In this document: piece by piece, positions 1 through 64,000 of the stretch
Position numbering within the stretch: position 1 is the first letter of the stretch
Layout of the letters: each line of letters starts with the position of its first letter
Origin: Erodium maritimum
Lineage: Eukaryota; Streptophyta; Magnoliopsida; Geraniales; Geraniaceae
Assembly: GCA_963921825.1 (NCBI GenBank)
Contig: OY997592.1
Coordinates: 57,866,336-57,930,335, forward strand
Direction: 5' to 3'
DNA: 64,000 nucleotides
Translations under genes and position numbers: made by a program
Notes under the pieces: model-generated
Told to the model about the DNA's origin: nothing
The model's database searches: none
Seen by the model: the letters and a program-made list of their open reading frames with translations, nothing else

Positions 1-56
1 CAGAAAAAGCCAAATCCGCAATCGATAATCTCCATCAGTCCACTTCTTCTTCCTAT

Positions 57-110
57 TTTTACTCAGCGGGGCAGGTCCTTATGTCCTTGTCTTGCGTTAT
101 GTGTGTACAA
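57..110 (-). repeat. Second copy of the transposase zinc-knuckle tail
   Basis: On the minus strand this reads QDKDIRTCPAE then stop, a close match to QDHDKRTCPLN at 335-370. The DNA context (GGCAGGTCCTT.TGTC then CTTGC) is shared too. It is a duplicate of the 3' end of the transposase gene lying 250 bp beyond the present end, so the gene end was duplicated locally or an adjacent copy starts here. Confidence 0.6.
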
Positions 111-278
111 TATATTATATTAAATTTCATATAAATAAAAACATGTGCAGAAATGAAATTTATTAATTCGGAAAACTCAAACAAATGTATCATCAAACAG
201 TCTTTATTTATTCGCAAAACTTATTGTCTATATTCGCAAACTGAAACAACAAAATCCGCAGTTGAAAATATACATCAT

Positions 279-298
279 TTCTACTTCTTCTTATTCTT

Positions 299-329
<31 letters not shown>

Positions 330-330
330 T
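279..330. repeat. (TTC)n microsatellite, poly-Lys tail of transposase
   Basis: About 14 TTC/TTCTTA units. On the minus strand they encode the run of Lys residues at the end of the transposase frame, most likely a slippage expansion of the final coding or 3' region. Confidence 0.85.
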
Positions 331-2905
331 TCATATTCAGAGGGCAGGTCCTTTTGTCATGGTCTTGCAATGTGCGGCATGTGGCGCATAGCCGTTTTCG
401 CTTGTTACTAGCATTGATTGCCTTTTCTTTATTACTGATCATTCTACTCCCAGATCGCAAGCGAGAGCCCTTGGTGTTTGTGATATTTGGTGGCTGGACA
501 GTGACTATTTCTGGTAATTTGATCCCTGTCACCGATGCTATGAAACTTGGTCTATTGAGTCTATTCTCATTCACTATGTCATCCACCGTCTTAACTCTGT
601 ATCGATTTAGAGTGTCCAACAATCCTCGAATACTTGAAATTGCTGCATCTTCTGTCCCAATCATTTTAGTAAACCTGGTTTTCACTGCATCCATAACTTC
701 ATCGTCCTTCAGACTAGGACCGTCAGGTGCAACACCATTAGAAGACAATGTAGCTGTCAAGTTTGTGTCTTTACACCATCTCGGGTTTACCAGCGTCCTA
801 GGAATCTTCCTTAACGTTGTGTTTTGTAGCGCAAAGAATATGTGAGAACATATATAGCCCGTTGTTAGAAGCTTGTTGCAATTGCAATCAAAGTTGTTTG
901 TACTCATCGTCCAAGTCACCCTGAATTCCTTACCATCTTTAATAATCGACGAATCCCTGACTTTATAGACAATGGTGTCATCTGCGGTGTCATCCATGCC
1001 TGACAAGCTGCAGCGGTTGAGAGCGTAAACTATATGCTTTTGTATGTCAGCAAACACAGTATGTGTGTATACGGTCCAAGCATCCGCTTCAAACCACATG
1101 TTTGTCTTCAGCACCGGATATGAATTGTAGCTGTGCATCATAAGACTGAAATGCTCACTCCTTTAGTTCTCTATCACCACTCCACGCCGCCAGATCAAGT
1201 GAACAAGGTTTAAGTACTGATCTGTGACTTGTTGATAGGCCCGGTTGGCTGATTCAGACCTTGATGTTGTTCTCATAAACAACCCCATTGGGAAATCCCT
1301 ATGGTATGCTGGGATCCAACTGTATCGTAGATCGAATATGCCATTGAGCCAAGTGTTGTCCTGCAAATTGAAGTCTTCAATGATGCTAACCCACTCTTCA
1401 TCAAACTCATCAGGGCCTATAAGGTTGTTGTATACTATGCAATCCAACCTTTTCTCAAAGTCTGTATCATTTGTTATACTTCCAGGCACCTGTAACATTT
1501 TTCATAAGATTTGTAAAGTCGAACAAATAAATAATAGAAATTGACAATACTGTGGCGTATGGATATTTTGTGTTCATAGATTGAGAAAACAGACATAACA
1601 GTTTGAGAATAGATATAAACTCATCGCATAGTAGTTAACTATGAGAACCATATTAAGAATAAAACGTTTTGTGTAAATAAGCATTACAAGATGTGGATAC
1701 AGAGTATATGATTTTCTTATAGAGACTGACCTTAAGACGAATCTTATTCATAATGTGCCACATGCAGAGTTTGTGCTTAGTCTCTGTCATGACTTTCGGT
1801 ATTGCAACTTTCATTGCTGGGTCTTGATCTGTCACCAGATGCATTGGTTGCTTCCCATTCATCGCTTTCAGAAAAGCGTTAAACATCCAAGTGAAAGACT
1901 CGATATCCTCATGTGTTACCAGTCCCAGCCCAAAAGTCACAGATTTGTCATAGTTGTCTACTCCTGTAAACGGACAAAATGACATCGAGTACCTACAAAA
2001 CATCAATCGTTAATAAAGAATAATGTTCAAAATTTCTTTTTCAATGGATTAGCGAATACGAGTTATACTTACTAGTTAGTCCTGTAAGTTGTGTCAAAGG
2101 AAACATTATCTCCGTAAAGCTCGTAATTCTTGATAGCTATTTCATCACACCAGAATAGTTTAGTGAGGCTTCCGCTTGGGTCAACATCGTACTCATAGTA
2201 GAACTTGTTGTTGGCTACCTTCTTGTCACGGAACTGGTCAAGGATTATCTGAACATCACTTCCTCCAATATAGGCTTTCAAGTCCCTGTGGTAGTTGTAG
2301 AAATCTTGCTTCAAAGCTCCAACATGGCTGGGGCCTCCGCGTGTTTCACTGATTAGTTTGTGTGCCTTTGAGGGACCTATTCCCGATCTCTCGCAAAAGT
2401 TCATATACTCAACATGGTTGCCTTCCATGTGTCGGTTACCTCTCATCTCATGTCTGTGCTCCGCTCCAACCATAGGGTGGTTATGACCTTCAACAAATTT
2501 TGATACTTTGTATCCCAATTCCTCCGAAACAAATGTGAACCTTATCATTGCTTCACAATTAATTCTTGTGAGCAATCTGTTCCTCTTTTTTGTAGGCTTT
2601 GAAATTTGAGGACTGTTTTGTTCGGGGATCTCACCCTGTTTGGAGCATACCATGTACTTTAGCTTTATGTTGTTTGTTTTATCCTTCTTCTCGGTAGACC
2701 TTCTTGTAGTGAATCCAGACAGTCTAGCGTAATTTTGGTAGAAATCTATCGCCTTATTCAGTGTCTTGAATTCCTTTCCTACAAACGGGGTTCGTTCAGG
2801 CTGGCAGGATGGCAAGTATATCCTAGTTCCTCCAACAGAAAACAGAACAGTGTTTTGGAGATCTGATTCTGCAGTACAGTCACTGTCTGTGCCTGCAGCT
2901 GATAT
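281..2905 (-). pseudogene. FAR1/MULE-type transposase, lightly broken
   Basis: Read from right to left, an N-terminal FAR1-type DNA-binding region (FVGKEF, FYQNYARLSGF, then NCEAMIRF and FVEGHNHP; about 2480-2790) is followed by the MULE catalytic core. DDE candidates are D in FDTTYRTN, D in LVTDQDPAM and E in SRSESANRAY. A SWIM zinc finger follows (CNCNKLLTTGYICSHIFFA, about 950-885), then a C-terminal zinc knuckle (CATCRTLQDHDKRTCP) and a poly-Lys tail. Introns are apparent: about 1499-1729 has a clean GT donor and AG acceptor, while joining at about 1997-2077 leaves a TAG as I read it. One further in-frame TAA lies at about 1160 between the catalytic exon and the SWIM part. The frame is open upstream to about 2905 without a Met, so the first exon is not located. 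It would cut and paste the element by binding its ends; it is probably inactive, though only a few changes are visible. Host FRS proteins share this layout, but the motif-rich surroundings favour a transposon. Confidence 0.8.
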
Positions 2906-4076
2906 TCATCGAAATAAGGATCAGTTTGAGGATGTAATAATTTCTGATTGCATATACAGCACACATAGAATCAGATAGTTATAATATACTCAAATTGATA
3001 CACAGGCAGTAGTATATAGTAACAGGCAAAGTAGATTATTTAAGTTTTGCGGAAATAAGCAAGTTAGTTTGCGGATATTGCACACCTAGTTTGAGAGTTT
3101 GTCATGGAGGAGATTTTATATATTGTTTGAGAAGAAACAAATATTATATGTTGCTAAATATCGTACAACACAAACTACTGTTTTGGGTATCTAGGCATTC
3201 TAGTTTACGGATAAAAAAACCACCATGATCATGACGTTTTGGTTAACGGAAAATTAGAATTTGCAGCGATTGTAGATTAAAATCAATTTTGTTGAATAGA
3301 TCTATACTTACATATTGTAGATGACATCTCGATTTGTGTATTGTTTGCTGTGTTAAAATCCGACGATATCAATCAATATCTCCGGCGATCTCTGTTGCGA
3401 TTTCGACGATCTCACGGTGCGATCTCAGGTGCGATCTCTGGTGCGATCTCAGGTGCGATATGAGATTTTGTTTTGGAATCAAGTTTCGAAGAATCACAGT
3501 CTTTTAACCTTGTCTGTGATCTAGATTTCTTCGAGAAAACTCCGATCTAGGGTTGATACTTGGAAAATCGTAGAGAATTTTTTGAGAGACTTTGTAATTC
3601 TGTGTTTAATTCGATTTCCTATTTCTTGTTTAGGAACTTTCCGTTTTTGAATTTCGAGGTTTTATAGAGAAAGTTGGGGTAAATTCGCGCGCTAATCTAG
3701 GACCGTCGATATATTATTCGCAATGGACGAACCCGATTCAATTTTGAAAGTTCAATCGAAACATTTTATTTTATTAGCGAATAGATTCTTTGCGTATTTC
3801 ACATTTAGTTTGCGGATTTTTACTGTAAAGTTTGAGGATATTTCCGAAGTAGTTTGCGGATATTACATATCTAGGTTGCGGATTTATGAGTTATTGTTTG
3901 CGGATACTGTCAGTCATGTTGAGAATACAGAAAGCATGGTTTGAGAAAATACAGCATCTAGTTTGAGAATATTTATAGATTCATTACGAAAAGATGGTGT
4001 GTGAAACACCAAACAAAAACATAAAAGAAGACATGCATGAAAAACTAGATACCACCAATCTTCTTCTGGATGTGGC
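2906..4076. other. Non-coding: transposase upstream region
   Basis: No gene seen. It contains the likely transposase promoter and 5' untranslated region, a GATCTC minisatellite (3381-3465), and two clusters of the TTTGCG motif (3041-3135 and 3790-3970). The sequence near 3680-3720 (GCGCGCTAATCTAGGACCGT) resembles, inverted, sequence near 9600-9640. Confidence 0.5.
3381..3465. repeat. GGTGCGATCTC minisatellite
   Basis: Five to six units of a 14-18 bp sequence with core GGTGCGATCTC lie head to tail, upstream of the transposase and probably in its 5' leader. Confidence 0.7.
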
Positions 4077-4346
4077 TTAGGGATCTACAGTTATTTTCCC
4101 GAGGAATTCTTGATACTCCCTCAGTTTCTCAAGAATGCGTTCTTTCGAAGCTCTTTCTTCTGTGTTCCAGGTAAGGTTTTCGTCCGTTTCGATTTCAGCC
4201 AGGAGCTTGACCATCTGCGCATCAATCATCATCATATTGTGTTGTATTTTTGTGTATTTGAGCTTCCATAAATGGTGGATGGAAGCCAAACGCCTGGCTT
4301 CATCATCGGCATTCATCCGAGCCCATTCAGCATTCATTGAGGCCAT
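4077..4346 (-). CDS. Small coiled-coil accessory protein, family A copy 1 (89 aa)
   Basis: An intact 89-residue frame with no recognised domain. It starts MASMNAEWARMNADDEARR and continues with heptad-like Leu/Ile/Met spacing (LWKLKYTKIQ, MVKLLAEIET, ILEKLREYQEFL), which predicts a short helical coiled coil. It aligns without gaps to the two 88-residue proteins at 5112 and 6181: an LK..KI block, a L.AE.E block, NTEER/NADEER, then KL..Y...L and a final I.V. It has its own TATA box 62 bp upstream of the ATG. There is no signal peptide or membrane segment. Being intact, paralogous and embedded in the motif array suggests a selected accessory protein of the element. Function unknown. Confidence 0.65.
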   Translation of the reverse strand: MASMNAEWARMNADDEARRLASIHHLWKLKYTKIQHNMMMIDAQMVKLLAEIETDENLTWNTEERASKERILEKLREYQEFLGKITVDP

Positions 4347-4407
4347 TTTCGTTGCTTTTTTTGAGTTGAAGAGTGAAAGATGTGTGAAAGTAATTACTCA
4401 GTAGTGG

Positions 4408-4415
4408 TATTTATA
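4408..4415 (-). promoter_or_regulatory. TATA box of small gene at 4077-4346
   Basis: TATAAATA on the minus strand, 62 bp before the ATG; the leader between is A/C rich and free of upstream ATGs. Confidence 0.55.
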
Positions 4416-5111
4416 GCAATGGTCATAGGGGGTATTATTGTAATCTTGCACAAAGTAATGGGGTTAGTGGGTAGTTACTTTTCAAGGTCAGAATATCAAG
4501 TGTTTTTATCCAAAATTGACGATTTGTATTTCATATGTATTAAATTCTCAAACAATTATAAAATTATCCTCAAAATAAAAATCACTGGCTCTTTGCAGTA
4601 TACAATCGTGTCTTGACACGCGTCACTTCCAAATCTCACCATTTTTCGATCAGTATCTTTGGTAAATCTCTCTCGAGCCACACAAAATATTTTCTCAAAT
4701 ATTAAACAATAACGAATTATGAAGTTTGCGTTTGTTAATTTACGAGTTTGAGAATATAAGGCAGCCTGTTTGCGTAACCATTGTGTACATTTTGAAAACT
4801 AGGAATTTCTCTCTAGCCACACGAAATATTTTCTCAAATATTTAAGAAGAACGAAATATGATGTTTGCGTTTGTGGCTTTACCAGTTTGAGAAAACAAGG
4901 TATGTTGTTTGCGGAATATTGTATACATTTTGCAAACTAGGTAGTATATTGTAATATATTGTGTCAATTTTAATGCATATTTAGTTAAACAAAAAGCTTT
5001 TCATTGATTCATCTGGAGTCTGAAAGAACAACAAAAAATACGACATCAAACAGAAGAACCAAAAGCCAACACAAAAGACATGAAAACAGAAGAGAAAGTA
5101 CAAGCAATCCC

Positions 5112-5378
5112 TTAGGAGCTCTCTTTCACAATGATTCTAAGTGCAGCCCTATACTTCAAGAGTTTGTTCGCCATGCTTTCCCTACAATCCATGCGTTCTT
5201 CATCCGCGTTGGATATGTCTTCTTCTTCCAATTCAGCCATCAGGTTAATGACCCTGTCATGTGCTATCATCAAATGTGACTTGATGATGGACATCTTCAG
5301 ATGTCGAAGCTCACGTACGGACACATGATGTTCTTTGGCTAGAACTTCCATTTTGAGTTTTTTTGATGATGATTCCAT
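5112..5378 (-). CDS. Small coiled-coil accessory protein, family A copy 2 (88 aa)
   Basis: The frame is open further upstream, but the ATG at 5378 (MESSSKKLKMEVLAKEH) is chosen because the paralog at 6181 begins identically and a TATA box lies 74 bp before it. The 88 residues are charged and helical: RELRHLKMSIIKSHLM, VINLMAELEEEDISNADEER, then LLKYRAALRIIV. No catalytic motif, signal peptide or membrane segment is seen. It is about 60 percent identical by eye to the 6181 product and remotely like the 4077 product. Both duplicate reading frames are intact although flanking DNA has drifted, which suggests selection on the protein. Possible roles are oligomerisation or a partner of the transposase; neither is shown by the sequence. 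Confidence 0.65.
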   Translation of the reverse strand: MESSSKKLKMEVLAKEHHVSVRELRHLKMSIIKSHLMIAHDRVINLMAELEEEDISNADEERMDCRESMANKLLKYRAALRIIVKESS

Positions 5379-5451
5379 TTTCGTGTATATGATCTGATAA
5401 TTCAGAAGAGATGTGAGTGTGAATAATTTTTTATCGGTGATAGAGGGGGTA

Positions 5452-5459
5452 TATTTATA
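5452..5459 (-). promoter_or_regulatory. TATA box of small gene at 5112-5378
   Basis: TATAAATA on the minus strand 74 bp before the ATG; the same box and leader (ACTCACATCTCTTCTGAATT) recur upstream of the 6181 gene. Confidence 0.6.
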
Positions 5460-6180
5460 GGGGTATTGATATAGAGTATTTGGTAGGACACGTGCCAAGC
5501 ACGCACGTAATGTGATAAAAGCACATTTTTGAAATAAAAAGTCCATTATTCGCAAAACGTGATTGTAATTTCCGCAAACTTATAAACCATTTTCTGTAAA
5601 ACAGAATTATTATTTCCGCAAACAAGAATTTTGTATCTTCAGATTATTAATTTCCGAAATTCAACAGGGTAGAAGACGTGTCAAGCATGAAGTAAAAAGT
5701 AAGGTAATCATGATTTTAATTTTTGTTGTGAATACACGCAACCGCCCTTTCATTTCGCGTTTTCATTTCAATATCTTCTGTCATCATTGCAAAAATCTCT
5801 TTGCGCCAAACGATGGCGTCGTCCCATTTCCCCAAATTTTCTGATACCCATTTGATATTTTTATCTTTAGTAAATCTCTCTTGAGCCACACGAAATATTT
5901 TCTCAAATATTAAACAATAACGAATTATGAAGTTTGCGTTTGTGAATTTACGAGTTTGTGAATACAAGACATCTTGTTTGCGGAACCATTGTGTTCATTT
6001 TGCAAACTAGGTAGTATATTGTATTATGTTGTGTAAATTTTTGTGCATATTTACTTAAAAAAAAGATTTTCATTGATTCATCTGTAGTCAGGAAGAACAA
6101 CAAAAATAACGACATTATACAGAAGAACCAAAAGCAAACACAAAAGACATCAAAACAGAAGGGAAAGTTCATGCAATCCC

Positions 6181-6447
6181 TTAGATGCACTCTTCTACAA
6201 CGGTTCCAATTATAGCCTTATACAACTGGAGAGTCTTCCTCATGCTCTTCACGCACTCCTTGTGTTCTTCATCCGCGTTGGATATGTCTTCTACATACAA
6301 TTCAGCCATCAGTTTGGCCACCTTGTTTTGTACTAAAATCAAATGGGATTTGATGATAGACATCTTCAGGTCACGAAGCTCACGCACGTATGCAAGATGT
6401 TCTTTGTCAAGAACTTCGATTTTGAGTCTTTTTGATGATGATTCCAT
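6181..6447 (-). CDS. Small coiled-coil accessory protein, family A copy 3 (88 aa)
   Basis: Intact 88-residue frame starting MESSSKRLKIEVLDKEH, paralogous along its whole length to the 5112 product (RELRDLKMSIIKSHLI, KVAKLMAEL, ISNADEEHKEC, LQLYKAIIGTVVEE). Same length, same TATA position and same leader. Differences are spread out and mostly conservative, as expected of two coding copies rather than one live and one dead copy. The protein is small, charged and predicted helical with a coiled-coil character; no named domain recognised. It belongs to the tandem duplicate unit 5867-6990. Function unknown; association with the FAR1-type transposase is by neighbourhood only. Confidence 0.65.
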   Translation of the reverse strand: MESSSKRLKIEVLDKEHLAYVRELRDLKMSIIKSHLILVQNKVAKLMAELYVEDISNADEEHKECVKSMRKTLQLYKAIIGTVVEECI

Positions 6448-6520
6448 TTTCGTCTATATGATCTAATAATTCAGAAGAGATGTGAGTGTGAATAATTTTT
6501 TATCGGTGATAGAATGGGTA

Positions 6521-6528
6521 TATTTATA
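6521..6528 (-). promoter_or_regulatory. TATA box of small gene at 6181-6447
   Basis: TATAAATA on the minus strand, 74 bp before the ATG, at the same place as in the duplicate unit. Confidence 0.6.
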
Positions 6529-6978
6529 GGGGTATTGATTTAGGGTTTTTGGTGGCACACGTGCCAAGCACGCACGTAATGTGATGAAAGAACATTTTTG
6601 CAAACATAATGTCCATTATTCGCAAAACGTCATTGTAATTTCCGCAAACTGGTAAACCATTTTACGTAAGACAGAATCATTATTTCCGCAAACTAGAATT
6701 TTGTATTATCAGAATATTAATTTCCGAAATTCAATAGGTTATAACACGTGTCAAGCATGCAGTAAAAAGTATGGTAATCATGTTTTTTAATTTTTGATGT
6801 GAATACACGCAACCGTCGTTTCATTTTTGATCTGACTACAACCGCCCTTTCATTTCGCCCTTTCATTTCAATATCTTCTGTCATCATTACAAAAATCTCT
6901 TCGCGCCAAACGAAAAGCTTCCCAAATTAATGGCGTCGTTCCATTTCTCCAAATTTTCTGATACCCTTTTGGTATCTT

Positions 6979-6987
6979 TATATTTAA
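6979..6987 (+). promoter_or_regulatory. TATA-like box of acidic-protein gene
   Basis: TATATTTAA lies about 50 bp before the ATG at 7034. The upstream DNA is a copy of the intergenic block at 5665-5866. Confidence 0.4.
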
Positions 6988-7033
6988 ACATAAATCAACT
7001 ATTTTCTCATCATCCCTATCGTAGTAGGTAGCC

Positions 7034-7669
7034 ATGCCATCATCTCCCAAGTCTCCATCTATTCTGTATTCTAACAGTGATGGAGACAAATGGCAATCTT
7101 TCGAATGCAAGTCTCCACCATCACAAATCTTCAGTAGTGATGATGATGACGACGACGCCTGTTCAAAGAGACGCAGGCTGAATCCTTCCTCCTCCTCCTC
7201 CTCTGATAATGATGATGACCCTCTCATCAATGAGTACGACATTCCTCAACCGGGGGATCCTGATTATGAATCACCCCCGGATGAATATGAAGATGAAGAG
7301 GACAATGAGAAAGAAGATGACGAAGAAGAAGAGAATGAGGAAGAAAAGGAGGAGAATGAGGAAGAAAAGGAGGAGAATGAGGATGACGAAGAAGAGGAGA
7401 ATGAGGAAGAAGAAGAACCTCCAACCGCACCTCCTCCCGCACCTGCCCCCGGACCTGCTCCCGCAGAGGATGATGAAGAAGACAGTTGTTATGTTGATGA
7501 AGATTGGCTGGATGATGATGAAGAAGATGTCCATGCAGAGGATGATGAAGAAGAGCAAGAGGGAGAAGAGGAAGACGAAGACAACATAGACCCATATGGG
7601 GAGGATCCTGAGGAAAGAGTTGTTGAAGATGAAGAAAATTTTTGGGATGATGATGATGATGATGCTTAA
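7034..7669 (+). CDS. Highly acidic, nuclear-type accessory protein (211 aa)
   Basis: Intact 211-residue frame from ATG 7034. The N-terminal third is Ser/Pro rich (MPSSPKSPSILYSNSDGDKW), followed by an acidic patch and a basic CSKRRRLN stretch that looks like a nuclear localisation signal, then a poly-Ser run. From about residue 70 it is almost wholly Asp/Glu, interrupted by a Pro/Ala hinge (PPTAPPPAPAPGPAPAED) near residue 135. No catalytic domain. The composition resembles acidic histone-binding or DNA-mimic tails, or transcription activators, but low-complexity sequence cannot prove homology. It is the only plus-strand gene of the element. Length preservation through repeat-prone GAN codons suggests it is translated. 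It could also be a drifting low-complexity frame, so the role is open. Confidence 0.6.
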   Translation: MPSSPKSPSILYSNSDGDKWQSFECKSPPSQIFSSDDDDDDACSKRRRLNPSSSSSSDNDDDPLINEYDIPQPGDPDYESPPDEYEDEEDNEKEDDEEEENEEEKEENEEEKEENEDDEEEENEEEEEPPTAPPPAPAPGPAPAEDDEEDSCYVDEDWLDDDEEDVHAEDDEEEQEGEEEDEDNIDPYGEDPEERVVEDEENFWDDDDDDA

Positions 7670-8037
7670 TTACTGTAGTTTTTTAATTTTTTTTTGTGGC
7701 AAGTAAATATTTTCAACATATGAAATCAATCATGTTTAAGATTAATTTTGGTTTGTGGATACAGTTGTTTTGTTTTGCGAATATAAGAACCCCAGTTTGC
7801 GTAGATAATCATTCCAATTTGCAAAAAAGTAAACCAAACTGAAAGCCTTTTGCGGATATCGATATAATAGTTTGAGGATGAAGAACAAATTGTTTGCAGA
7901 AAAGCTAAATAGAGCAAATGATATTTCTAGGAAATCTTTTCATTCATAACACAGGTTGAACAAAAGAGCACCATACAAAAAAGGAGTAGAAGAAAGCCAT
8001 CTTCTTCTAGGTCGTTCATTGACTCTTTGGTACCCAA
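7670..8037. other. Non-coding between acidic gene and 8038 gene
   Basis: Convergent 3' ends of the acidic gene (+) and the 8038 gene (-). It carries a dense cluster of at least six TTTGCG/TTTGAG motifs at 7745-7895, all on the plus strand. No open frame of note. Confidence 0.5.
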
Positions 8038-8352
8038 CTACAATATACCAATAGCAACATCCAGTGCCCTGTTAACTTCTGTCACTCTGCACAAGAGGTC
8101 TTTGGCTATAGTTATGCAGTCACCTGACATGTCGTTATCGGCGATTTTGGCTGTCTCAACCACAAGAAGATCGATATCAAGGTTTGCCTCCAGCATCATC
8201 ACCTTTAAGTTCTTGTGCTTCATTGTGACCTTCTCAACATTGAGAAGAACGTTGTATTTTGCGAATATGGCATCTCCCCTCTTCAGCACCTCTTCCTTAG
8301 TTAGAAGATTGATGTTCGTGCTCTTACCCTTCTCGGTGTTGCAAGCATTCAT
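8038..8352 (-). CDS. Small helical accessory protein, family B (104 aa)
   Basis: Intact 104-residue frame (MNACNTEKGKSTNINLLTKE). It is rich in Leu/Val/Ala with heptad-like spacing (LKVMMLEANLDIDLLVVETA, LLCRVTEVNRALDVAIGIL) and no membrane-grade hydrophobic run, so a helical bundle or coiled coil is expected. Similar in size, strand, TATA placement and surroundings to family A, and the block NLKVMMLEANLDI may be a distant match to HLKMSIIKSHLMI, but I would not insist on homology. Unknown function; no domain recognised. Confidence 0.6.
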   Translation of the reverse strand: MNACNTEKGKSTNINLLTKEEVLKRGDAIFAKYNVLLNVEKVTMKHKNLKVMMLEANLDIDLLVVETAKIADNDMSGDCITIAKDLLCRVTEVNRALDVAIGIL

Positions 8353-8428
8353 GGTTTATAATTGGGAGAGAGTTGAGGTTTGCTAAGAGTTGATGTTGAG
8401 TTTATGTTTTGTTTGCGCAGTTTTTCTG

Positions 8429-8436
8429 TATATATA
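8429..8436 (-). promoter_or_regulatory. TATA box of small gene at 8038-8352
   Basis: TATATATA on the minus strand 77 bp before the ATG; the leader is A/C rich (CAACTCTTAGCAAACCTC). Confidence 0.5.
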
Positions 8437-8447
8437 GGCAAAATGTA

Positions 8448-9140
8448 GGGTTTAGTTTGATTGATGGGTCCCTAAACATGTTTAATCTTTAATTGTTTCA
8501 TCTGTATCTCATATGAGGATACAGTTTTTCTAGTTTGCGGATAACGATATAATATTCTGCGGATAACTAACAAATCGTTTGCGTAAAAGCTAAAGAGGAA
8601 AATCTGTTTTTGATTTTTAGTTTGCAAAATTGTTTTATGAGGAAACAGTTAATGTCGTTTGCGAATAGAGGAATCCCAGTTTGCGAATGTTGACAGAATA
8701 CCAAGAAAAACATTTTCCTTCGTAACATAGGTTGAACAAAAGAGTAGCATACATAGGGTGTTTTTTGAGGATTTATTTTTTATTGTTCGAGAATATAATG
8801 GAATCAAAACCAACTAAACCAAAATGTAGGGTTTAGTTGGATTTATGGGTCCCTAAACATGTTTAATCTTTAATTGTTTCATCTGTATCTCATATGAGGA
8901 TACAATTATTCTCCTTTGCGCAAAACGATATAATCATCTGCGAATGACTAACAAATCGTTTGCAGATAAGCTAAAGAGGACAAATCCGTTTTTGATTTTT
9001 AGTTTGTAGAATTGTTTGATGAGGATACAATTAATCTCGTTTGCGAATAGAGGAATCCCAGTTTGCGAAAGTTGACAGAATACAAAGCAAAATATTTTCC
9101 TTCGTAACATAGGTTGAACAAAAGAGGAGCGTACATAGGT
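8448..9140. repeat. Tandem duplication, two units of about 380 bp
   Basis: 8448-8760 and 8827-9140 share GTCCCTAAACATGTTTAATC and the following series of TTTGCG motifs in the same order, up to CGTAACATAGGTTGAACAAA. A third partial unit continues to about 9320. The repeats consist mainly of the motif array and hold no gene. Confidence 0.8.
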
Positions 9141-9689
9141 TGTTTTTTGTGGTTTTATTTTTTTTATTGTTTTAGAATATAATCATTCCAGTCTGCAAAA
9201 GAATGCAATCTAGACCAAGTAAACCAAAATGAAATCTGTTTGCGGATATAGATATAACTGTTTGCCGATAAAGAACAAATTGTTTGCTGTAAAGATAAAG
9301 AGGTCAAATGATAGACAAGTAAAGCAGACATAATTTTTTTTGATGATACTATTATTATTTTTTGCATATATAGAAGAATTTGTTTGAGGATCAGAATTTT
9401 TTAATTTTTTTTCCAGTTTAAAACGACAAGCGTTGTGTTTATCAGTTTTTATTTACGACAATTTGGTCCAAATTAAAATCTCAGAAGAACATGCATAGAT
9501 TTCGGATATAATTATTCTGTTTTGCGAGAGAATCTGGGCCGCGCGCGCCCTGAGAAGAGGCGCGTGGCCCATAATTGGTTCCAATTCGCGCACTTAGCTC
9601 TGAGCCGTAGATCGCGCGCGCTGATAGATGAACGGTCCTGATGCAGTTCACAGGTTCGCATATTACAGGTGGTTCGCACCTTATAGCGT

Positions 9690-9720
<31 letters not shown>
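9141..9720. other. Right flank of the MULE block, no gene
   Basis: The TTTGCG motifs thin out (9237, 9259, 9281, 9382, 9520). GC-rich, CGCG-bearing sequence at 9538-9640 contains GGCCGCGCGCGCCC and an inverted AGGACCGT core, and could be the element end. A (TA)n microsatellite closes the stretch (9692-9720). Confidence 0.45.
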
Positions 9721-9724
<4 letters not shown>

Positions 9725-10085
9725 TGGTATCAGATACAAACCACCTCTTATTGTGTAAACTACGAACTCACCAGGTGCTGACACGTGGGCGCGCGCGCTG
9801 CTGCTGCGCGCGCACAGTGCTGACACGTGGCGCGCATAGTGCTAATAGTTTCGGCGTACAGTGCTAATAGTTTGGCACTGTGCTAAACTATTAGCATTGT
9901 GCGTCCAAACTATAAACACTATGCGCGCGCGTGGTCAACACGCTCACGCACGCGGGCAGAGGCGCGCGCGAAGCGGCCACGTGTCAGCATCGCGCGCGCT
10001 CTGCTGACGTAACTTTGACCGCATCCTGTGACTTAAATTGGTTCGTAGTTTGCACAATAAGGACGATTTTTACTGGATAGCTACC
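9721..10085. mobile_element. Foldback MITE with about 48-bp TIRs, inserted in a TA repeat
   Basis: The left end GGGTTGGTATC...TTATTGTGTAAACTACGAAC is matched by the reverse complement of the right end GGTAGCTATC...TTATTGTGCAAACTACGAAC. The interior is GC-rich and itself largely self-complementary: CGCGCGCG blocks, CACGTG boxes, and AGTGCTAATAGTTT against AAACTATTAGCA around 9880. (TA)n flanks both sides, so the target duplication cannot be sized. No coding capacity. Family is likely Mutator-type or a related TIR MITE. Confidence 0.8.
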
Positions 10086-10823
10086 ATATATATATATATA
10101 TTTGATGCTCGACACCAACATCATGTCAAATAAGATCAAATTTTATAACTTCATTAAATTGTTCGTTTACGAACAAGTGGGAGGGAAGGTGTTAGGTAAG
10201 ATTATAATTGTTGATCAAAAAAATATGTACCACTATCAGTATAAAGTGACATTGTCCTATTTTGTTATTTGATCTAATACCTTGTCATTGTCATGCTTAT
10301 CATTATTTTATTAATTCATATCTCAGGGATGATATTTATGTTAGTGTAGTATTGGATATAGATCTAACTTTATTTGATTTATCTTTCAAGATAAGACTTT
10401 AGTGGATTATAGGGTTTAAATATATATGAGGTGACAAGATTATAAAAAAGCTAAAAACAACTATAGTCGGTGGCGGAAAAGGTGCGGAAAGAGAGTTGTA
10501 GAATGTAAACGACGGCAAAAAAGAAGGAAATGTCGATGGTTTGTGGGCAAAAACACATAGTCAGCCAATTGCATTCGTCACTGGCGGCGACATCGTTACC
10601 GTCGCTTGTAAACGCCAGCATAGAGAACTGTTGGCGGTCAACCAGTCAACGCTGACTGGTTGGGAGCAGCGTAGGTCGTTGGCATAAAATGCACTAGCGA
10701 CATGTGGCATTGCCGCAACAGTTCAATTTTTTTTCTATTTAAACAACCGCTCTTCTTCTTTTCCACCCAACATCAAATTCTTTCAAACAATCTCTCCTTC
10801 TATATTTTATTTCGTTTGTAACG
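10086..10823. other. No gene seen; upstream of SANT pseudogene
   Basis: AT-rich to 10440, then a mixed stretch including a perfect palindrome AACCAGTCA-ACGC-TGACTGGTT at 10651-10672. The last 90 bp are pyrimidine rich (CTTCTTCTTTTCC, then CAAACAATCTCTCC) and look like the leader of the SANT gene at 10824. Confidence 0.45.
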
Positions 10824-11079
10824 ATGATGTTCAATCCATTCGAGTTCGATGTCCATGCTTACGGGTCAGCATCCCAAGACTCCGTCCTGCCAAGCCAACA
10901 ATTCAACCTCTTAACCGAAGTGTACGTCCCGACAAACACAAGAAAGTGAGCTCGGTGAGGATGTTGTCGAAATGTGTTCGAGTCTCGATACTAACCAAAT
11001 TTCGCAACGACCTGGAAACCAATCGCGCCAGATTAAACCAAGAAGGACGCGCACAAAATGGAGCGTGGACGAGGATATC

Positions 11080-14000
11080 TGTCACGCCCCAAATCCGGTT
11101 TTGCCCGGACTCGAGACGTGACTCGAAATAAAAGATATAAAAATAGTAAAATTGTAATAAATCCTTTTAAAGCTGAAAGCGAGTCCCAAGTATTTCTCAA
11201 TAATTCAATCCAAAATTCAAATACAGTGTCAAAACTTGACAAGTAACATAAGGTAAATAAAGTTCAACAATGTGGACCAACACATCTCTAATACAACCCT
11301 CAAAACATCCGGAAGGTCCCGAGCCTCGAATTCCCCAGATCTCAAGTACACTTGTACACACGACAAATACACAAATAGGGGTGAGCTTACGCTCAGTAGG
11401 AAAAATCGTAAACAACTTTAGCTTCCAAGTTTAATAATAAAAATTCTTTTGTTCGTTGTCACTAAGTGCTTAAGACCCTTAGACCAAAAGCTATAATGAA
11501 CAAATAAAAAGCAACGAGAACAATAGCGCATTATCACGGATAACGGTAACTTCCCAAAGAACAAATAAAGAACATTATAATAAAATAGAAAACCATCACA
11601 ACTGGAAGCGAGTAAACACTATTAATCAATGATAAGCTATGGAATCAGTGTAATGAAATAGTATCGCTTTTTCGACGATAATAATAACTTAAAAGATTCC
11701 TTGAAAATATTATAAAGTATCATAACGATTAAAATGGGAGTATTTGATATCACGTCAGCCTCTTGCTTTCTCAAGCCTCCGATGCATGGATAGATTATGG
11801 GATCACATCGGTTCCCATAATTCCGATCCACCAGAGTACCCATATCATATCAGATTTTCTCTCGGTCCAGAGGAAGCACATGCGTCGGGGCACCGAAAAC
11901 AATCCCAAATGGGCGCTTATCATCGGGATTCCCATAAATGCCTCCAAAGGACCATAGGTCATAGGGAACCAAGGTAGTGCTCCCGTAGGACGCACACCCT
12001 TGGGTGAAACCTCGGTAACCATATCTCAAGAAGTAATCCAATTAATATCCCGCAGGATATGCTCATAATCAATCCATATCCCGCAGGATCTGCCAATAAT
12101 CAATAAATATCCCGCAGGATCTGCCAATAATCCATACCCGTAATATCTAGTAATCAATGCCCTCAGTCTCCAATAATCAATCCTCGCAATATTCAATAAC
12201 CAATGCCCCGCAGGGTCCATAACCATTGCCCGCAGGCTCAATAATCTATCAATATCTCACTGTATCTATCCAAGCCCAACCACCAAAACGGCACCGGATT
12301 ACCCCGCCTTCCGGTGTAGTACCGAACCAAACAACAAGCAAACAAACAAACAAACATTTCAAGGATAAGAGTGAATAAACAAGCACTAAATTCATCCAAC
12401 AATGAACACCTCTCAAATCATACTTTCACCACAGCAAAGACACCCAATAACATTCCACACTTACCGTATACTCACCTGTCACGAACCAGCGGTACATCGA
12501 TCACCTGATTGTACCCCTTGGCACAACCAGTCATACTCGATCATCCGTTCAATCAACAATTATATCAACACCATCATTCAATCAATCAAGTAAGCATTCA
12601 ACCAATCAACAATCATGTGAACGATTAATTAAGCATTCAATCAGATAAGCTAACTAGTTTCATTAGACTCTTAGTTGTCCTAGTAACGAGCAACCAAGCA
12701 TGTGAATCTAGCACACAACTAATCCGAGAGTTCTTCACCGCCTCTCTACCAGTAAATCAATTCCCAAGTATTGAAAGCGAGTTACACTAGTCATCTTCAT
12801 CCTAAACATGCATTCTAGACACTTCCGGTTATTAATTAATTGAAAGACGATTATTCTAGTTATTCGCATCCTATAGGCAATTCTAGGACATTTCCGATTT
12901 TATTAACCTAACATGCACACTAAGCGTTTAAATAAGAAGTTAAGACTTTACCTACCTCGCGGTCTTCCTCTAATAATACTCTGATGAAAACTCGAGTGGC
13001 CTTTCCTCCGTTCTTCACACGGGTCCCGGAGTGGTCTTCGTCCTTCTAGCTCGGTTCCAAGCCCTTGCTCTCGGGCGAAGTCCCATCTAGATTGACAAAT
13101 AAAACATCCTAATCAAAATCGGTACTTTTCCAAATATGTCCTTTAATTGTCCAAATTAAATTAGTTAAAAAATTAATTAACCTGATTTTAAAATGATTTT
13201 CTTTAAAACTGGGTTGACCCGGATCCGACCCGGATCCAAGCCCGACCCGAGTCCATATCTGGTCTGGGTCCGGAACCAAACCCATGTCTGCCTGGCCCAA
13301 GTCCACACTGGGCCCAAGGCGCGTCCTCTGTTGTTGGTTGGCCCGAGGTCCAGAATTCCTCGTCCAGCCCAGTCCCTCTGGCCTAGTCCAAGATCGGTCC
13401 GTCTAGAATCTTCGACCACAAAGAGAGGGGCGGCGAGGCCTCGTCTCAGTTCCCCGGCGACGGCAGCGGCAGGAGCTCGGAGAGAATGTGCGACGATGGG
13501 AGTTGATTCCCGTCGCGGGTCTGGTGAACTTCTCCGGCATACCACACCTGTCGAGGATCTACGACCTCTCGGGCTCAAAATAGAGCTCGAGGCGTAGATC
13601 TGAGCCGAGCTCTCCGGCGTGGGTAACGACCGTCTGGGTTTCGAGTGCTCAGGTAACAGGTGAGAGAGAGGTCATCGGGGGAAGTGGAACTGGACGGGAA
13701 ATGAACTCACCGTCACAATTCCTTATCGGATCTGGCACGGCGAGGTTCGGCGGAGATGATTCGTTTCGAATCGAGCGAGAAATAGAGAGAAGAAGGGGGG
13801 GGGGGATTTTGGCTTTTGGGTTTGGAGGTTTCAGTCACGGTTGCAGAAGGAGAAGAAGAACTAAAAGGATAAGCCGGTCGGAGTTCTGGCGACGCCCGGC
13901 TGAGCGAGAGAACGAAGGCGCTCGAGGGAGAGAGACGCGTGAGAGAGAGAGGGCTGCCTCGAGAATCGTGCGAGGAAAATGAATCTGAAGCGGCGCAGTT

Positions 14001-14237
14001 CGATGTTTTGTCATTAGGGTTTTCATGGCGTGGCCTGGCCCAGTTCCTTCTCGCGCGAAGAGGCTCGGCCCAAAGGGTTGGCCTGGCCTGGTCCAGCTCA
14101 GATACATATTGTATATATATATATATATTCTTTTTTTTTCTCTTTTTTTTTGCAATCGATCCGCTAATCGACTCGCTCCCCAACTCGACGACGTTCCAAA
14201 CGATAATTTATCGAAATAGAAATTTCAAGTCTTTACA
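11080..14237 (+). mobile_element. Solo LTR, TGTCACGCCCC superfamily, group 1
   Basis: It starts TGTCACGCCCCAAATCCGG and ends CTTTACA, with a perfect 5-bp target duplication ATATC (11075-11079 and 14238-14242). No internal region, so a solo LTR of about 3.16 kb from a probable Ty3-type element. It sits inside the SANT pseudogene. It shares with the other copies the GGGGTGAGCTTACGCTCAGT block (about 11379-11398) and CCCGCAGGAT minisatellite units (12040-12245). The exact duplication suggests moderate age. Confidence 0.9.
12040..12245. repeat. CCCGCAGGATAT minisatellite within solo LTR
   Basis: Seven or so units of about 23-30 bp with core CCCGCAGG(A/G)T and AATAATCAAT spacers; same family as the larger array at 17785-18290. 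Confidence 0.75.
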
Positions 14238-14561
14238 ATATCCGTTTAATCAAAGCATGGATGGTAAATTCGTACGACTCCAAATCCAATAATAGTTAGA
14301 GGAAGGACGGGTATTGGAAGGATATCGGGAGGGAAGTTGCTGCCTTGCGGGGACCAAAAAGAATTGCAAGGACCATTGGCAAAACGTCAACCTGCAAGTG
14401 ACGAAGTTCCAAGGCACTACGAACACACCGTCAATAATCACTGAAGCAGCCGATCGGATGATCAGATTATACAATTGGCGAACTATGTGAATCCCTAGGT
14501 GTTACTCGAGAACTAATCAAAATTATATATATCTTAATGTACAAATTACATGTAACAAATG

Positions 14562-15095
14562 CTTTTCTGGTTCAGGAGGCCCTGTTAACAAATTACTTAG
14601 AAGATCTGGTCAAGTGGGGAAGCTCAATTGGTTTTTCTGGTTCAGGAGGCCCAACGAGTTATCTCGTCAAGTGGTAAAGGCGAGGAAATTGCAGTGGTCG
14701 TTCCAACAACCGGATTTTTGTCTTGTCGGGACTTTGATCATGCCTTCCTCGTTATCGCCTGAAACCGTTAAGAAAGACAAAAGGTGTAGGAAGAAGATAC
14801 CTCCGCTACCTTATGTCTTAATAACTCGATTTCAAACTCAGAATGACAGTAAAATTCTTGCAACTCAACGTCGACGAGAGATTTAGAGACAGTTGTGAGG
14901 ACCTCTCTTTTGTCTTTTTCTGGTTGAGTTGATTGTTTTGTCGCTTATTTTGTTTTTGAGGTCGATTTTTGTTTTTACCATTTTTTGGAATGGTTTCTTT
15001 GAAGGTTGCTAAAGATAGCCTTTTTGACGGTCCTATATTTTTTTCCATTTTAGAGTAAAAATATTTTCAATAAAATCATCGTTTATAAATAAAAA
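14562..15095 (+). mobile_element. 5'-truncated LINE tail with 15-bp target duplication
   Basis: The 15-mer TACATGTAACAAATG flanks the insert perfectly (14547-14561 and 15096-15110). The insert ends in an A-rich tail (ATAAATAAAAA) preceded by a T/G-rich 3' region (TTTGTCTTTTTCTGGTTGAG), as in plant L1 3' ends. Its first 110 bp contain a 66-bp tandem duplication beginning TTTTCTGGTTCAGGAGGCC. The insert sits downstream of the SANT relic. An open frame 14614-14886 inside has no recognisable domain. Confidence 0.75.
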
Positions 15096-15147
15096 TACAT
15101 GTAACAAATGTTTATACATGTCAAATAACATACAACTATATATAAAA

Positions 15148-15180
15148 GTCACCCATAAGGCGTGGGTTGAATTAACTAGT
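15148..15180 (+). mobile_element. Helitron-like 3' terminus
   Basis: ACCCA-TAAGGCG-TGGGT forms a short hairpin followed 8 bp later by CTAGT, which fits the CTRRT terminus 10-12 bp after a hairpin, and the next base is T as in A-T target insertion. No matching 5' TC end was found, so the extent is unknown. It might carry the SANT relic, but that is speculation. Confidence 0.4.
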
Positions 15181-15884
15181 TATTAAATTATATTAAAATT
15201 GCACACAACACTTGTGTGTAAATATCATGTGCTATACTTTTCCATATTGCGTAGTATACTTGCACTATCCACCCGACGCATCCGACGGGTAAGTGGTCAG
15301 GTAACAGGATATCCGATAGTCGTATCTGGTTAGGTGGTTGGTCGGACACTAGAGTATCTGAAGCCTTTACTCGTCTGGGTGTCTCGTCGGGTATTGGTGT
15401 ATCTGATCATCTACGCGGCCGGGTGCTGAATGCTTCTTGCTTTGTTTTGGCCTATTTCGTTCCAAATTCCTACAAAAGCTTAACAAGGCGCATAATATCG
15501 ACAACGAGAGAAAACTGAAGAAATCCTCATTAAAAGGGCCAAAAAAGGACTAGATGTGAGAGAAAATACTCTAAAAAGAGTGTAAAATACAGATAAGCCA
15601 CACTAACTTAAATTTTGATATTTCAAAAAGACAAAGGAAAGCCTAGGACAAGCATCCTATAAATAATAGTTACCATCCGAGGTTATGGGTCGTCATCGAT
15701 CACAAATCCTCCACGTCCTCTGCTCTACAACATGGTTCAGACTACCAGTGGAAGAGCTAGTTTTTTCAGTGGGTGGGAGTGATAAGGATAAATTTGATCT
15801 AGTTAATTTGATTATTTCCCTATATTTTAATCTTGTTTGTGTGTTTTTTATAATTTTAGCGTATTGTGATAATTACATTAAACC
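15181..15884. other. No gene seen
   Basis: Unassigned sequence. 15270-15420 is G/T rich with repeated short words (ATCCGA, GGTGT, TCGTCGGGT). 15690-15760 contains CTACAACATGGTTCAGACTA, reminiscent of the start region of some LTR-element gag frames, but nothing continues from it. Confidence 0.35.
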
Positions 15885-17744
15885 TCTTATGTAAAACCCC
15901 ACGTATTTATGAAGGGTAATATTTTGAAAATTGGAACATCGGAGTAGAAATGTGCAATTAGTGTTTTGTTTAAAAGAATTTCAAAAAAAAGGGGGGAAAA
16001 ACAAAGAGGGGCTGGACTGTGAAAATGAGCCGGAGATGGCCCATTTAGACGACGAGACCGGCCCAGATCAGCTGAGCCCGAGACCGGCCCAAAGGGCACA
16101 CTATAATGCGAACCAAACCCTAAGCGATGTGTACTGTTCACCTTCCCCACGCTCGCCTCTCCTTCTTTCTCCGCGAACCAGACCAAGCTCTCTCCGGAGT
16201 CGTCCCCTTCGCCGATCCCGACCTCCTCTTCCGTCTTCTTCTTCTGAAACTTCATCCCCATCCTCACCTCACCCTCTCCTCCCTCTTCTCGTTCCCTTCT
16301 GACCTCAGCCGGAACCTCCCGTGTGAAGAACCGAGACGTCGACGGAGTTTTGAAGGTCTGTTCGCCTACTCCGAGCTCGAATCGAGCCTCCCCACTTCCC
16401 TCTTCTTCTTCTCCGTCCCTTTCTGACCTGAAACCCTCTCGTTGCGAGCTCGATTGAGCCAGTTTCCGGCTGGTTCGTCGCCGGCGACTCGGGAGCCAGA
16501 TCTGGACAGGAGGACGTCAGGGACGCGCTTCCGTCGTCGTCACCACCGCCACGGCATTTCCAGCTACCTAACGATCACCTCCGCCCACTTCTCTCCCTCC
16601 CTTGCGTTCCCTTGACGCTGTAGACGACGGCCGGAGAACCTGGAACTCGCCGGAGCCAGATCCAGCTCGACGACGAGCCTGAACCAGGCCTTGGGCCAAG
16701 TCGTGTCTTGGGCCGGTTGGTCCTGGGTCAGAACTCGAGCTTGGGCCAGAGCCTGGGCCGGACGTGGGTCAGGCCCAAATCTTTGGACTAGGTTCTGATT
16801 CGGGTCCGGACCGGGTCTGACTCGGGTTTGGGTCGGGTCTAGTATCGGGTCCGGGTCAGGCTTGGATCCGGGTTTGGACCGGGTCTGGATCCGGGTTGGG
16901 CCGGATCCGGGTCGCAGACTAAATAATTTAATTAATTAAATTATTGGTTTAAAATTGATTAATTAAAGGACTTATTGGACAAATCAAAGAACCTTGGACT
17001 TCACGGGACTGATTGGACTCTTATTTGTTAAAACCTAGACTGGACTTCGCTCGAGGACTTAGACTTCGCCCGAGAAGACGGAGTTGGGCCGGTCGTCAGC
17101 ACCTAGGAATATTACTAGAGGAAGACCACAAGGTAGGGAAAGTACTAACTCCTCGTGCATTTCAATACCTAGTATGCCTATCAGGTTAATAAAATCGGAA
17201 AGGTCCTAGAACTGCATATAGGATGCGAATAACTAGAATAATCGTCTTTCCACTACTAATAATCGGACGTGTCTAGTATGCATGCGTAGGATGTGAATAA
17301 CTAGTGTAACTCTCTTTCAATACTTGGGAATTGTCGTGCTGGTAGATGGCCGTGATGAGCCCTAGGATTGTTTGTGTTTGTCTCACATGCTTGGTTGCCT
17401 AGCTTCGGATAAGATAAGAGTCTAATACAACTAGCGATTTTGAATGTTGAATTATGAATGGTTGATTGGTTATTTGAATGAATGCTTGATTGATTGAACG
17501 ATTGAATGAATGCTTGAATGAATGAAGGATTGAGTGTAATTGATTGTGCCAAATGGTACGATCGGGTGAGTGGTAGACCGATGGATCGAGATTGGTAAGT
17601 ATAATGGTAAGTGTAAAGGTATATGGATCTCTTGGTGTGTTGTGATGCAATTGTGAATTGATAAGCTTGGTTGTTCGATGTGTTGGCATGTTATTCTCTT
17701 GCTTGTGTTTGTAGGATGATTTGTGATCCGGTATGGTACTTACA

Positions 17745-17760
17745 CCGGGGGGGGGGGGGT
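17745..17760. repeat. Homopolymer G run
   Basis: A run of about 14 G bases just before the CCTGCGGG array; length is likely unreliable or polymorphic. Confidence 0.7.
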
Positions 17761-17784
17761 AATCCGGTAGTATCATAGCCGATA

Positions 17785-18290
17785 GTTATTGGTTGATCCT
17801 GCGGGATATTGGTTACGGACCCTGCGGGGCATTGGTTGGTTAATCCTGCGGGATATTGGTTACGGACCCTGCGGGGCATTGGTTTGTTAATCCTGCGGGA
17901 TATTGGTTACGGACCCTGCGGGGTATTGGTTGGTTAATCCTGCGGGATATTGGTTACGGACCCTGCGGGGCATTGGTTGGTTGATCCTGCGGGACATTGA
18001 TTGGAGGACCCTGCGGGGTATTGGTTGGTTGATCCTGCGGGACATTGATTGGAGGACCCTGCGGGGCGTTGGTTGGTTAATCCTGCGGGATATTGGTTAC
18101 GGACCCTGCGGGGTATTGGTTGGTTAATCCTGCGGGATATTGGTTACGGACCCTGCGGGACATTGGTTGGTTGATCATGCGGGACATTGATTGGAGGACC
18201 CTGCGGGGCATTGGTTGGTTAATCCTGCGGGATATTGGTTGTGGACCCTGCAGGGCATTGGTTGGTTGATCCTACGGGATATTGATGGTT
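17785..18290. repeat. CCTGCGGG minisatellite, about 11 units of 46 bp
   Basis: Alternating half-units TCCTGCGGGATATTGGTTA and GGACCCTGCGGGGCATTGG, about 23 bp each, repeat over 500 bp with few differences. This is an expansion inside the LTR; the sister LTR holds far fewer units. Array-like, but there are no unique spacers. Confidence 0.9.
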
Positions 18291-18652
18291 TACCCCGCGG
18301 GGAATGGTTACTCATTGACTCACCCGAGTGTATGCGTCCTGCGAGAGCATTACCTTGGTTCCCTATGACATATGGTCCTTTGGGGGCATTTCCGAGAATC
18401 CCGACGATAAGCGTCCCTCAGGGATTGTTACAGGTATCCCGATGTATGTGCCCCCTCTGGACCGAGGGAAAATCTGATATGACACGAATACTCTTGTGGA
18501 TCGGAGTATGGGATCCGACATGACACAAAGAGTATTGTGGATCGGAGGGTGGTGACTTCATGTCCCACGGCATTACTTAAACGCTCTATCTTCTATTGAT
18601 CGTTAATAAATGCATTGTTTACTTTATTTTCTATGATTGTTATTGGCTCTTT

Positions 18653-20314
18653 TTTTTTGATAAGCGCATAATTTTGTTAAAAGAAAATTTCCAAAATGGA
18701 AACTAACCAAAGGGTAACGATTAAAAAAGAGCTCGATCAACGGGAGTTTAAACGTGAAACCCCGTAACCATAAGACTAAAAAGTCCTGAAAAACTAGGCC
18801 TAATCTTCTTCGTACCACTCACTATCAGAAGACTGTGTCTCCATCCTGAGACCCCGAGTCTTAGACCTAGTATTGTGAGTAGGAAGGATTCTTCCCTGTG
18901 TGGCCTTTTGCTTGAGGGTTGCATCCAAAAATCCATCGAAAGCCTTCAGTTGATCTATCGCTTGCTGAGACACAAGCGAGAGATCCACATTAGCAAAAGG
19001 CTCGAATTTTTTCTTTGGAGGACGACCCTTACGACCGGGTTTAAGGAGAGCTTCCTTCCATGGACTTGGATCAGACAACTGATCACCATTAATTGGGCCA
19101 GCTGCCACCTCAAGGTTTGCAACATTAAATGGGCCAGCTGCCACCTCAAAGCCCAACTGGTTTTGGACCTGGATCGGACCAACAAGAGAATCCAGATGTT
19201 CCACCTCCGAAACAACAAACGCGCGATCTGGCCTCGCCTCCGAAACCGATGCTAAATTCGAAATCGAAAATTGATTTTCAATTCCGTGATTTATGGGATC
19301 TCTCGATTCTCTCGGAGATACGAGCTGATCAACGGAAGCCGCCTGCGGTGGAACTTCCGGCATCCCAACTTCTTCTGTTGATTTCACCGGCGAACTGAGA
19401 GCGACCGGCGTCCCTACTTCATTAGTTGACTTCACCGGCGAACGGAGAATTTAAGCGACTGGAATACTAGGCCCTTCTCCTCCGCTAAGCCCAGCCAGAA
19501 CCTCTGGAACGAGGCTCTGTTCCGGAGTAACCAAAACAGAGCAGATGCTGTGTTTTTCGCGAATAACAGGAATTCGCTCCGGTGAAGCTTCCCTCGGATT
19601 CCGGCAACGAGCGATGGCTACAAAGAGAACGTGACCGTTAATTTTGTATCCGTTTAACCCCTCAACTGCCTGAGCCGCCGCAGCCTTTGATTCGAAACGA
19701 ACGAAAGCAAAATACTGTCCTTGAAGATTCGGCCTTTTGAGAACGTTCACAGCGACAATTTTTCCAAACGGACTGAAGATATTCTGAGTCCAATCTGCCG
19801 TTGAATCGAACGGTAGATTTCTCACGAAAACTTCGTCCTCTACTAACCCTCTGGAACCCACCGGATTACACTTCCTCCGACGAACCGTCATCTGCAGCTG
19901 CTGCGATTCCGATGAAGGCTTCTTAATCTCAACCTTCATCTTTCTCTGTGCATCAGACCCAGTCATCCCACCCGATCTGGTCCGAGCACGGCGAACCTTC
20001 GGAGCTTGCTGGACTGGTACATCCGATACATGCTTCGGAACCTTCTTCTTCGGTGCATCAGATCCATCCACCCCAACCGGCTTGGTCCGAGACCGACGAA
20101 CCTTGGGAGCCTTGGGAGCACGCTGTGATATCACCGTACAATATGATCCATAGGCCGATATCAACACCGAGCAAAAACTAGAGAAGGAGAGGAGAGACAC
20201 TCGATCCATTCTCTAGGTGCTTCTTTGAGAGCCACCAATGCTGTGGAGTTTTGGAAAATCCTATGATAACCTGATCTTTATTGTGCATGTTGGAACGATG
20301 TGGTTTCTGTTGAC
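18653..20314 (-). mobile_element. Retroposon with RRM-type ORF1, no ORF2, 17-bp target duplication
   Basis: ATTGTTATTGGCTCTTT occurs at 18636-18652 and 20315-20331, flanking a 1.66-kb insert whose left edge is poly-T, that is, a poly-A tail on the minus strand. The hallmarks are those of LINE-type target-primed insertion. The insert has a 5' leader of about 105 bp and one protein frame followed by a short 3' region. It holds no endonuclease or reverse transcriptase, so it is a non-autonomous LINE derivative, or a retrocopy of an RRM-gene transcript. Confidence 0.85.
18800..20209 (-). pseudogene. RRM-domain ORF1-like protein, one stop
   Basis: It starts MDRVSLLSFSSFCSVLISAY at 20209. After a basic, repeat-bearing stretch (KVRRSRTKPVGVDGSDAPKK and KVRRARTRSGGMTGSDAQRK) there is an RRM at about residues 125-205: VFVRNLPFD as RNP2, GQYFAFVRFESKAAA as RNP1, then LNGYKINGHVLFVA. 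A TAA at 19451 ends the 252-residue frame, but the same frame continues through SPVKSTNEVGTPVAL and SPVKSTEEVGMPEVP repeats, a GRKGRPPKKKFEPF AT-hook-like block and an acidic end (SSDSEWYEED), stop at 18800, about 470 codons in all. Plant L1 LINEs of one branch carry an RRM in ORF1, which binds the element RNA; this fits. A host RNA-binding gene retrocopy is the alternative. Confidence 0.7.
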
Positions 20315-20969
20315 ATTGTTATTGGCTCTTTGAAAGCGTTAAATACCCATTTTATTCCCGTATTTCAACATCTTCTTAGTTCTCCGTATCATTGAAGCCC
20401 AAACGAAATTGTGAATTTCTATTTGTTAAACTTAAAGACCGTTATCCTTAAGAATGTGATATTGTTCTTATCTTGCCTATGTTATAACATCATTTTTATT
20501 AAAAGTATTAATTGCAATATGTATTGTCATGCTAAAGCTATTTTATCACTAAATTGGAGGTTAAACTGTTTATCTATTTTCCCTACTGAGCGTAAGCTCA
20601 CCCCTATTTGTTTTATTGACTGTTTTTACAGGCGTGCTTGTTGAGTAGTGGACTTGAGGCTCGGGATCTTCTGTGGGTCCGGGTGCTTTTGTCTTTAGAG
20701 ACGATTATGGCCCTATTTTTGTTTACGAACCTTATGTTAAAGAATTTCTTATGAAACTTTTACTTGAGATATTTTGATGGAAACTAAACTTGGAAAGTTA
20801 TAGTGGATTTGAGATACTTTTGTTGTTACATTTTGTATTATCTTTGAGTCACGTTTCGAGTCCGGTCAATACCGGATTTGGGGCGTGACATCTTAGTTGT
20901 CGATATTTTTTGTTGCTCCATAATATATCTGATATTGATCTTAATTTGTTGGCCTCCGATAAAAAAATA

Positions 20970-22389
20970 TTTGCGAAAGAACGAAGCCAATCGGAACTCA
21001 ATCTTACACTCTTGACCACTTAAAGAAAGACTCAGTGATATGGGGTTTGGACAACAAAGGCTTCTCATTTAGAAAAATGTATAATTATCTTACACTTGAT
21101 CCAACAGAATACCAATGGAGTAAATATTTGTGGCTTCCTAACCTTCCACCAAAGATAGCAGCATTCTCATGGCTTGCTTGTATAGGAGCTGTACCAACCA
21201 AAGGTTTTCTAGAGGCCAGAGGCATCCCCATTCCCATAGCTGATTCATGGTGCAAGTTTTGTGGTACTCATTTTGAAGAAATTAATCATCTCTTCATTAA
21301 CTGCAAGAGAGTTTGGGGTATCTGGTCAGAGGTATTGAATTGGTTGGGTATCTTCTGGTGTGTTCCATCTGACACAATTTCTTTCATTGTCTCCTGGTAT
21401 CACCTCCGTCTTGTCAAGAAATTATGGAGAAACCTCTTCTCTATAACTTTGTGGGAGATCTGGTTTGCCGGAAATGTTTAGGTCTTCAATAATGTACTAG
21501 TGTTAGGCAGAGACGTACTCTTGAAAATTTAGCACGCCTCCTTTGCTCTTGAATGGTCCTTATTCAAAAGGAATTGTTTTTTCTCATTCCTCTTGTGGCA
21601 TGCCTCTCATTAGTTGAGTAGGAGGTTGAGGAAGATTTCCCACCTTTCCTCTTGTATTTTCCGGGGGTTTTGAATCCCTGCTGCTCTATGGTTTTCTATG
21701 ATTTGTTCTTTTTTGGGGAGGTTATGGGTTGGTTTGGGGAGTTTTGTGAGTTTGGTAAGGTATCCAATTTATTGATCTGTTTTAGTTCTTGTGTGTGGGT
21801 GGTTTTGTACATTAGGCTTCTTTCTCTTGTGTGAGGTAGCTTCCCATAGGATTAAGTGCGTGCAAGTCTGTACTTTCTTCTCCCTCTTGCAGGTTATTGT
21901 TTAACTTGTAGCTGTTTGCAGTACTTGGGATGCTGATCATTTGAGTTTCATAGGCTCAACAGGGTTTCTAGAAGATCAAGGGTTTTGGGGATTAACTTGG
22001 GACACAAGAAACTGCTTGGAAGACCTGTTTTTGGTTTGTATAAGTTTGCCAGTATTTTGTATCAGTTCCTTTGGGTTGTTTACATTTAAGTTCTGGTGCA
22101 GGTTGGTTTTTGGATGGTTCCACTCGGGGTACTGATGGTTGGGGGTTCCATACTCTTCTGGGATCATTGGCTTGTATTGTTAGATGACTAGTTTATGTAT
22201 TGTTAGTTGACTAATATTACAAGATAGATTAGCACTCTTGGTTGTCTTGGATTGTAAAGTATTATCCAGTTGGGGCTTTCTCTATAAAGTGCCTTTTTTT
22301 TGTAAGAGGGGGCTTTCTCCTCTTTCATTGGGTTTTATTTCTTAAAATCCTTTGAATTTAATTTTATGCTAGTTTTCCAAAAAAAAAAA
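20970..22389 (+). mobile_element. 5'-truncated LINE with ORF2 C-terminal end
   Basis: The C-terminal part of an ORF2 frame (see 21035-21481) is followed by about 0.9 kb of G/T-rich 3' sequence ending CTAGTTTTCC and a run of 11 A (22379-22389), typical of a plant L1 tail. The left edge is not defined. A target duplication was not found with confidence. Confidence 0.7.
21035..21481 (+). pseudogene. LINE ORF2 fragment: zf-RVT zinc-binding domain
   Basis: 148 residues open from 21035. The match to the reverse-transcriptase zinc-binding region of plant LINEs is plain: FSFRKMYNYL, then WLPNLPPKIAAFSWLACIGA, then WCKFCGTHFEEINHLFINC with the C-x2-C-x7-H-x4-C ligand spacing, and RNLFSITLWEIWFAGN at the end. 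The endonuclease and polymerase parts that normally precede it are absent, as expected for a 5'-truncated insertion. Not functional on its own. Confidence 0.85.
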
Positions 22390-22630
22390 TCGATCGTACA
22401 TAAGTCTATCAGTCAAGATGTTCTGAATACAGTGAATCGGCGCAAGAGTGAAAAAAAGGACGAGATTGGAATCAGGATAGGAGTTAAGTTTACTATTAAA
22501 TAAACCTAATAGTTGAAGAACTCCCTAAAACTTTCAACACGCTTCTACCTTAGTTTTTTCTTTCAGAAGTACATGGATTTGCATTGCAATGGACTTCTAC
22601 TACACAAAAAACGCGTCATTATAGAAAGAA
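22390..22630. other. Intergenic, 3' side of the B3 gene
   Basis: No coding signal. Probably the 3' untranslated region and terminator of the B3 gene (minus strand) abutting the LINE poly-A tail. GAAAAAACTAAGGTAGAAGC on the minus strand lies about 70 bp after the stop. Confidence 0.4.
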
Positions 22631-25600
22631 CTATTGTCGTCCCCATGGCCCATTTGCTACTTCATCGAACACACTTTCAAGCTTCTCCGGATTTGAATCT
22701 AATGACTCAATTTCAACGTCAAGCTTGACTATCAAGTCATTCACTTGCAACACAAGCTTTCTCAACTCTTCTCGAGCTCGAACTTGTTCACGTTTCGCTT
22801 CATTACATTGCCTCAACTTGTCGATGAGGCTCATCAGCTGATCCATTCGAGCACGCAAGAAGCTTACGTTCATGCCAAATATTTCAAAAGCTTTCAATGT
22901 TGTGTCCCAAGTCACAAGCACCTTTTGCGGGGTTAGGATATTGGAAGCTCTGATCCCATCAGCAATGTTGGTGATCTCCGTGATGGCTACTATGGCCACG
23001 TCGGGGGAAATACCCTCTACAAGGTGTTTGTGAAGATATGATTGCTGGCTCAAACAAAGATCATAGTACTTGGTCTGGACATGTTTGGGGAATTGGCTGT
23101 TTATGACTGAACCATTCACAGCAATGTTGAAGCTGTTTATGCTTGTCATTTCTTGCAAACTGATATCAGACTGCACTAACCTGCCTTGATGCTCAACCTC
23201 AGTGTCATTTTCATTTCCAAAGCAGTCTGATTGTGATATAGGTTCTAAGTCACTGCTTGCTTCAACCATTGGAATATCATTGTGACTACTTTCTGGTATG
23301 TCCTCTGCATGATAATCCATTTGCTCCACGCATGAGTCTAATTTCAGAAGGCCATGAGCACAATCCACCTCGTCCGAACCATCACCTCTCACATCATCCA
23401 CTCCGTCCAAACAACCATCACCTCTCACAGTGTATATCTAAAAAAGGATAGGTAGGGGTAAATATCGAGCTCTCTTGCATTTTTGGAGCAAAACCAAGGC
23501 ACACAACTAAAATGATCTATTATAGCTATAAAAGGGATGGCCACATGAATATGAAAAGTAGCAGTTACCTTAAACTTGGAAGGTGTGACTAAATGGAAAA
23601 CCAAAACATCACCCTCTACTAAATTGTGATCCATGGAATACCCTCTCCATCCACCACTCAGCCCCCCCTTCTCATAAAGATATTTTGCTTCGTACTTCTC
23701 CCCGCCTTCATCTTCCAGCGTAATCATTATGTCTTTCTTGGGCATTTGCATGCGACAGAACTTTGTTGGGAGACCCTGAAATCCACAATGCTAGTTAGGT
23801 TCATACTACTTGCAAATCAATCCACTAATCAAAACATGCTCCGAAATGCAATACCAAGATATGAATGAAGGTTGTCCAGTGTTTGGAAAAGAAATCTAAT
23901 GCACCTTTTTTTTATTGGGAGGGGATGGGAAAGGACTAATGTAATAATGTGAGATTTACCAGCCAAAACCCCCTTTTAACATGGGATTGCAGCATATTCT
24001 TTACAAAGCTAGGAAATTTAGGTCCCAGGCTTGCTTGAATCGCCTGTGCTCGGTCCATTGCACTTGACTGTTCACAATCACTGTCCAGCGCCCTTTTTAA
24101 AAATGGATGAGGAAAATTGTACTTTTACTATAAAACCACAAAATGATTGCCAGATAGAAGATAATTCAATCAAATTCACTGACCTATTACTCATCTTCTT
24201 CTTACCACACTCCGCCTGTCAACAGATTCAATGTTACACTTCAAGATACTCAATGTATAATTATCACAAATGACCATGGACCTTTAACAAATCTTTAAAG
24301 ATTTCTTCACTAAAAAAGAAGCCAACCCAGAGGAATGGAATGGTTAAACGACAGTCGCAGTATGCATGTGCAATTTTTTTTCATGAGTACTAAAAATAAA
24401 GTGGTTTTCATTCACTTTTTTTTTTAAATGGTATCACCTATATATCATATACCATATGAATTATTAGTTATGAAAATATTTTTATTTGATTTAACACTTC
24501 GTTTTTTAACAGAAAATGTTGCTTCTTTAAAATATTTCTTTATCCGCTTTGAGAGGAGGATAAAGTAACTATGTTTATAACTACATATTTACATTTTAAT
24601 AAGTTAATATATTAGTGTATTTGATTATGTGGTATTCATATATTTGTTGCTATTGATTTTCTTTATATTTTATCATTGTAGAAGGACAACCCTGAATTTA
24701 AATCATTATTCCACCCACATTGATCAAATCTAATAATGTGTTTTTTAAATTTCATCTGTCTCTGCTTACAAATCTTTTAGTTGGTGTTGAATATGTTTCA
24801 GCCATTATAAATTATATTGTTAATTTTATTTGTATTCATGAAATAAATATTACATATTACAGTAGAAAACGAGCAGACAGAGTAAGACATATAAGACTTA
24901 TATAGGAACCAATTTATAGGACAACAGTTGCAAAATATTTTATTTTTACAATAAGTCATATATGTTATATATAAATCATGTTGAGCAAGTGCTTTCTTGT
25001 ATGAATTTGGTGTATGATGAGTTGTGAAGCAAAATGTGTAATACATAAATTGTAGGAAAATGAAATTATATTTAAATTAGCATTTGATGTTTATATTTAA
25101 ATCACATATCTCTATGGTTCATTGTTAATAATGGATGATAACCCCTAAAATAGATTACTGGATCAGCCCCGCCCCTTAATGGACAGAGAACTACAAACAG
25201 AACGAAAAAAAAGGGAAAACGTTGTTTCTTAGCCCTATGTGACCTTTCATTAGGACTTCCTAACCGACCTCGATCTGTTGTCACCTATCCTAACCTAAAG
25301 GTGATGTTTTTTTATATCCTAACCTAAAGGGTGGTTTTTTTTGTCACAGATCCTAACTTGTTTTTTGATAAATAATTATACAAGTTTTGTAAAAAAACGA
25401 CCTTTTGTGTTAGGATTTGTAACAAAATGTGGACCTCAGTTAAAAATGGCTAATGAAAGGTCACATAGTTCGGAAAACGTAGCAAGAGTGCTTACTTGCT
25501 TCTTCTCAACATACCCAACCATAGCCAGAGACTTTTTCTTCAACTGTTTCTTCTTCTCTGGTGGACTGCCTCGCTGAATGATCTGGAATGTGAAGAAAAC

Positions 25601-25918
25601 AGTAAATGGCACACAAATCTAATTTTTTTGAGATTTCCCCAAAATCCAAATCCAAAAAATCAAAACTGAAGAGCGAGAAAAAACAGAGCATAGCAGATCA
25701 ATTACTTGTTTCTTCTCAACAAACCCAACCATAGCCATAGGCCTTTTTCTGAAAAGCTTCTCTTTCTTCGGTGGCCTGCCTCGCCGATTAAACTGGAAAA
25801 AAAAAAATGAAACCGGTTAATGGCAGAACATGAGCCGAAAGTTTGGTATTTTTTTCAAGAGATACAGAGTGAAGAGGGATCACACATTCTGATCGTTGTC
25901 CGAAACTTCGATCGCCAT
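22631..25918 (-). CDS. B3 domain-containing transcription factor (Os01g0234100/At5g42700-like)
   Basis: Host gene, DNA-binding nuclear regulator. Exons I can place: 25918-25886 (MAIEVSDNDQN, tentative start), 25792-25706 (NRRGRPPKKEKLFRKRP, AT-hook), 25582-25496 (paralogous exon), about 24092-23960 (SSAMDRAQAIQASLGPKFPS then MLQSHVKRGFWL), 23775-23569 (GLPTKFCRMQMPKKDIMITL to the sequence SGGWRGYSMDHNLVEGDVLV), and 23437-22631. The fourth and fifth exons build the B3 domain, completed by IYTVR at the start of the last. The last exon also carries an acidic linker and the conserved helical C-terminal domain (INSFNIAVNGSVINSQFPKH, DGIRASNILTP, GMNVSFLRARMDQLMSLIDK). Splice sites GT/AG are in phase 0 where checked. 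Part of the middle, between 24100 and 25490, is not resolved and may contain another exon. Targets unknown. Confidence 0.85.
24106..25495. other. Large intron region of the B3 gene
   Basis: AT-rich, no strong coding signal; an additional small exon may hide near 24200-24260 but no frame persuades. It contains the inverted-repeat element at 25214-25490. Confidence 0.4.
25214..25490. repeat. Intronic inverted-repeat (MITE-like) element
   Basis: CTATGTGACCTTTCATTAG (25235-25253) and its exact reverse complement (25450-25468) are separated by about 196 bp, with weaker complementarity further out (AAAACGTT / AACGTAGC). The interior carries two ATCCTAACCTAAAGG copies. It probably forms a hairpin in the B3 pre-mRNA intron. 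Confidence 0.6.
25496..25792 (-). repeat. Tandemly duplicated 87-nt AT-hook exon of the B3 gene
   Basis: 25792-25706 and 25582-25496 are both 29 codons, both phase 0, both bordered by CAG acceptors and CAA|GTAA donors. Products: RRGRPPKKEK...MAMVGFVEKKQ and QRGSPPEKKK...LAMVGYVEKKQ. The repeat unit is 210 bp and includes flanking intron (TTAATGGCA side). The first exon keeps the RGRP AT-hook core; the second has RGSP. Confidence 0.75.
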
Positions 25919-26089
25919 GGCTTCACAGTAGAATTTTGTATCTCAGAGGGTCTCCGTTTCTCTTTAAAACCTACCGCTTCTAAATTTGAAGGGAAATATT
26001 TTTATTCCCTCTGCACAGAAATGGAAAGACACGTTAGTCATGGACTCATACACTCAATTAGACGAAACTAGAAAATCTTCTAGAGAGGC

Positions 26090-27545
26090 TTTTACGTGTT
26101 TTACGTAATGGGTTTGGTGGAGAACACCACTCCTTATCCTTACATTTTTGTAATTTATTACTCTTTATTTAAAACCAATATCAATTCTTAAACAAAAGCG
26201 TTTCTTTAGTGTTATGTTTTTTTATCCCTCCCTACCATCTCTTCATAGCCCCGTATGTCTTTCAGGCACCAACCTTCACCTCCTTGTCGACCTCGTTTAT
26301 AACTACCCGTCTACCACCGTGTCTGATTGCCATGCCATAGAACGATAGATTATGGAGATATGTGATGGTATTCCATGACACTACAAATCAACCTTGTCCG
26401 CATAAACCACTACTAAAGTCGCTACATACACCGATGATACCCCCACCATTGACTCTACTGGCACCATCGCCACTACCACCCCTCACTGGTCCACGTCTTA
26501 TGCCATGATCTATAAACTAGAACTTTCACCGACAAGACGGTTCACTCAAAACCACGACTCTATTTTGGACTCCGGCTCTTGGAGACCCCTGTGGGACATA
26601 CCCCCAATTGATTGAGCTCTATATTCGCGAGTAGGAAAAGTGGTCGTCCTTACAAGCATGACCGCTCTGGACAAATACAACACCTCCTCCCGGACAACAC
26701 ATGAGAGTAACCAGCACACCAAAGGTACTACCGCAACATGAGGGCCTTCGGGTAGAAGGGTTATCATATCGCTATACCCACATCATAACAATCTGGCCCC
26801 TGTAGCCCTATCTAGCATTATGGAATAAGTGGCCAATCCTACAACTACGACCACCATAAGAGGAGAGCGTGGAAATTTCTACCGCCCAAACTCCTATTAA
26901 AAGCACCGCTATGAAAATACAACATCGAGGATCGGACACTTGGATCCACATATCACCTTGACCCTCTCCAACCAATTGGCCGGAACCTACTGGACTTTGA
27001 CAAGGTCCACACTAATACCCTAAGGCCTCAATATACCTCAAGGGCGTGTATGCCTTATTCTGAACTAGGAAAATGCATATATACCGATAACCACTACTAG
27101 GAGAGGACTGCTATGTAGGCTCTTCAGGCCCAATGATTTGCCAGCCAAGAAACGAGGTATGTGAGGAACCAAATACCTTGCCCTGCCAAGATCGGTGCAA
27201 CCCCGACGTTTTGGTTCCCTCACTTCTTGGTCTTCTCCCTAGATATTCACTTACGTGTGAATATCTTCAGGTCGAGTAAGGGAATAAGTCCTTTGAGATG
27301 CTGTTGAATAACCATCCGGGTGGAAACTATCCACCAAAACCTTGTCTCTGGAGTAGCCAACATTTTGTTCTAGGATAAGCGTTTGGTATCTACGGGTCAA
27401 GACTCACGCCTCATCCTTTTGTTTCATTTCTTTATGTCGTTTCTTTTATATCAGTATTATGGCCTGCTTGCGTTTGTAATTGTTTCCTATTTAATAAAAG
27501 TTCATACATGTTAAAAAAAAAACTATTTCTTAGGATAACCAAAAA
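26090..27545. other. Decayed repeat DNA with poly-A-like end, probably retroposon-derived
   Basis: No open frame of interest. The last 150 bp (GCCTCATCCTTTTGT then TAATAAAAGTTCATACATG and a run of 10 A at 27515-27524) look like a retroposon 3' end, and closely resemble the end of 30204-31370. Family not recognised. Confidence 0.4.
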
Positions 27546-27550
27546 CAAAT

Positions 27551-30198
27551 TGTCACGCCCCAAATCCGGTTTTGACCGGACTCGAGACGTGAACTAAAGA
27601 AAATAAAAATAACAGTAAAATTAGAAGTAAAAGTAGATTAAAACAACATAAAACTCCGAATTTAGTTCCAAAATAAACAACTCCGATAAACATGAGTCAA
27701 CGCTCTAAATCCAAAATGAAGAAAGCAAGGTCTATACGTCACTACTAAGTAAAACCCCGGGCTCTCAATGAGCTCCCAAGCTCCGAGACGTCCTTTAAAC
27801 CGACTCACGATCGAAACCTGTAAAACAGTAAACAGAGGGGGTGAGCTTTCGCTCAGTAGGAAAAAGTAATAAAGGGAAAGGAATTCCGCTCCGTCACCAT
27901 AATTACTAAACTAATAACACTTGCTAGTAAACGACAACATATACGTAAGTCAACAGGAACACAACTTCATCGACAATAGAACCAAGCTAAAGAAAACATA
28001 CAAAACAACAGGACATTATACTACTAGAACCACTACTAACGTCGCTCAAACGACATCACACGAACATAAGATAGGTAAACCATGATAATCTGACCCACAC
28101 ACGCAGCTCAACATATCGTACCGGAACACGGCCTCGGTCTATATATCTTCTCGGACATTCAGCGTCGGGGTGAAACAAATACATCCTACCGAAATACACC
28201 CTCGGTCTAGATGTCTTCCCGAACACACAGCATCGGGGTGAAACAATACATCGTACCGGAATACCCATCGGTCCAGATGTCTTCCCGGACACACAGCATC
28301 GGGGTGAAACAATACATCATACCGAAATACCCATCGGTCTAGATGTCTTCCCGGAAACGCACATCGGGGCAAGCAAATAATACATCATACCAGAATGCAC
28401 CATCGGTCTCGATGTCTTCCCGGAAACGCAGCATCGGGGTAATTCTCATAACAAACATACCGGACCGGCACACACCTCGGTCGGGTATCTTCCCGTCGCA
28501 TGGGGTACAAGTCACACCACACCATACCATACCAAACATGTTACACCGGACTTATCATACCATCAAAGCTTACCGACACAACTTACCAAGCACACCACAT
28601 CAGCCTATCATTCACCCGATCATATCACAAGACAACAATTCATCACATTCAACACATTCATTCACCCAATCATATCACGAGACCACAATTCATATCACAT
28701 TCATCACACCCTAATAGCATAACAAGATCCTTAAATTAACCAAGGAATATACTATACGTCAACACTAAAGGATTACTAGCCACAACCAAACACAATCAGC
28801 ACACACAATCCTAAGACACGACATGACCACATGTGATTCTACAGCACGACAGTTCCCATAATTTAAATTCGAGTACACTAGTTAATCACATCCTATATGC
28901 AAGCTAAGAATTTACCGGTTATTAACGTCCTATATGCATACTATTAACATTCCTTAATTAAAACGGTATTTACTACTCTTCCCTACCTCAAATGCTATCC
29001 AAACGCAAGCCAAAGCGGAACGCCTAGTAGTCTCCTCCTCCGTGCTCGAGAATCACGTCTAGGATCACAAAGTAGTACTAGAATTAACAATCATTCAAGG
29101 GCGGTTTCAATGAGAAAATACCTACATTACCCCTAACAATCAAGACTTGGGCCATAGGATAAATTGGGCCCGGACAAGGCCCGTTTCGGGCAGCCCACGA
29201 GTCTGGCCAGAGGTCCGGACCGTGCCCCTCAGAGGGCCGGCACCAAGCCCGGACCGTGCCTCTCAGAGGGCCGGTCAGGGACCCTCTCCGTGCCGCTCAG
29301 AGGTCCTTTCCGTGCCAAACTAGGCAGAAACCATCTTCTTCTTCCCCCAACTTCGTTTCCACAAATTTACACCTCAAAACCTCCATTTCTAACCTCATCA
29401 AACTCCAAAATCAGTTTCACAAACCTCCATGCTTCCATACCCAAGTGGGTTTTCATCAAAAAAATCAAAACCCATAAGATTTCTAGCTAAAACTTTCACT
29501 TCTCTTCACTAAACAATCATCTAACAACAAATAACTCAAAACCCATCTAGTTCATGCAATTTCTATAGAAACCCATAACCCAAATTTGATTGAAAGTAGA
29601 TTGTTAGAGCTTACTTACCTTGAGGATGATGAGGGGATGAAGATGGACTAATTTTGAAGATGATTTGAGAAGGAAACCACTAAAAAGCTCCCTTTTTTCC
29701 CACTTGCTTCTTCTCCAAGCTTTTGAGCTCCACTCTCCTCTCCCTATTGTGATTTTCAGCCACCAAGGAAGAAATGGGCTGAAATGTATCCCAAAATGGG
29801 TCTTAAACCTAAGGGAGAAATGTCTAAAATGCACTCTAGCTCCCTTTCTTCTATTTTGGAACATATGAGGGCAAGCGGGTCTTTCTAGACTCATTTCTTC
29901 TCCTCCAAGACACCATGTACACATGTACATATGGGTCCACCTTGACCCTTAGTATTTTCCAGCACACTTAGATTAAATTCGATAAAGTTCTGAATTCGAC
30001 CCCGTTGACCCGAAGTTGACTTTTTCGTAAAAATAGTCATTTGAAAGGAAACGACCCAACTAAGCTAACCGTAACGACGGTTAAGCTTTTTGGGTCCCGG
30101 AAAGGTCTCGAATGACTCCCGGAGTCATCGGTTGACTTTTCCGGCTGAAAGTCAACTTTCGTAAAAAATCACTGGTTCGACCGGGGGAGGTTCTTACA
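27551..30198 (+). mobile_element. Solo LTR, TGTCACGCCCC superfamily, group 2
   Basis: It runs from TGTCACGCCCCAAATCCGG to GGAGGTTCTTACA, 2.65 kb, with perfect duplication CAAAT (27546-27550 and 30199-30203). Internal blocks shared with 33185 and 54883: GGGGTGAGCTTTCGCTCAGT, a CGGTCTAGATGTCTTCCCGG minisatellite (28125-28500), CAGAGGGCCGG repeats (29230-29300) and GAAACGACCCAACTAAGCTA near the end. No internal region. Confidence 0.92.
28125..28505. repeat. TCTTCCCGGA..CATCGGGGT minisatellite in LTR
   Basis: Six units of about 60-66 bp, each with ATACATCATACCGGAAYAC, a CGGTCTAGATGTCTTCC core and GCATCGGGGTGAAACA. The same units occur in the LTRs at 33185 and 54883. Confidence 0.8.
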
Positions 30199-30203
30199 CA
30201 AAT

Positions 30204-31370
30204 CACCCTTGTTAGCGTTTAGATCTTTCTCTTACTGTCATTTTGTGTTTTCTCTCTTCCGTACCGGGCTCTAGGATGTTGACGCCTCCGCCCCTTTTAC
30301 CGCTACTCCTCTCGCCGTGCCATTATGCTCGACGTACAACTTTGTTCGGTGTGACTCATTAATGTCCATGGAGAAACCCTTCGGACACCACGTCCAATCT
30401 TCTTCCGCGCGGCCACCAACCCTTCTATTGTTACTCGCATCCAGTTGCATGGAATCTCCCACTTACAAACAGATTGATCGCCCATACACTACCACGATCG
30501 ATATGGTACCAACACCAATCAGAACCTGTCTGGTCCACCTAGAGCGGATACTACCTGAGGAGGATGCAGACGAACATGGCATCCCTCTGATCACACGCAC
30601 ATGGCCTCACTGGAATAGAAAAATGGTGACCGTTACATAGCCAAGAGCTCATGGTTGAAGAGGAACTATCTTGTTTGAATCAGGATTCTAGTGGATATAT
30701 GACCATCCATGGTGCATCCAACTAGATGGATGAACATAAGAGCATACAACCGATGACACCCGATATACCCGCTAGCCATTGAGGGTAGGAGAGCCAACCT
30801 AAGTTCACAAGTATTTCGTGTAGTCCAGTCCCAGGATTATGGCAGCCCCGTCAAGGGCAAGGGGTTCGATGGTCAACCTCCGAATCAGGACACGGTGGAT
30901 AATGCTCCCCCACAGAGGAGGGATATCCCCGTAGAGCTATTGGCGAGGCCTGCCAAGTAGGTGAGTGGAGAGCACTATGAGGTGCTTTAGATGAGTCCCA
31001 CCCCGCCGCTCAGGGTTTGGTATCTGACCGACCCCTAGTCTTTTCCTTTTCCTAGACCTCCTTGTCCACCTGGCACATTCCCCTCTACTTATAAAGGATC
31101 TCGCTCAAGGGATCTAAGCATTTTATAGACGACACGGGTCCGTTTGAGCTGAGACATGAAAAGTCCTATGGATCTTTCGTGCAACCCACCATCAGAATAA
31201 GGACCCATCCCTTACATTTTCACTTGGATTAGCTAGGTTAAGTAGTTATAGGACCAACATTTCGGTTTTTCATCGGAACTATGCCTCGTCCTTTTGCATT
31301 TACACTTGCATTTGTGTCCACTTTGGTTAGTTCCATTTTAATAAAATGTCTCTTTCATGCTAAAAAAAAC
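30204..31370. other. Decayed retroposon-like DNA with poly-A end
   Basis: No gene. It ends GCCTCGTCCTTTTGC, then TTTTAATAAAATG, TTCATGCT and an A run at about 31363, closely matching the end of 26090-27545 (GCCTCATCCTTTTG, TTAATAAAAG, ACATGTT, A run). Both A runs are followed by ACTATTT. This suggests two insertions of one family. Confidence 0.4.
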
Positions 31371-31890
31371 TATTTATCATGATCTTTCACTTCCTCTCTA
31401 TTTCCAATATCGAAGTCCCAGCCCTGCGTCCTCATGGCACTACAACCGTCCTTCACTATCGACTCTTTCCCCCATCACACGCATGCGTCCCCGCCACGAC
31501 TCGTTGGCTCAATGGAGGTCGTGGAGTCTCCACCTGAGCAACGGCCTCTCCCTAGGGTTGATATGTCGCCATCCTTCCACTAGTGAGCCACTGATTGTTA
31601 TTTGAGACCTCTTGCCTCCGATCCCGGTGATCACTCCATGTGTACCAGAGTACCCATGCCCAGAGGACGCATGACCGACTCAAGGTTGGATGTTCCTAGA
31701 CGAATCCACCCTCGCGACCTTGCTCAACGAATCCATGACCTTGTATTTCAATCTTTGGTCATGGGTGTTGTGTTAATGTTGATTTCCTTTAAATTGATAC
31801 ATGATTTTGTGGTTAATTTGATGTTAGTGATGTTTATGGCATGATTTGTGTTCGTTGAGCTAAATAAGCATCCACTTGCTTGTATGAGAA

Positions 31891-31928
<38 letters not shown>

Positions 31929-33179
31929 AGCTACTAGATGTTTATGCATGATTTTCGTGCTTTGTGTTCTATTTTTCATGTTTTTGAACCCGATTTCATG
32001 TGCTAGCTATTTCATCTTGGGTGTATATCAAGTTCTAGGTTAGAGTTGGTAAAAATTCAAACTTTAGCCAATTAGAGAACTTATCTAGGAGTTTCGACAT
32101 TCACATGTCTTGATTTCCTATTGACGAGATAGAAATATGCTCGAATGTGTTTTCTCGATTCTCTTGTGTGTTTCAAGCCGACCGAACAATTTGTGGATTT
32201 TCCCATGATTGTTATGTGCATTATGTAGATTGATGTTTAGAGCGATCCATGATTCGATCTAGTGTGAGGCGAGATTTCACTTATATAGAATTTACTTACG
32301 CTTGTGTATAACCAAGATATCGTGATTCGATGTTCTACGTAGTTCTACTTGATTACCGAACTCATCTAGATCGGTGGTGTTCGGTTTTCAAGAAGTGAAC
32401 TAGGCGTAGCTAAGTAGATTCGTCCATTAGAGTTTACTTATGCATGTATATTACCAGAGCTTTGTGATTCATTGCTCTATTTAGTTCTCCTTGATGATCG
32501 ATTTATTCGGTAGTCAGGTTGATTGAACTATGCGTAGCTAAGTAGATTCGAAAAATTATTTAGAGTCCACTCATGCTTGTGTAGTACTAAAGTATCGTGA
32601 TTCGATACTATATTTAGTTCTAATTGATTTTCAGTGTTCGTCTTTATTAATAACATTCGGGAAATAAGAAGTGAACTAGGTGTAGCTAAGTAGATTCGTC
32701 GAGTGGTGTAGCTATCTCTACTTGTGGTATTTGGTAGCGAGAATGGCACGGATTCGTCATTTTCATTTCTTGTTCGATGATTGATAGAGATTTGCTCAAG
32801 ATCATAGAACTACACCCTTTTATTTTTTCTTTCCGATGATTGGTGGTTCACATACTTGTCTGGACAATGGTCTTGTGCCCTCTCCCCGTGACTAGTATGT
32901 GGTTGATTTCATGATACCGCATACATAGAAACTTAAGTGTTCTAAGACCATAAGGAAAGCATTATTGCTTTTACCCATCGTTAACTTAACCATGCCTTAA
33001 TTGGAAATCGTATTTACTTATATCCTTGACCGACTCTTTGTGTGAATAAAATGTTATGTGTGTTAGGTGGTAGCGTGTATATAGATTTTACTGTTTTCTA
33101 AACTTTAAACAACACTATTACAATTCTACCATTTATTTTCCCTTTCGGGGATGTGGAAGTGACAGCCCACGTCCCCAGG
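31371..33179. other. No gene seen; contains TA repeat and a three-unit tandem repeat
   Basis: (TA)n at 31894-31925. 31930-33180 is T/G rich without coding signal and holds the diverged tandem repeat at 32285-32705. Possibly the remains of another LTR or leader region, not proven. Confidence 0.4.
32285..32705. repeat. Three diverged tandem units of 130-145 bp
   Basis: Each unit runs TTACTTATGCNTGTGTA..., ATCGTGATTCGAT...CTA, TTTAGTTCT..TTGATT, then GTGAACTAGGCGTAGCTAAG TAGATTCG. Unit starts are near 32285, 32429 and 32561. Divergence between units suggests age. Confidence 0.75.
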
Positions 33180-33184
33180 TTTTA

Positions 33185-36100
33185 TGTCACGCCCCAAATC
33201 CGGTTTTGACCGGACTCGAGACGTGAACTAAAAATAACAATAAAGAAAACAACTTTAACGAAATAAGTCTCCAAACATAATTCCAAAACCAATAACTCTT
33301 GTAACGCGAGTCAAGGCTCGAAAACCAAATAGTAAAGAGTTCAATACAAAAGGAAGTATGTCACTGACAACCCAAAATAAATAAGGACTCTCGCCAGGCT
33401 CCCCAGCTCTGAACCGTCCTCTACACCGACTCACAATCGAAACCTGTAAAACAGTAATGAAGGGGGTGAGCTTTCGCTCAGTAGGAAAAAGTAGTTAAGG
33501 TGATGAATTATCCGTTCACCACCACGGGTAACAGTCCAACTAGGGCATACTAGAAAGGCACAACAACTAACGACAACCATAGGAATCACATAATCACAAA
33601 CCATACTCACATGATTATAACCACGCTTAATCACATCAATTACCAATCATCAAGCAACAACACAAAGTAAAACACCCACAAGTCTCGTACAGCAGTCCCC
33701 CCCGTCACCGGCTTCCATAGCACGGCTCCACCATATCGTACCGGAACACACAGCCTCAACCTAGATATCTTCCTAGATCACAGAGCATCGGGGTACAACT
33801 CATAATAAACATACCGGACCGGCACATACCTCGGTCGGATATCTTCCTGGATCACACAACATCGGGGTACAAATCACACCACCCGCGGCCTAGATGTCCT
33901 ATACCGGAATCCTCCGTCGGTATAGACATCATGTCGGAACCCTTAGCCCCGGGGGACCGCGTACATGGGACACCATCCTCGGCCTAGATATCCTACATCG
34001 GAATCCTCCACGGTATAGATATCGTACCGGAACACCTCGTCTCGGAACATACCGTATCGGACCACACACACAAATGTCTCAAACATGTCACCAGGCCATA
34101 GTTCAAACTAGCAACATACCATAGCAAACAATCTTACCGAACACATCACATCGGTCTATCATTCGCCCGATCATATACAAGGCAAAAGTTCACGTCATAC
34201 CGAACATATCATACCAGACATATCATATCAACATATCATACCGAGCATATCCTACCATGATCATTAATTAACAACGGAACATACCGCTAATTAGACATAC
34301 CAAATATACTAATCACAAACAAACGCAATCATAACACGATCCTACGGGCACGACATGGCCCACATGCAATTCTATAGCACGACAATTCTCAAACCTACGG
34401 GCACGACATGGCCCGCAAGTTATCCCACATTCTACACGGCTACACTCGTTCCTCACATCCTACATGCAATTCTACAATTATATCATTTGTTCATAACCTA
34501 TATGCATACTAGTAACTTTCCGCAATTAAATCGGTATTCGCTACTTTTCCCTACCACAATCGCTATCCAAACGCAAGCCAAAGCGAGTCGCCTAGTAGCC
34601 TCCTCCTCCGTGCTCGGGAATAACGTTTAGGATCACAAAGTAGTACTAGATTTAATAATCATTCAAGGTCGTTCTAAGGAGAAAACACCCGAATTACCCC
34701 TAACTGTCAGATGATATATTATAGTGAATCCCTTACATGAATAGGTGATATCATCACCTATATATACATGATACATAAGTGGTTATGGATGGTTACAGGA
34801 AGTTACATAATACAAATATAACTGCTAATACTCCCCCGCAGTCGGAGCGGGAGAAAGACGGATGCTTTGACTAGAGCGATGAAGTTGTGGAAAGGGCTTC
34901 TCGAGCCAAGTCCATGCCTCGTAGGCAGAGGATCCAGTTTTCGGATTGGACACCAGGACTCGTAGTCCATTCTTCGACGATGTCGTGTCGTCGACATGTA
35001 AGATGAGCGAGCAATCGATCACTTGGAACGTTACTAAACGACGAACACATTTGAGGAGATTCTGAAAGCAATCATGGTGCTTTTTGCAAAGCGGCATCAT
35101 ATTGATGCATCTATCAAGAAGCGGGAGTGGAGGAGAACAATTTAAGGGTGGTAGTGGTTGGACATTGTAAAACAAAAAAAGGAAAAAGATAAGATGGGTG
35201 GTGATTTATTGCCGTAGCATGAATTTGATAAATAAAAATATAAAAGAGAAAAAAAAGGAAGGAACCACAGGTCAGACTCTTGGGCTCTGATACCATGTCA
35301 GATGATATATTATAGTGAATCCCTTACATGAATAGGTGATATCATCACCTATATATACATGATACATAAGCGGTTATGGATGGTTACAGGAAGTTATATA
35401 ATACAAATATAACTACTAAATATAACTACTAATACTAACAATTAGAACATGGGCTATAGGGTAAACTGGGCCGGAGCAAGGCCCATTCTGGGCGGCCCAC
35501 AAGCTCGACATCAGGCCCGGACCGTGCTCCTCAGAGGGCCGGCCAAAGGCCCGAACCGTGCCCCTCAGATGGCCGGTCTGAGGCCTGGACCGTGCCCCTC
35601 AGAGGGCCGGTCTGAGACCTTTTTCGTGCCGTTCTGGGCTGCCCCCTTCTTCTTCTTCCCTCAACTTGGTGCCCACGAATTTCTACCTCAAAATCTCCAT
35701 TGTTAACCTCAAGAACCTCCAGAATCAGTCCCAAAAACCTCCATACTTCCATACCTAAGTGGGGTTTCATCAAAACAATCAAAATCCACATGATTTCTAT
35801 CTGAACTTCCACTTTTCTTCACCAAACAATCATCTAAACAACAACCAACCCGAAATCCACCTAGTTCATGCTTTTTCTATCAAACCATAACCCCAAACTT
35901 AATTGAAAGTAGGTTTTTAGAGGTTACTTACCTTAGGAATGAAGAGGGGATGAGAATGAAAGTGTTTTGGAGAAGTTTGGTGTTGAAAAATCACCCAAAG
36001 TAGCTTCTTTTCTTCATTATCTTCTTCTTCAAGCAATGGAGCTCCCAAGCACTCTCCTCTCCTTGTATATTTCGGCCAACACAAGGAAAATGAGCTGAAA

Positions 36101-36513
36101 ATGCTCTCAAGTGGCCCTTTAACCTAATTTAGAATGGACCAATTTGCCCTCAAGCTCCCTTCCTTCTCTTTTGGCACATATGAGGGGAAATGGGTCTTTC
36201 TAGACCCATTTCTTCTCCTCCAAGCCACCATGAACAAGTGTCCATGTGGGTCCACCTTGACCCTTAATAATTTCCAACACACTTAAATTAATCCGATTTA
36301 GCCTCTAATTTGACCCCGTTTGACCCGCGGTTGACTATTTTGCAAAAGTGGTCAAAAGAAAGGAAACGACCCAACTAAGCTAACTGTAACGACGACTAAT
36401 CTTTTTGGGTCCCGGAAAGGTCCTGAATGACTCCCGGAGTCATCGGTTGACTTTTCCGATTGAAAGTCAACTTTCACCAAAATTTACCGGTTCGACCGAG
36501 GGCGGTTCTTAAA
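33185..36513 (+). mobile_element. Solo LTR, TGTCACGCCCC superfamily, group 2, with nested TRIM-like element
   Basis: It begins TGTCACGCCCCAAATCCGG and closes after GGCGGTTCTT, with target duplication TTTTA (33180-33184 and 36514-36518). Same internal blocks as the 27551 copy; removing the nested 735 bp gives about 2.6 kb, the same length. No internal region of the parent element. Confidence 0.88.
34705..35434 (-). mobile_element. TRIM-like miniature LTR retroelement, both LTRs present
   Basis: Direct repeats 34705-34830 and 35295-35434 (about 126 and 140 bp) bound a 464-bp interior. On the minus strand the primer-binding site TGGTATCAGAGCCC, complementary to initiator-Met tRNA, follows the right-hand LTR directly. 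A purine tract GCGGGGGAG precedes the other. The duplication CTAAC (34700-34704, 35435-35439) is perfect. The LTRs differ by few positions, so the insertion is young compared with its host LTR. The interior encodes no gag-pol and is non-autonomous. Confidence 0.88.
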
Positions 36514-36518
36514 TTTTA

Positions 36519-37700
36519 GCAAAGTACTAGTGATACCTCTACTCCATATAGGATTGATCGGTACTTAGCCGTCACATATATTGCTTGATGATCGTGTCCT
36601 GATGCACGTTAAAAGAGGGATTTGGCACTTAGTCATCCCCACTCATTAGTCGATTTCTGGGCCCAATGGGTTTCCCATCCCTATTGGGCCCATGCTCCGA
36701 GGGTCAGGGCACTCGTCGATACTATCGAATAGGCAAAGACAGAAAAGGGACCCTTTTGCCTAATGGTAGAGGTGATTCCGGATGACGCAATGAAAACTCA
36801 AAGCACCATTATGTTGACAAAGAAGTCGATTGTGAACACGGAAAAGATAGGTAGGAGGAAGGAGTAGAATCATTTGAGATCAAAAGGCCTAGTCATTGGG
36901 GAAGGGAACCAGGAGATCCATGCAAAGGATATCATGCTCTAAATATCTTGGAGAGGTGGTGGAAGAAGCTCGGACCACGTGAAGGCGACCATGACACCTA
37001 CCCACAAGAAGGCGGGCACTACATTGACCCACATGAAGACAACCACGACATCGGCCCATATGATGACGACCAATACAACGGTCAACATGGAGGCGAACAA
37101 AACAAGCCCTAACCAAAATGACGTTGTCGGAGTAACATTTCACCAGAGAACAGGGGGGTGGACAATTTCCTCGACTACCCTCAACAAAGGAAGGGAACTA
37201 GGACTCTGAGGCCGTCCGGCCAGATCTGGAAGACAAAGCCAGGATATGCCACCACACCACCAGGGATAGCGGTGGCTTGTACAGCTGGACTGAGACACAC
37301 GACCAGACATAGGGACCGGATCGTACCATAAACAAAGGACGGAGGAGGGCTCCAGCGAGAGGCCTGCAACGGTAGAGGAGAGCCATGGTCCGACAGTAAT
37401 AAACAAATTCCTATTTGAATCACCCCGTCTGGTTCCGGTGAGCTCCCGTCGTGGAGCCTTGCTCCATGACTGGTCGTGACGAGAACCATCCATGACGACG
37501 AAAGATCAAAGACACCAGAAGAAGGGAACTTCCGATAAGGCACGATAGAATGAGCAACAGAAGACGGAGAAGGGTGACGTCGAAGGAGAAGGCCCATCGA
37601 CAATCCCCATGGTTAAAAAGTCGCCGGTGACTGTGACTATCTACACAATGACCCATTTAGGGTTTCCTCCCGAAAAAGAGTCCAAACGTCAGAGGAGTCT
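36519..37700. other. Decayed retroposon-like DNA, LINE 5' region suspected
   Basis: No intact gene. The minus strand from 37700 to 37180 (CCTCTGACGTTTGGACTC, a G-rich leader, MDGSRHDQSWSKAPRRE) resembles the leader and ORF1 start of a plant LINE, but the match is weak. 36973-37110 is a 27-bp tandem repeat. Confidence 0.4.
36973..37110. repeat. 27-bp tandem repeat, five units, open in frame
   Basis: Five units of 27 bp with consensus CACGAAGACGACCACGACATCGNCCCA keep a 9-residue period in frame: EGDHDTYPQ, EGGHYIDPH, EDNHDIGPY, DDDQYNGQH on the plus strand. The minus strand is open too, with a 9-residue His/Cys/Arg period (CRGCLHVGQ). Confidence 0.7.
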
Positions 37701-37878
37701 ACCAGTAATTTAATTGCGTCACTTCAGCATGCACTTGGTTGATGAATACAACACAACTTGCATTATTATCAATAATTAAAGAAGTGAAGAACAAATTACA
37801 ACTTTATTTTTGCATACAAAATACAAAGTAGAAAGGGAGACATAATTGTGGGATAGCATAACTAGTAGGTTAAAATGG

Positions 37879-39193
37879 TCAAGAGGTGAGATGGGGAGAG
37901 GAAAGAGCAAGGCCAAGGTTCCATAGCTGAAAAGCTCCGTTGACGAAATCGTAATGAGCTCCCTTGAGAGCCGTGGCCTTGTTCATCACAGCGTCCCTCA
38001 CAAACGGGTATGTGAGCAGGTTTCCGAGCGACACGTTGACGGCTTCTTTCTCGCAGTGGTGGCATTGCTCCTCCAACGACAACCCTCCGTGCTCTGCTTT
38101 CACCTTCTCCTTGGCGGCCGAACCAATTTGAACCCAATCATCCACGAAATGGCTGATGATCAAAGTATTAACACTGTTAATTAGTTTGATGCGCAATCAA
38201 AACGAGTGGTCTCATTGTGAGTAAAAATCATGTGCAAATACATACTGCTTAGGAGGTGTTGGTTGCATCAACGCCTTGATACCACCGCAGCGGCTGTGGC
38301 CAATTATCAGTATGTTCTTTACCTGCACGTATGTTTAGCGGATACATATTGTTAATCCTACTCCAACTCAGATATTTGAATTATCTAGTCGTGAATTCAA
38401 CTACTATGCTAATTAAGTAATAATCACTTAATACTAACAAGAAGTGTAGGACATTTTTACCTTGAGATGAACGACAGCATATTCAATACAGGACCCAACT
38501 CCTCCATACTTGATCTGATCATAGGGAGGAATCATGTTGGCAATGTTTCGGACGGTAAATGCTTCCCCCACCTTGAAATTCAATATGTGTGTCGGACAAA
38601 CCCGAGAATCCGAACAAGCAAATACCAAAAACTACACATATACAGATTGAGTACAAACTTAGTATAAACTTATAAGTTTCTTTCATTTTGTTGAAGTTGA
38701 ATTCATACCGAAAAAATATAAGAAGGAGAAATTATTCATAAAGATTAGGTCTACACTCAATTAATAAAGTTCATTTTGTAAATGTAAGAAGTGAAGTGAA
38801 ATATGGTAGTAGGTAGGAAGTGAAGAGATACCTTGGGATTCTGTGTCTCTGCAAGTTGGCGGAACAGACCCGGCCGCTTACTGCATTGGGTTGAAAACAT
38901 TAAACATATCTAATAATTAGAGTCCATTCATATATATATACGAAATGAAACAAATATGAAATAGAATGAATTGGTGACCCTTACTCGTATTTGGTAGTCT
39001 TGAAGTGAAGGAACCCAGAGCGAATGTGCTCGTCCGCATCGAATTCTTCTGATGCGGCAGCCTCCAGCTCTGCCGTCAGCTGCTTGATTTTGGCGATGGC
39101 CAAGCCTCGGACGTCGCGTTGGTCGCTCACGACAACCTTGGACAACTTCGCAAGAACTTCCTCATACGACTCGTTCACAACCATATCTGCCAT
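37879..39193 (-). CDS. Beta-carbonic anhydrase, cytosolic type (259 aa)
   Basis: Catalyses CO2 + H2O to bicarbonate and H+. Five coding exons: 39193-38985, 38880-38832, 38631-38461, 38322-38246, 38152-37879. All have GT/AG borders and the phases add to 260 codons including TGA. Zinc ligands are Cys92 in CSDSRV, His152 and Cys155 in GHSRCGG; the Asp94/Arg96 pair is present. Other landmarks: KIKQLTAEL near the N-terminus, [38 protein letters not shown] and the [17 protein letters not shown] end. Length and the [17 protein letters not shown] start, without a transit peptide, fit the cytosolic plant isoforms; plastid forms have about 70 more N-terminal residues. A plausible 84-bp intron lies in the 5' leader (39211-39294). 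The gene looks intact and functional. Confidence 0.95.
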
Positions 39194-39254
39194 TAATTTA
39201 TATCTTCCTGCTGCAACATTAACGTGCTCTGTTCAGTGAAAGTACAGTATGAAT

Positions 39255-39347
39255 GCAGATTGAAGAACTACTTATGATAAAGAGCAAAATATACCTTGAT
39301 AGTGACACGAAGCTGACGATGCAGATTGAAGAACTACTTATGAATTA
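39255..39347. repeat. 26-bp direct repeat in the carbonic anhydrase leader
   Basis: ATGCAGATTGAAGAACTACT (plus TATGA) occurs at 39253-39278 and at 39319-39344, one copy inside the leader intron and one upstream of it. Confidence 0.75.
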
Positions 39348-39402
39348 ATGATGCTTAACAATATCAGTTAATGCTGTGAGGACATAATGCGAGTTGGGAT
39401 GC

Positions 39403-39410
39403 TTTTTATA
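39403..39410 (-). promoter_or_regulatory. TATA box of the carbonic anhydrase gene
   Basis: TATAAAAA on the minus strand, about 210 bp before the ATG and about 110 bp before the 5'-leader intron donor at 39294. The upstream DNA to about 39660 has a diverged copy at 46370-46680 that lacks this box. Confidence 0.55.
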
Positions 39411-40419
39411 GCACCCAGAAAGCTTTGAAGCGCTTATTAATCTAATGAATGTACAGTGGGCTAAACGTGGCTTGATTAATTAATCACTTATGTCTAGTAA
39501 TATTTAAAAGCAACTAGGTAATAAGAATGAACGCGTTTTGGGGGTGGATATTATTGTATGACTGTTGAGCTTGGCTACTACTATTAGTCTTCCAAATACG
39601 ACCACCATGGACTGTCTAGGTAACTGGTGTTCGACCTCTTGCTCCTCGTTATGTAAATCTAGATCACTAAAGCGCTCGTTATCCGCTCAAAAAAATTTAT
39701 TTTATTTATCACAAGTTTTTGATGTTATCATTTAAGATAGTTTAGCTGGTTAGACATCTAGGTGATTGTTTGTTGTGTGAGAAGGTAAGCTTAGAATTTT
39801 GGACAAGTATAGATGGGAAGGCATCAAAGTTAGAATAGGATTTTACAGTTTTTTTATTATGACTAGAAATTAGTTTTGGCTGTAAGAGAACAGTACGATC
39901 AAATCTGAACTTTTTATATGAGAGGTTCTGAGTTCGACTCTGAGATATATTATACATTTATTGTATTGAATGTGAACTTTGATGTACTCTCGAAGTTTGT
40001 ATTTTCTTGTTTGTCACGTACGCTTGCATCAGGTGCACATACACATCAGGGAGGTCCATTCTTCGTAAAAACTAAAAACCTGCATCATGTCCCATAAAAA
40101 CTGTCATTCGATCTATTCGTAAACCTTATTCATGCCTTCTCTTTCTTTTTTCTTACATTTCATGCTATGCAGAGTTTTAAAAGAGAGAATAATATTGTCC
40201 TGAATTGAATGTCCAAGAATGAAAGCTCCTTGTGAGTAATGATGCAAGAAACCCCACCTGAAGGCGTCTAGGCCCGCCATTTGAACGGAATATGGTCGAT
40301 TAATCACCGAGTCGGTGGATTAACCGTCACCTGGACGATTAATTGGTCGGGTCGGATTCGTAATAAATAATTAAAACACATTTTCTAGTCTCTTACAAAC
40401 TATGTAAGACCATAAAATT

Positions 40420-40530
40420 ATGTTAGATAAGTTGGTAGAGAACACTTTGTTCAAGTGTTACATCCTAAGTTTGATTCACGCTATTAATATTTTTGTTTTG
40501 TATTTTTAAACATAAAAGTGCATAAGCTTG
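40420..40530 (+). repeat. tRNA-derived SINE head, candidate
   Basis: A box-A-like AGATAAGTTGGTAGAG (40425-40440) and a box-B-like AAGTTTGATTCAC (40467-40479) are 26 bp apart, as in tRNAs and plant SINEs. The body that follows is T-rich (TATTTTTGTTTTGTATTTTT). Ends and target duplication not determined. Confidence 0.35.
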
Positions 40531-40648
40531 TGTTGATTGCGTTGATAGTCATATTTATTGATCATCTTTTAAGAATTGTATGATACTTTTAGTTTAGTAA
40601 AATGTTTACGTTCTGACCTGAAATAAGGTTTGTACCCGAAAGCTCCCC

Positions 40649-40651
<3 letters not shown>

Positions 40652-40697
<46 letters not shown>
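40652..40697. repeat. (TA)n microsatellite
   Basis: About 23 TA units. Confidence 0.95.
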
Positions 40698-40701
<4 letters not shown>

Positions 40702-40861
40702 TGATATTATTAATATTTTATTACATAATATAATATAAAATTTAATATTGTATATAATAAAAATTAATAGGATAAAAAAGTAATTAGATTAATCCCCACT
40801 TAGTGTCCAGGACCTCTTCCCACCCGACCAATGACTAACGTTTCTTACAGCGTTACCTACG

Positions 40862-42480
40862 AGTGAGAAGTGATCCCATCCAAGAGGGGTTTGAGACGAT
40901 TGGCCGCCACCTTGGATATTATTTTGAACAGAATATTGCAAACGACAATGGGACGAAGATCCTTAGAGCTAAATAGAGAGGCCACCTTCGGAATGAGGAA
41001 TAGAGTCGTAGAGTTGAGCGAGGGGGGAACCTCTCCTCCTTTAAAGATTTGACGGACACAATTCGTGACATCTCCCCCCCACCGTGGTCCAATACTTCTG
41101 TTAGAAAAAAAGGGTTAAAACCGTCTGGTCCGGGAGACTTATTGGGGCCCATAGAAAAAGTTCCTCCCGAACCTCCTCCGAGGAGACCGGTGTTAATAAA
41201 GCCATGTTCTGTTTTGCTCAGATCTTGTGGGTGACAGTAAGGAACCAAGAAGACCCCGAGCCATCCAACTTCCGAGAGAGAGCTTGATACAAGGATAAGA
41301 CGTGATATCTTAACCATGTTTCCTAAGTGAGCATCGTACCATCCACATACTTAAGACCCTTCACGCTATTATTTCGTCATCGCTGGGAGACCAAGGCTTG
41401 GAAAAACTTAGTGTTCCGATCTTCGTCAGTCAGCACGTGATTTTTGGCTCTCTGTCACTAGAACGTGGCCTTTCTGTCAAGTGCCTTGCCATAAAAGGTC
41501 TCCATTGCTCGACGTCGTCAGATGCTTGAGCAAACGCCTTTTCCATTGAGAAAGAGTATTTCCTTCTCGCAACCGTACATTTGTCGTAAAATTGTATTAT
41601 AAACTTCTTGGCCCCATTCTTCTAAGGTGGCTCCCATACCCGACGTCCTAGTGAGGATTGGACGATCCATCGAACCTCCTCATATGGATTGTATTAGGTG
41701 TCCACACCTTGGGTCCTCCTCCCATATATTTCGAACCAAAGTGCTCGGGTCACTTGTTCCTATATCTGAGGTTCCGTATCCAGAATAATAGGTAAATGAC
41801 CAAACGTAGAGATCCCCACGTTATCTAAATGCGCTAAATTTCACTTCTCCAACAGGAGTCCCGAGAAGAAGGCCCTGTCCAATTGTACCTACAATTTGGT
41901 GGACGGCTCGCTCCCACTGGGCCACGTGTACTCGTAACCCTAAGGCGGAAGATCATGAAGACCTAGTTCTCCTACGCATCCCCGAAATGCCTTTATCAAA
42001 GCCTTCTGGTACAGGTGCCTTCCTTGTTTGTCTTGTTGGTAGAGAATGCCATTGAAATCCATTATGATAGCCCATTTGTCCTCTCCTCGATCCGGAGGGT
42101 TCACCAAGGAACGCATGAGATCCCAAGTCTTCCAACAAAGCTCTATGTTGCTTCACCATAGATACCCGTTAGTCGAAACTCCTCCACTCATGCACCCAAA
42201 ATACGGGCATCAATGTGAAGGTTACATGTTACCAAAATTGTTACCTGCACCTCCTTCGTCCGAGCATCAAGCCTCCTTGGTTTCCTTCCGCAGGGACTTA
42301 CCGCCACCTGAAACCCAAGTTGAAGCTTCAAAGTCCATAAGTAGTCAATTAGTGCCAGAGTTTCACATAGGAAGATGACTTGTGGTCTACAATGTCCTAT
42401 GACCCCCTTGAGATACTCAATCGTTGACAATTTACATAGACCGCTATAGTTCCATGCTTACAATTTCATCGGTGAAAACC
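40862..42480 (-). pseudogene. LINE (L1-type) ORF2 relic: endonuclease to reverse transcriptase
   Basis: On the minus strand, the AP-endonuclease start (LSTIEYLKGVIGHCRPQVIF then LCETL) lies at about 42430-42350, DFNGILYQQ at about 42060, and the reverse transcriptase at 41170-40870: NKSPGPDGFNPFFL and, in another frame, a degenerate RPI.LCNILFKIISKVAANRL block near 40950. The frame is interrupted many times by stops and shifts; roughly ten or more. The 3' half (polymerase active site, zf-RVT) is missing. Sequence from 42480 to 42949 is compatible with the end of ORF1 but shows no clear domain. Old, inactive. Confidence 0.75.
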
Positions 42481-42973
42481 TTACGAGTTCTACCCAAGCA
42501 ACGGACACACTCAACTATATTGGAGCACAAAATAAAACACCAATATGCAAACACGACACATAGAAAAAGATCCAATACCGAGTTACCCGTACTAGGAAAA
42601 CATATTCCCTAGTGAAGATTGCAAAATCTCGTCCTGAAAACATCCTTTCATTGTGCCGCTCTGGTGATCTTCCAAAACAATGCCCCGAAAATCTGGTTGG
42701 CGCAACCGCTTCACTTTAGCCTACCAAAAATTCGCGGCGAGGCAACGAGAATCCAAGGCACCAAACAACGACTGGTCCCTACTGTGAAACGATCTTCTAC
42801 TTTTCTCCTTTGACATAAGAGGATTGAAAAGGTCTTCCTACCCGGGTGACAAGCTGGAACCACTCAAGAAAAGAGAGGATCCCGTCTCCGCCCCTAACTA
42901 AGCAGAACATGCCCCGTGCCGACTTTAGCGAGGAACCCTAGTGGTGCTATTTCAAATTGTCCTCTTATTTGAT

Positions 42974-44182
42974 TTTTTTTATCAACTAAATTTATTGATG
43001 GAGCAGGTTTTCAGTATGAAAACAAGCCCAAGTGATAACCCTCATTACAAACCTAGAGAGTGCCTCGACGACACCTCCAAACCAGTACAAACCAACCCCA
43101 TTCCGCGAACAGACAAGTCTCCATACCCAGATATCACTACCATGAAGAAAACTAAACAAAGCCCAACAAGGGGCAACTAACTAACATCCAGGTTCTAAAA
43201 ACCAGATGAAACAATACAGAACAACCACTATCACAAAGAACAGAACAATAAACCAAAAGAAAAAGGAAAACTTTCTAACGCCAACCAGACTCAGGAAAGT
43301 ACACCCGATCAGCAGCACAATACCAGACCTCAACTAAACCCCAGTCGCCCTGCTACCCAACCCCCACCGGTTCATTCTCAGAACAGGCCACACCCGGCCA
43401 GGTCAACTCGACCCAAACAAATCACGGTGGCCACACCGACCCACCGTGAGGCCCCTACAACAGGCGCAAGAGGAAAAAATCACAGAATGAGGAAGAGGCA
43501 GCAAAGGAAAGTAGGAGAGGAAGAGTAAACCTCTAAAATTGTGACGAACGATCTCCACTCCCGATTATGCTCCGAAACCAGTGCACCCCGTGGCCAACCG
43601 CAGTGGGAAAATCGGACCCAGACCACCTCCCCTAAGTCACCGGAGACGAGGAGAGGAGGACCAGAGTAAGAAGCAACTGAAACGACCAGAGAAAAGAGCC
43701 GAGCACTCTAGATCCACAAGCTCGATAGCCCCACCTTCACCAAACACTGCTCAGCTTCCCAACGAGAAGCCCACCAGAGCCAACACTCCACGGAGAACCC
43801 AAGGGCGAGTTCGAGAACCCCCCCCCCCCCCCCTGAACCTCCACCGGCAAGGGCAAGAAGAGGAAGAAACCGAAGTAGGATGAAGCCGGACCTGAGGATA
43901 CAAGAGAGATGGGTGATACGGTCTCCAGCAACGAGACGCGATCCGGTGAAGGAAAAAGGGGCAGATCTGAGAATCAGGGGTCCCAAATCTGACCCCCAAA
44001 CCTCACCCAAACTTGAAGGAGAGAAGATGGGACGAAGAGAGGCTACCACCGGTAACCATCTGGCCTAAAGGCAGACCAGGCCGGTCACCGGTGGCAGCGG
44101 TGGAGCTCCTGACGGACGAAGAAGACGCGCGACTTTTAGGGTTTTTAGAGAGAAGTGGGAGCACTTCTCTCTAAAAACGTTT
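42974..44182 (-). mobile_element. Non-autonomous LINE-type retroposon, 24-bp target duplication
   Basis: TTTCAAATTGTCCTCTTATT then TGAT (42950-42973) and the same 24-mer with one difference (44183-44206) flank the insert. The left edge is poly-T, that is, a poly-A tail on the minus strand, and the right end is a leader with an imperfect hairpin AGAGAGAAGTG-GGAG-CACTTCTCTCT (44147-44172). About 1.2 kb, no endonuclease or polymerase. GC-rich frames exist in several registers (for example 43708-44049, minus) without a recognisable domain. Confidence 0.8.
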
Positions 44183-44206
44183 TTTCAGATTGTCCTCTTA
44201 TTTGAT

Positions 44207-45858
44207 GATAGGGTAAATTACATTAACATACCCCGAACTACAGTCGTTTAACGGTTTACGACCCCAAAGTTCATTCGTAACAATCGCCTACCCCGAACTA
44301 ACCAATAATTACGACACTACCCCCTCCCATCCACTTTTCCATCCAATCACTGTTCATTTTTTTTATAAATTCCGAAAATACCATTGTTTTTATTATGACC
44401 TTAAAGTCAACCCTTTCTTTTAAATACATATCTTTTCATATATTTTAAATACCATTACATATCTTTTCTTTTATATATCTATTTCTTTAAATTTCAATTC
44501 TTTAAAAAAAAATTATTTTCACTTTTTGTATAACTCTTTCTAATTTTCATAAATCATTTATTTTTAATCTTTAAAAAAATACATTAATTATTCTTCTTAT
44601 TCACTAATTATTATTTTTATAGTATTTATCTTTATTATTTTTTATAATATTTATAAGTATTGTTTTTTATAATATTTAATCTTTAATATTCACTAATTAT
44701 TTTATAATATTTATATTTTTTAATAATATTTCCAATTTTTATTATTAATTATTTTTAATATTCACTAAATATTCTAAAAATCTAAAGCTATATACGACCA
44801 TATCCCTTTACTCTTTTTGTTCATCTTCTTCATTTGTTTCCAGAGACAAAATGAGAGAAATCAAACTCATAGTATTTTTTATTTCAATCCCTCATCTATC
44901 ATTTTCAGATATAAAATTTGCAACCCTTTCATCTTCCATTTTTAGATGTGAAAGCTTGGAATATGTTTGTATTTTTTGAAACTAAAATTTGTAGATTTGG
45001 AGATAGGGATGAAAGCTTGCAATATGGAGATGAAAACTTCGGATTTAGAGATTAACGATGGCAACGATCCGTCTCTAACCATGCCATCGTCCACTGTTCT
45101 TCCCATGTTCTTTCCCTTGTTCATCATTTCCTTCCCATGTTCTTTCTAGATGGATAAAGATTTGAAATAAAAAGGAAAGAAAAAAATTAGAATGCAATCA
45201 GAAATTTGAGAATGTTTTGCTGCAATTTTTTTATAAGTTTTGTACGGTTGATTGGTTTGATCTGGTACCGAGGTCAGATAAAGAAGAAGAACAAATAATG
45301 AGTGATATTTAAGAATCAATGAGATGAGGAATTACTGAAATAATAAATAATATAAAAACAAGTAGAATTTAAAAAATATCAAACTAAAATGGTTTAACGA
45401 AAATTAGAATAAAAAATGAATTTTTAAAATAAAACTGATTTTTTAATTAAAAATATGAATTTTATAAAACGAAATCTGATTTTTTAAAATAAAATTGATT
45501 TTTGAAAAACAAAACGAAAATTTAAAACATTTATTTATCAGTTTATAAACATTTTAATTTTTGAAATATTAAATAAACAATATTAATAAATATTTGAAAA
45601 TAATTAGTTTATTTATGGCCTATTTAACAAGAAAAAATTAATTCTAGGGTATGAATGGTATGAGAGTGTAAATTCGGATAATACATAAGGGTATTTTCGT
45701 CATTTTACATAAAAATTAACAGCCATGAATGGAAAGGGGGTAACGTCGCAATTATTGGTTAGTTCGGGGTAGGCGATTATTACAAATAAATTTTGGGGTA
45801 GTAAACCGTTAAACGCGTATAGTTCGGGGTATGTTAATGTAATTTACCCTCGATGATA
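44207..45858. mobile_element. Non-autonomous Mutator-like element with about 110-bp TIRs
   Basis: Element proper 44211-45849. Both ends read GGGTAAATTACATTAACATA CCCCGAACTA inward and match for about 110 bp with some gaps. Nine-base target duplication TTGATGATA / TCGATGATA (44202-44210, 45850-45858), 8 of 9 identical, the size expected of Mutator. The interior is extremely AT-rich with no gene. It landed just beyond the right target duplication of the retroposon at 42974-44182, so it is younger than that insertion. Confidence 0.85.
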
Positions 45859-46369
45859 CGTAAGTGTATGATAAATGAGATTATTTAGATGACATGACAG
45901 CTATGTCTTGAATAAAATAGTTATATTAACATTCACCTTGTAAGGAATCTTATAGTTCATGTTAAGATGTATATTTCATTATATAGAAGATTTAATGCGG
46001 AAAAAAACACTCTTTATCAGAATTCTTGAATAAACTATTATAAAAATATATTGAAAAACAAGGTTAGAATTGCGAAGTTGAATTAACTTCAACCTTGCTT
46101 TCATGATTTCTTATACGAAATGCATCACAGAACTATAAAGTATATCGAATAGATGGTTATGTTTGTGGTTATATGAACAAAGATGATGAAGGCATTTGTA
46201 ATCTATGCGTAGGTGAGAAATTATTGGGTTTTTATGACTTGTCTATTTCCTAATTATTTTTGTTTAATTCTGGTTTCACGTTACTACACAGCAACAGCAA
46301 AAGTTGGAACTTGTGAGCAAAAGTTGGAGCTTGTGTTGGCGTTTGGTTCACTTAATAAATCTCAACAAA

Positions 46370-46680
46370 GGCGCTGAGGACACAATTATACACTAACACT
46401 TTTTTTAACACTTTACAGACTGGGGATGCTTTGGATAACATCCAAAAACCATAAAGCGTTTATTAATTTAATGACATTATTATACTGTTAACGGAAACGT
46501 GGATTAATTATTTATTGAGTCCCACTTGTCTAATAATAGAAAGCAGATCATCAACTACGAGCAACAAAAAGAAAAATAATAACGCATTTTATCGTTTATG
46601 GGGAAGGCAAGTCTTCCTAATTGGACCACCGTGGACTACCTCAGTAACTCAACTTTGACTCCAAGATTTATTGTGTTTTA
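46370..46680 (-). repeat. Diverged duplicate of the carbonic anhydrase upstream region
   Basis: Conserved in order with 39360-39640: GGGATGCTTT, AAGCGTTTATTAATTTAATG (against AAGCGCTTATTAATCTAATG), AACGTGG, TTAATTA, ACTTGTCTAATAATA, then AAGTCTTCC...ACCACCGTGGACT. Orientation is the same as the gene. Only the distal upstream sequence is kept; neither a TATA box nor exons follow. Confidence 0.75.
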
Positions 46681-46843
46681 GTTTTAAGCACTAATGAGAA
46701 GTATATACACTGCCCTGATCCAGTTTTTGCGGACTCCTAGGGTTTGGTGATCGTCGTCTTCGATGATAGGCTCCTTGGAGGAACAACTATCGTTTGTCTA
46801 ACTGAAACAAGATGAGGAGGTAGAAATATATATGTAAGGGATG

Positions 46844-47063
46844 AAGAAGAAGATTGAATCAAACTTTCAAGAAATTCGAAGTTGCCTAGAAGGGAATTTT
46901 TTTGACGAATCGACAAGACACCAAAGGAGGAAAAGGAAATATGTATACTAGGAAGACGACTTGAATCAAACTTTGAAAGAAGTTTGAAGTTTTCATGGCA
47001 GAAAAGTTTTGTCCGGTCGGTCGTACCCCAAATGAGGAACAAATATGCGTACGGGAAGACTGA
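46844..47063. repeat. Two diverged tandem units of about 110 bp
   Basis: Units at 46844-46952 and 46953-47063 share TTGAATCAAACTTT.AA, GAA.TT.GAAGTT, and AGGAANNAAATATG.GTA near their ends. Confidence 0.6.
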
Positions 47064-47509
47064 CGCTCCATGACTTCACTTGTGAAAAGAGGACACGACA
47101 AATACACCGATCAATAAGTACGTAGTCATCGAAAATTAGTTTGGATACCTCAAAACATATCTCTCTGGAAATCTCTCAAAGTTGCGTATAAAATGAACTC
47201 TTCCTTTTCCAAGTGCTAAGGTTGTATTTATACAAGTTAAATTTAGCCTAACTATTCTAAATCCAACTTCCTACTGATGTGGATGCAAAATGGATCAGTT
47301 TTTGATATTCATAAGCTCACATCTAGAGCTTTTCAGTCTCGGGTTAGTGTCTTTTAATGCATTTCTTTCTCCATGCGTGCAAGTTTAAATTTTTAATTTG
47401 TGTCGAGTAGCTTTATTTATTTTTATTTTTAGTACTTTATGCACTGATATCACCAATCTCCAAGTTTGTTTTCTACAAATCTTGAAGAGGTTGAAAGGAA
47501 CACCAGAAG

Positions 47510-49305
47510 GCAGAGGAGACCAGAAACTATGGACCCTCCTAACGGAGACGGCCTGACAGGCTCCTCTCAATCGGCGGATAGTTAACCATTTTTGTCCCCA
47601 ACCTAGCTTCCGCCCCAAGTTACGCTAGGATATTGAACGTTCCCACCTCTATCAATCCGCCTCCATTGATAAAGGATCCGGCTCGGGGGAAGGCTCCAAT
47701 GGTATACACGGAAAGGGGGGAACTGGGCCTGAAGGAGCTGAAGGCTCTATGTGATGGGCTCATCGTCCCCAATGGGGATTGGGTGCCGGTGATTCCGGCA
47801 CTCCTCTCTGCTCCACCATGTATGGTGCACCGCGGTAAAGCTTTCAAACCCAAGGGCACCGGGACCGCCCCAAAAATGCCGGAGTTGCTGGTGTCACCAG
47901 ATTCCAACTTGTTCAATATTCAGGATGGTCTCTCGGCATGCTCGCTAGATGAGGAGGTGGTTGAGGTCCCGTACCTTCCGGTAAGCCCGTCGGTCCTCGT
48001 CCGACAAAAAATTTCCATGTTGGGCAAACTATGGACTGCCTAGCCACCCCGCAAGGAAACCCTACTCCAGATAATCTCTTAGGCTTAGGGGAAGACGGTT
48101 GAGGGGTTGGTCATCAAGGACATCGTGGCAGGGCTGTTCGAGTTCTATTTCAACACGGAGGCGACACGGTTATGGGTTTGACATACGAGCCATGACTATG
48201 GAGCCTCCGGCCCTGGACCGCCTATAGCTATGGGTGCACGCCCACGGCCTCCCAGCGGTAGTGTGCACAAAGACCACGTGAGAGACTATCGGATCCACAC
48301 TAGGGCTATGTGTCGATGTCCCATGTGACCAATGAGGTATCTATTGGGGTGCGAAGTGAAAGTCTGTTTTTTGGCACCTCGTGGGGCGCCCTATCCGCCG
48401 CTAGCTCCTACTTTGATTTTGGGAATTTCCCGAGCCGGTTTGTGTCACTCTTACTTATACCAAACTTCCCATGTTTTTTTAATTGTGGTCTGATTGGTCA
48501 CATGATGGCTGACTGTGATCGGGAGTTGGTGGGTAAGCCAAAACTAGACTCATCCGTCCTGGATTATCAAAAGGAACGCCACCCCGAAGATGTATGCGAC
48601 AAACTGGAACGATCAGACTCCTCGTCGACCAGTGTCCTTGACTTCTGCACCTCAGGGTCCTTTGTCTCATGATAAGGGACCAATTATATCCTCGGCTACT
48701 GCACCTAGGGGGTCCTCGACGGGTCTCCCAACCGCGGGTCGGTGATCCACCCTGGAAGAACTTGGTGATCGGCCAACCAACCAGGGGCAGTCTAGTTGAA
48801 CCTCCACGCCTGCCTGTGCCCAGAGATAGAATTGGATTTAGAGCTGGAGCTGAGTCTAGTAATGGAGCAGGAGGTGAGCGAGTGAAACGAGGTTCTACTA
48901 CGGAACCCCGGAATGACTAAGACCGGGCTGAGAAGATGGCACAAATAAATGAATGAAAGGGATTCAGTGCTTTAGGGATTGAGCCTGGTAGGGGTCCGTG
49001 GGAAGAGCTCTACCTCCCTTGGAAACTGGTGTCAGCAGGTTCGGTAGCATCCATCAGAATAAGCAGCAATTAGGCATGACTTTGAGCAGTAGACACCGGT
49101 TTCATTGTTATTTACTTTTTGTTTTCCTTTATGGCGCCCCAACATACCGATTGTGTCGGTTTTTTGTCACAAAGTTATGAGTAGAAAGACTTTCGGAGCT
49201 CGATACATTGTAATAGCTCTTCTACTACAGTAAGGGGTTTCCCTGATGCATATCCTTTGTCAGATTAAAATTTAAATTAATGAAATTACAGCTTTTAATC
49301 AAAAA
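47510..49305 (+). mobile_element. Decayed LINE (L1-type) with ORF1 only
   Basis: It starts near MDPPNGDGLTGSSQSAD, contains ORF1 pieces (see next entry) and runs directly to a plant-LINE-like 3' region ending TTTTAATCAAAAAAAT at about 49305. ORF2 is lacking, so it is internally deleted or a non-autonomous derivative. A target duplication was not identified with confidence. Confidence 0.65.
47522..48920 (+). pseudogene. LINE ORF1 relic: DUF4283 region and zinc knuckle
   Basis: Open pieces at 47633-48043 (ending QKISMLGKLWTA, the usual entry to the DUF4283 region), a piece at about 48085-48180 reading GLVIKDIVAGLFEFYFNTEA, and 48310-48672, which ends in FNCGLIGHMMADCD, a CCHC-like knuckle with one ligand doubtful. 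48669-48920 is a basic, Arg/Pro-rich tail. Several frame changes and stops separate the pieces. The normal product coats LINE RNA; this one cannot be made whole. Confidence 0.7.
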
Positions 49306-49955
49306 AATATTAAATAAGAATTGATTTTGAAAAAAGGTTTTCAAATTACCTTAAAAATTTTTGGGAAATTTTCACTTTAACACCCTACCAAACATTTAAT
49401 TTCACTTTGATACCCTGACATAAATATTTATCACTTTCATACCCTAACCAAACTTTTAATTTCACTTTCATACTCAGCCGTCAGATTCTGTTAACTTTCC
49501 ATCCAAAATAGGTAAAATGTCCATAATACGCCTAACTATTACTCAAATTTTCAAACTCATGCCATTAGTTCAAAATTTGAAAATAAGTGAAATGACAATA
49601 ATACCCTTCATTGTTAGGGTGTTAAACTGAAAATTTCACCATTTTTAAAATAAAATCAGTTTTTATTTTCAAAAATTATGTTTTTATTTTTATAAATTCA
49701 GTTTTTATTTATAATTTTTTTTCTTTCAAAAATTCAGATTTTAATTTTTAAAATACATAAAAATCAGATTTTAATTTAAAAAATATATAAAAAATCATAA
49801 TTTATTTTAATTACTATATTTAAATCAGAGTTTAATACTTTTATTATTTTTTGTTTAATTCGTTCCATTTTTTGTTTTAATCTCTATTTGTGCAGGTAAT
49901 TATCCAGTCCCACTAGATCTGGAGGATGAAGATGAAACGTAGATCCTCCCACCAG

Positions 49956-50055
49956 CTCCGACCTCCTCTCCGCGCACCCGCTCTGACCTCCGCTTCGCGC
50001 ACTCGCTCCGACCTCCACTCCGCGCACCCGCTCCGACCTCCACTGCAAACCTTAA
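49956..50055. repeat. 25-bp tandem repeat in the MULE interior
   Basis: Four units of CTCCGACCTCC(A/T)CTCCGCG CACCCG; the compositional contrast to the AT-rich surroundings suggests captured gene DNA. Confidence 0.75.
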
Positions 50056-51147
50056 TCCCCTAAAACCTCGCAGCAAACCGGAGCTCTTCCCAAGCAAACC
50101 AGAGCTCCGGCAGCTCATCCTCGCTCCGGCCCTCGAGAAGGTCGGTGTCTTTCATGTCCGGCAAGGCGTCTGCACCAGAAAAGCCGATCTCAGCCAAGAA
50201 ATGGAATAGAGGGTGGTGGCGGCTGCGATTTAGGGTTGGACGGGGCCGAGTTGAGAGAAGAGAGATTTTTTCGGATTGTTTGTGAAATTGATGATTTTCT
50301 GATGCATTTGTGAAAATTGAATTTGGTTTGCTCTTCATTTGTTGATGCATCTGTACAATTTGAGCTAGATGGGTACAAGGTTGAAGAAGTTGTTCTTGGT
50401 GGAAAAATGAAAAAAAAAATGTATTAGATATTAATTTAAAATAAAAAATATTTAAAAAATGAAATGATTTTTGTATAGTAGTAAAAAATAAAAGACTGAT
50501 TTTTATATACGTTTGGGTGGTAAAATGATAAATAAATAAATAAAAATAAATCTGAATTTATATTTCTTATATAAATAAAATTTAATTTTTTTAAAAAAAT
50601 ACAAATGATTTTTGATAAATAAAGCTGTTTTTTAATAAAAAATTATTTTTAAAAATAAAAACTGATTTTATAAAAAAAAACTAATTTTTATGAATTTTTT
50701 AAATTAAAATATGAATTTTTGAAAATAAAAATAATTTTCATAAAGAAAAACCAAATATATATAAAAAAACTGATTTTATTTTAAAAATGATGAAATTTTC
50801 AGTTTAACACCCTTAGAGCATCCACAGTCATCTCGCCGGCTGCCGGCGAGATGGCGCCGACGAGATGATAAAAAATATAAATTTTAAAGTATCTCGCCAG
50901 CTCACCGCCAGCGATGTCTGCAGTGGAGTATTATTGCTGGCTAGGAGCCGCCGGCGAGATGGAGGAAAAAGCAATTAAAAAAAAAGAAAAAAATGCAACT
51001 TAACCACACAACTTTATTATAATTATACATATACCACACGTACGATAATTAAAACATACTTAAACGATAATTATACCTATAATTAGCACGCAGATAGTAA
51101 TTTAATGCATAATGAAACGATATCTAATTTTATTACATGATCACGAT

Positions 51148-51537
51148 CTACAGCTCGTGAACGTACTGCAGGAATTTGTGATGGTCTCGAACGATCTCCC
51201 ACCGAAACATCTTCGTGAAATGGGTGCCATGGTTCGTGTGGTGGGCAGCGGCTGCTTGAGAGCGAAGGTAAGTCTCGGTACTTCCCGGCGAGGCGTTATG
51301 AACTGCTGCACGGTAGCACAGTTCATACCGGTGGATTTTCCTAGTGAGATCCTGCCAGTGGTCTCGACACTATTTCTAGGTTCTCGGCGGGGAATTGGCC
51401 GGAGCACCGTGGACAAAATTGGCATAGACTACCGTCCAGTACCTATGATTTGGGCCCGGTCGGGCGTCCTGCAGCCAACATAGGACCAGCACCATCTCTT
51501 CCTCGTTGGTCCACGGGTATGAGCCTACGCCGGCCAT
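51148..51537 (-). pseudogene. SANT/trihelix protein 2 of the PIF-type element, broken
   Basis: From ATG 51537 the minus strand reads MAGVGSYPWTNEEEMVLVLC then WLQDARPGPNHRYWTVVYAN, CRDHWQDLTRKIHRYELCYR and ends WEIVRDHHKFLQYVHEL with TAG, 129 residues. Two in-frame stops lie at about 51380 (sequence TAGAAATAG). It is a shortened relative of the neighbour at 51794: the WT.EE, W, YW and CRDHW positions of the SANT/trihelix fold agree. Its own TATA box lies 97 bp upstream. PIF SANT proteins bind element ends and assist the transposase; this one would be non-functional unless the stops are bypassed. Confidence 0.75.
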
Positions 51538-51633
51538 TGGTGCTTCGAAGAAGGGGAGGAAAATGGAAGAACAAAGGTTTGGGAGATAGAGAGAGAATTG
51601 GAGAAAAGGTGTGAAGAAAGGAGGAAAGGGAGG

Positions 51634-51641
51634 TATTTATA
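51634..51641 (-). promoter_or_regulatory. TATA box of SANT gene 2
   Basis: TATAAATA on the minus strand, 97 bp before the ATG at 51537, followed by a CT-rich leader. Confidence 0.5.
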
Positions 51642-51793
51642 GGCCAAAACCGCCGGCCACAAGGGGGCATTTTGGTCTTTTTGTGGTGGTGGTGGCATTA
51701 ATGGCACACATCCCAATAAATGGACAACTCATAATGTAAAAAAAAAGTACTTCTTTGACCAAATTAAAAAAATTCATTAAAGTAATGAGAATT

Positions 51794-52346
51794 TCACTTG
51801 TGTTCTCCTTTCACAAGATCCCACCAGTGTTTCCATGTGAATGGATGACCATAAGCCTTTATGTATTGCTCCTCGGTCAACTTCATGATTCCCGCATCGT
51901 TCCGGCCGCTCTTGCGGTCCCTGCAGTTCTTCACAAACAGCCCTTGGAAGAACATCACTTTGGTATTCGTCCCCAGCCAGTGGTCTTTGCACTGCTTCCC
52001 CGACCTCACCGTATCATCCGGGCCCCGAGTAGATTCCAGTTCCTCAGCGATGGCCCCCCAGTACTTTAAATTATGCTTCTGGTTGCCGTGCACTGAGTCG
52101 TACGAGTGGTGCATCCAAGCTCGAACTAACCTGCAGTCCTCCTCGTCGGTCCACAAGACACGCTTTGCTTTGGCCTTTGACGGACGGACGGACAGACGAA
52201 CAGACGTCGGCAGGCTCGGAAATGGGTTGAGAGGATTGGACAGTCGGGTTGGGGGAAAAGCAAGGCTCCAAGAACTCGTGGGACAAATTTTCATCCGTCA
52301 CCGACCTATAGTTGAGAACCCACTCGTTGAGATCGAAAGAAGACAT
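51794..52346 (-). pseudogene. SANT/trihelix protein 1 of the PIF-type element, one frameshift
   Basis: Start MSSFDLNEWVLNYRSVTDEN at 52346. Near 52180 a one-base shift moves the frame to KRVLWTDEEDCRLVRAWMHH SYDS, then KYWGAIAEEL, GKQCKDHWLGTNTKVMFFQG and the end FTWKHWWDLVKGEHK. Except for the shift the protein of about 183 residues is complete. The DEEDCRLVRAWMHHSYD block matches DEDIRLIKAWMVNSYD of the relic at 10824, so the two elements are related. It has a TATA box 88 bp upstream. Known role of the family: partner of the PIF/Harbinger transposase in nuclear import and end binding. Confidence 0.8.
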
Positions 52347-52433
52347 AGCGAAAGAAACTGGAATACGACTTTTGGAAGTGTAGTAGAAGAGAGAAATTGA
52401 GTGTGTGTTAAAAAAAATGAGTTTTTGGGTGTT

Positions 52434-52441
52434 TATTTATA
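52434..52441 (-). promoter_or_regulatory. TATA box of SANT gene 1
   Basis: TATAAATA on the minus strand, 88 bp before the ATG at 52346. Confidence 0.5.
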
Positions 52442-52941
52442 GGGGGGAAGTGAAAAAAAAAAATTAATGTTGCTGCCAGCGAACCAGGCCACGTGTCGCC
52501 AGCGTGTGGCTCGCCAACGGTCGGCGCGCCACCCGAGACGGTCAAAGTCCTCCTCGCCAGCGAGATCTGCTGGCGAGTTCGCTAACGGCTATCCAAGTCG
52601 CCAGCGAGCTCCTCGCCTCCACCTCGCCTCCTCCTCGCCGGCGAGATCATCTCGCCAGCTGCTCCTCTCCCACGACTGTGGGTGCTCTAACAATGAAGGG
52701 TATTATTGTCATTTCACTTATTTTCAAATTTTGAACCAATAGCATGAGTTTGAAAATTTGAGTAATAGTCAGGGGTATTATGGATATTTTACCTATTTTG
52801 AATGGAAAGTTAATAGAATCTGACGGCTGGGTATGAAAGTGAAATTAAAATTTTGGTTAGGGTATGAAAGTGATACAAATTTATACCAGGGTATTAAAGA
52901 GAAATTAAATATTTGACATGGTGTTAAAGTGAAATTTTTCC

Positions 52942-53156
52942 TAACTCTTTTTAATTTCCATGAGATGGAAACTTATATTCATACCACACGTGACCTTAAA
53001 ATCCGTTTGCAAAGGGTTAGTGTTCTTCTTTTAAACAATGTTCATGGCAAAATGTGTAATTTTGGCTCCAAAAGACCATGAAGCCCTTAAATGAACCCAC
53101 TAAATATTTGTTGGCTGGGAAAACTAAAGAAATATTGTTTTGCTTGGTAGTGGCGG
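52942..53156. other. No gene seen
   Basis: Short AT-rich stretch between the MULE and the hAT-like element. Confidence 0.4.
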
Positions 53157-53727
53157 TTGGGGGTGGGCAAAAAAACGAAACCGATAAAACCAACCACTAT
53201 CGATCGGAAACCGTACTGGAAAATCAGAAACCGGAAAGTTAACGGTTGGTTGCTGGCTCTTGACGATCGAACCGGAAAGTTAACGGTTGTTTGTTGGTTC
53301 TTGAAACGTCAAACCATCGGTTAACTGACTAAACTGTTACTGTTCATCATATACATGTGACTTCATAATAACCATTGATCTAATATAGATGAATGACCCA
53401 TGAGCACTCTTTTGTGTCACATGGATTGCTAACATAGAACACGATGACTTATATGTAATTTTTCTTTTGTTTTGGAGAATGTACTAATATGTTTTGGCTT
53501 GAAATAGAAAAATGTGTATGGCTATTGGTATCTAAATTTGTACTTACATGTAGTAAAATGGTTGGTTGGTTAAAACCACTAACCAACCGGTCAGGGAACT
53601 GGTTGGTTTCACTGTAAAAAATTGGTTTTTAGGTTGGGGTTGGTTCCAAGATATGTAAAACCGGTAATAACGGGTAAGGTTCGTAAATGGTTCCATTCAG
53701 TGGTTAACCACCCAATGCCCACCCCTA
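53157..53727. mobile_element. hAT-like non-autonomous element
   Basis: Ends GGGGTGGGCAAAAAAACG and, inverted, GGGGTGGGCATTGGGTGG, typical of plant hAT termini. The interior is full of AACCGGT/AACCAACC words reading in both directions. The flanking 8-mers GTGGCGGT and GTTGCGAC agree at 5 of 8 positions, a weak target duplication. No transposase frame. Confidence 0.6.
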
Positions 53728-54402
53728 GTTGCGACAGTTACAAATATTAAAGGGGAATGAACATCTATTTTATGTATGGGTGGTTATTTGGCAATGTAAA
53801 GAAGATGTCATACCTATTAGAAACCACTCTTATTCTAAAAATTGTATGAATCAATTCTAGACATACTCTCTTAAAATACAACATTTACCATAAAACCACA
53901 TCATCACCTTAATCCCACCAAAAATTCACGCCACCTCCATCCTTTCTCACTCAAGTAAGAGCATAATAGTAATAACATGGTGTCATGTGGACAAGTGTCC
54001 ATTTTTTTTCTTCACTCACTCCCTAATTTAATCATTCCCGTTTCGTTTCAACTCCTATTAGCTTCAAAGTTGCACCAATATTTTTCTTTTTCCAAGAGCT
54101 TTATATCAAGATCAGTCATGAATATATTTTGAAGCACAAAATAAGAAATTATACCGGGGTGATAAAAATAATGTTTAGTGTTAATAAATCTTCACTAATT
54201 AATTTTTTATATCGGCGTATCTAACAAGTGCTGAATGTTGATAAAAAAAACATGTACTGAGGTGATAAAAAAGTATACAAATTTGATAATAAGTGTGATA
54301 AGCTAGAGTTTAGTGTTGATAAAAAACATGTGATGGGGTGATAAAATAAATGTAATTTAGTGATAAACATTGTGTTTAGTGTTGATAAAACTTGTGCTTA
54401 GT

Positions 54403-54704
54403 TTGTTGAACCCCTACAGCATGATGAGGCTGAGGAGGATGTCGAGGATAACGAGAATGAAGTTTTTCCGGAAGTGTCTTCAGGAAATTCAATTCCTGTT
54501 TCGGTTTCAAACCGATTTCTTTGCTTGAATCCGGATAGGGAGTAGGCGAGGTTGTTTACTTTCCTGTTATGTATTTGTTTTTGTTTACGTTTTTATGTGT
54601 TTCGGTTTGGGGAAAAGGTCCTTTTCAATGACCGTTTTTCTTGCATCGTTTTACGTTTTTGTAAAACGCTTGCCTAATAAAACTTTTTCGCTTATCAAAA
54701 AAAA
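54403..54704 (+). mobile_element. 5'-truncated LINE tail, 13-bp target duplication
   Basis: ACTTGTGCTTAGT at 54390-54402 and 54705-54717 flanks a 302-bp insert ending in poly-A. The insert contains an acidic open stretch (HDEAEEDVEDNENEVFPEVS) ending FLCLNPDRE then stop, and a T/G-rich 3' region (TTTTACGTTTTTGTAAAACG hairpin). Confidence 0.8.
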
Positions 54705-56984
54705 ACTTGTGCTTAGTGTTCATAAAAAAACATGTGATGAAGTGATAAAAATCATGTTTGGTTTTGGAAATTGAGGTGATAAAACTAATGTTCAATGTTG
54801 ATAAAACTAGAGTAAAGTGTTGATAAAACCAGTGTAAAGTGTTGATAAAATTACCCATATATAATTTCTTTTTAAATCATCCTGTCACGCCCCAAATCCG
54901 GTTTTGACCGGACTCGAGACGTGAACTAAATAACAAATAAAAATGGTAACTTTAAAACCAAAAAGAGTCTCCAATAATAGTTTAAAAACTCCAAGCAACC
55001 TCAAGAGTCAACAACTTAGTAAAAGAAACAAATAATAAATAAGTTTAATGGCAATTAAGCAGTACGTCTCTAGACCAAGCTAGCCTAAGACCCTCGCTAG
55101 CTCCCTAGCTCCAAGAATCGCGCTAGACCACATCCTACTCAAAACCTGTAAAACAATAAAGTAAAGGGGTGAGCTTTCGCTTAGTAGGAAAAGGTAGTTA
55201 AGGTGATGAGTGTTCACTCGTCACCACGAGTAACCGTCCAATTAGGGCATACTAGCAAAGCACAACACTAATAACACCCACTGAGAATACAAATCACAAA
55301 CACACTTACATGACCACTATCAACCTGTACTCACATCACTTATCCAATCATCAAGCATACAATACACAGTAAAACAATCACACGTCCCGTACCGCAGTCC
55401 CCGAACTCCGCCGGTTGTACACAGCCCGACTCTATCATATCGTACCGGAACACTCAGCATCGACCTAGATTTCTTCTCGGAACCGCATCGGGGCACAGTC
55501 ACAATGCATCATACCGGAACACACAGCATCGGCCTAGATGTCTTCCCGGGAATCCGTCGGGGCACAATCACAACACATCATACTGAATCACAAATCGTCG
55601 GTCTAGATACTCTACACCGGCATACCCCCTCGATGTAGGTATCGTACCGGAACCACACCCCGGGGGACCGCGCATACGTGGGACCACAACGTTGGCCTAG
55701 GTACTACCCTACACCAGCGTACCCCCTCGGTGTAGGTACCATATTAGAATACAACTCCTCTTGGAACACACATCAAGAAAAATGTCACGCATCATAATGC
55801 CATAGTTCAACCACGACTTACCAAGCCCAACAATCTTACCACAACACGACACATCGGTCTATCAACCACCCGATCATATCACAAACATTGGTTCACGTCA
55901 TATCACACTTGCCAAAACACAACAACATACTACACCGAGTATACCACATCATGATTCTCAATCTAGTCACGGATAAAACACACATCAAGCTTCACAATCA
56001 ACGATCATGGCATCACAGTCAACACACAACCTAGGGCTCGACATGGCCCGCATGCATTTCTACAGCACAACAATTTCCCAAACTTGCGGCTCGACATGGC
56101 TCGTAAGCTATCCCTTATTTCACTCGTTCCACACATCCTAACATGAAATTCTAACAATTATAATGAGTTTTCCCAACCTATATGCATACTAGTAACTTTC
56201 CGTAATTAAACCGGTATTCGATGCTTTCCCTACCTCGAACGCTTTCCAAACGCTTAGTCACTTCACGAGGTCCAAAAGTCTCCTCCGCCGGGCTCGGGTC
56301 CAAAGTCTAAGATTATAAGCAATACACGAATTAATGCTAATTCAAGTGTGGATTAAAGAGGGAAATACCCAAATTAATCCCAATTGCTCAACTGCTCAAA
56401 ATGGGCTTGGAAGGCCCATTTTGCCCGGAATCGGGAAAACGTCCCTCGGGACTCAGGAAATTCCCCTTTTCGTGTCTAACATTCATAATTAAATTACTTG
56501 TTCCAACGTACTTGACGGAATTAAATTCCGAGGTCCGAGTGTTCTAAATTTGTAATTAAAGTTTCTAAGCGTTTTCCCCGAAATTTCATGAATCACATCC
56601 ATAATTCGTTCCGGGTGCGAAAACATCGTCCCGGGGTTCACCCACGACCGTTCAAACTACGAAACCACCAAAACCCGTACATGTGGGCCCCACGGCCACA
56701 CTTGGCCGTGGGTGGCCAGACCGGACCGACCGGTCATGGCCCAAGTGAGGCCGACCATGGCCGGTCCCGGTTCTAAGGGTGGCCGTCCATGCCGGTCACC
56801 CCCTCCTCCGGTTGCCGGATTCCGGCGACTGGCCGGAGCTCCGGCGAGCCTCCGGTCGCCGGAAAAATACCTAATCTCTCCAACAAGCTCCTAACTAGTT
56901 CTAGGTTCTCCATAACACCAATTTTAAGCTTTAGAACTTCAATTTTCACCTCAAACAATCCAAAGTTTCAAGACTCATGGTGGG

Positions 56985-58447
56985 TGACACTCTGAGAATT
57001 AACTCTCAGAATGGAACGGCAAGCGTACCGGTCGTCAAGTAGTATTCGGGGTTTAAGTCCGAGATATCGTACCCAAGGGAGCAATTAGACAAGCACTTTA
57101 GTTAATTAACTCGCTAGTCAAGCTATTCCTATAATGGTGTTTGGTTTGTTTTGAAAAATAATAAATTCATGTAAATAATATGTAATATAAATGATCCGAG
57201 AATAGAGAACAAATTCACAAGTGGATTGGATAACAGAGATTAAAGGCGATCTAGGACATTGACGGGGTCCGAATGTGATGAATAACTTAACGGATTCCGA
57301 TACACATTTGCAACTAATACTATTCTAAGGGCAACGGGAATTCTCTAAGTATAGTCCTAACCATCTCTCGATCGTATTAGGACCCTAATATACTCGGTCC
57401 ACCTAATTATCTCTAATCTAGGTGTAGAGCGGTATATAGCATTATGTTCTATGAATTCCTCTAACTTTCGGGTTTTACTTCTATAGTTATTGCACTCGTG
57501 TCAGTCTAACCATATTCTGAATTAGATTAAAACCTGAGCTATCTAATTCCTTTTTCCTCCAATTAACCTCATTTCTCAATTGTTGGTTAATACGATTGAA
57601 TCAATTATCACGTGATCAAGGCAACAAAGCATTAAGAACGGAATTAGATAAACAATATCCTAATACTAGTTTAACAAATTCATAACCAAAATAAGTTAAA
57701 TCAATTCATCACATCGTTCCCCTAGCCCTAGATCAATGAGGATTTAGTTCATCACAATGAAATACGAACACAAAGCAATGATAATAACAATAATAATCAT
57801 ATTGACTGAAAAAGTAATACAAATATCAAAGTATAATCAAAACCTACGAAGAACCTTCGATAATGAGTTTGTATATCTTGTTTGATCTTCAAAACCTCTT
57901 CCCAAAGTCTCTAAAGCTCTCTCCCAATGTGTTTTTGCTCTGAAATTCGTGATCACCTATAATTCTGACCTAATTCCTACTTATACCCGCTCAAAACTAA
58001 GGTTAAAATAGGAAGGTTACACTTAAAAACTGACATAATCGCGCCAGTGCATGTCGCACGCACGCCGTGCACTGGGCAAGCACCATGCATGCTGGCCGCA
58101 CGCCCTGCGTTGATCCAAACGTCAATTTGCGATGCTCTCTGTCCAATATGCACGCCCTGCACTCGGCGTGCGCTCGGCGTGCGTGGTGCATGCTGGCCGC
58201 ACGCCATGCGCTTGGCGTGTGTTGTGCATGTTGGGTGCATGTCGTGCGCCCAGCGTGCGCCTCTGAAATTCAGGTCCTTTTTGCCTTTTTTTGCTCCGTT
58301 TCCATCCCGAATTTCCCGATTCCTTTGGAGATCGATAAACTGCACAAAACAAGAGAAATATTCATCAAACAACACCATCCCGGGACTGAAAAGCTCAAGA
58401 ATGTGGGCTAAAAACATCTCAAATAGATGTATTTTACGTTCACATCA
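56985..58447 (+). mobile_element. Solo LTR of a second LTR family, nested
   Basis: TGACACTCTGAGAATTAAC to GTTCACATCA, 1463 bp, with perfect duplication GTGGG (56980-56984, 58448-58452). Internal landmark GTATTCGGGGTTTAAGTCCG. It sits inside the 54883 solo LTR, so it is younger. It carries a GC-rich repeat at 58035-58265. No internal region; orientation is taken from TG...CA only. Confidence 0.82.
58035..58265. repeat. GCACGCC..TGC GC-rich degenerate repeat
   Basis: About ten irregular units built from GCATGCTGGCCGCACGCC and CGGCGTGCG words, in a sharply GC-rich patch inside an AT-rich LTR. Confidence 0.65.
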
Positions 58448-59770
58448 GTGGGTTTCATCAAAAACAACTCAAATCAAGTGATTTCCATCATCAAACTCCA
58501 TTTCTTCTTCACAAATCAACATCTAAACCATCCAACACCCAAAACCCACTAGTTCAAGTCACCTCTACTCAAACCCACAACACCAATTTCATCAAATAAG
58601 GAAATAACGGATACCAACCTCTAGGAAGTGAAGAGATGAAGAGGATGAAGTAGATTTGGTGAAGAAATGCCACTAAAGGAGCTCCCTTTGTCTTGCTTCT
58701 TCTTCAAGCTTTAATGGAGTTTTACACCCTCTCTCTTCTCTATGTGGTTCGGCCAACAAGGAAGAAATGAGCTGAATTTGTTGCCCCATGTGGTCTTAAC
58801 CTCAAAGTGGAAAAGCCCCTTTCGTCCTTTAGCCCATCTCTCTATTTTGTCCATATGTTGGGACCAATTGGTCTTTTAACCCACTTTTCTTACCCTCCAA
58901 GCTAACATGGACATGTGTCCATGTGGGGACCACTCCTACCAAAAATATCTCAGCTCATATTATTTTATTCGTTAATACTCCAAAATCGACCTAGTTTGAC
59001 CTGGGTTTGACTTTTTCACAAAAGGTGTCATTTGAAAGGAAATGACCCAACTAAGCTAACCGTAACGACGGCTAAGCGTTTTGGGTCCCAGAAAACTCCC
59101 GAATGACTTTCGGAGTCATCAGTTGACTTTTCCAGCAAAAAGTCAACTTTCGCCTAAATTCACCGGTTTGACCGGGATCGACCGGAGGCGGTTCTTACAC
59201 ATCCCCAAAATAATTTATTTTTTTCTTACTTTAAAACATATTCACCACTGATCTTGTTAGAAAGCCCTTGAAAAAACAAAGATATTGACGCAAGTTTGAA
59301 GTCAGTCGGAGTTCAAACGAAGCGGGAAAAATTAAATCATGTTTAGTTTTGAATAATGAGGTGATAAACCCAGTGTTGATAAAATCAGTGTAAAGTATTG
59401 ATAAAACCAGTATAAAATGTTGATAAAAATTACCCAAATATATATTTTTTTAAATCAGCCCTAAATTTTTTTTGTGCTTCAAAATATATTCATGACTGAT
59501 CTTGATAGAAAGCTCTTGAAAAAAAAATATTGGCGCAAGTTTGAAGCCAATCGGAGTTCAAACGAAGCGGGAAAAATTAAATTTGTGAGTTGGTAAAAAA
59601 AATATGATAGTTTTACTAAAAAAACCCTACAACTTACAAAAAAAGGTGTTGTTTTTTCTACAACTCAATTGCATCTCATCCATCCATTCTTAATTTGGAT
59701 GGCTTGGATTGCTTCACACGGTTTTTACGTCAAGAGGTGGTTTCTATTTGATTTCTTCTCATGTAAAGAA

Positions 59771-61551
59771 TAAAAAAAAGGGTTCTTTGAAGAGTTTTTT
59801 TTTACATGAAACACAAGGGTCAGAGAATTTTTTTTAATTGATTTGCGTGCAAGATGAATTTCTTTTGTTCTCCATCACTCTACCAAAAACTGGACAATAT
59901 ACACTTGAATTCTCACAATTGTTTTGATAAGAATAGGTGTTAGCACACATCATTGGGTTTGTTCGTGTGAATACTTGTAGATGGAGGATCTTGTTGGAAA
60001 CGCCTTGATCTAAGAAGAGCATGGAAGCGTATTTACTCAAAGGTCTCCGTCTCGAACCAGACACTGAAACTACAAGAGGTAACGATTTCTGTTTGTTTTT
60101 TTATCGATTAATTGATTTACATGGATCCGGCTTTTGGATTTTAGAATTAAATTTTAATTTTCCTTAGCAATATGTATGTTAAAACCCAACACCCCTTCTC
60201 TTCTCACCGACTCTGCTACACTACCTTTTCTCCTTTTTGCCTCCCTGGTTCACACAGATTTGGTCGTCCTGATTATTTCGTCGTCGATTGGTCGCCGCTT
60301 CTCCGTTCTAGTGTTGTGGCAGTGGTTCATCTCGGTAGGAGGGTTGGCCGCTTCAGTTTCGGCCTCTATGGCCGTAAAACTCATCTTTACCGAGCCCTCA
60401 TTCCATGTTTCTTGGCGATGGCTCAAAGTACTCGGCCGAGTGAGTTTCTTTGCCGATGAGTTTTCCTCTGTGGAACTTGTCAAAGGTGCTAGGTCATGCT
60501 GGCTCGGTGGTACTCCCTGTGGAATGACAATCGAGGTTCCATTTTTGTGGAGTTCCAAGGCGGCGCGGATCGGGTTCCTGAGTTGTTTGCGCAAGGTCGT
60601 GCTCCTTTTCCTTCTAGAGAACCCATGGAAGGAATCGCATATGGCATCGTTTATCCAGCGTCATCTCGTGGAGGTCGTTCGTGTTTTCACTTCTCTCGTG
60701 AAGGACCTCGTATATCGTGGTGATCGCTCAAGTGAGTATAGCTTAGATATGAACTCAATATCCGACCGTTTGGATCGAAATCTTTGCAACCATCGTTCTT
60801 CGGCATACTGGGTTACCCAACTTCCATCTACGAGACCTTGTGTGTCCTTCAAAACCCATTTTCGTCACGTGGTCCAAAAATCATGATTGTTGGTTGTTGG
60901 TTTGTACATTTTGTTCTTCACCGGAGGTTCTTGGTGATTGTGTGGTGGATGTAGATGTAGGGCCAGTGGCTCAAGGGTGGATCCATGCTCCTACAATGAG
61001 GATGTCGACCGGGACTAAAGATCTGGTGCTCTAGCCTCTAGAGTGGTCTTATTTGAGATACGGGATTTCTCCAATTACAAGATTCTTTGGTGTTGGCCAC
61101 CAGCATAGTTGTTTCTGTCGATTTGGCTCATCTTGGAATGGTCACCCTCGTGGTCTCATGGTTGGGTTGTATTTTTTACTTTCATTTCTTATTTGTCACT
61201 TGTGAAGGCTCTGCTCTTACCTTAATTTCAGATATACTTCAATTTTCATGTTTCCCCGCCTATGCCGGTGGGGGCTTGTCGTTGAGGTGTTTGTCACTGA
61301 CGGGTATTTTTTTGGTGTTTTGGCCTCTTTTCGGTGGTTTTGACTATCAGACTATCTCTATCGATTAGCGGTGTTGACCGTCGACGTGTCGGTATCCTCT
61401 ACTATTTAAGGTGGTTCCGATGAGAGAGTATTTTCTACAAGTACGTGTAAGCTTGGAGTATTCTGCATGGGGTCGGAAGGTGGTGCGGTGGATATAGTTG
61501 TGATGCATTTTTAGGCTTAATGGCTAGAAAATCTCGGTTGTAGACCTTTTT
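59771..61551. other. Unassigned; long plus-strand frame without a domain
   Basis: A 236-residue frame (60176-60886) is open, but another register of the same DNA reads RGSIFVEFQGGADRVPELFA then GRAPFPSREPMEGIAYGIV with two stops, which looks more protein-like. The surroundings (G/T-rich 3' side, TTTATTATTTGTCACTTGTG) resemble retroposon DNA. I do not recognise a family and would not call a gene. A spliced leader-like GAGGTAACG is at 60077. Confidence 0.35.
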
Positions 61552-62512
61552 TAGGGGAAACGCTGGTTCCTAACCTTTTTGAACCTTTGGTTATCACGTC
61601 CTAACCCAGACCAACCTTTGGTTACAATTCCATACATGAAAGGTTGGGAATTTTACAATAAGTATAAAAAACTGTTAAAATTTTGGATGATGTTAGTTTT
61701 AGTTACGAAATGTCTTTTATGCCCTCAAGCCCTCTTCTTCAACCTTCCTGACTGCCAATCTTTATGCTCTGCCACCAACAGAGGCAATACTGAAATGATA
61801 TATATCAATCCAGAATAGCAATATCAACTACTTTCTACCCCGATGTACTAAAAAGGAAACCTGAATTTCACATCTTTACACGATTATCCAACTCCAAAAC
61901 AAATGAAAATTTCAACCCATATATCATTTCCTTTTCCCTCATTTTCTCAGCAACCAAAAAAACTCAATCTAAACTACTTTCTACTCGATTTACTTCCAAG
62001 GAAACCTAAATTTCACCTCTTTACACAATTTCCCAACTCTAAAACAAACAACAATTTCAAACCATATAGCAAAAGAGGCAATACTGAAGGTGAAATTCCT
62101 TGAACTCGGTTTCCTCTTTCTCCGTCCGTTGAACCATATGGAAAGTGAAATTGTAGAGAGAGGTGAGCTGGGCTGGTTGGGGGAGGAGAGAGGAGAGTCT
62201 GGTTTGGGTTGGGAGAGAAAGTGGTGGTGAGAGATTGGGGATTTGAAGGGATTAGGAGGTCGGTAATGGCGATAGAATATACCAAAGGCAGAAGGGGTAT
62301 AGACGGTCGGGGAAAAATTGTCATTAAAAATTTTCAAACCCATCACGTGACTTTCACATGCTAGATGAGGTAACTGTGTTGTTAACTTGGACATATTTTT
62401 ATATTTTTTGTAAAATTCACAACCTTTTATGTATGGAATTGTAAGCAAAGGTTGGTCTGAGTTAGGATGTGATAACCAAAGGTTTAAGAAAGTTATGAAC
62501 TAGCGTTACCCC
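61552..62512. mobile_element. Non-autonomous MULE-like element with about 120-bp TIRs
   Basis: The left GGGGAAACGCTGGTTCCTAA and inverted right GGGTAACGCTAGTTCATAAC ends continue in parallel for about 120 bp (TTTGGTTATCACNTCCTAAC, CAGACCAACCTTTG, TACAATTCCATACAT). Flanking 9-mers CCTTTTTTA / CTTTTTTTA agree at 8 of 9 positions. It is inserted in the poly-T end of the LINE that follows. The interior (61690-62400) has no intact gene. Confidence 0.75.
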
Positions 62513-64000
62513 TTTTTTTATCAATAAGAAAAATATATAAATGAAACCTCATCCGAGGACGAAAAGGAGTACAAGACCAAATATATAGATACAGATGAAA
62601 AAAACCCTAAAGATGGACGCAACCATCTAAAAGGGCACAACCACAAGACGGAGCACAATCGAGAAAGCACAACCTCAAGACGAAGAGAACCTACAAGGAT
62701 TGAACAAGTACAATGAAGGAGAATTCCAATAATAGGAACATCAGCAACCTGATAAAGGTGTAAACCAAACAACCATGGCCTAATAACCAAATTTTACAAA
62801 CATAAAGCCCAAAACAAGGAACAGAGATAATAGGCCTATAACCCTGTTTTTGCAACCATGAAGTTCATAGAGAAAGTGGTCTAGTGTCCGGGTTTTCCAA
62901 CCATGAAGCTCAATAAAAAGGCAGTCAGCTTCTAGATCGTCTCGAGCTTACAAGCAGTTGAAGAAAACTTTAAATCTAATCAGAGCCTCAATTGAGAGAG
63001 TTGGAGGACGCCAATACGCCGATGGTCAACACCGCTAAACGACATAGAATGAACGGTGCAAAAAGCAGTGATACTCAAGAGCCCTAGAAACAGTAACACC
63101 TCCATATCCAACAAAGGGCCAAAGACCCGAAACAACCCATCAAAGGCCAACACCTAATACATTACGCCCCTACCAATAATGTGTAGGGAAACCAAAGAAA
63201 TTGAGATGAGACTAAAACTAGGGACTGAGCAGAGCTCTACAAAAAACTGAAGAAGTAGAGGGAATAGCAAGACCCATACCGACTGCAATGACGAGGGCAG
63301 AGGGAATAGCAAGATCCATACCGACTGCAACAACAAGGGCCCAGCTCCACAACGAATCAATGACCCGATCGGTCAGGAAACGCTTCCCATGGTAGAACTG
63401 TAACTAATGAACGGAGGAGCATCACGAATCTAACTTGAACTGGAGCATCAAGCTTGACCACACGCTAGAGCTCGAACTTAGTCCTCCGAAACCAATTCCA
63501 TTCAACACTGAGAAAAGCCCTTAAGGGGGAGGTTTGATGTTTTTACCGAATACGAATTCAGACCTCCAAACAGGAAATATCAAGTCATCACTTCCGAGAA
63601 TCTGATGTTGGAACTCAAGCTGAGTGTTCCAAAACCGTGATTGGTAAACCTTCACCGAACAAAACCAAACGAGGACCCATAGGGGAAGACCTGTAGTTAT
63701 ACCGAGCATGAGCCAACCTGAGCCCGAAAAATCTGATACCAATACCAGCAGAGAAGCGCAACGCCACTCCAAAGGCCACACCTCCACCGAGACAGACTCC
63801 CGGAGCACCTCCGGGGATGGAAATCAAAATGCGCCACCAAGTCTTCGCAGCTACCAGAAGCATCGAGCTTCAACACGAGAAGGCCGAAAGAACACAAGCA
63901 CCGACAACGCCACAAACTAGCAGGACCACACCCGAGCAACGACCAAACCCAGCTCCTAAGAGCTAAACTCCTCGGACAAGTTGCAAAGAGGAAAAATTCC
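62513..64000 (-). mobile_element. LINE-type retroposon on the minus strand, 5' end beyond window
   Basis: The left edge is poly-T (62513-62520) followed, on the minus strand, by a T/G-rich 3' region (CTTGTACTCCTTTTCGTCCT, TTGTGCTTTCTCGATTGTG) as in other LINE tails here. 63229-63340 contains a direct repeat of about 50 bp (GAGGGAATAGCAAGACCCAT ACCGACTGCAA). 63520-63920 has overlapping GC-rich frames in several registers, none with a recognisable domain. Decayed. Confidence 0.5.
63251..63340. repeat. Direct repeat of about 48 bp
   Basis: GAGGGAATAGCAAGACCCAT and GAGGGAATAGCAAGATCCAT, both followed by ACCGACTGCAA and then CAAGGGC or CGAGGGC, 48 bp apart. Confidence 0.8.

Follow-up and report, generated by a model that had tools for sequence, protein, structure and literature searches.

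The left-hand 9.7 kb of the 64,000-nucleotide stretch of Erodium maritimum DNA that was analysed here (the window) is occupied by a FAR1-type (Jittery-like) MULE in truncated form, at positions 1-9691, the left end of which lies beyond base 1. We observe that this block combines a transposase gene with several small genes, and that its non-coding DNA is filled with sites of one short motif, most of them in arrays at a 22-bp pitch. We tentatively read it as a degenerate element that carries a multi-gene accessory cassette, with a TATA promoter for each small gene, and whose non-coding DNA may act as a binding platform specific to the element, through which its own promoters would be controlled. 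We give this joint reading slightly less than an even chance, and it is drawn from one locus only.

The transposase gene (Table 1) is organized in 4 exons, and its product would have 766 residues plus two in-frame stops, one at the end of exon 2 and one in exon 4, the rest being open throughout. With the stops written as X, Pfam recognizes an N-terminal FAR1 domain (PF03101, E 3.2e-16, 60.2 bits for a cut-off of 28.1) and a MULE domain (PF10551, E 1.2e-25, 90.3 bits for a cut-off of 27.6). With E values up to 1, Pfam gave no SWIM match; inspection by eye shows a CxC...CxH stretch and, at the C terminus, a Cys cluster. The five accessory ORFs are all intact, and they comprise three small helical paralogues of 89, 88 and 88 residues (P89, P88a and P88b), one ORF of 104 residues (P104) and one of 211 residues (P211). 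This gene content agrees with an earlier note on the same DNA, which had proposed a FAR1-type MULE with its own accessory genes, spanning 1-9690, in which a broken transposase stands beside five intact accessory frames.

The same note had described the 88-89-residue proteins as three paralogues, and this is borne out by the likeness of P89 to P88a (score 68, z 6.7) and to P88b (score 66, z 6.9), with 0/500 shuffles as high. The similarity is found at the protein level only and in the sense frame, DNA similarity being not above that of shuffles, which shows that the family has long been maintained as protein. P88a is taken here from its second ATG; the ORF list starts from an upstream ATG that gives a 144-aa frame. 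Between P88a and P88b, dN is 0.245 and dS 0.322, a ratio that does not by itself demonstrate constraint; in simulation, such a frame stays open under neutral change in about 5% of cases, or 14% if internal stops alone are counted, which is weak evidence. ORFs of at least 88 residues number 11 in 2900-9690, antisense and overlapping frames included, against a Markov mean of 0.95. P104 was also considered as a fourth paralogue and was rejected (best z 1.8, 29/500 shuffles as high, hhalign probability 0.04%). The coding status of P211 is less secure because of its low complexity.

None of the five accessory proteins matches a Pfam family above the family cut-off. Structure prediction gives a two-helix hairpin for the 88-aa family, with 209 PDB and 541 viral fold matches at E up to 10 and none at E up to 0.001, and it is too weak for use in the case of P104 (pLDDT 53). 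P89, P88a, P88b and P104 are charge-neutral (pI 5.6-7.0), and neither Pfam nor the fold searches matched the helical accessory proteins to a DNA-binding fold. The proposal that the small proteins are the motif readers is so far unsupported, given their neutral charge and a hairpin with no convincing fold match. Relatives of the 88/89-aa family were sought in prokaryote genomes and viral contigs, and relatives of the FAR1-containing exon, as well as an exact phased-motif pattern, in viral contigs; none were found, and these collections do not hold plant genomes as such, so the searches are uninformative on further copies of the element.

Table 1. Coordinates of the features of the block within the window
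Feature	Position	Strand	Remarks
FAR1-type MULE transposase gene	281..3327	-	4 exons; gene model and Pfam
Transposase exons	3327-3312, 2892-2073, 1992-1731, 1489 to about 281	-	exon 1 and junctions predicted from sequence alone
Transposase introns	3311-2893, 2072-1993, 1730-1490	-	junctions predicted likewise
Motif sites, transposase intron 3	1577..1680	+	3 sites, including a pair 22 bp apart
Motif sites, transposase intron 1	2922..3216		8 sites, score 9 or more
TATA-like box of transposase gene	3660..3668	-	CTATAAAA
Longest array	3806..3974	+	8 sites, steps of 22 bp save one of 21
P89, 89-aa helical protein	4077..4346	-	CTATAAAT box at -70
Phased pair upstream of P89	4540..4577	-	
Tandem duplication, period near 1070 bp	4793..6990		copied an 88-aa gene plus promoter and arrays
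P88a, 88-aa helical protein	5112..5378	-	second ATG; CTATAAAT box at -82
Phased array upstream of P88a	5544..5625	-	
P88b, 88-aa helical protein	6181..6447	-	CTATAAAT box at -82
Phased array upstream of P88b	6592..6695	-	also nearest array to P211
P211, 211-aa acidic ORF	7034..7669	+	98 Asp+Glu, pI 4.1, KRRR stretch
P104, 104-aa ORF	8038..8352	-	CTATATAT box at -85
Phased arrays upstream of P104	8509..9395	+	inside and beyond 382-bp tandem duplication
Right terminus, probable	9642..9691		21/30 terminal bases match start of adjoining small element at 9722

The motif, YAGTTTGMGRATA, is degenerate and 13 bp long; scored with a PWM, it has 77 sites in the block and is rare in the remaining 54 kb of the window. 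The hexamer TTTGCG occurs 38 times in the block and 6 times in the other 54.3 kb, and TTTG[CA]G[GA]AT 26 times and twice, respectively. All 19 exact matches to TTTGMGRATA in the window fall in the block, as do 57 of the 73 with at most one mismatch. The enrichment persists in held-out tests, in which each half of the block was scored with a model trained on the opposite half: 22 sites were recovered in 1-4000 versus 12 across the 53.9 kb beyond 10100, while for 4001-9690 the figures were 34 versus 13. The sites avoid exons, which make up 4040 bp and hold only 3 of the 77, the other 74 falling in the remaining 5650 bp, two transposase introns included. The claim of a degenerate motif repeated through the non-coding DNA of the block thus holds, and an equal density is not seen in the other 54 kb. 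We consider it very unlikely that the block is a composite of a dead MULE and unrelated small genes that adjoin it: the transposase is indeed broken while the small genes are intact, but the same phased motif occurs in the transposase introns and around all the small genes, and is rare outside. Among the papers listed as containing one of the motif 10-mers, none was about transposons by title.

The sites are also ordered. Arrays at 22-bp pitch, 20 in number, hold 59 of the 77 sites and are found ahead of promoters, in introns and in gene-downstream DNA. Same-strand neighbours at exactly 22 bp number 32, or 26 once duplicated stretches are left out, against a mean of 0.8 and a maximum of 7 in 2000 runs of a jitter null. 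The spacers between neighbours are 28% identical, versus 34% (sd 3) for random partners. Being at chance identity, they indicate that the arrays are not fresh tandem copies, and a 22-bp pitch between otherwise unrelated spacers raises the likelihood of a binding function.

Repeat formation is active, as longer tandem duplications of 139, 382 and about 1070 bp show, and period 22 is also frequent among other tandem repeats of the window (13/104 rows, 10 of them outside the block). From one duplicate copy to the other, the motif cores changed at 22/227 positions and the other non-coding DNA at 146/1098, a difference that is not significant (P 0.15), and in the 382-bp pair the cores are slightly less conserved. 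Both the wider occurrence of period 22 and this lack of significant core protection count against the platform reading. One could then see in the arrays a functionless turnover, that is, 22-bp repeats made by slippage and subsequently decayed. However, decay should erase core and spacer equally, yet the spacers are at chance and the cores persist, and the avoidance of exons also speaks against this account, which we regard as improbable. In the duplication of about 1070 bp, the coding part differs at 58/267 positions versus 91/809 in the non-coding part (P 3.8e-5), an excess that may reflect either fast protein change or homogenised flanks.

A CTATAWAW box, whose background frequency is 0.021 per 100 bp on each strand, precedes the ATG by 70-85 bp in four small ORFs (-70, -82, -82 and -85). 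Among these four promoters, those of P88a and P88b are copies of each other. P211 has no CTATAWAW box and shows a TTTATATTTAAA stretch upstream. Phased arrays precede the TATA box by 78-307 bp in 5 of 6 genes; the array of the transposase gene has 8 phased motifs at 154-307 bp from its TATA-like box, and the array nearest to P211 is 287 bp away. The 22-bp phasing, the TATA boxes and the motifs in transposase introns are new relative to the earlier note.

One-repeat MYBs of the I-box/TATCC type bind GGATA, and the motif contains GGATA or GAATA. Together with the position upstream of TATA boxes, this would suit enhancers read by a host factor, for example such a MYB or a GATA factor, so that the element would borrow host activation. 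Position 6 is however split almost evenly between G (0.46) and A (0.42), which means that GGATA is not required, and neither the strict pitch nor the sites in introns and gene-downstream DNA fit well with it. Host enhancers are for us a rather unlikely explanation.

The right end of the element, at about 9691, falls inside a (TA)n run. We noted a CACGCGC, the FHY3/FAR1 site, at 9560 near this end, and another at 9927 in the adjoining small element; these occurrences are too few for evidence. The right-hand 1.2 kb contains many of the arrays, and a FAR1 DNA-binding domain is present, as would be expected of subterminal-type repeats bound by the transposase to assemble a transposition complex. 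Spm TNPA sites and Ac subterminal sites are such arrays of short direct repeats, cooperatively bound by the element's protein, as are plasmid iterons, whose repeats are often about 22 bp apart. Here, by contrast, the spacers have diverged and the arrays span the whole element: sites occur throughout the 9.7 kb, in every inter-gene stretch and in introns 1 and 3 as well as near the end, and an assembly role is in our opinion quite unlikely.

Under the binding-platform reading that we prefer, a protein or complex dedicated to the element would bind the 22-bp arrays, and would do so cooperatively, 22 bp being about two helical turns, so that neighbouring sites would face nearly the same side of the DNA. 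The bound arrays would keep the promoters of the element active, most likely against silencing. A candidate reader is the FAR1-domain transposase or, alternatively, a complex formed through oligomerisation of the helical hairpins, with the acidic protein acting on chromatin. We infer these steps of binding, cooperativity and activation or anti-silencing from the layout described above.

Sequence-specific transposon anti-silencing is known from VANDAL elements, as far as the available passages of the sources go. VANDAL21/VANC21 and VANDAL6/VANC6 of Arabidopsis share with our block a MULE with extra genes and, in the non-coding DNA, recurrent copies of a short motif peculiar to the element; in the sections available, the VANDAL motifs likewise occur within introns and ahead of the transposase, and tandem repeats have formed there too (PMC5735166, PMC10398659). 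The transposase here is, in contrast, of FAR1 type, and a strict 22-bp pitch is not described for VANDAL in those sections. The VANC motifs YAGTATTAY and AGTTGTMC have 1 and 5 matches in the 64 kb, which is chance level, and none in the block, and neither the four transposase pieces nor any of the five accessory proteins gives a Pfam match to DUF1985/DUF287 with E up to 1. The idea of a VANC-comparable but unrelated system stands as regards a non-VANC motif confined to non-coding DNA and proteins with no Pfam match, whereas the reversal of silencing is kept as a conjecture. The VANDAL-like motif repetition is a feature of the working mode, not proof of descent.

Among Jittery-group elements, CitMule of citrus is reported, in the part of the source available, with a transposase of 795-805 aa, 5 exons and copies of 6926 bp (PMC4334395); our element has the same two domains, FAR1 and MULE, and its transposase is likewise close to 800 aa and built from several exons, here 4. 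The excerpts available give one ORF for the Jittery dicot/monocot subgroup (PMC6446971) and ULP-like genes for some Jittery-like elements (PMC2528002), and they make no mention of a cassette of small helical and acidic genes such as the one found here. MuDR likewise has an element gene, mudrB, besides its transposase mudrA, and other MULEs have a second ORF (PMC6446971, in part); MuDR differs in transposase class and accessory proteins, and no motif platform is described for it in that portion of the text. Among the papers listed by our literature search, none dealt with a FAR1-type MULE that has a comparable system. In our best reading, the phased motif platform of this FAR1-type MULE would work in a VANC-like manner, with an unrelated motif and protein.

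A further-reaching possibility, rather doubtful at present, is that FAR1-type MULEs evolved, independently of VANDALs, a control of the whole element through a small-protein cassette and a dedicated, iteron-like platform phased at 22 bp. This platform would coat the element along its promoters, introns and downstream stretches and prevent its silencing, and the platform's reader would be a multi-subunit complex of the FAR1 transposase, the helical hairpin proteins and the acidic chromatin-acting protein. If true, this would be a second, unrelated anti-silencing solution in another MULE group, and would mean that such systems evolve repeatedly. The strict pitch predicts a cooperative and helically phased binding, and the phased array would constitute a simple, testable DNA code that could be used to steer proteins to chosen loci.

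The block of DNA opening the window (1-9691, counted as 1-9690) holds a truncated copy of a FAR1-type MULE whose organisation is real, non-random and unusual, as seen in this one damaged copy. Its DNA is of plant type. The earlier note had claimed that one short degenerate motif saturates the non-coding part of the block, and this is borne out against the rest of the window: the fixed pattern TTTG[CA]G[GA]AT has 26 occurrences within 1-9690, compared with 2 in the remaining 54.3 kb, all 19 exact matches to TTTGMGRATA lie inside the block, as do 57 of the 73 matches with at most one mismatch, and a weight matrix places 77 sites scoring at least 9 in the block, against 18 in the rest of the window. 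Since this matrix was trained on the block itself, the test was redone with held-out halves. The matrix from 4001-9690 finds 22 sites in 1-4000 (Markov shuffles: mean 1.5, largest of 100 runs 7) and, past 10100, 12 sites over 53.9 kb; that from 1-4000 finds 34 sites in 4001-9690 (shuffles: mean 3.1, largest 8) and 13 past 10100. The sequence counted as exonic (4040 bp) contains 3 of the 77 sites, and the remaining 5650 bp contain 74.

The spacing of the sites is strict. Same-strand neighbours lie exactly 22 bp apart in 32 cases, 21 bp apart in 2 and 44 bp apart in 4. When the second copies of duplicated stretches are dropped, 26 neighbours at 22 bp are left among 58 sites (jitter null: mean 0.8, largest of 2000 runs 7), and the held-out matrices give 9 and 11 in the block but zero elsewhere in the window. 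Around strong sites the mean matrix score has its maxima at offsets of 22 bp (z 10.2 at +22, 9.4 at -22) and 44 bp (z 4.3 at +44, 4.2 at -44), and 59 of the 77 sites form 20 arrays if steps of 21-23 and 43-45 bp are allowed. Spacers between neighbouring sites are 28% identical, against 34% (sd 3) for random spacers, so recent tandem copying does not account for the arrays, and the pitch has outlived the spacer sequence. What weighs against a functional reading of the pitch is that period-22 tandem repeats exist elsewhere: they make up 13 of the 104 repeats listed for the window, 10 of them outside the block. Those seen at 54-59 kb, though, have units that are alike. The same region carries a second motif (14 sites in 54001-59600, with 6 of 13 steps equal to 22 bp), whose repeat units resemble one another; its element seems to have been split by a large insertion near 54.9-59.2 kb, within which sits the 55439-55608 repeat. 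Arrays precede the TATA boxes of five genes of the block, and further ones lie 3' of genes and within introns.

Motif arrays of the block and other repeats in the window (distances are upstream of the TATA box, except for the acidic ORF)
Feature	Position or distance	Remark
Transposase gene, array sites	154-307 bp	orientation against gene
P89, array sites	139 and 161 bp	orientation with gene
P88a, array sites	99-165 bp	orientation with gene
P88b, array sites	78-166 bp	orientation with gene
P104, array sites	87-255 bp	orientation against gene
Acidic ORF, nearest sites	287 and 331 bp	
Longest array	3806-3974	8 sites
Short tandem repeat	3385-3459	12-bp unit CGATCTCAGGTG; between modelled transposase start codon and TATA-like box
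Small GC-rich element	9722-10090	within (TA)n run, inverted ends
Its inverted arms	9747-9767 and 10041-10061	95% complementary
Second motif, TGATAAAA	54160-54850 and 59377-59428	partly 22-bp steps
Inverted repeats of TGATAAAA-carrying element	54006-54144 and 59219-59602	
Related 66- and 69-bp tandem repeats (ATCATACCGGAA...)	28115-28440 and 55439-55608	
Similar TGTCACGCCCCAAATCCGGTTTTG stretch	11081 and 54885	by eye
Tandem array	17789-18284	nested periods 24, 47, 190 bp

The transposase gene, on the minus strand, was modelled as four exons with canonical GT/AG introns. Introns 1, 2 and 3 hold 8, 0 and 3 motif sites, and those in introns 1 and 3 tie this gene to the small-gene region. With X substituted at each stop, its product matches the FAR1 DNA-binding (E 3.2e-16) and MULE transposase (E 1.2e-25) domains of Pfam. 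The picture of a broken transposase among whole accessory frames holds: in-frame stops interrupt the transposase twice, where exon 2 ends and within exon 4, and the frames of 89, 88, 88, 104 and 211 residues are intact. On its left side the element runs on beyond the window; its right end is near 9691. The last 30 bases find their best match in the window (both strands, self excluded) at the start of the small element at 9722, with 21 positions identical, and 30 of 50 bases are alike between that start and the MULE right terminus; this neighbour is possibly a non-autonomous relative inserted beside it.

The paralogy that the earlier note had proposed stands for three small minus-strand proteins, P89, P88a and P88b, and no relationship of P104 to them was detected. 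P88a (the portion of a 144-residue frame read from its second ATG) and P88b are products of a ~1070-bp tandem duplication. P89 is an older paralogue, aligning with them at scores of 68 and 66, reached by none of 500 shuffles. This similarity lies in the sense frame (z about 7, against at most 3.5 in the remaining five), and no DNA alignment of P89 with P88 rises above shuffles; being visible only at the protein level, the family has been maintained as protein. CTATAWAW boxes stand at -70, -82, -82 and -85 before the ATG of the four small minus-strand genes (27 in the whole 64 kb, both strands), three of them independent because P88a and P88b are duplicates. The acidic ORF, a plus-strand frame of 211 residues, has no such box and is of low complexity, and its status as a gene appears less secure. 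None of the five accessory proteins matches a Pfam family above the cut-off. From a three-sequence alignment, the 88-residue family is predicted as two helices, 5-52 and 60-86 (pLDDT 87.6, pTM 0.61), a fold with no good match among solved and viral structures.

Divergence between duplicates counts against a functional reading on two points. The coding parts of P88a and P88b differ at 58 of 267 positions and the flanks at 91 of 809 (P 3.8e-5), with changes even across codon positions (dN 0.245, dS 0.322), so that the coding part has diverged more than its flanks. The motif cores are not significantly protected, with 22 of 227 positions changed against 146 of 1098 in other non-coding DNA (P 0.15), and in the 382-bp tandem pair the cores have changed slightly more than the rest (15/103 and 31/275).

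A candidate mechanism is plausible. Sites held strictly at about two helical turns, between spacers that are free to vary, are what an oligomer would need in order to bind cooperatively to one side of the DNA, and arrays set close to promoters and inside introns suggest that the element controls its own genes. Only one protein of the element, the FAR1-domain transposase, has a recognised DNA-binding domain; the charge neutrality of the small proteins, like their lack of a good structural match, speaks against a functional reading. Outside motif cores, the non-coding part shows no CpG depletion (observed/expected 1.04; rest of the window 0.84), consistent with little CG methylation over the long term but also with a young copy.

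By its domains, the element is a FAR1-type MULE resembling the Jittery-related CitMule of citrus, as far as the available text of PMC4334395 describes it. In a table of PMC6446971 the Jittery dicot/monocot subgroup has a single ORF, but ULP-like genes are present in some Jittery-like elements, according to the portion available of PMC2528002, so carrying additional genes is in itself no novelty. The accessible parts of PMC5735166 and PMC10398659 describe VANC proteins of VANDAL elements, which bind short motifs that recur as tandem repeats in non-coding DNA, introns and the stretch 5' of the transposase gene included, and which cause methylation to be lost. The motif arrays of the block would play a role comparable to this anti-silencing; neither by protein family nor by motif is the element a VANDAL, but it may work like one.
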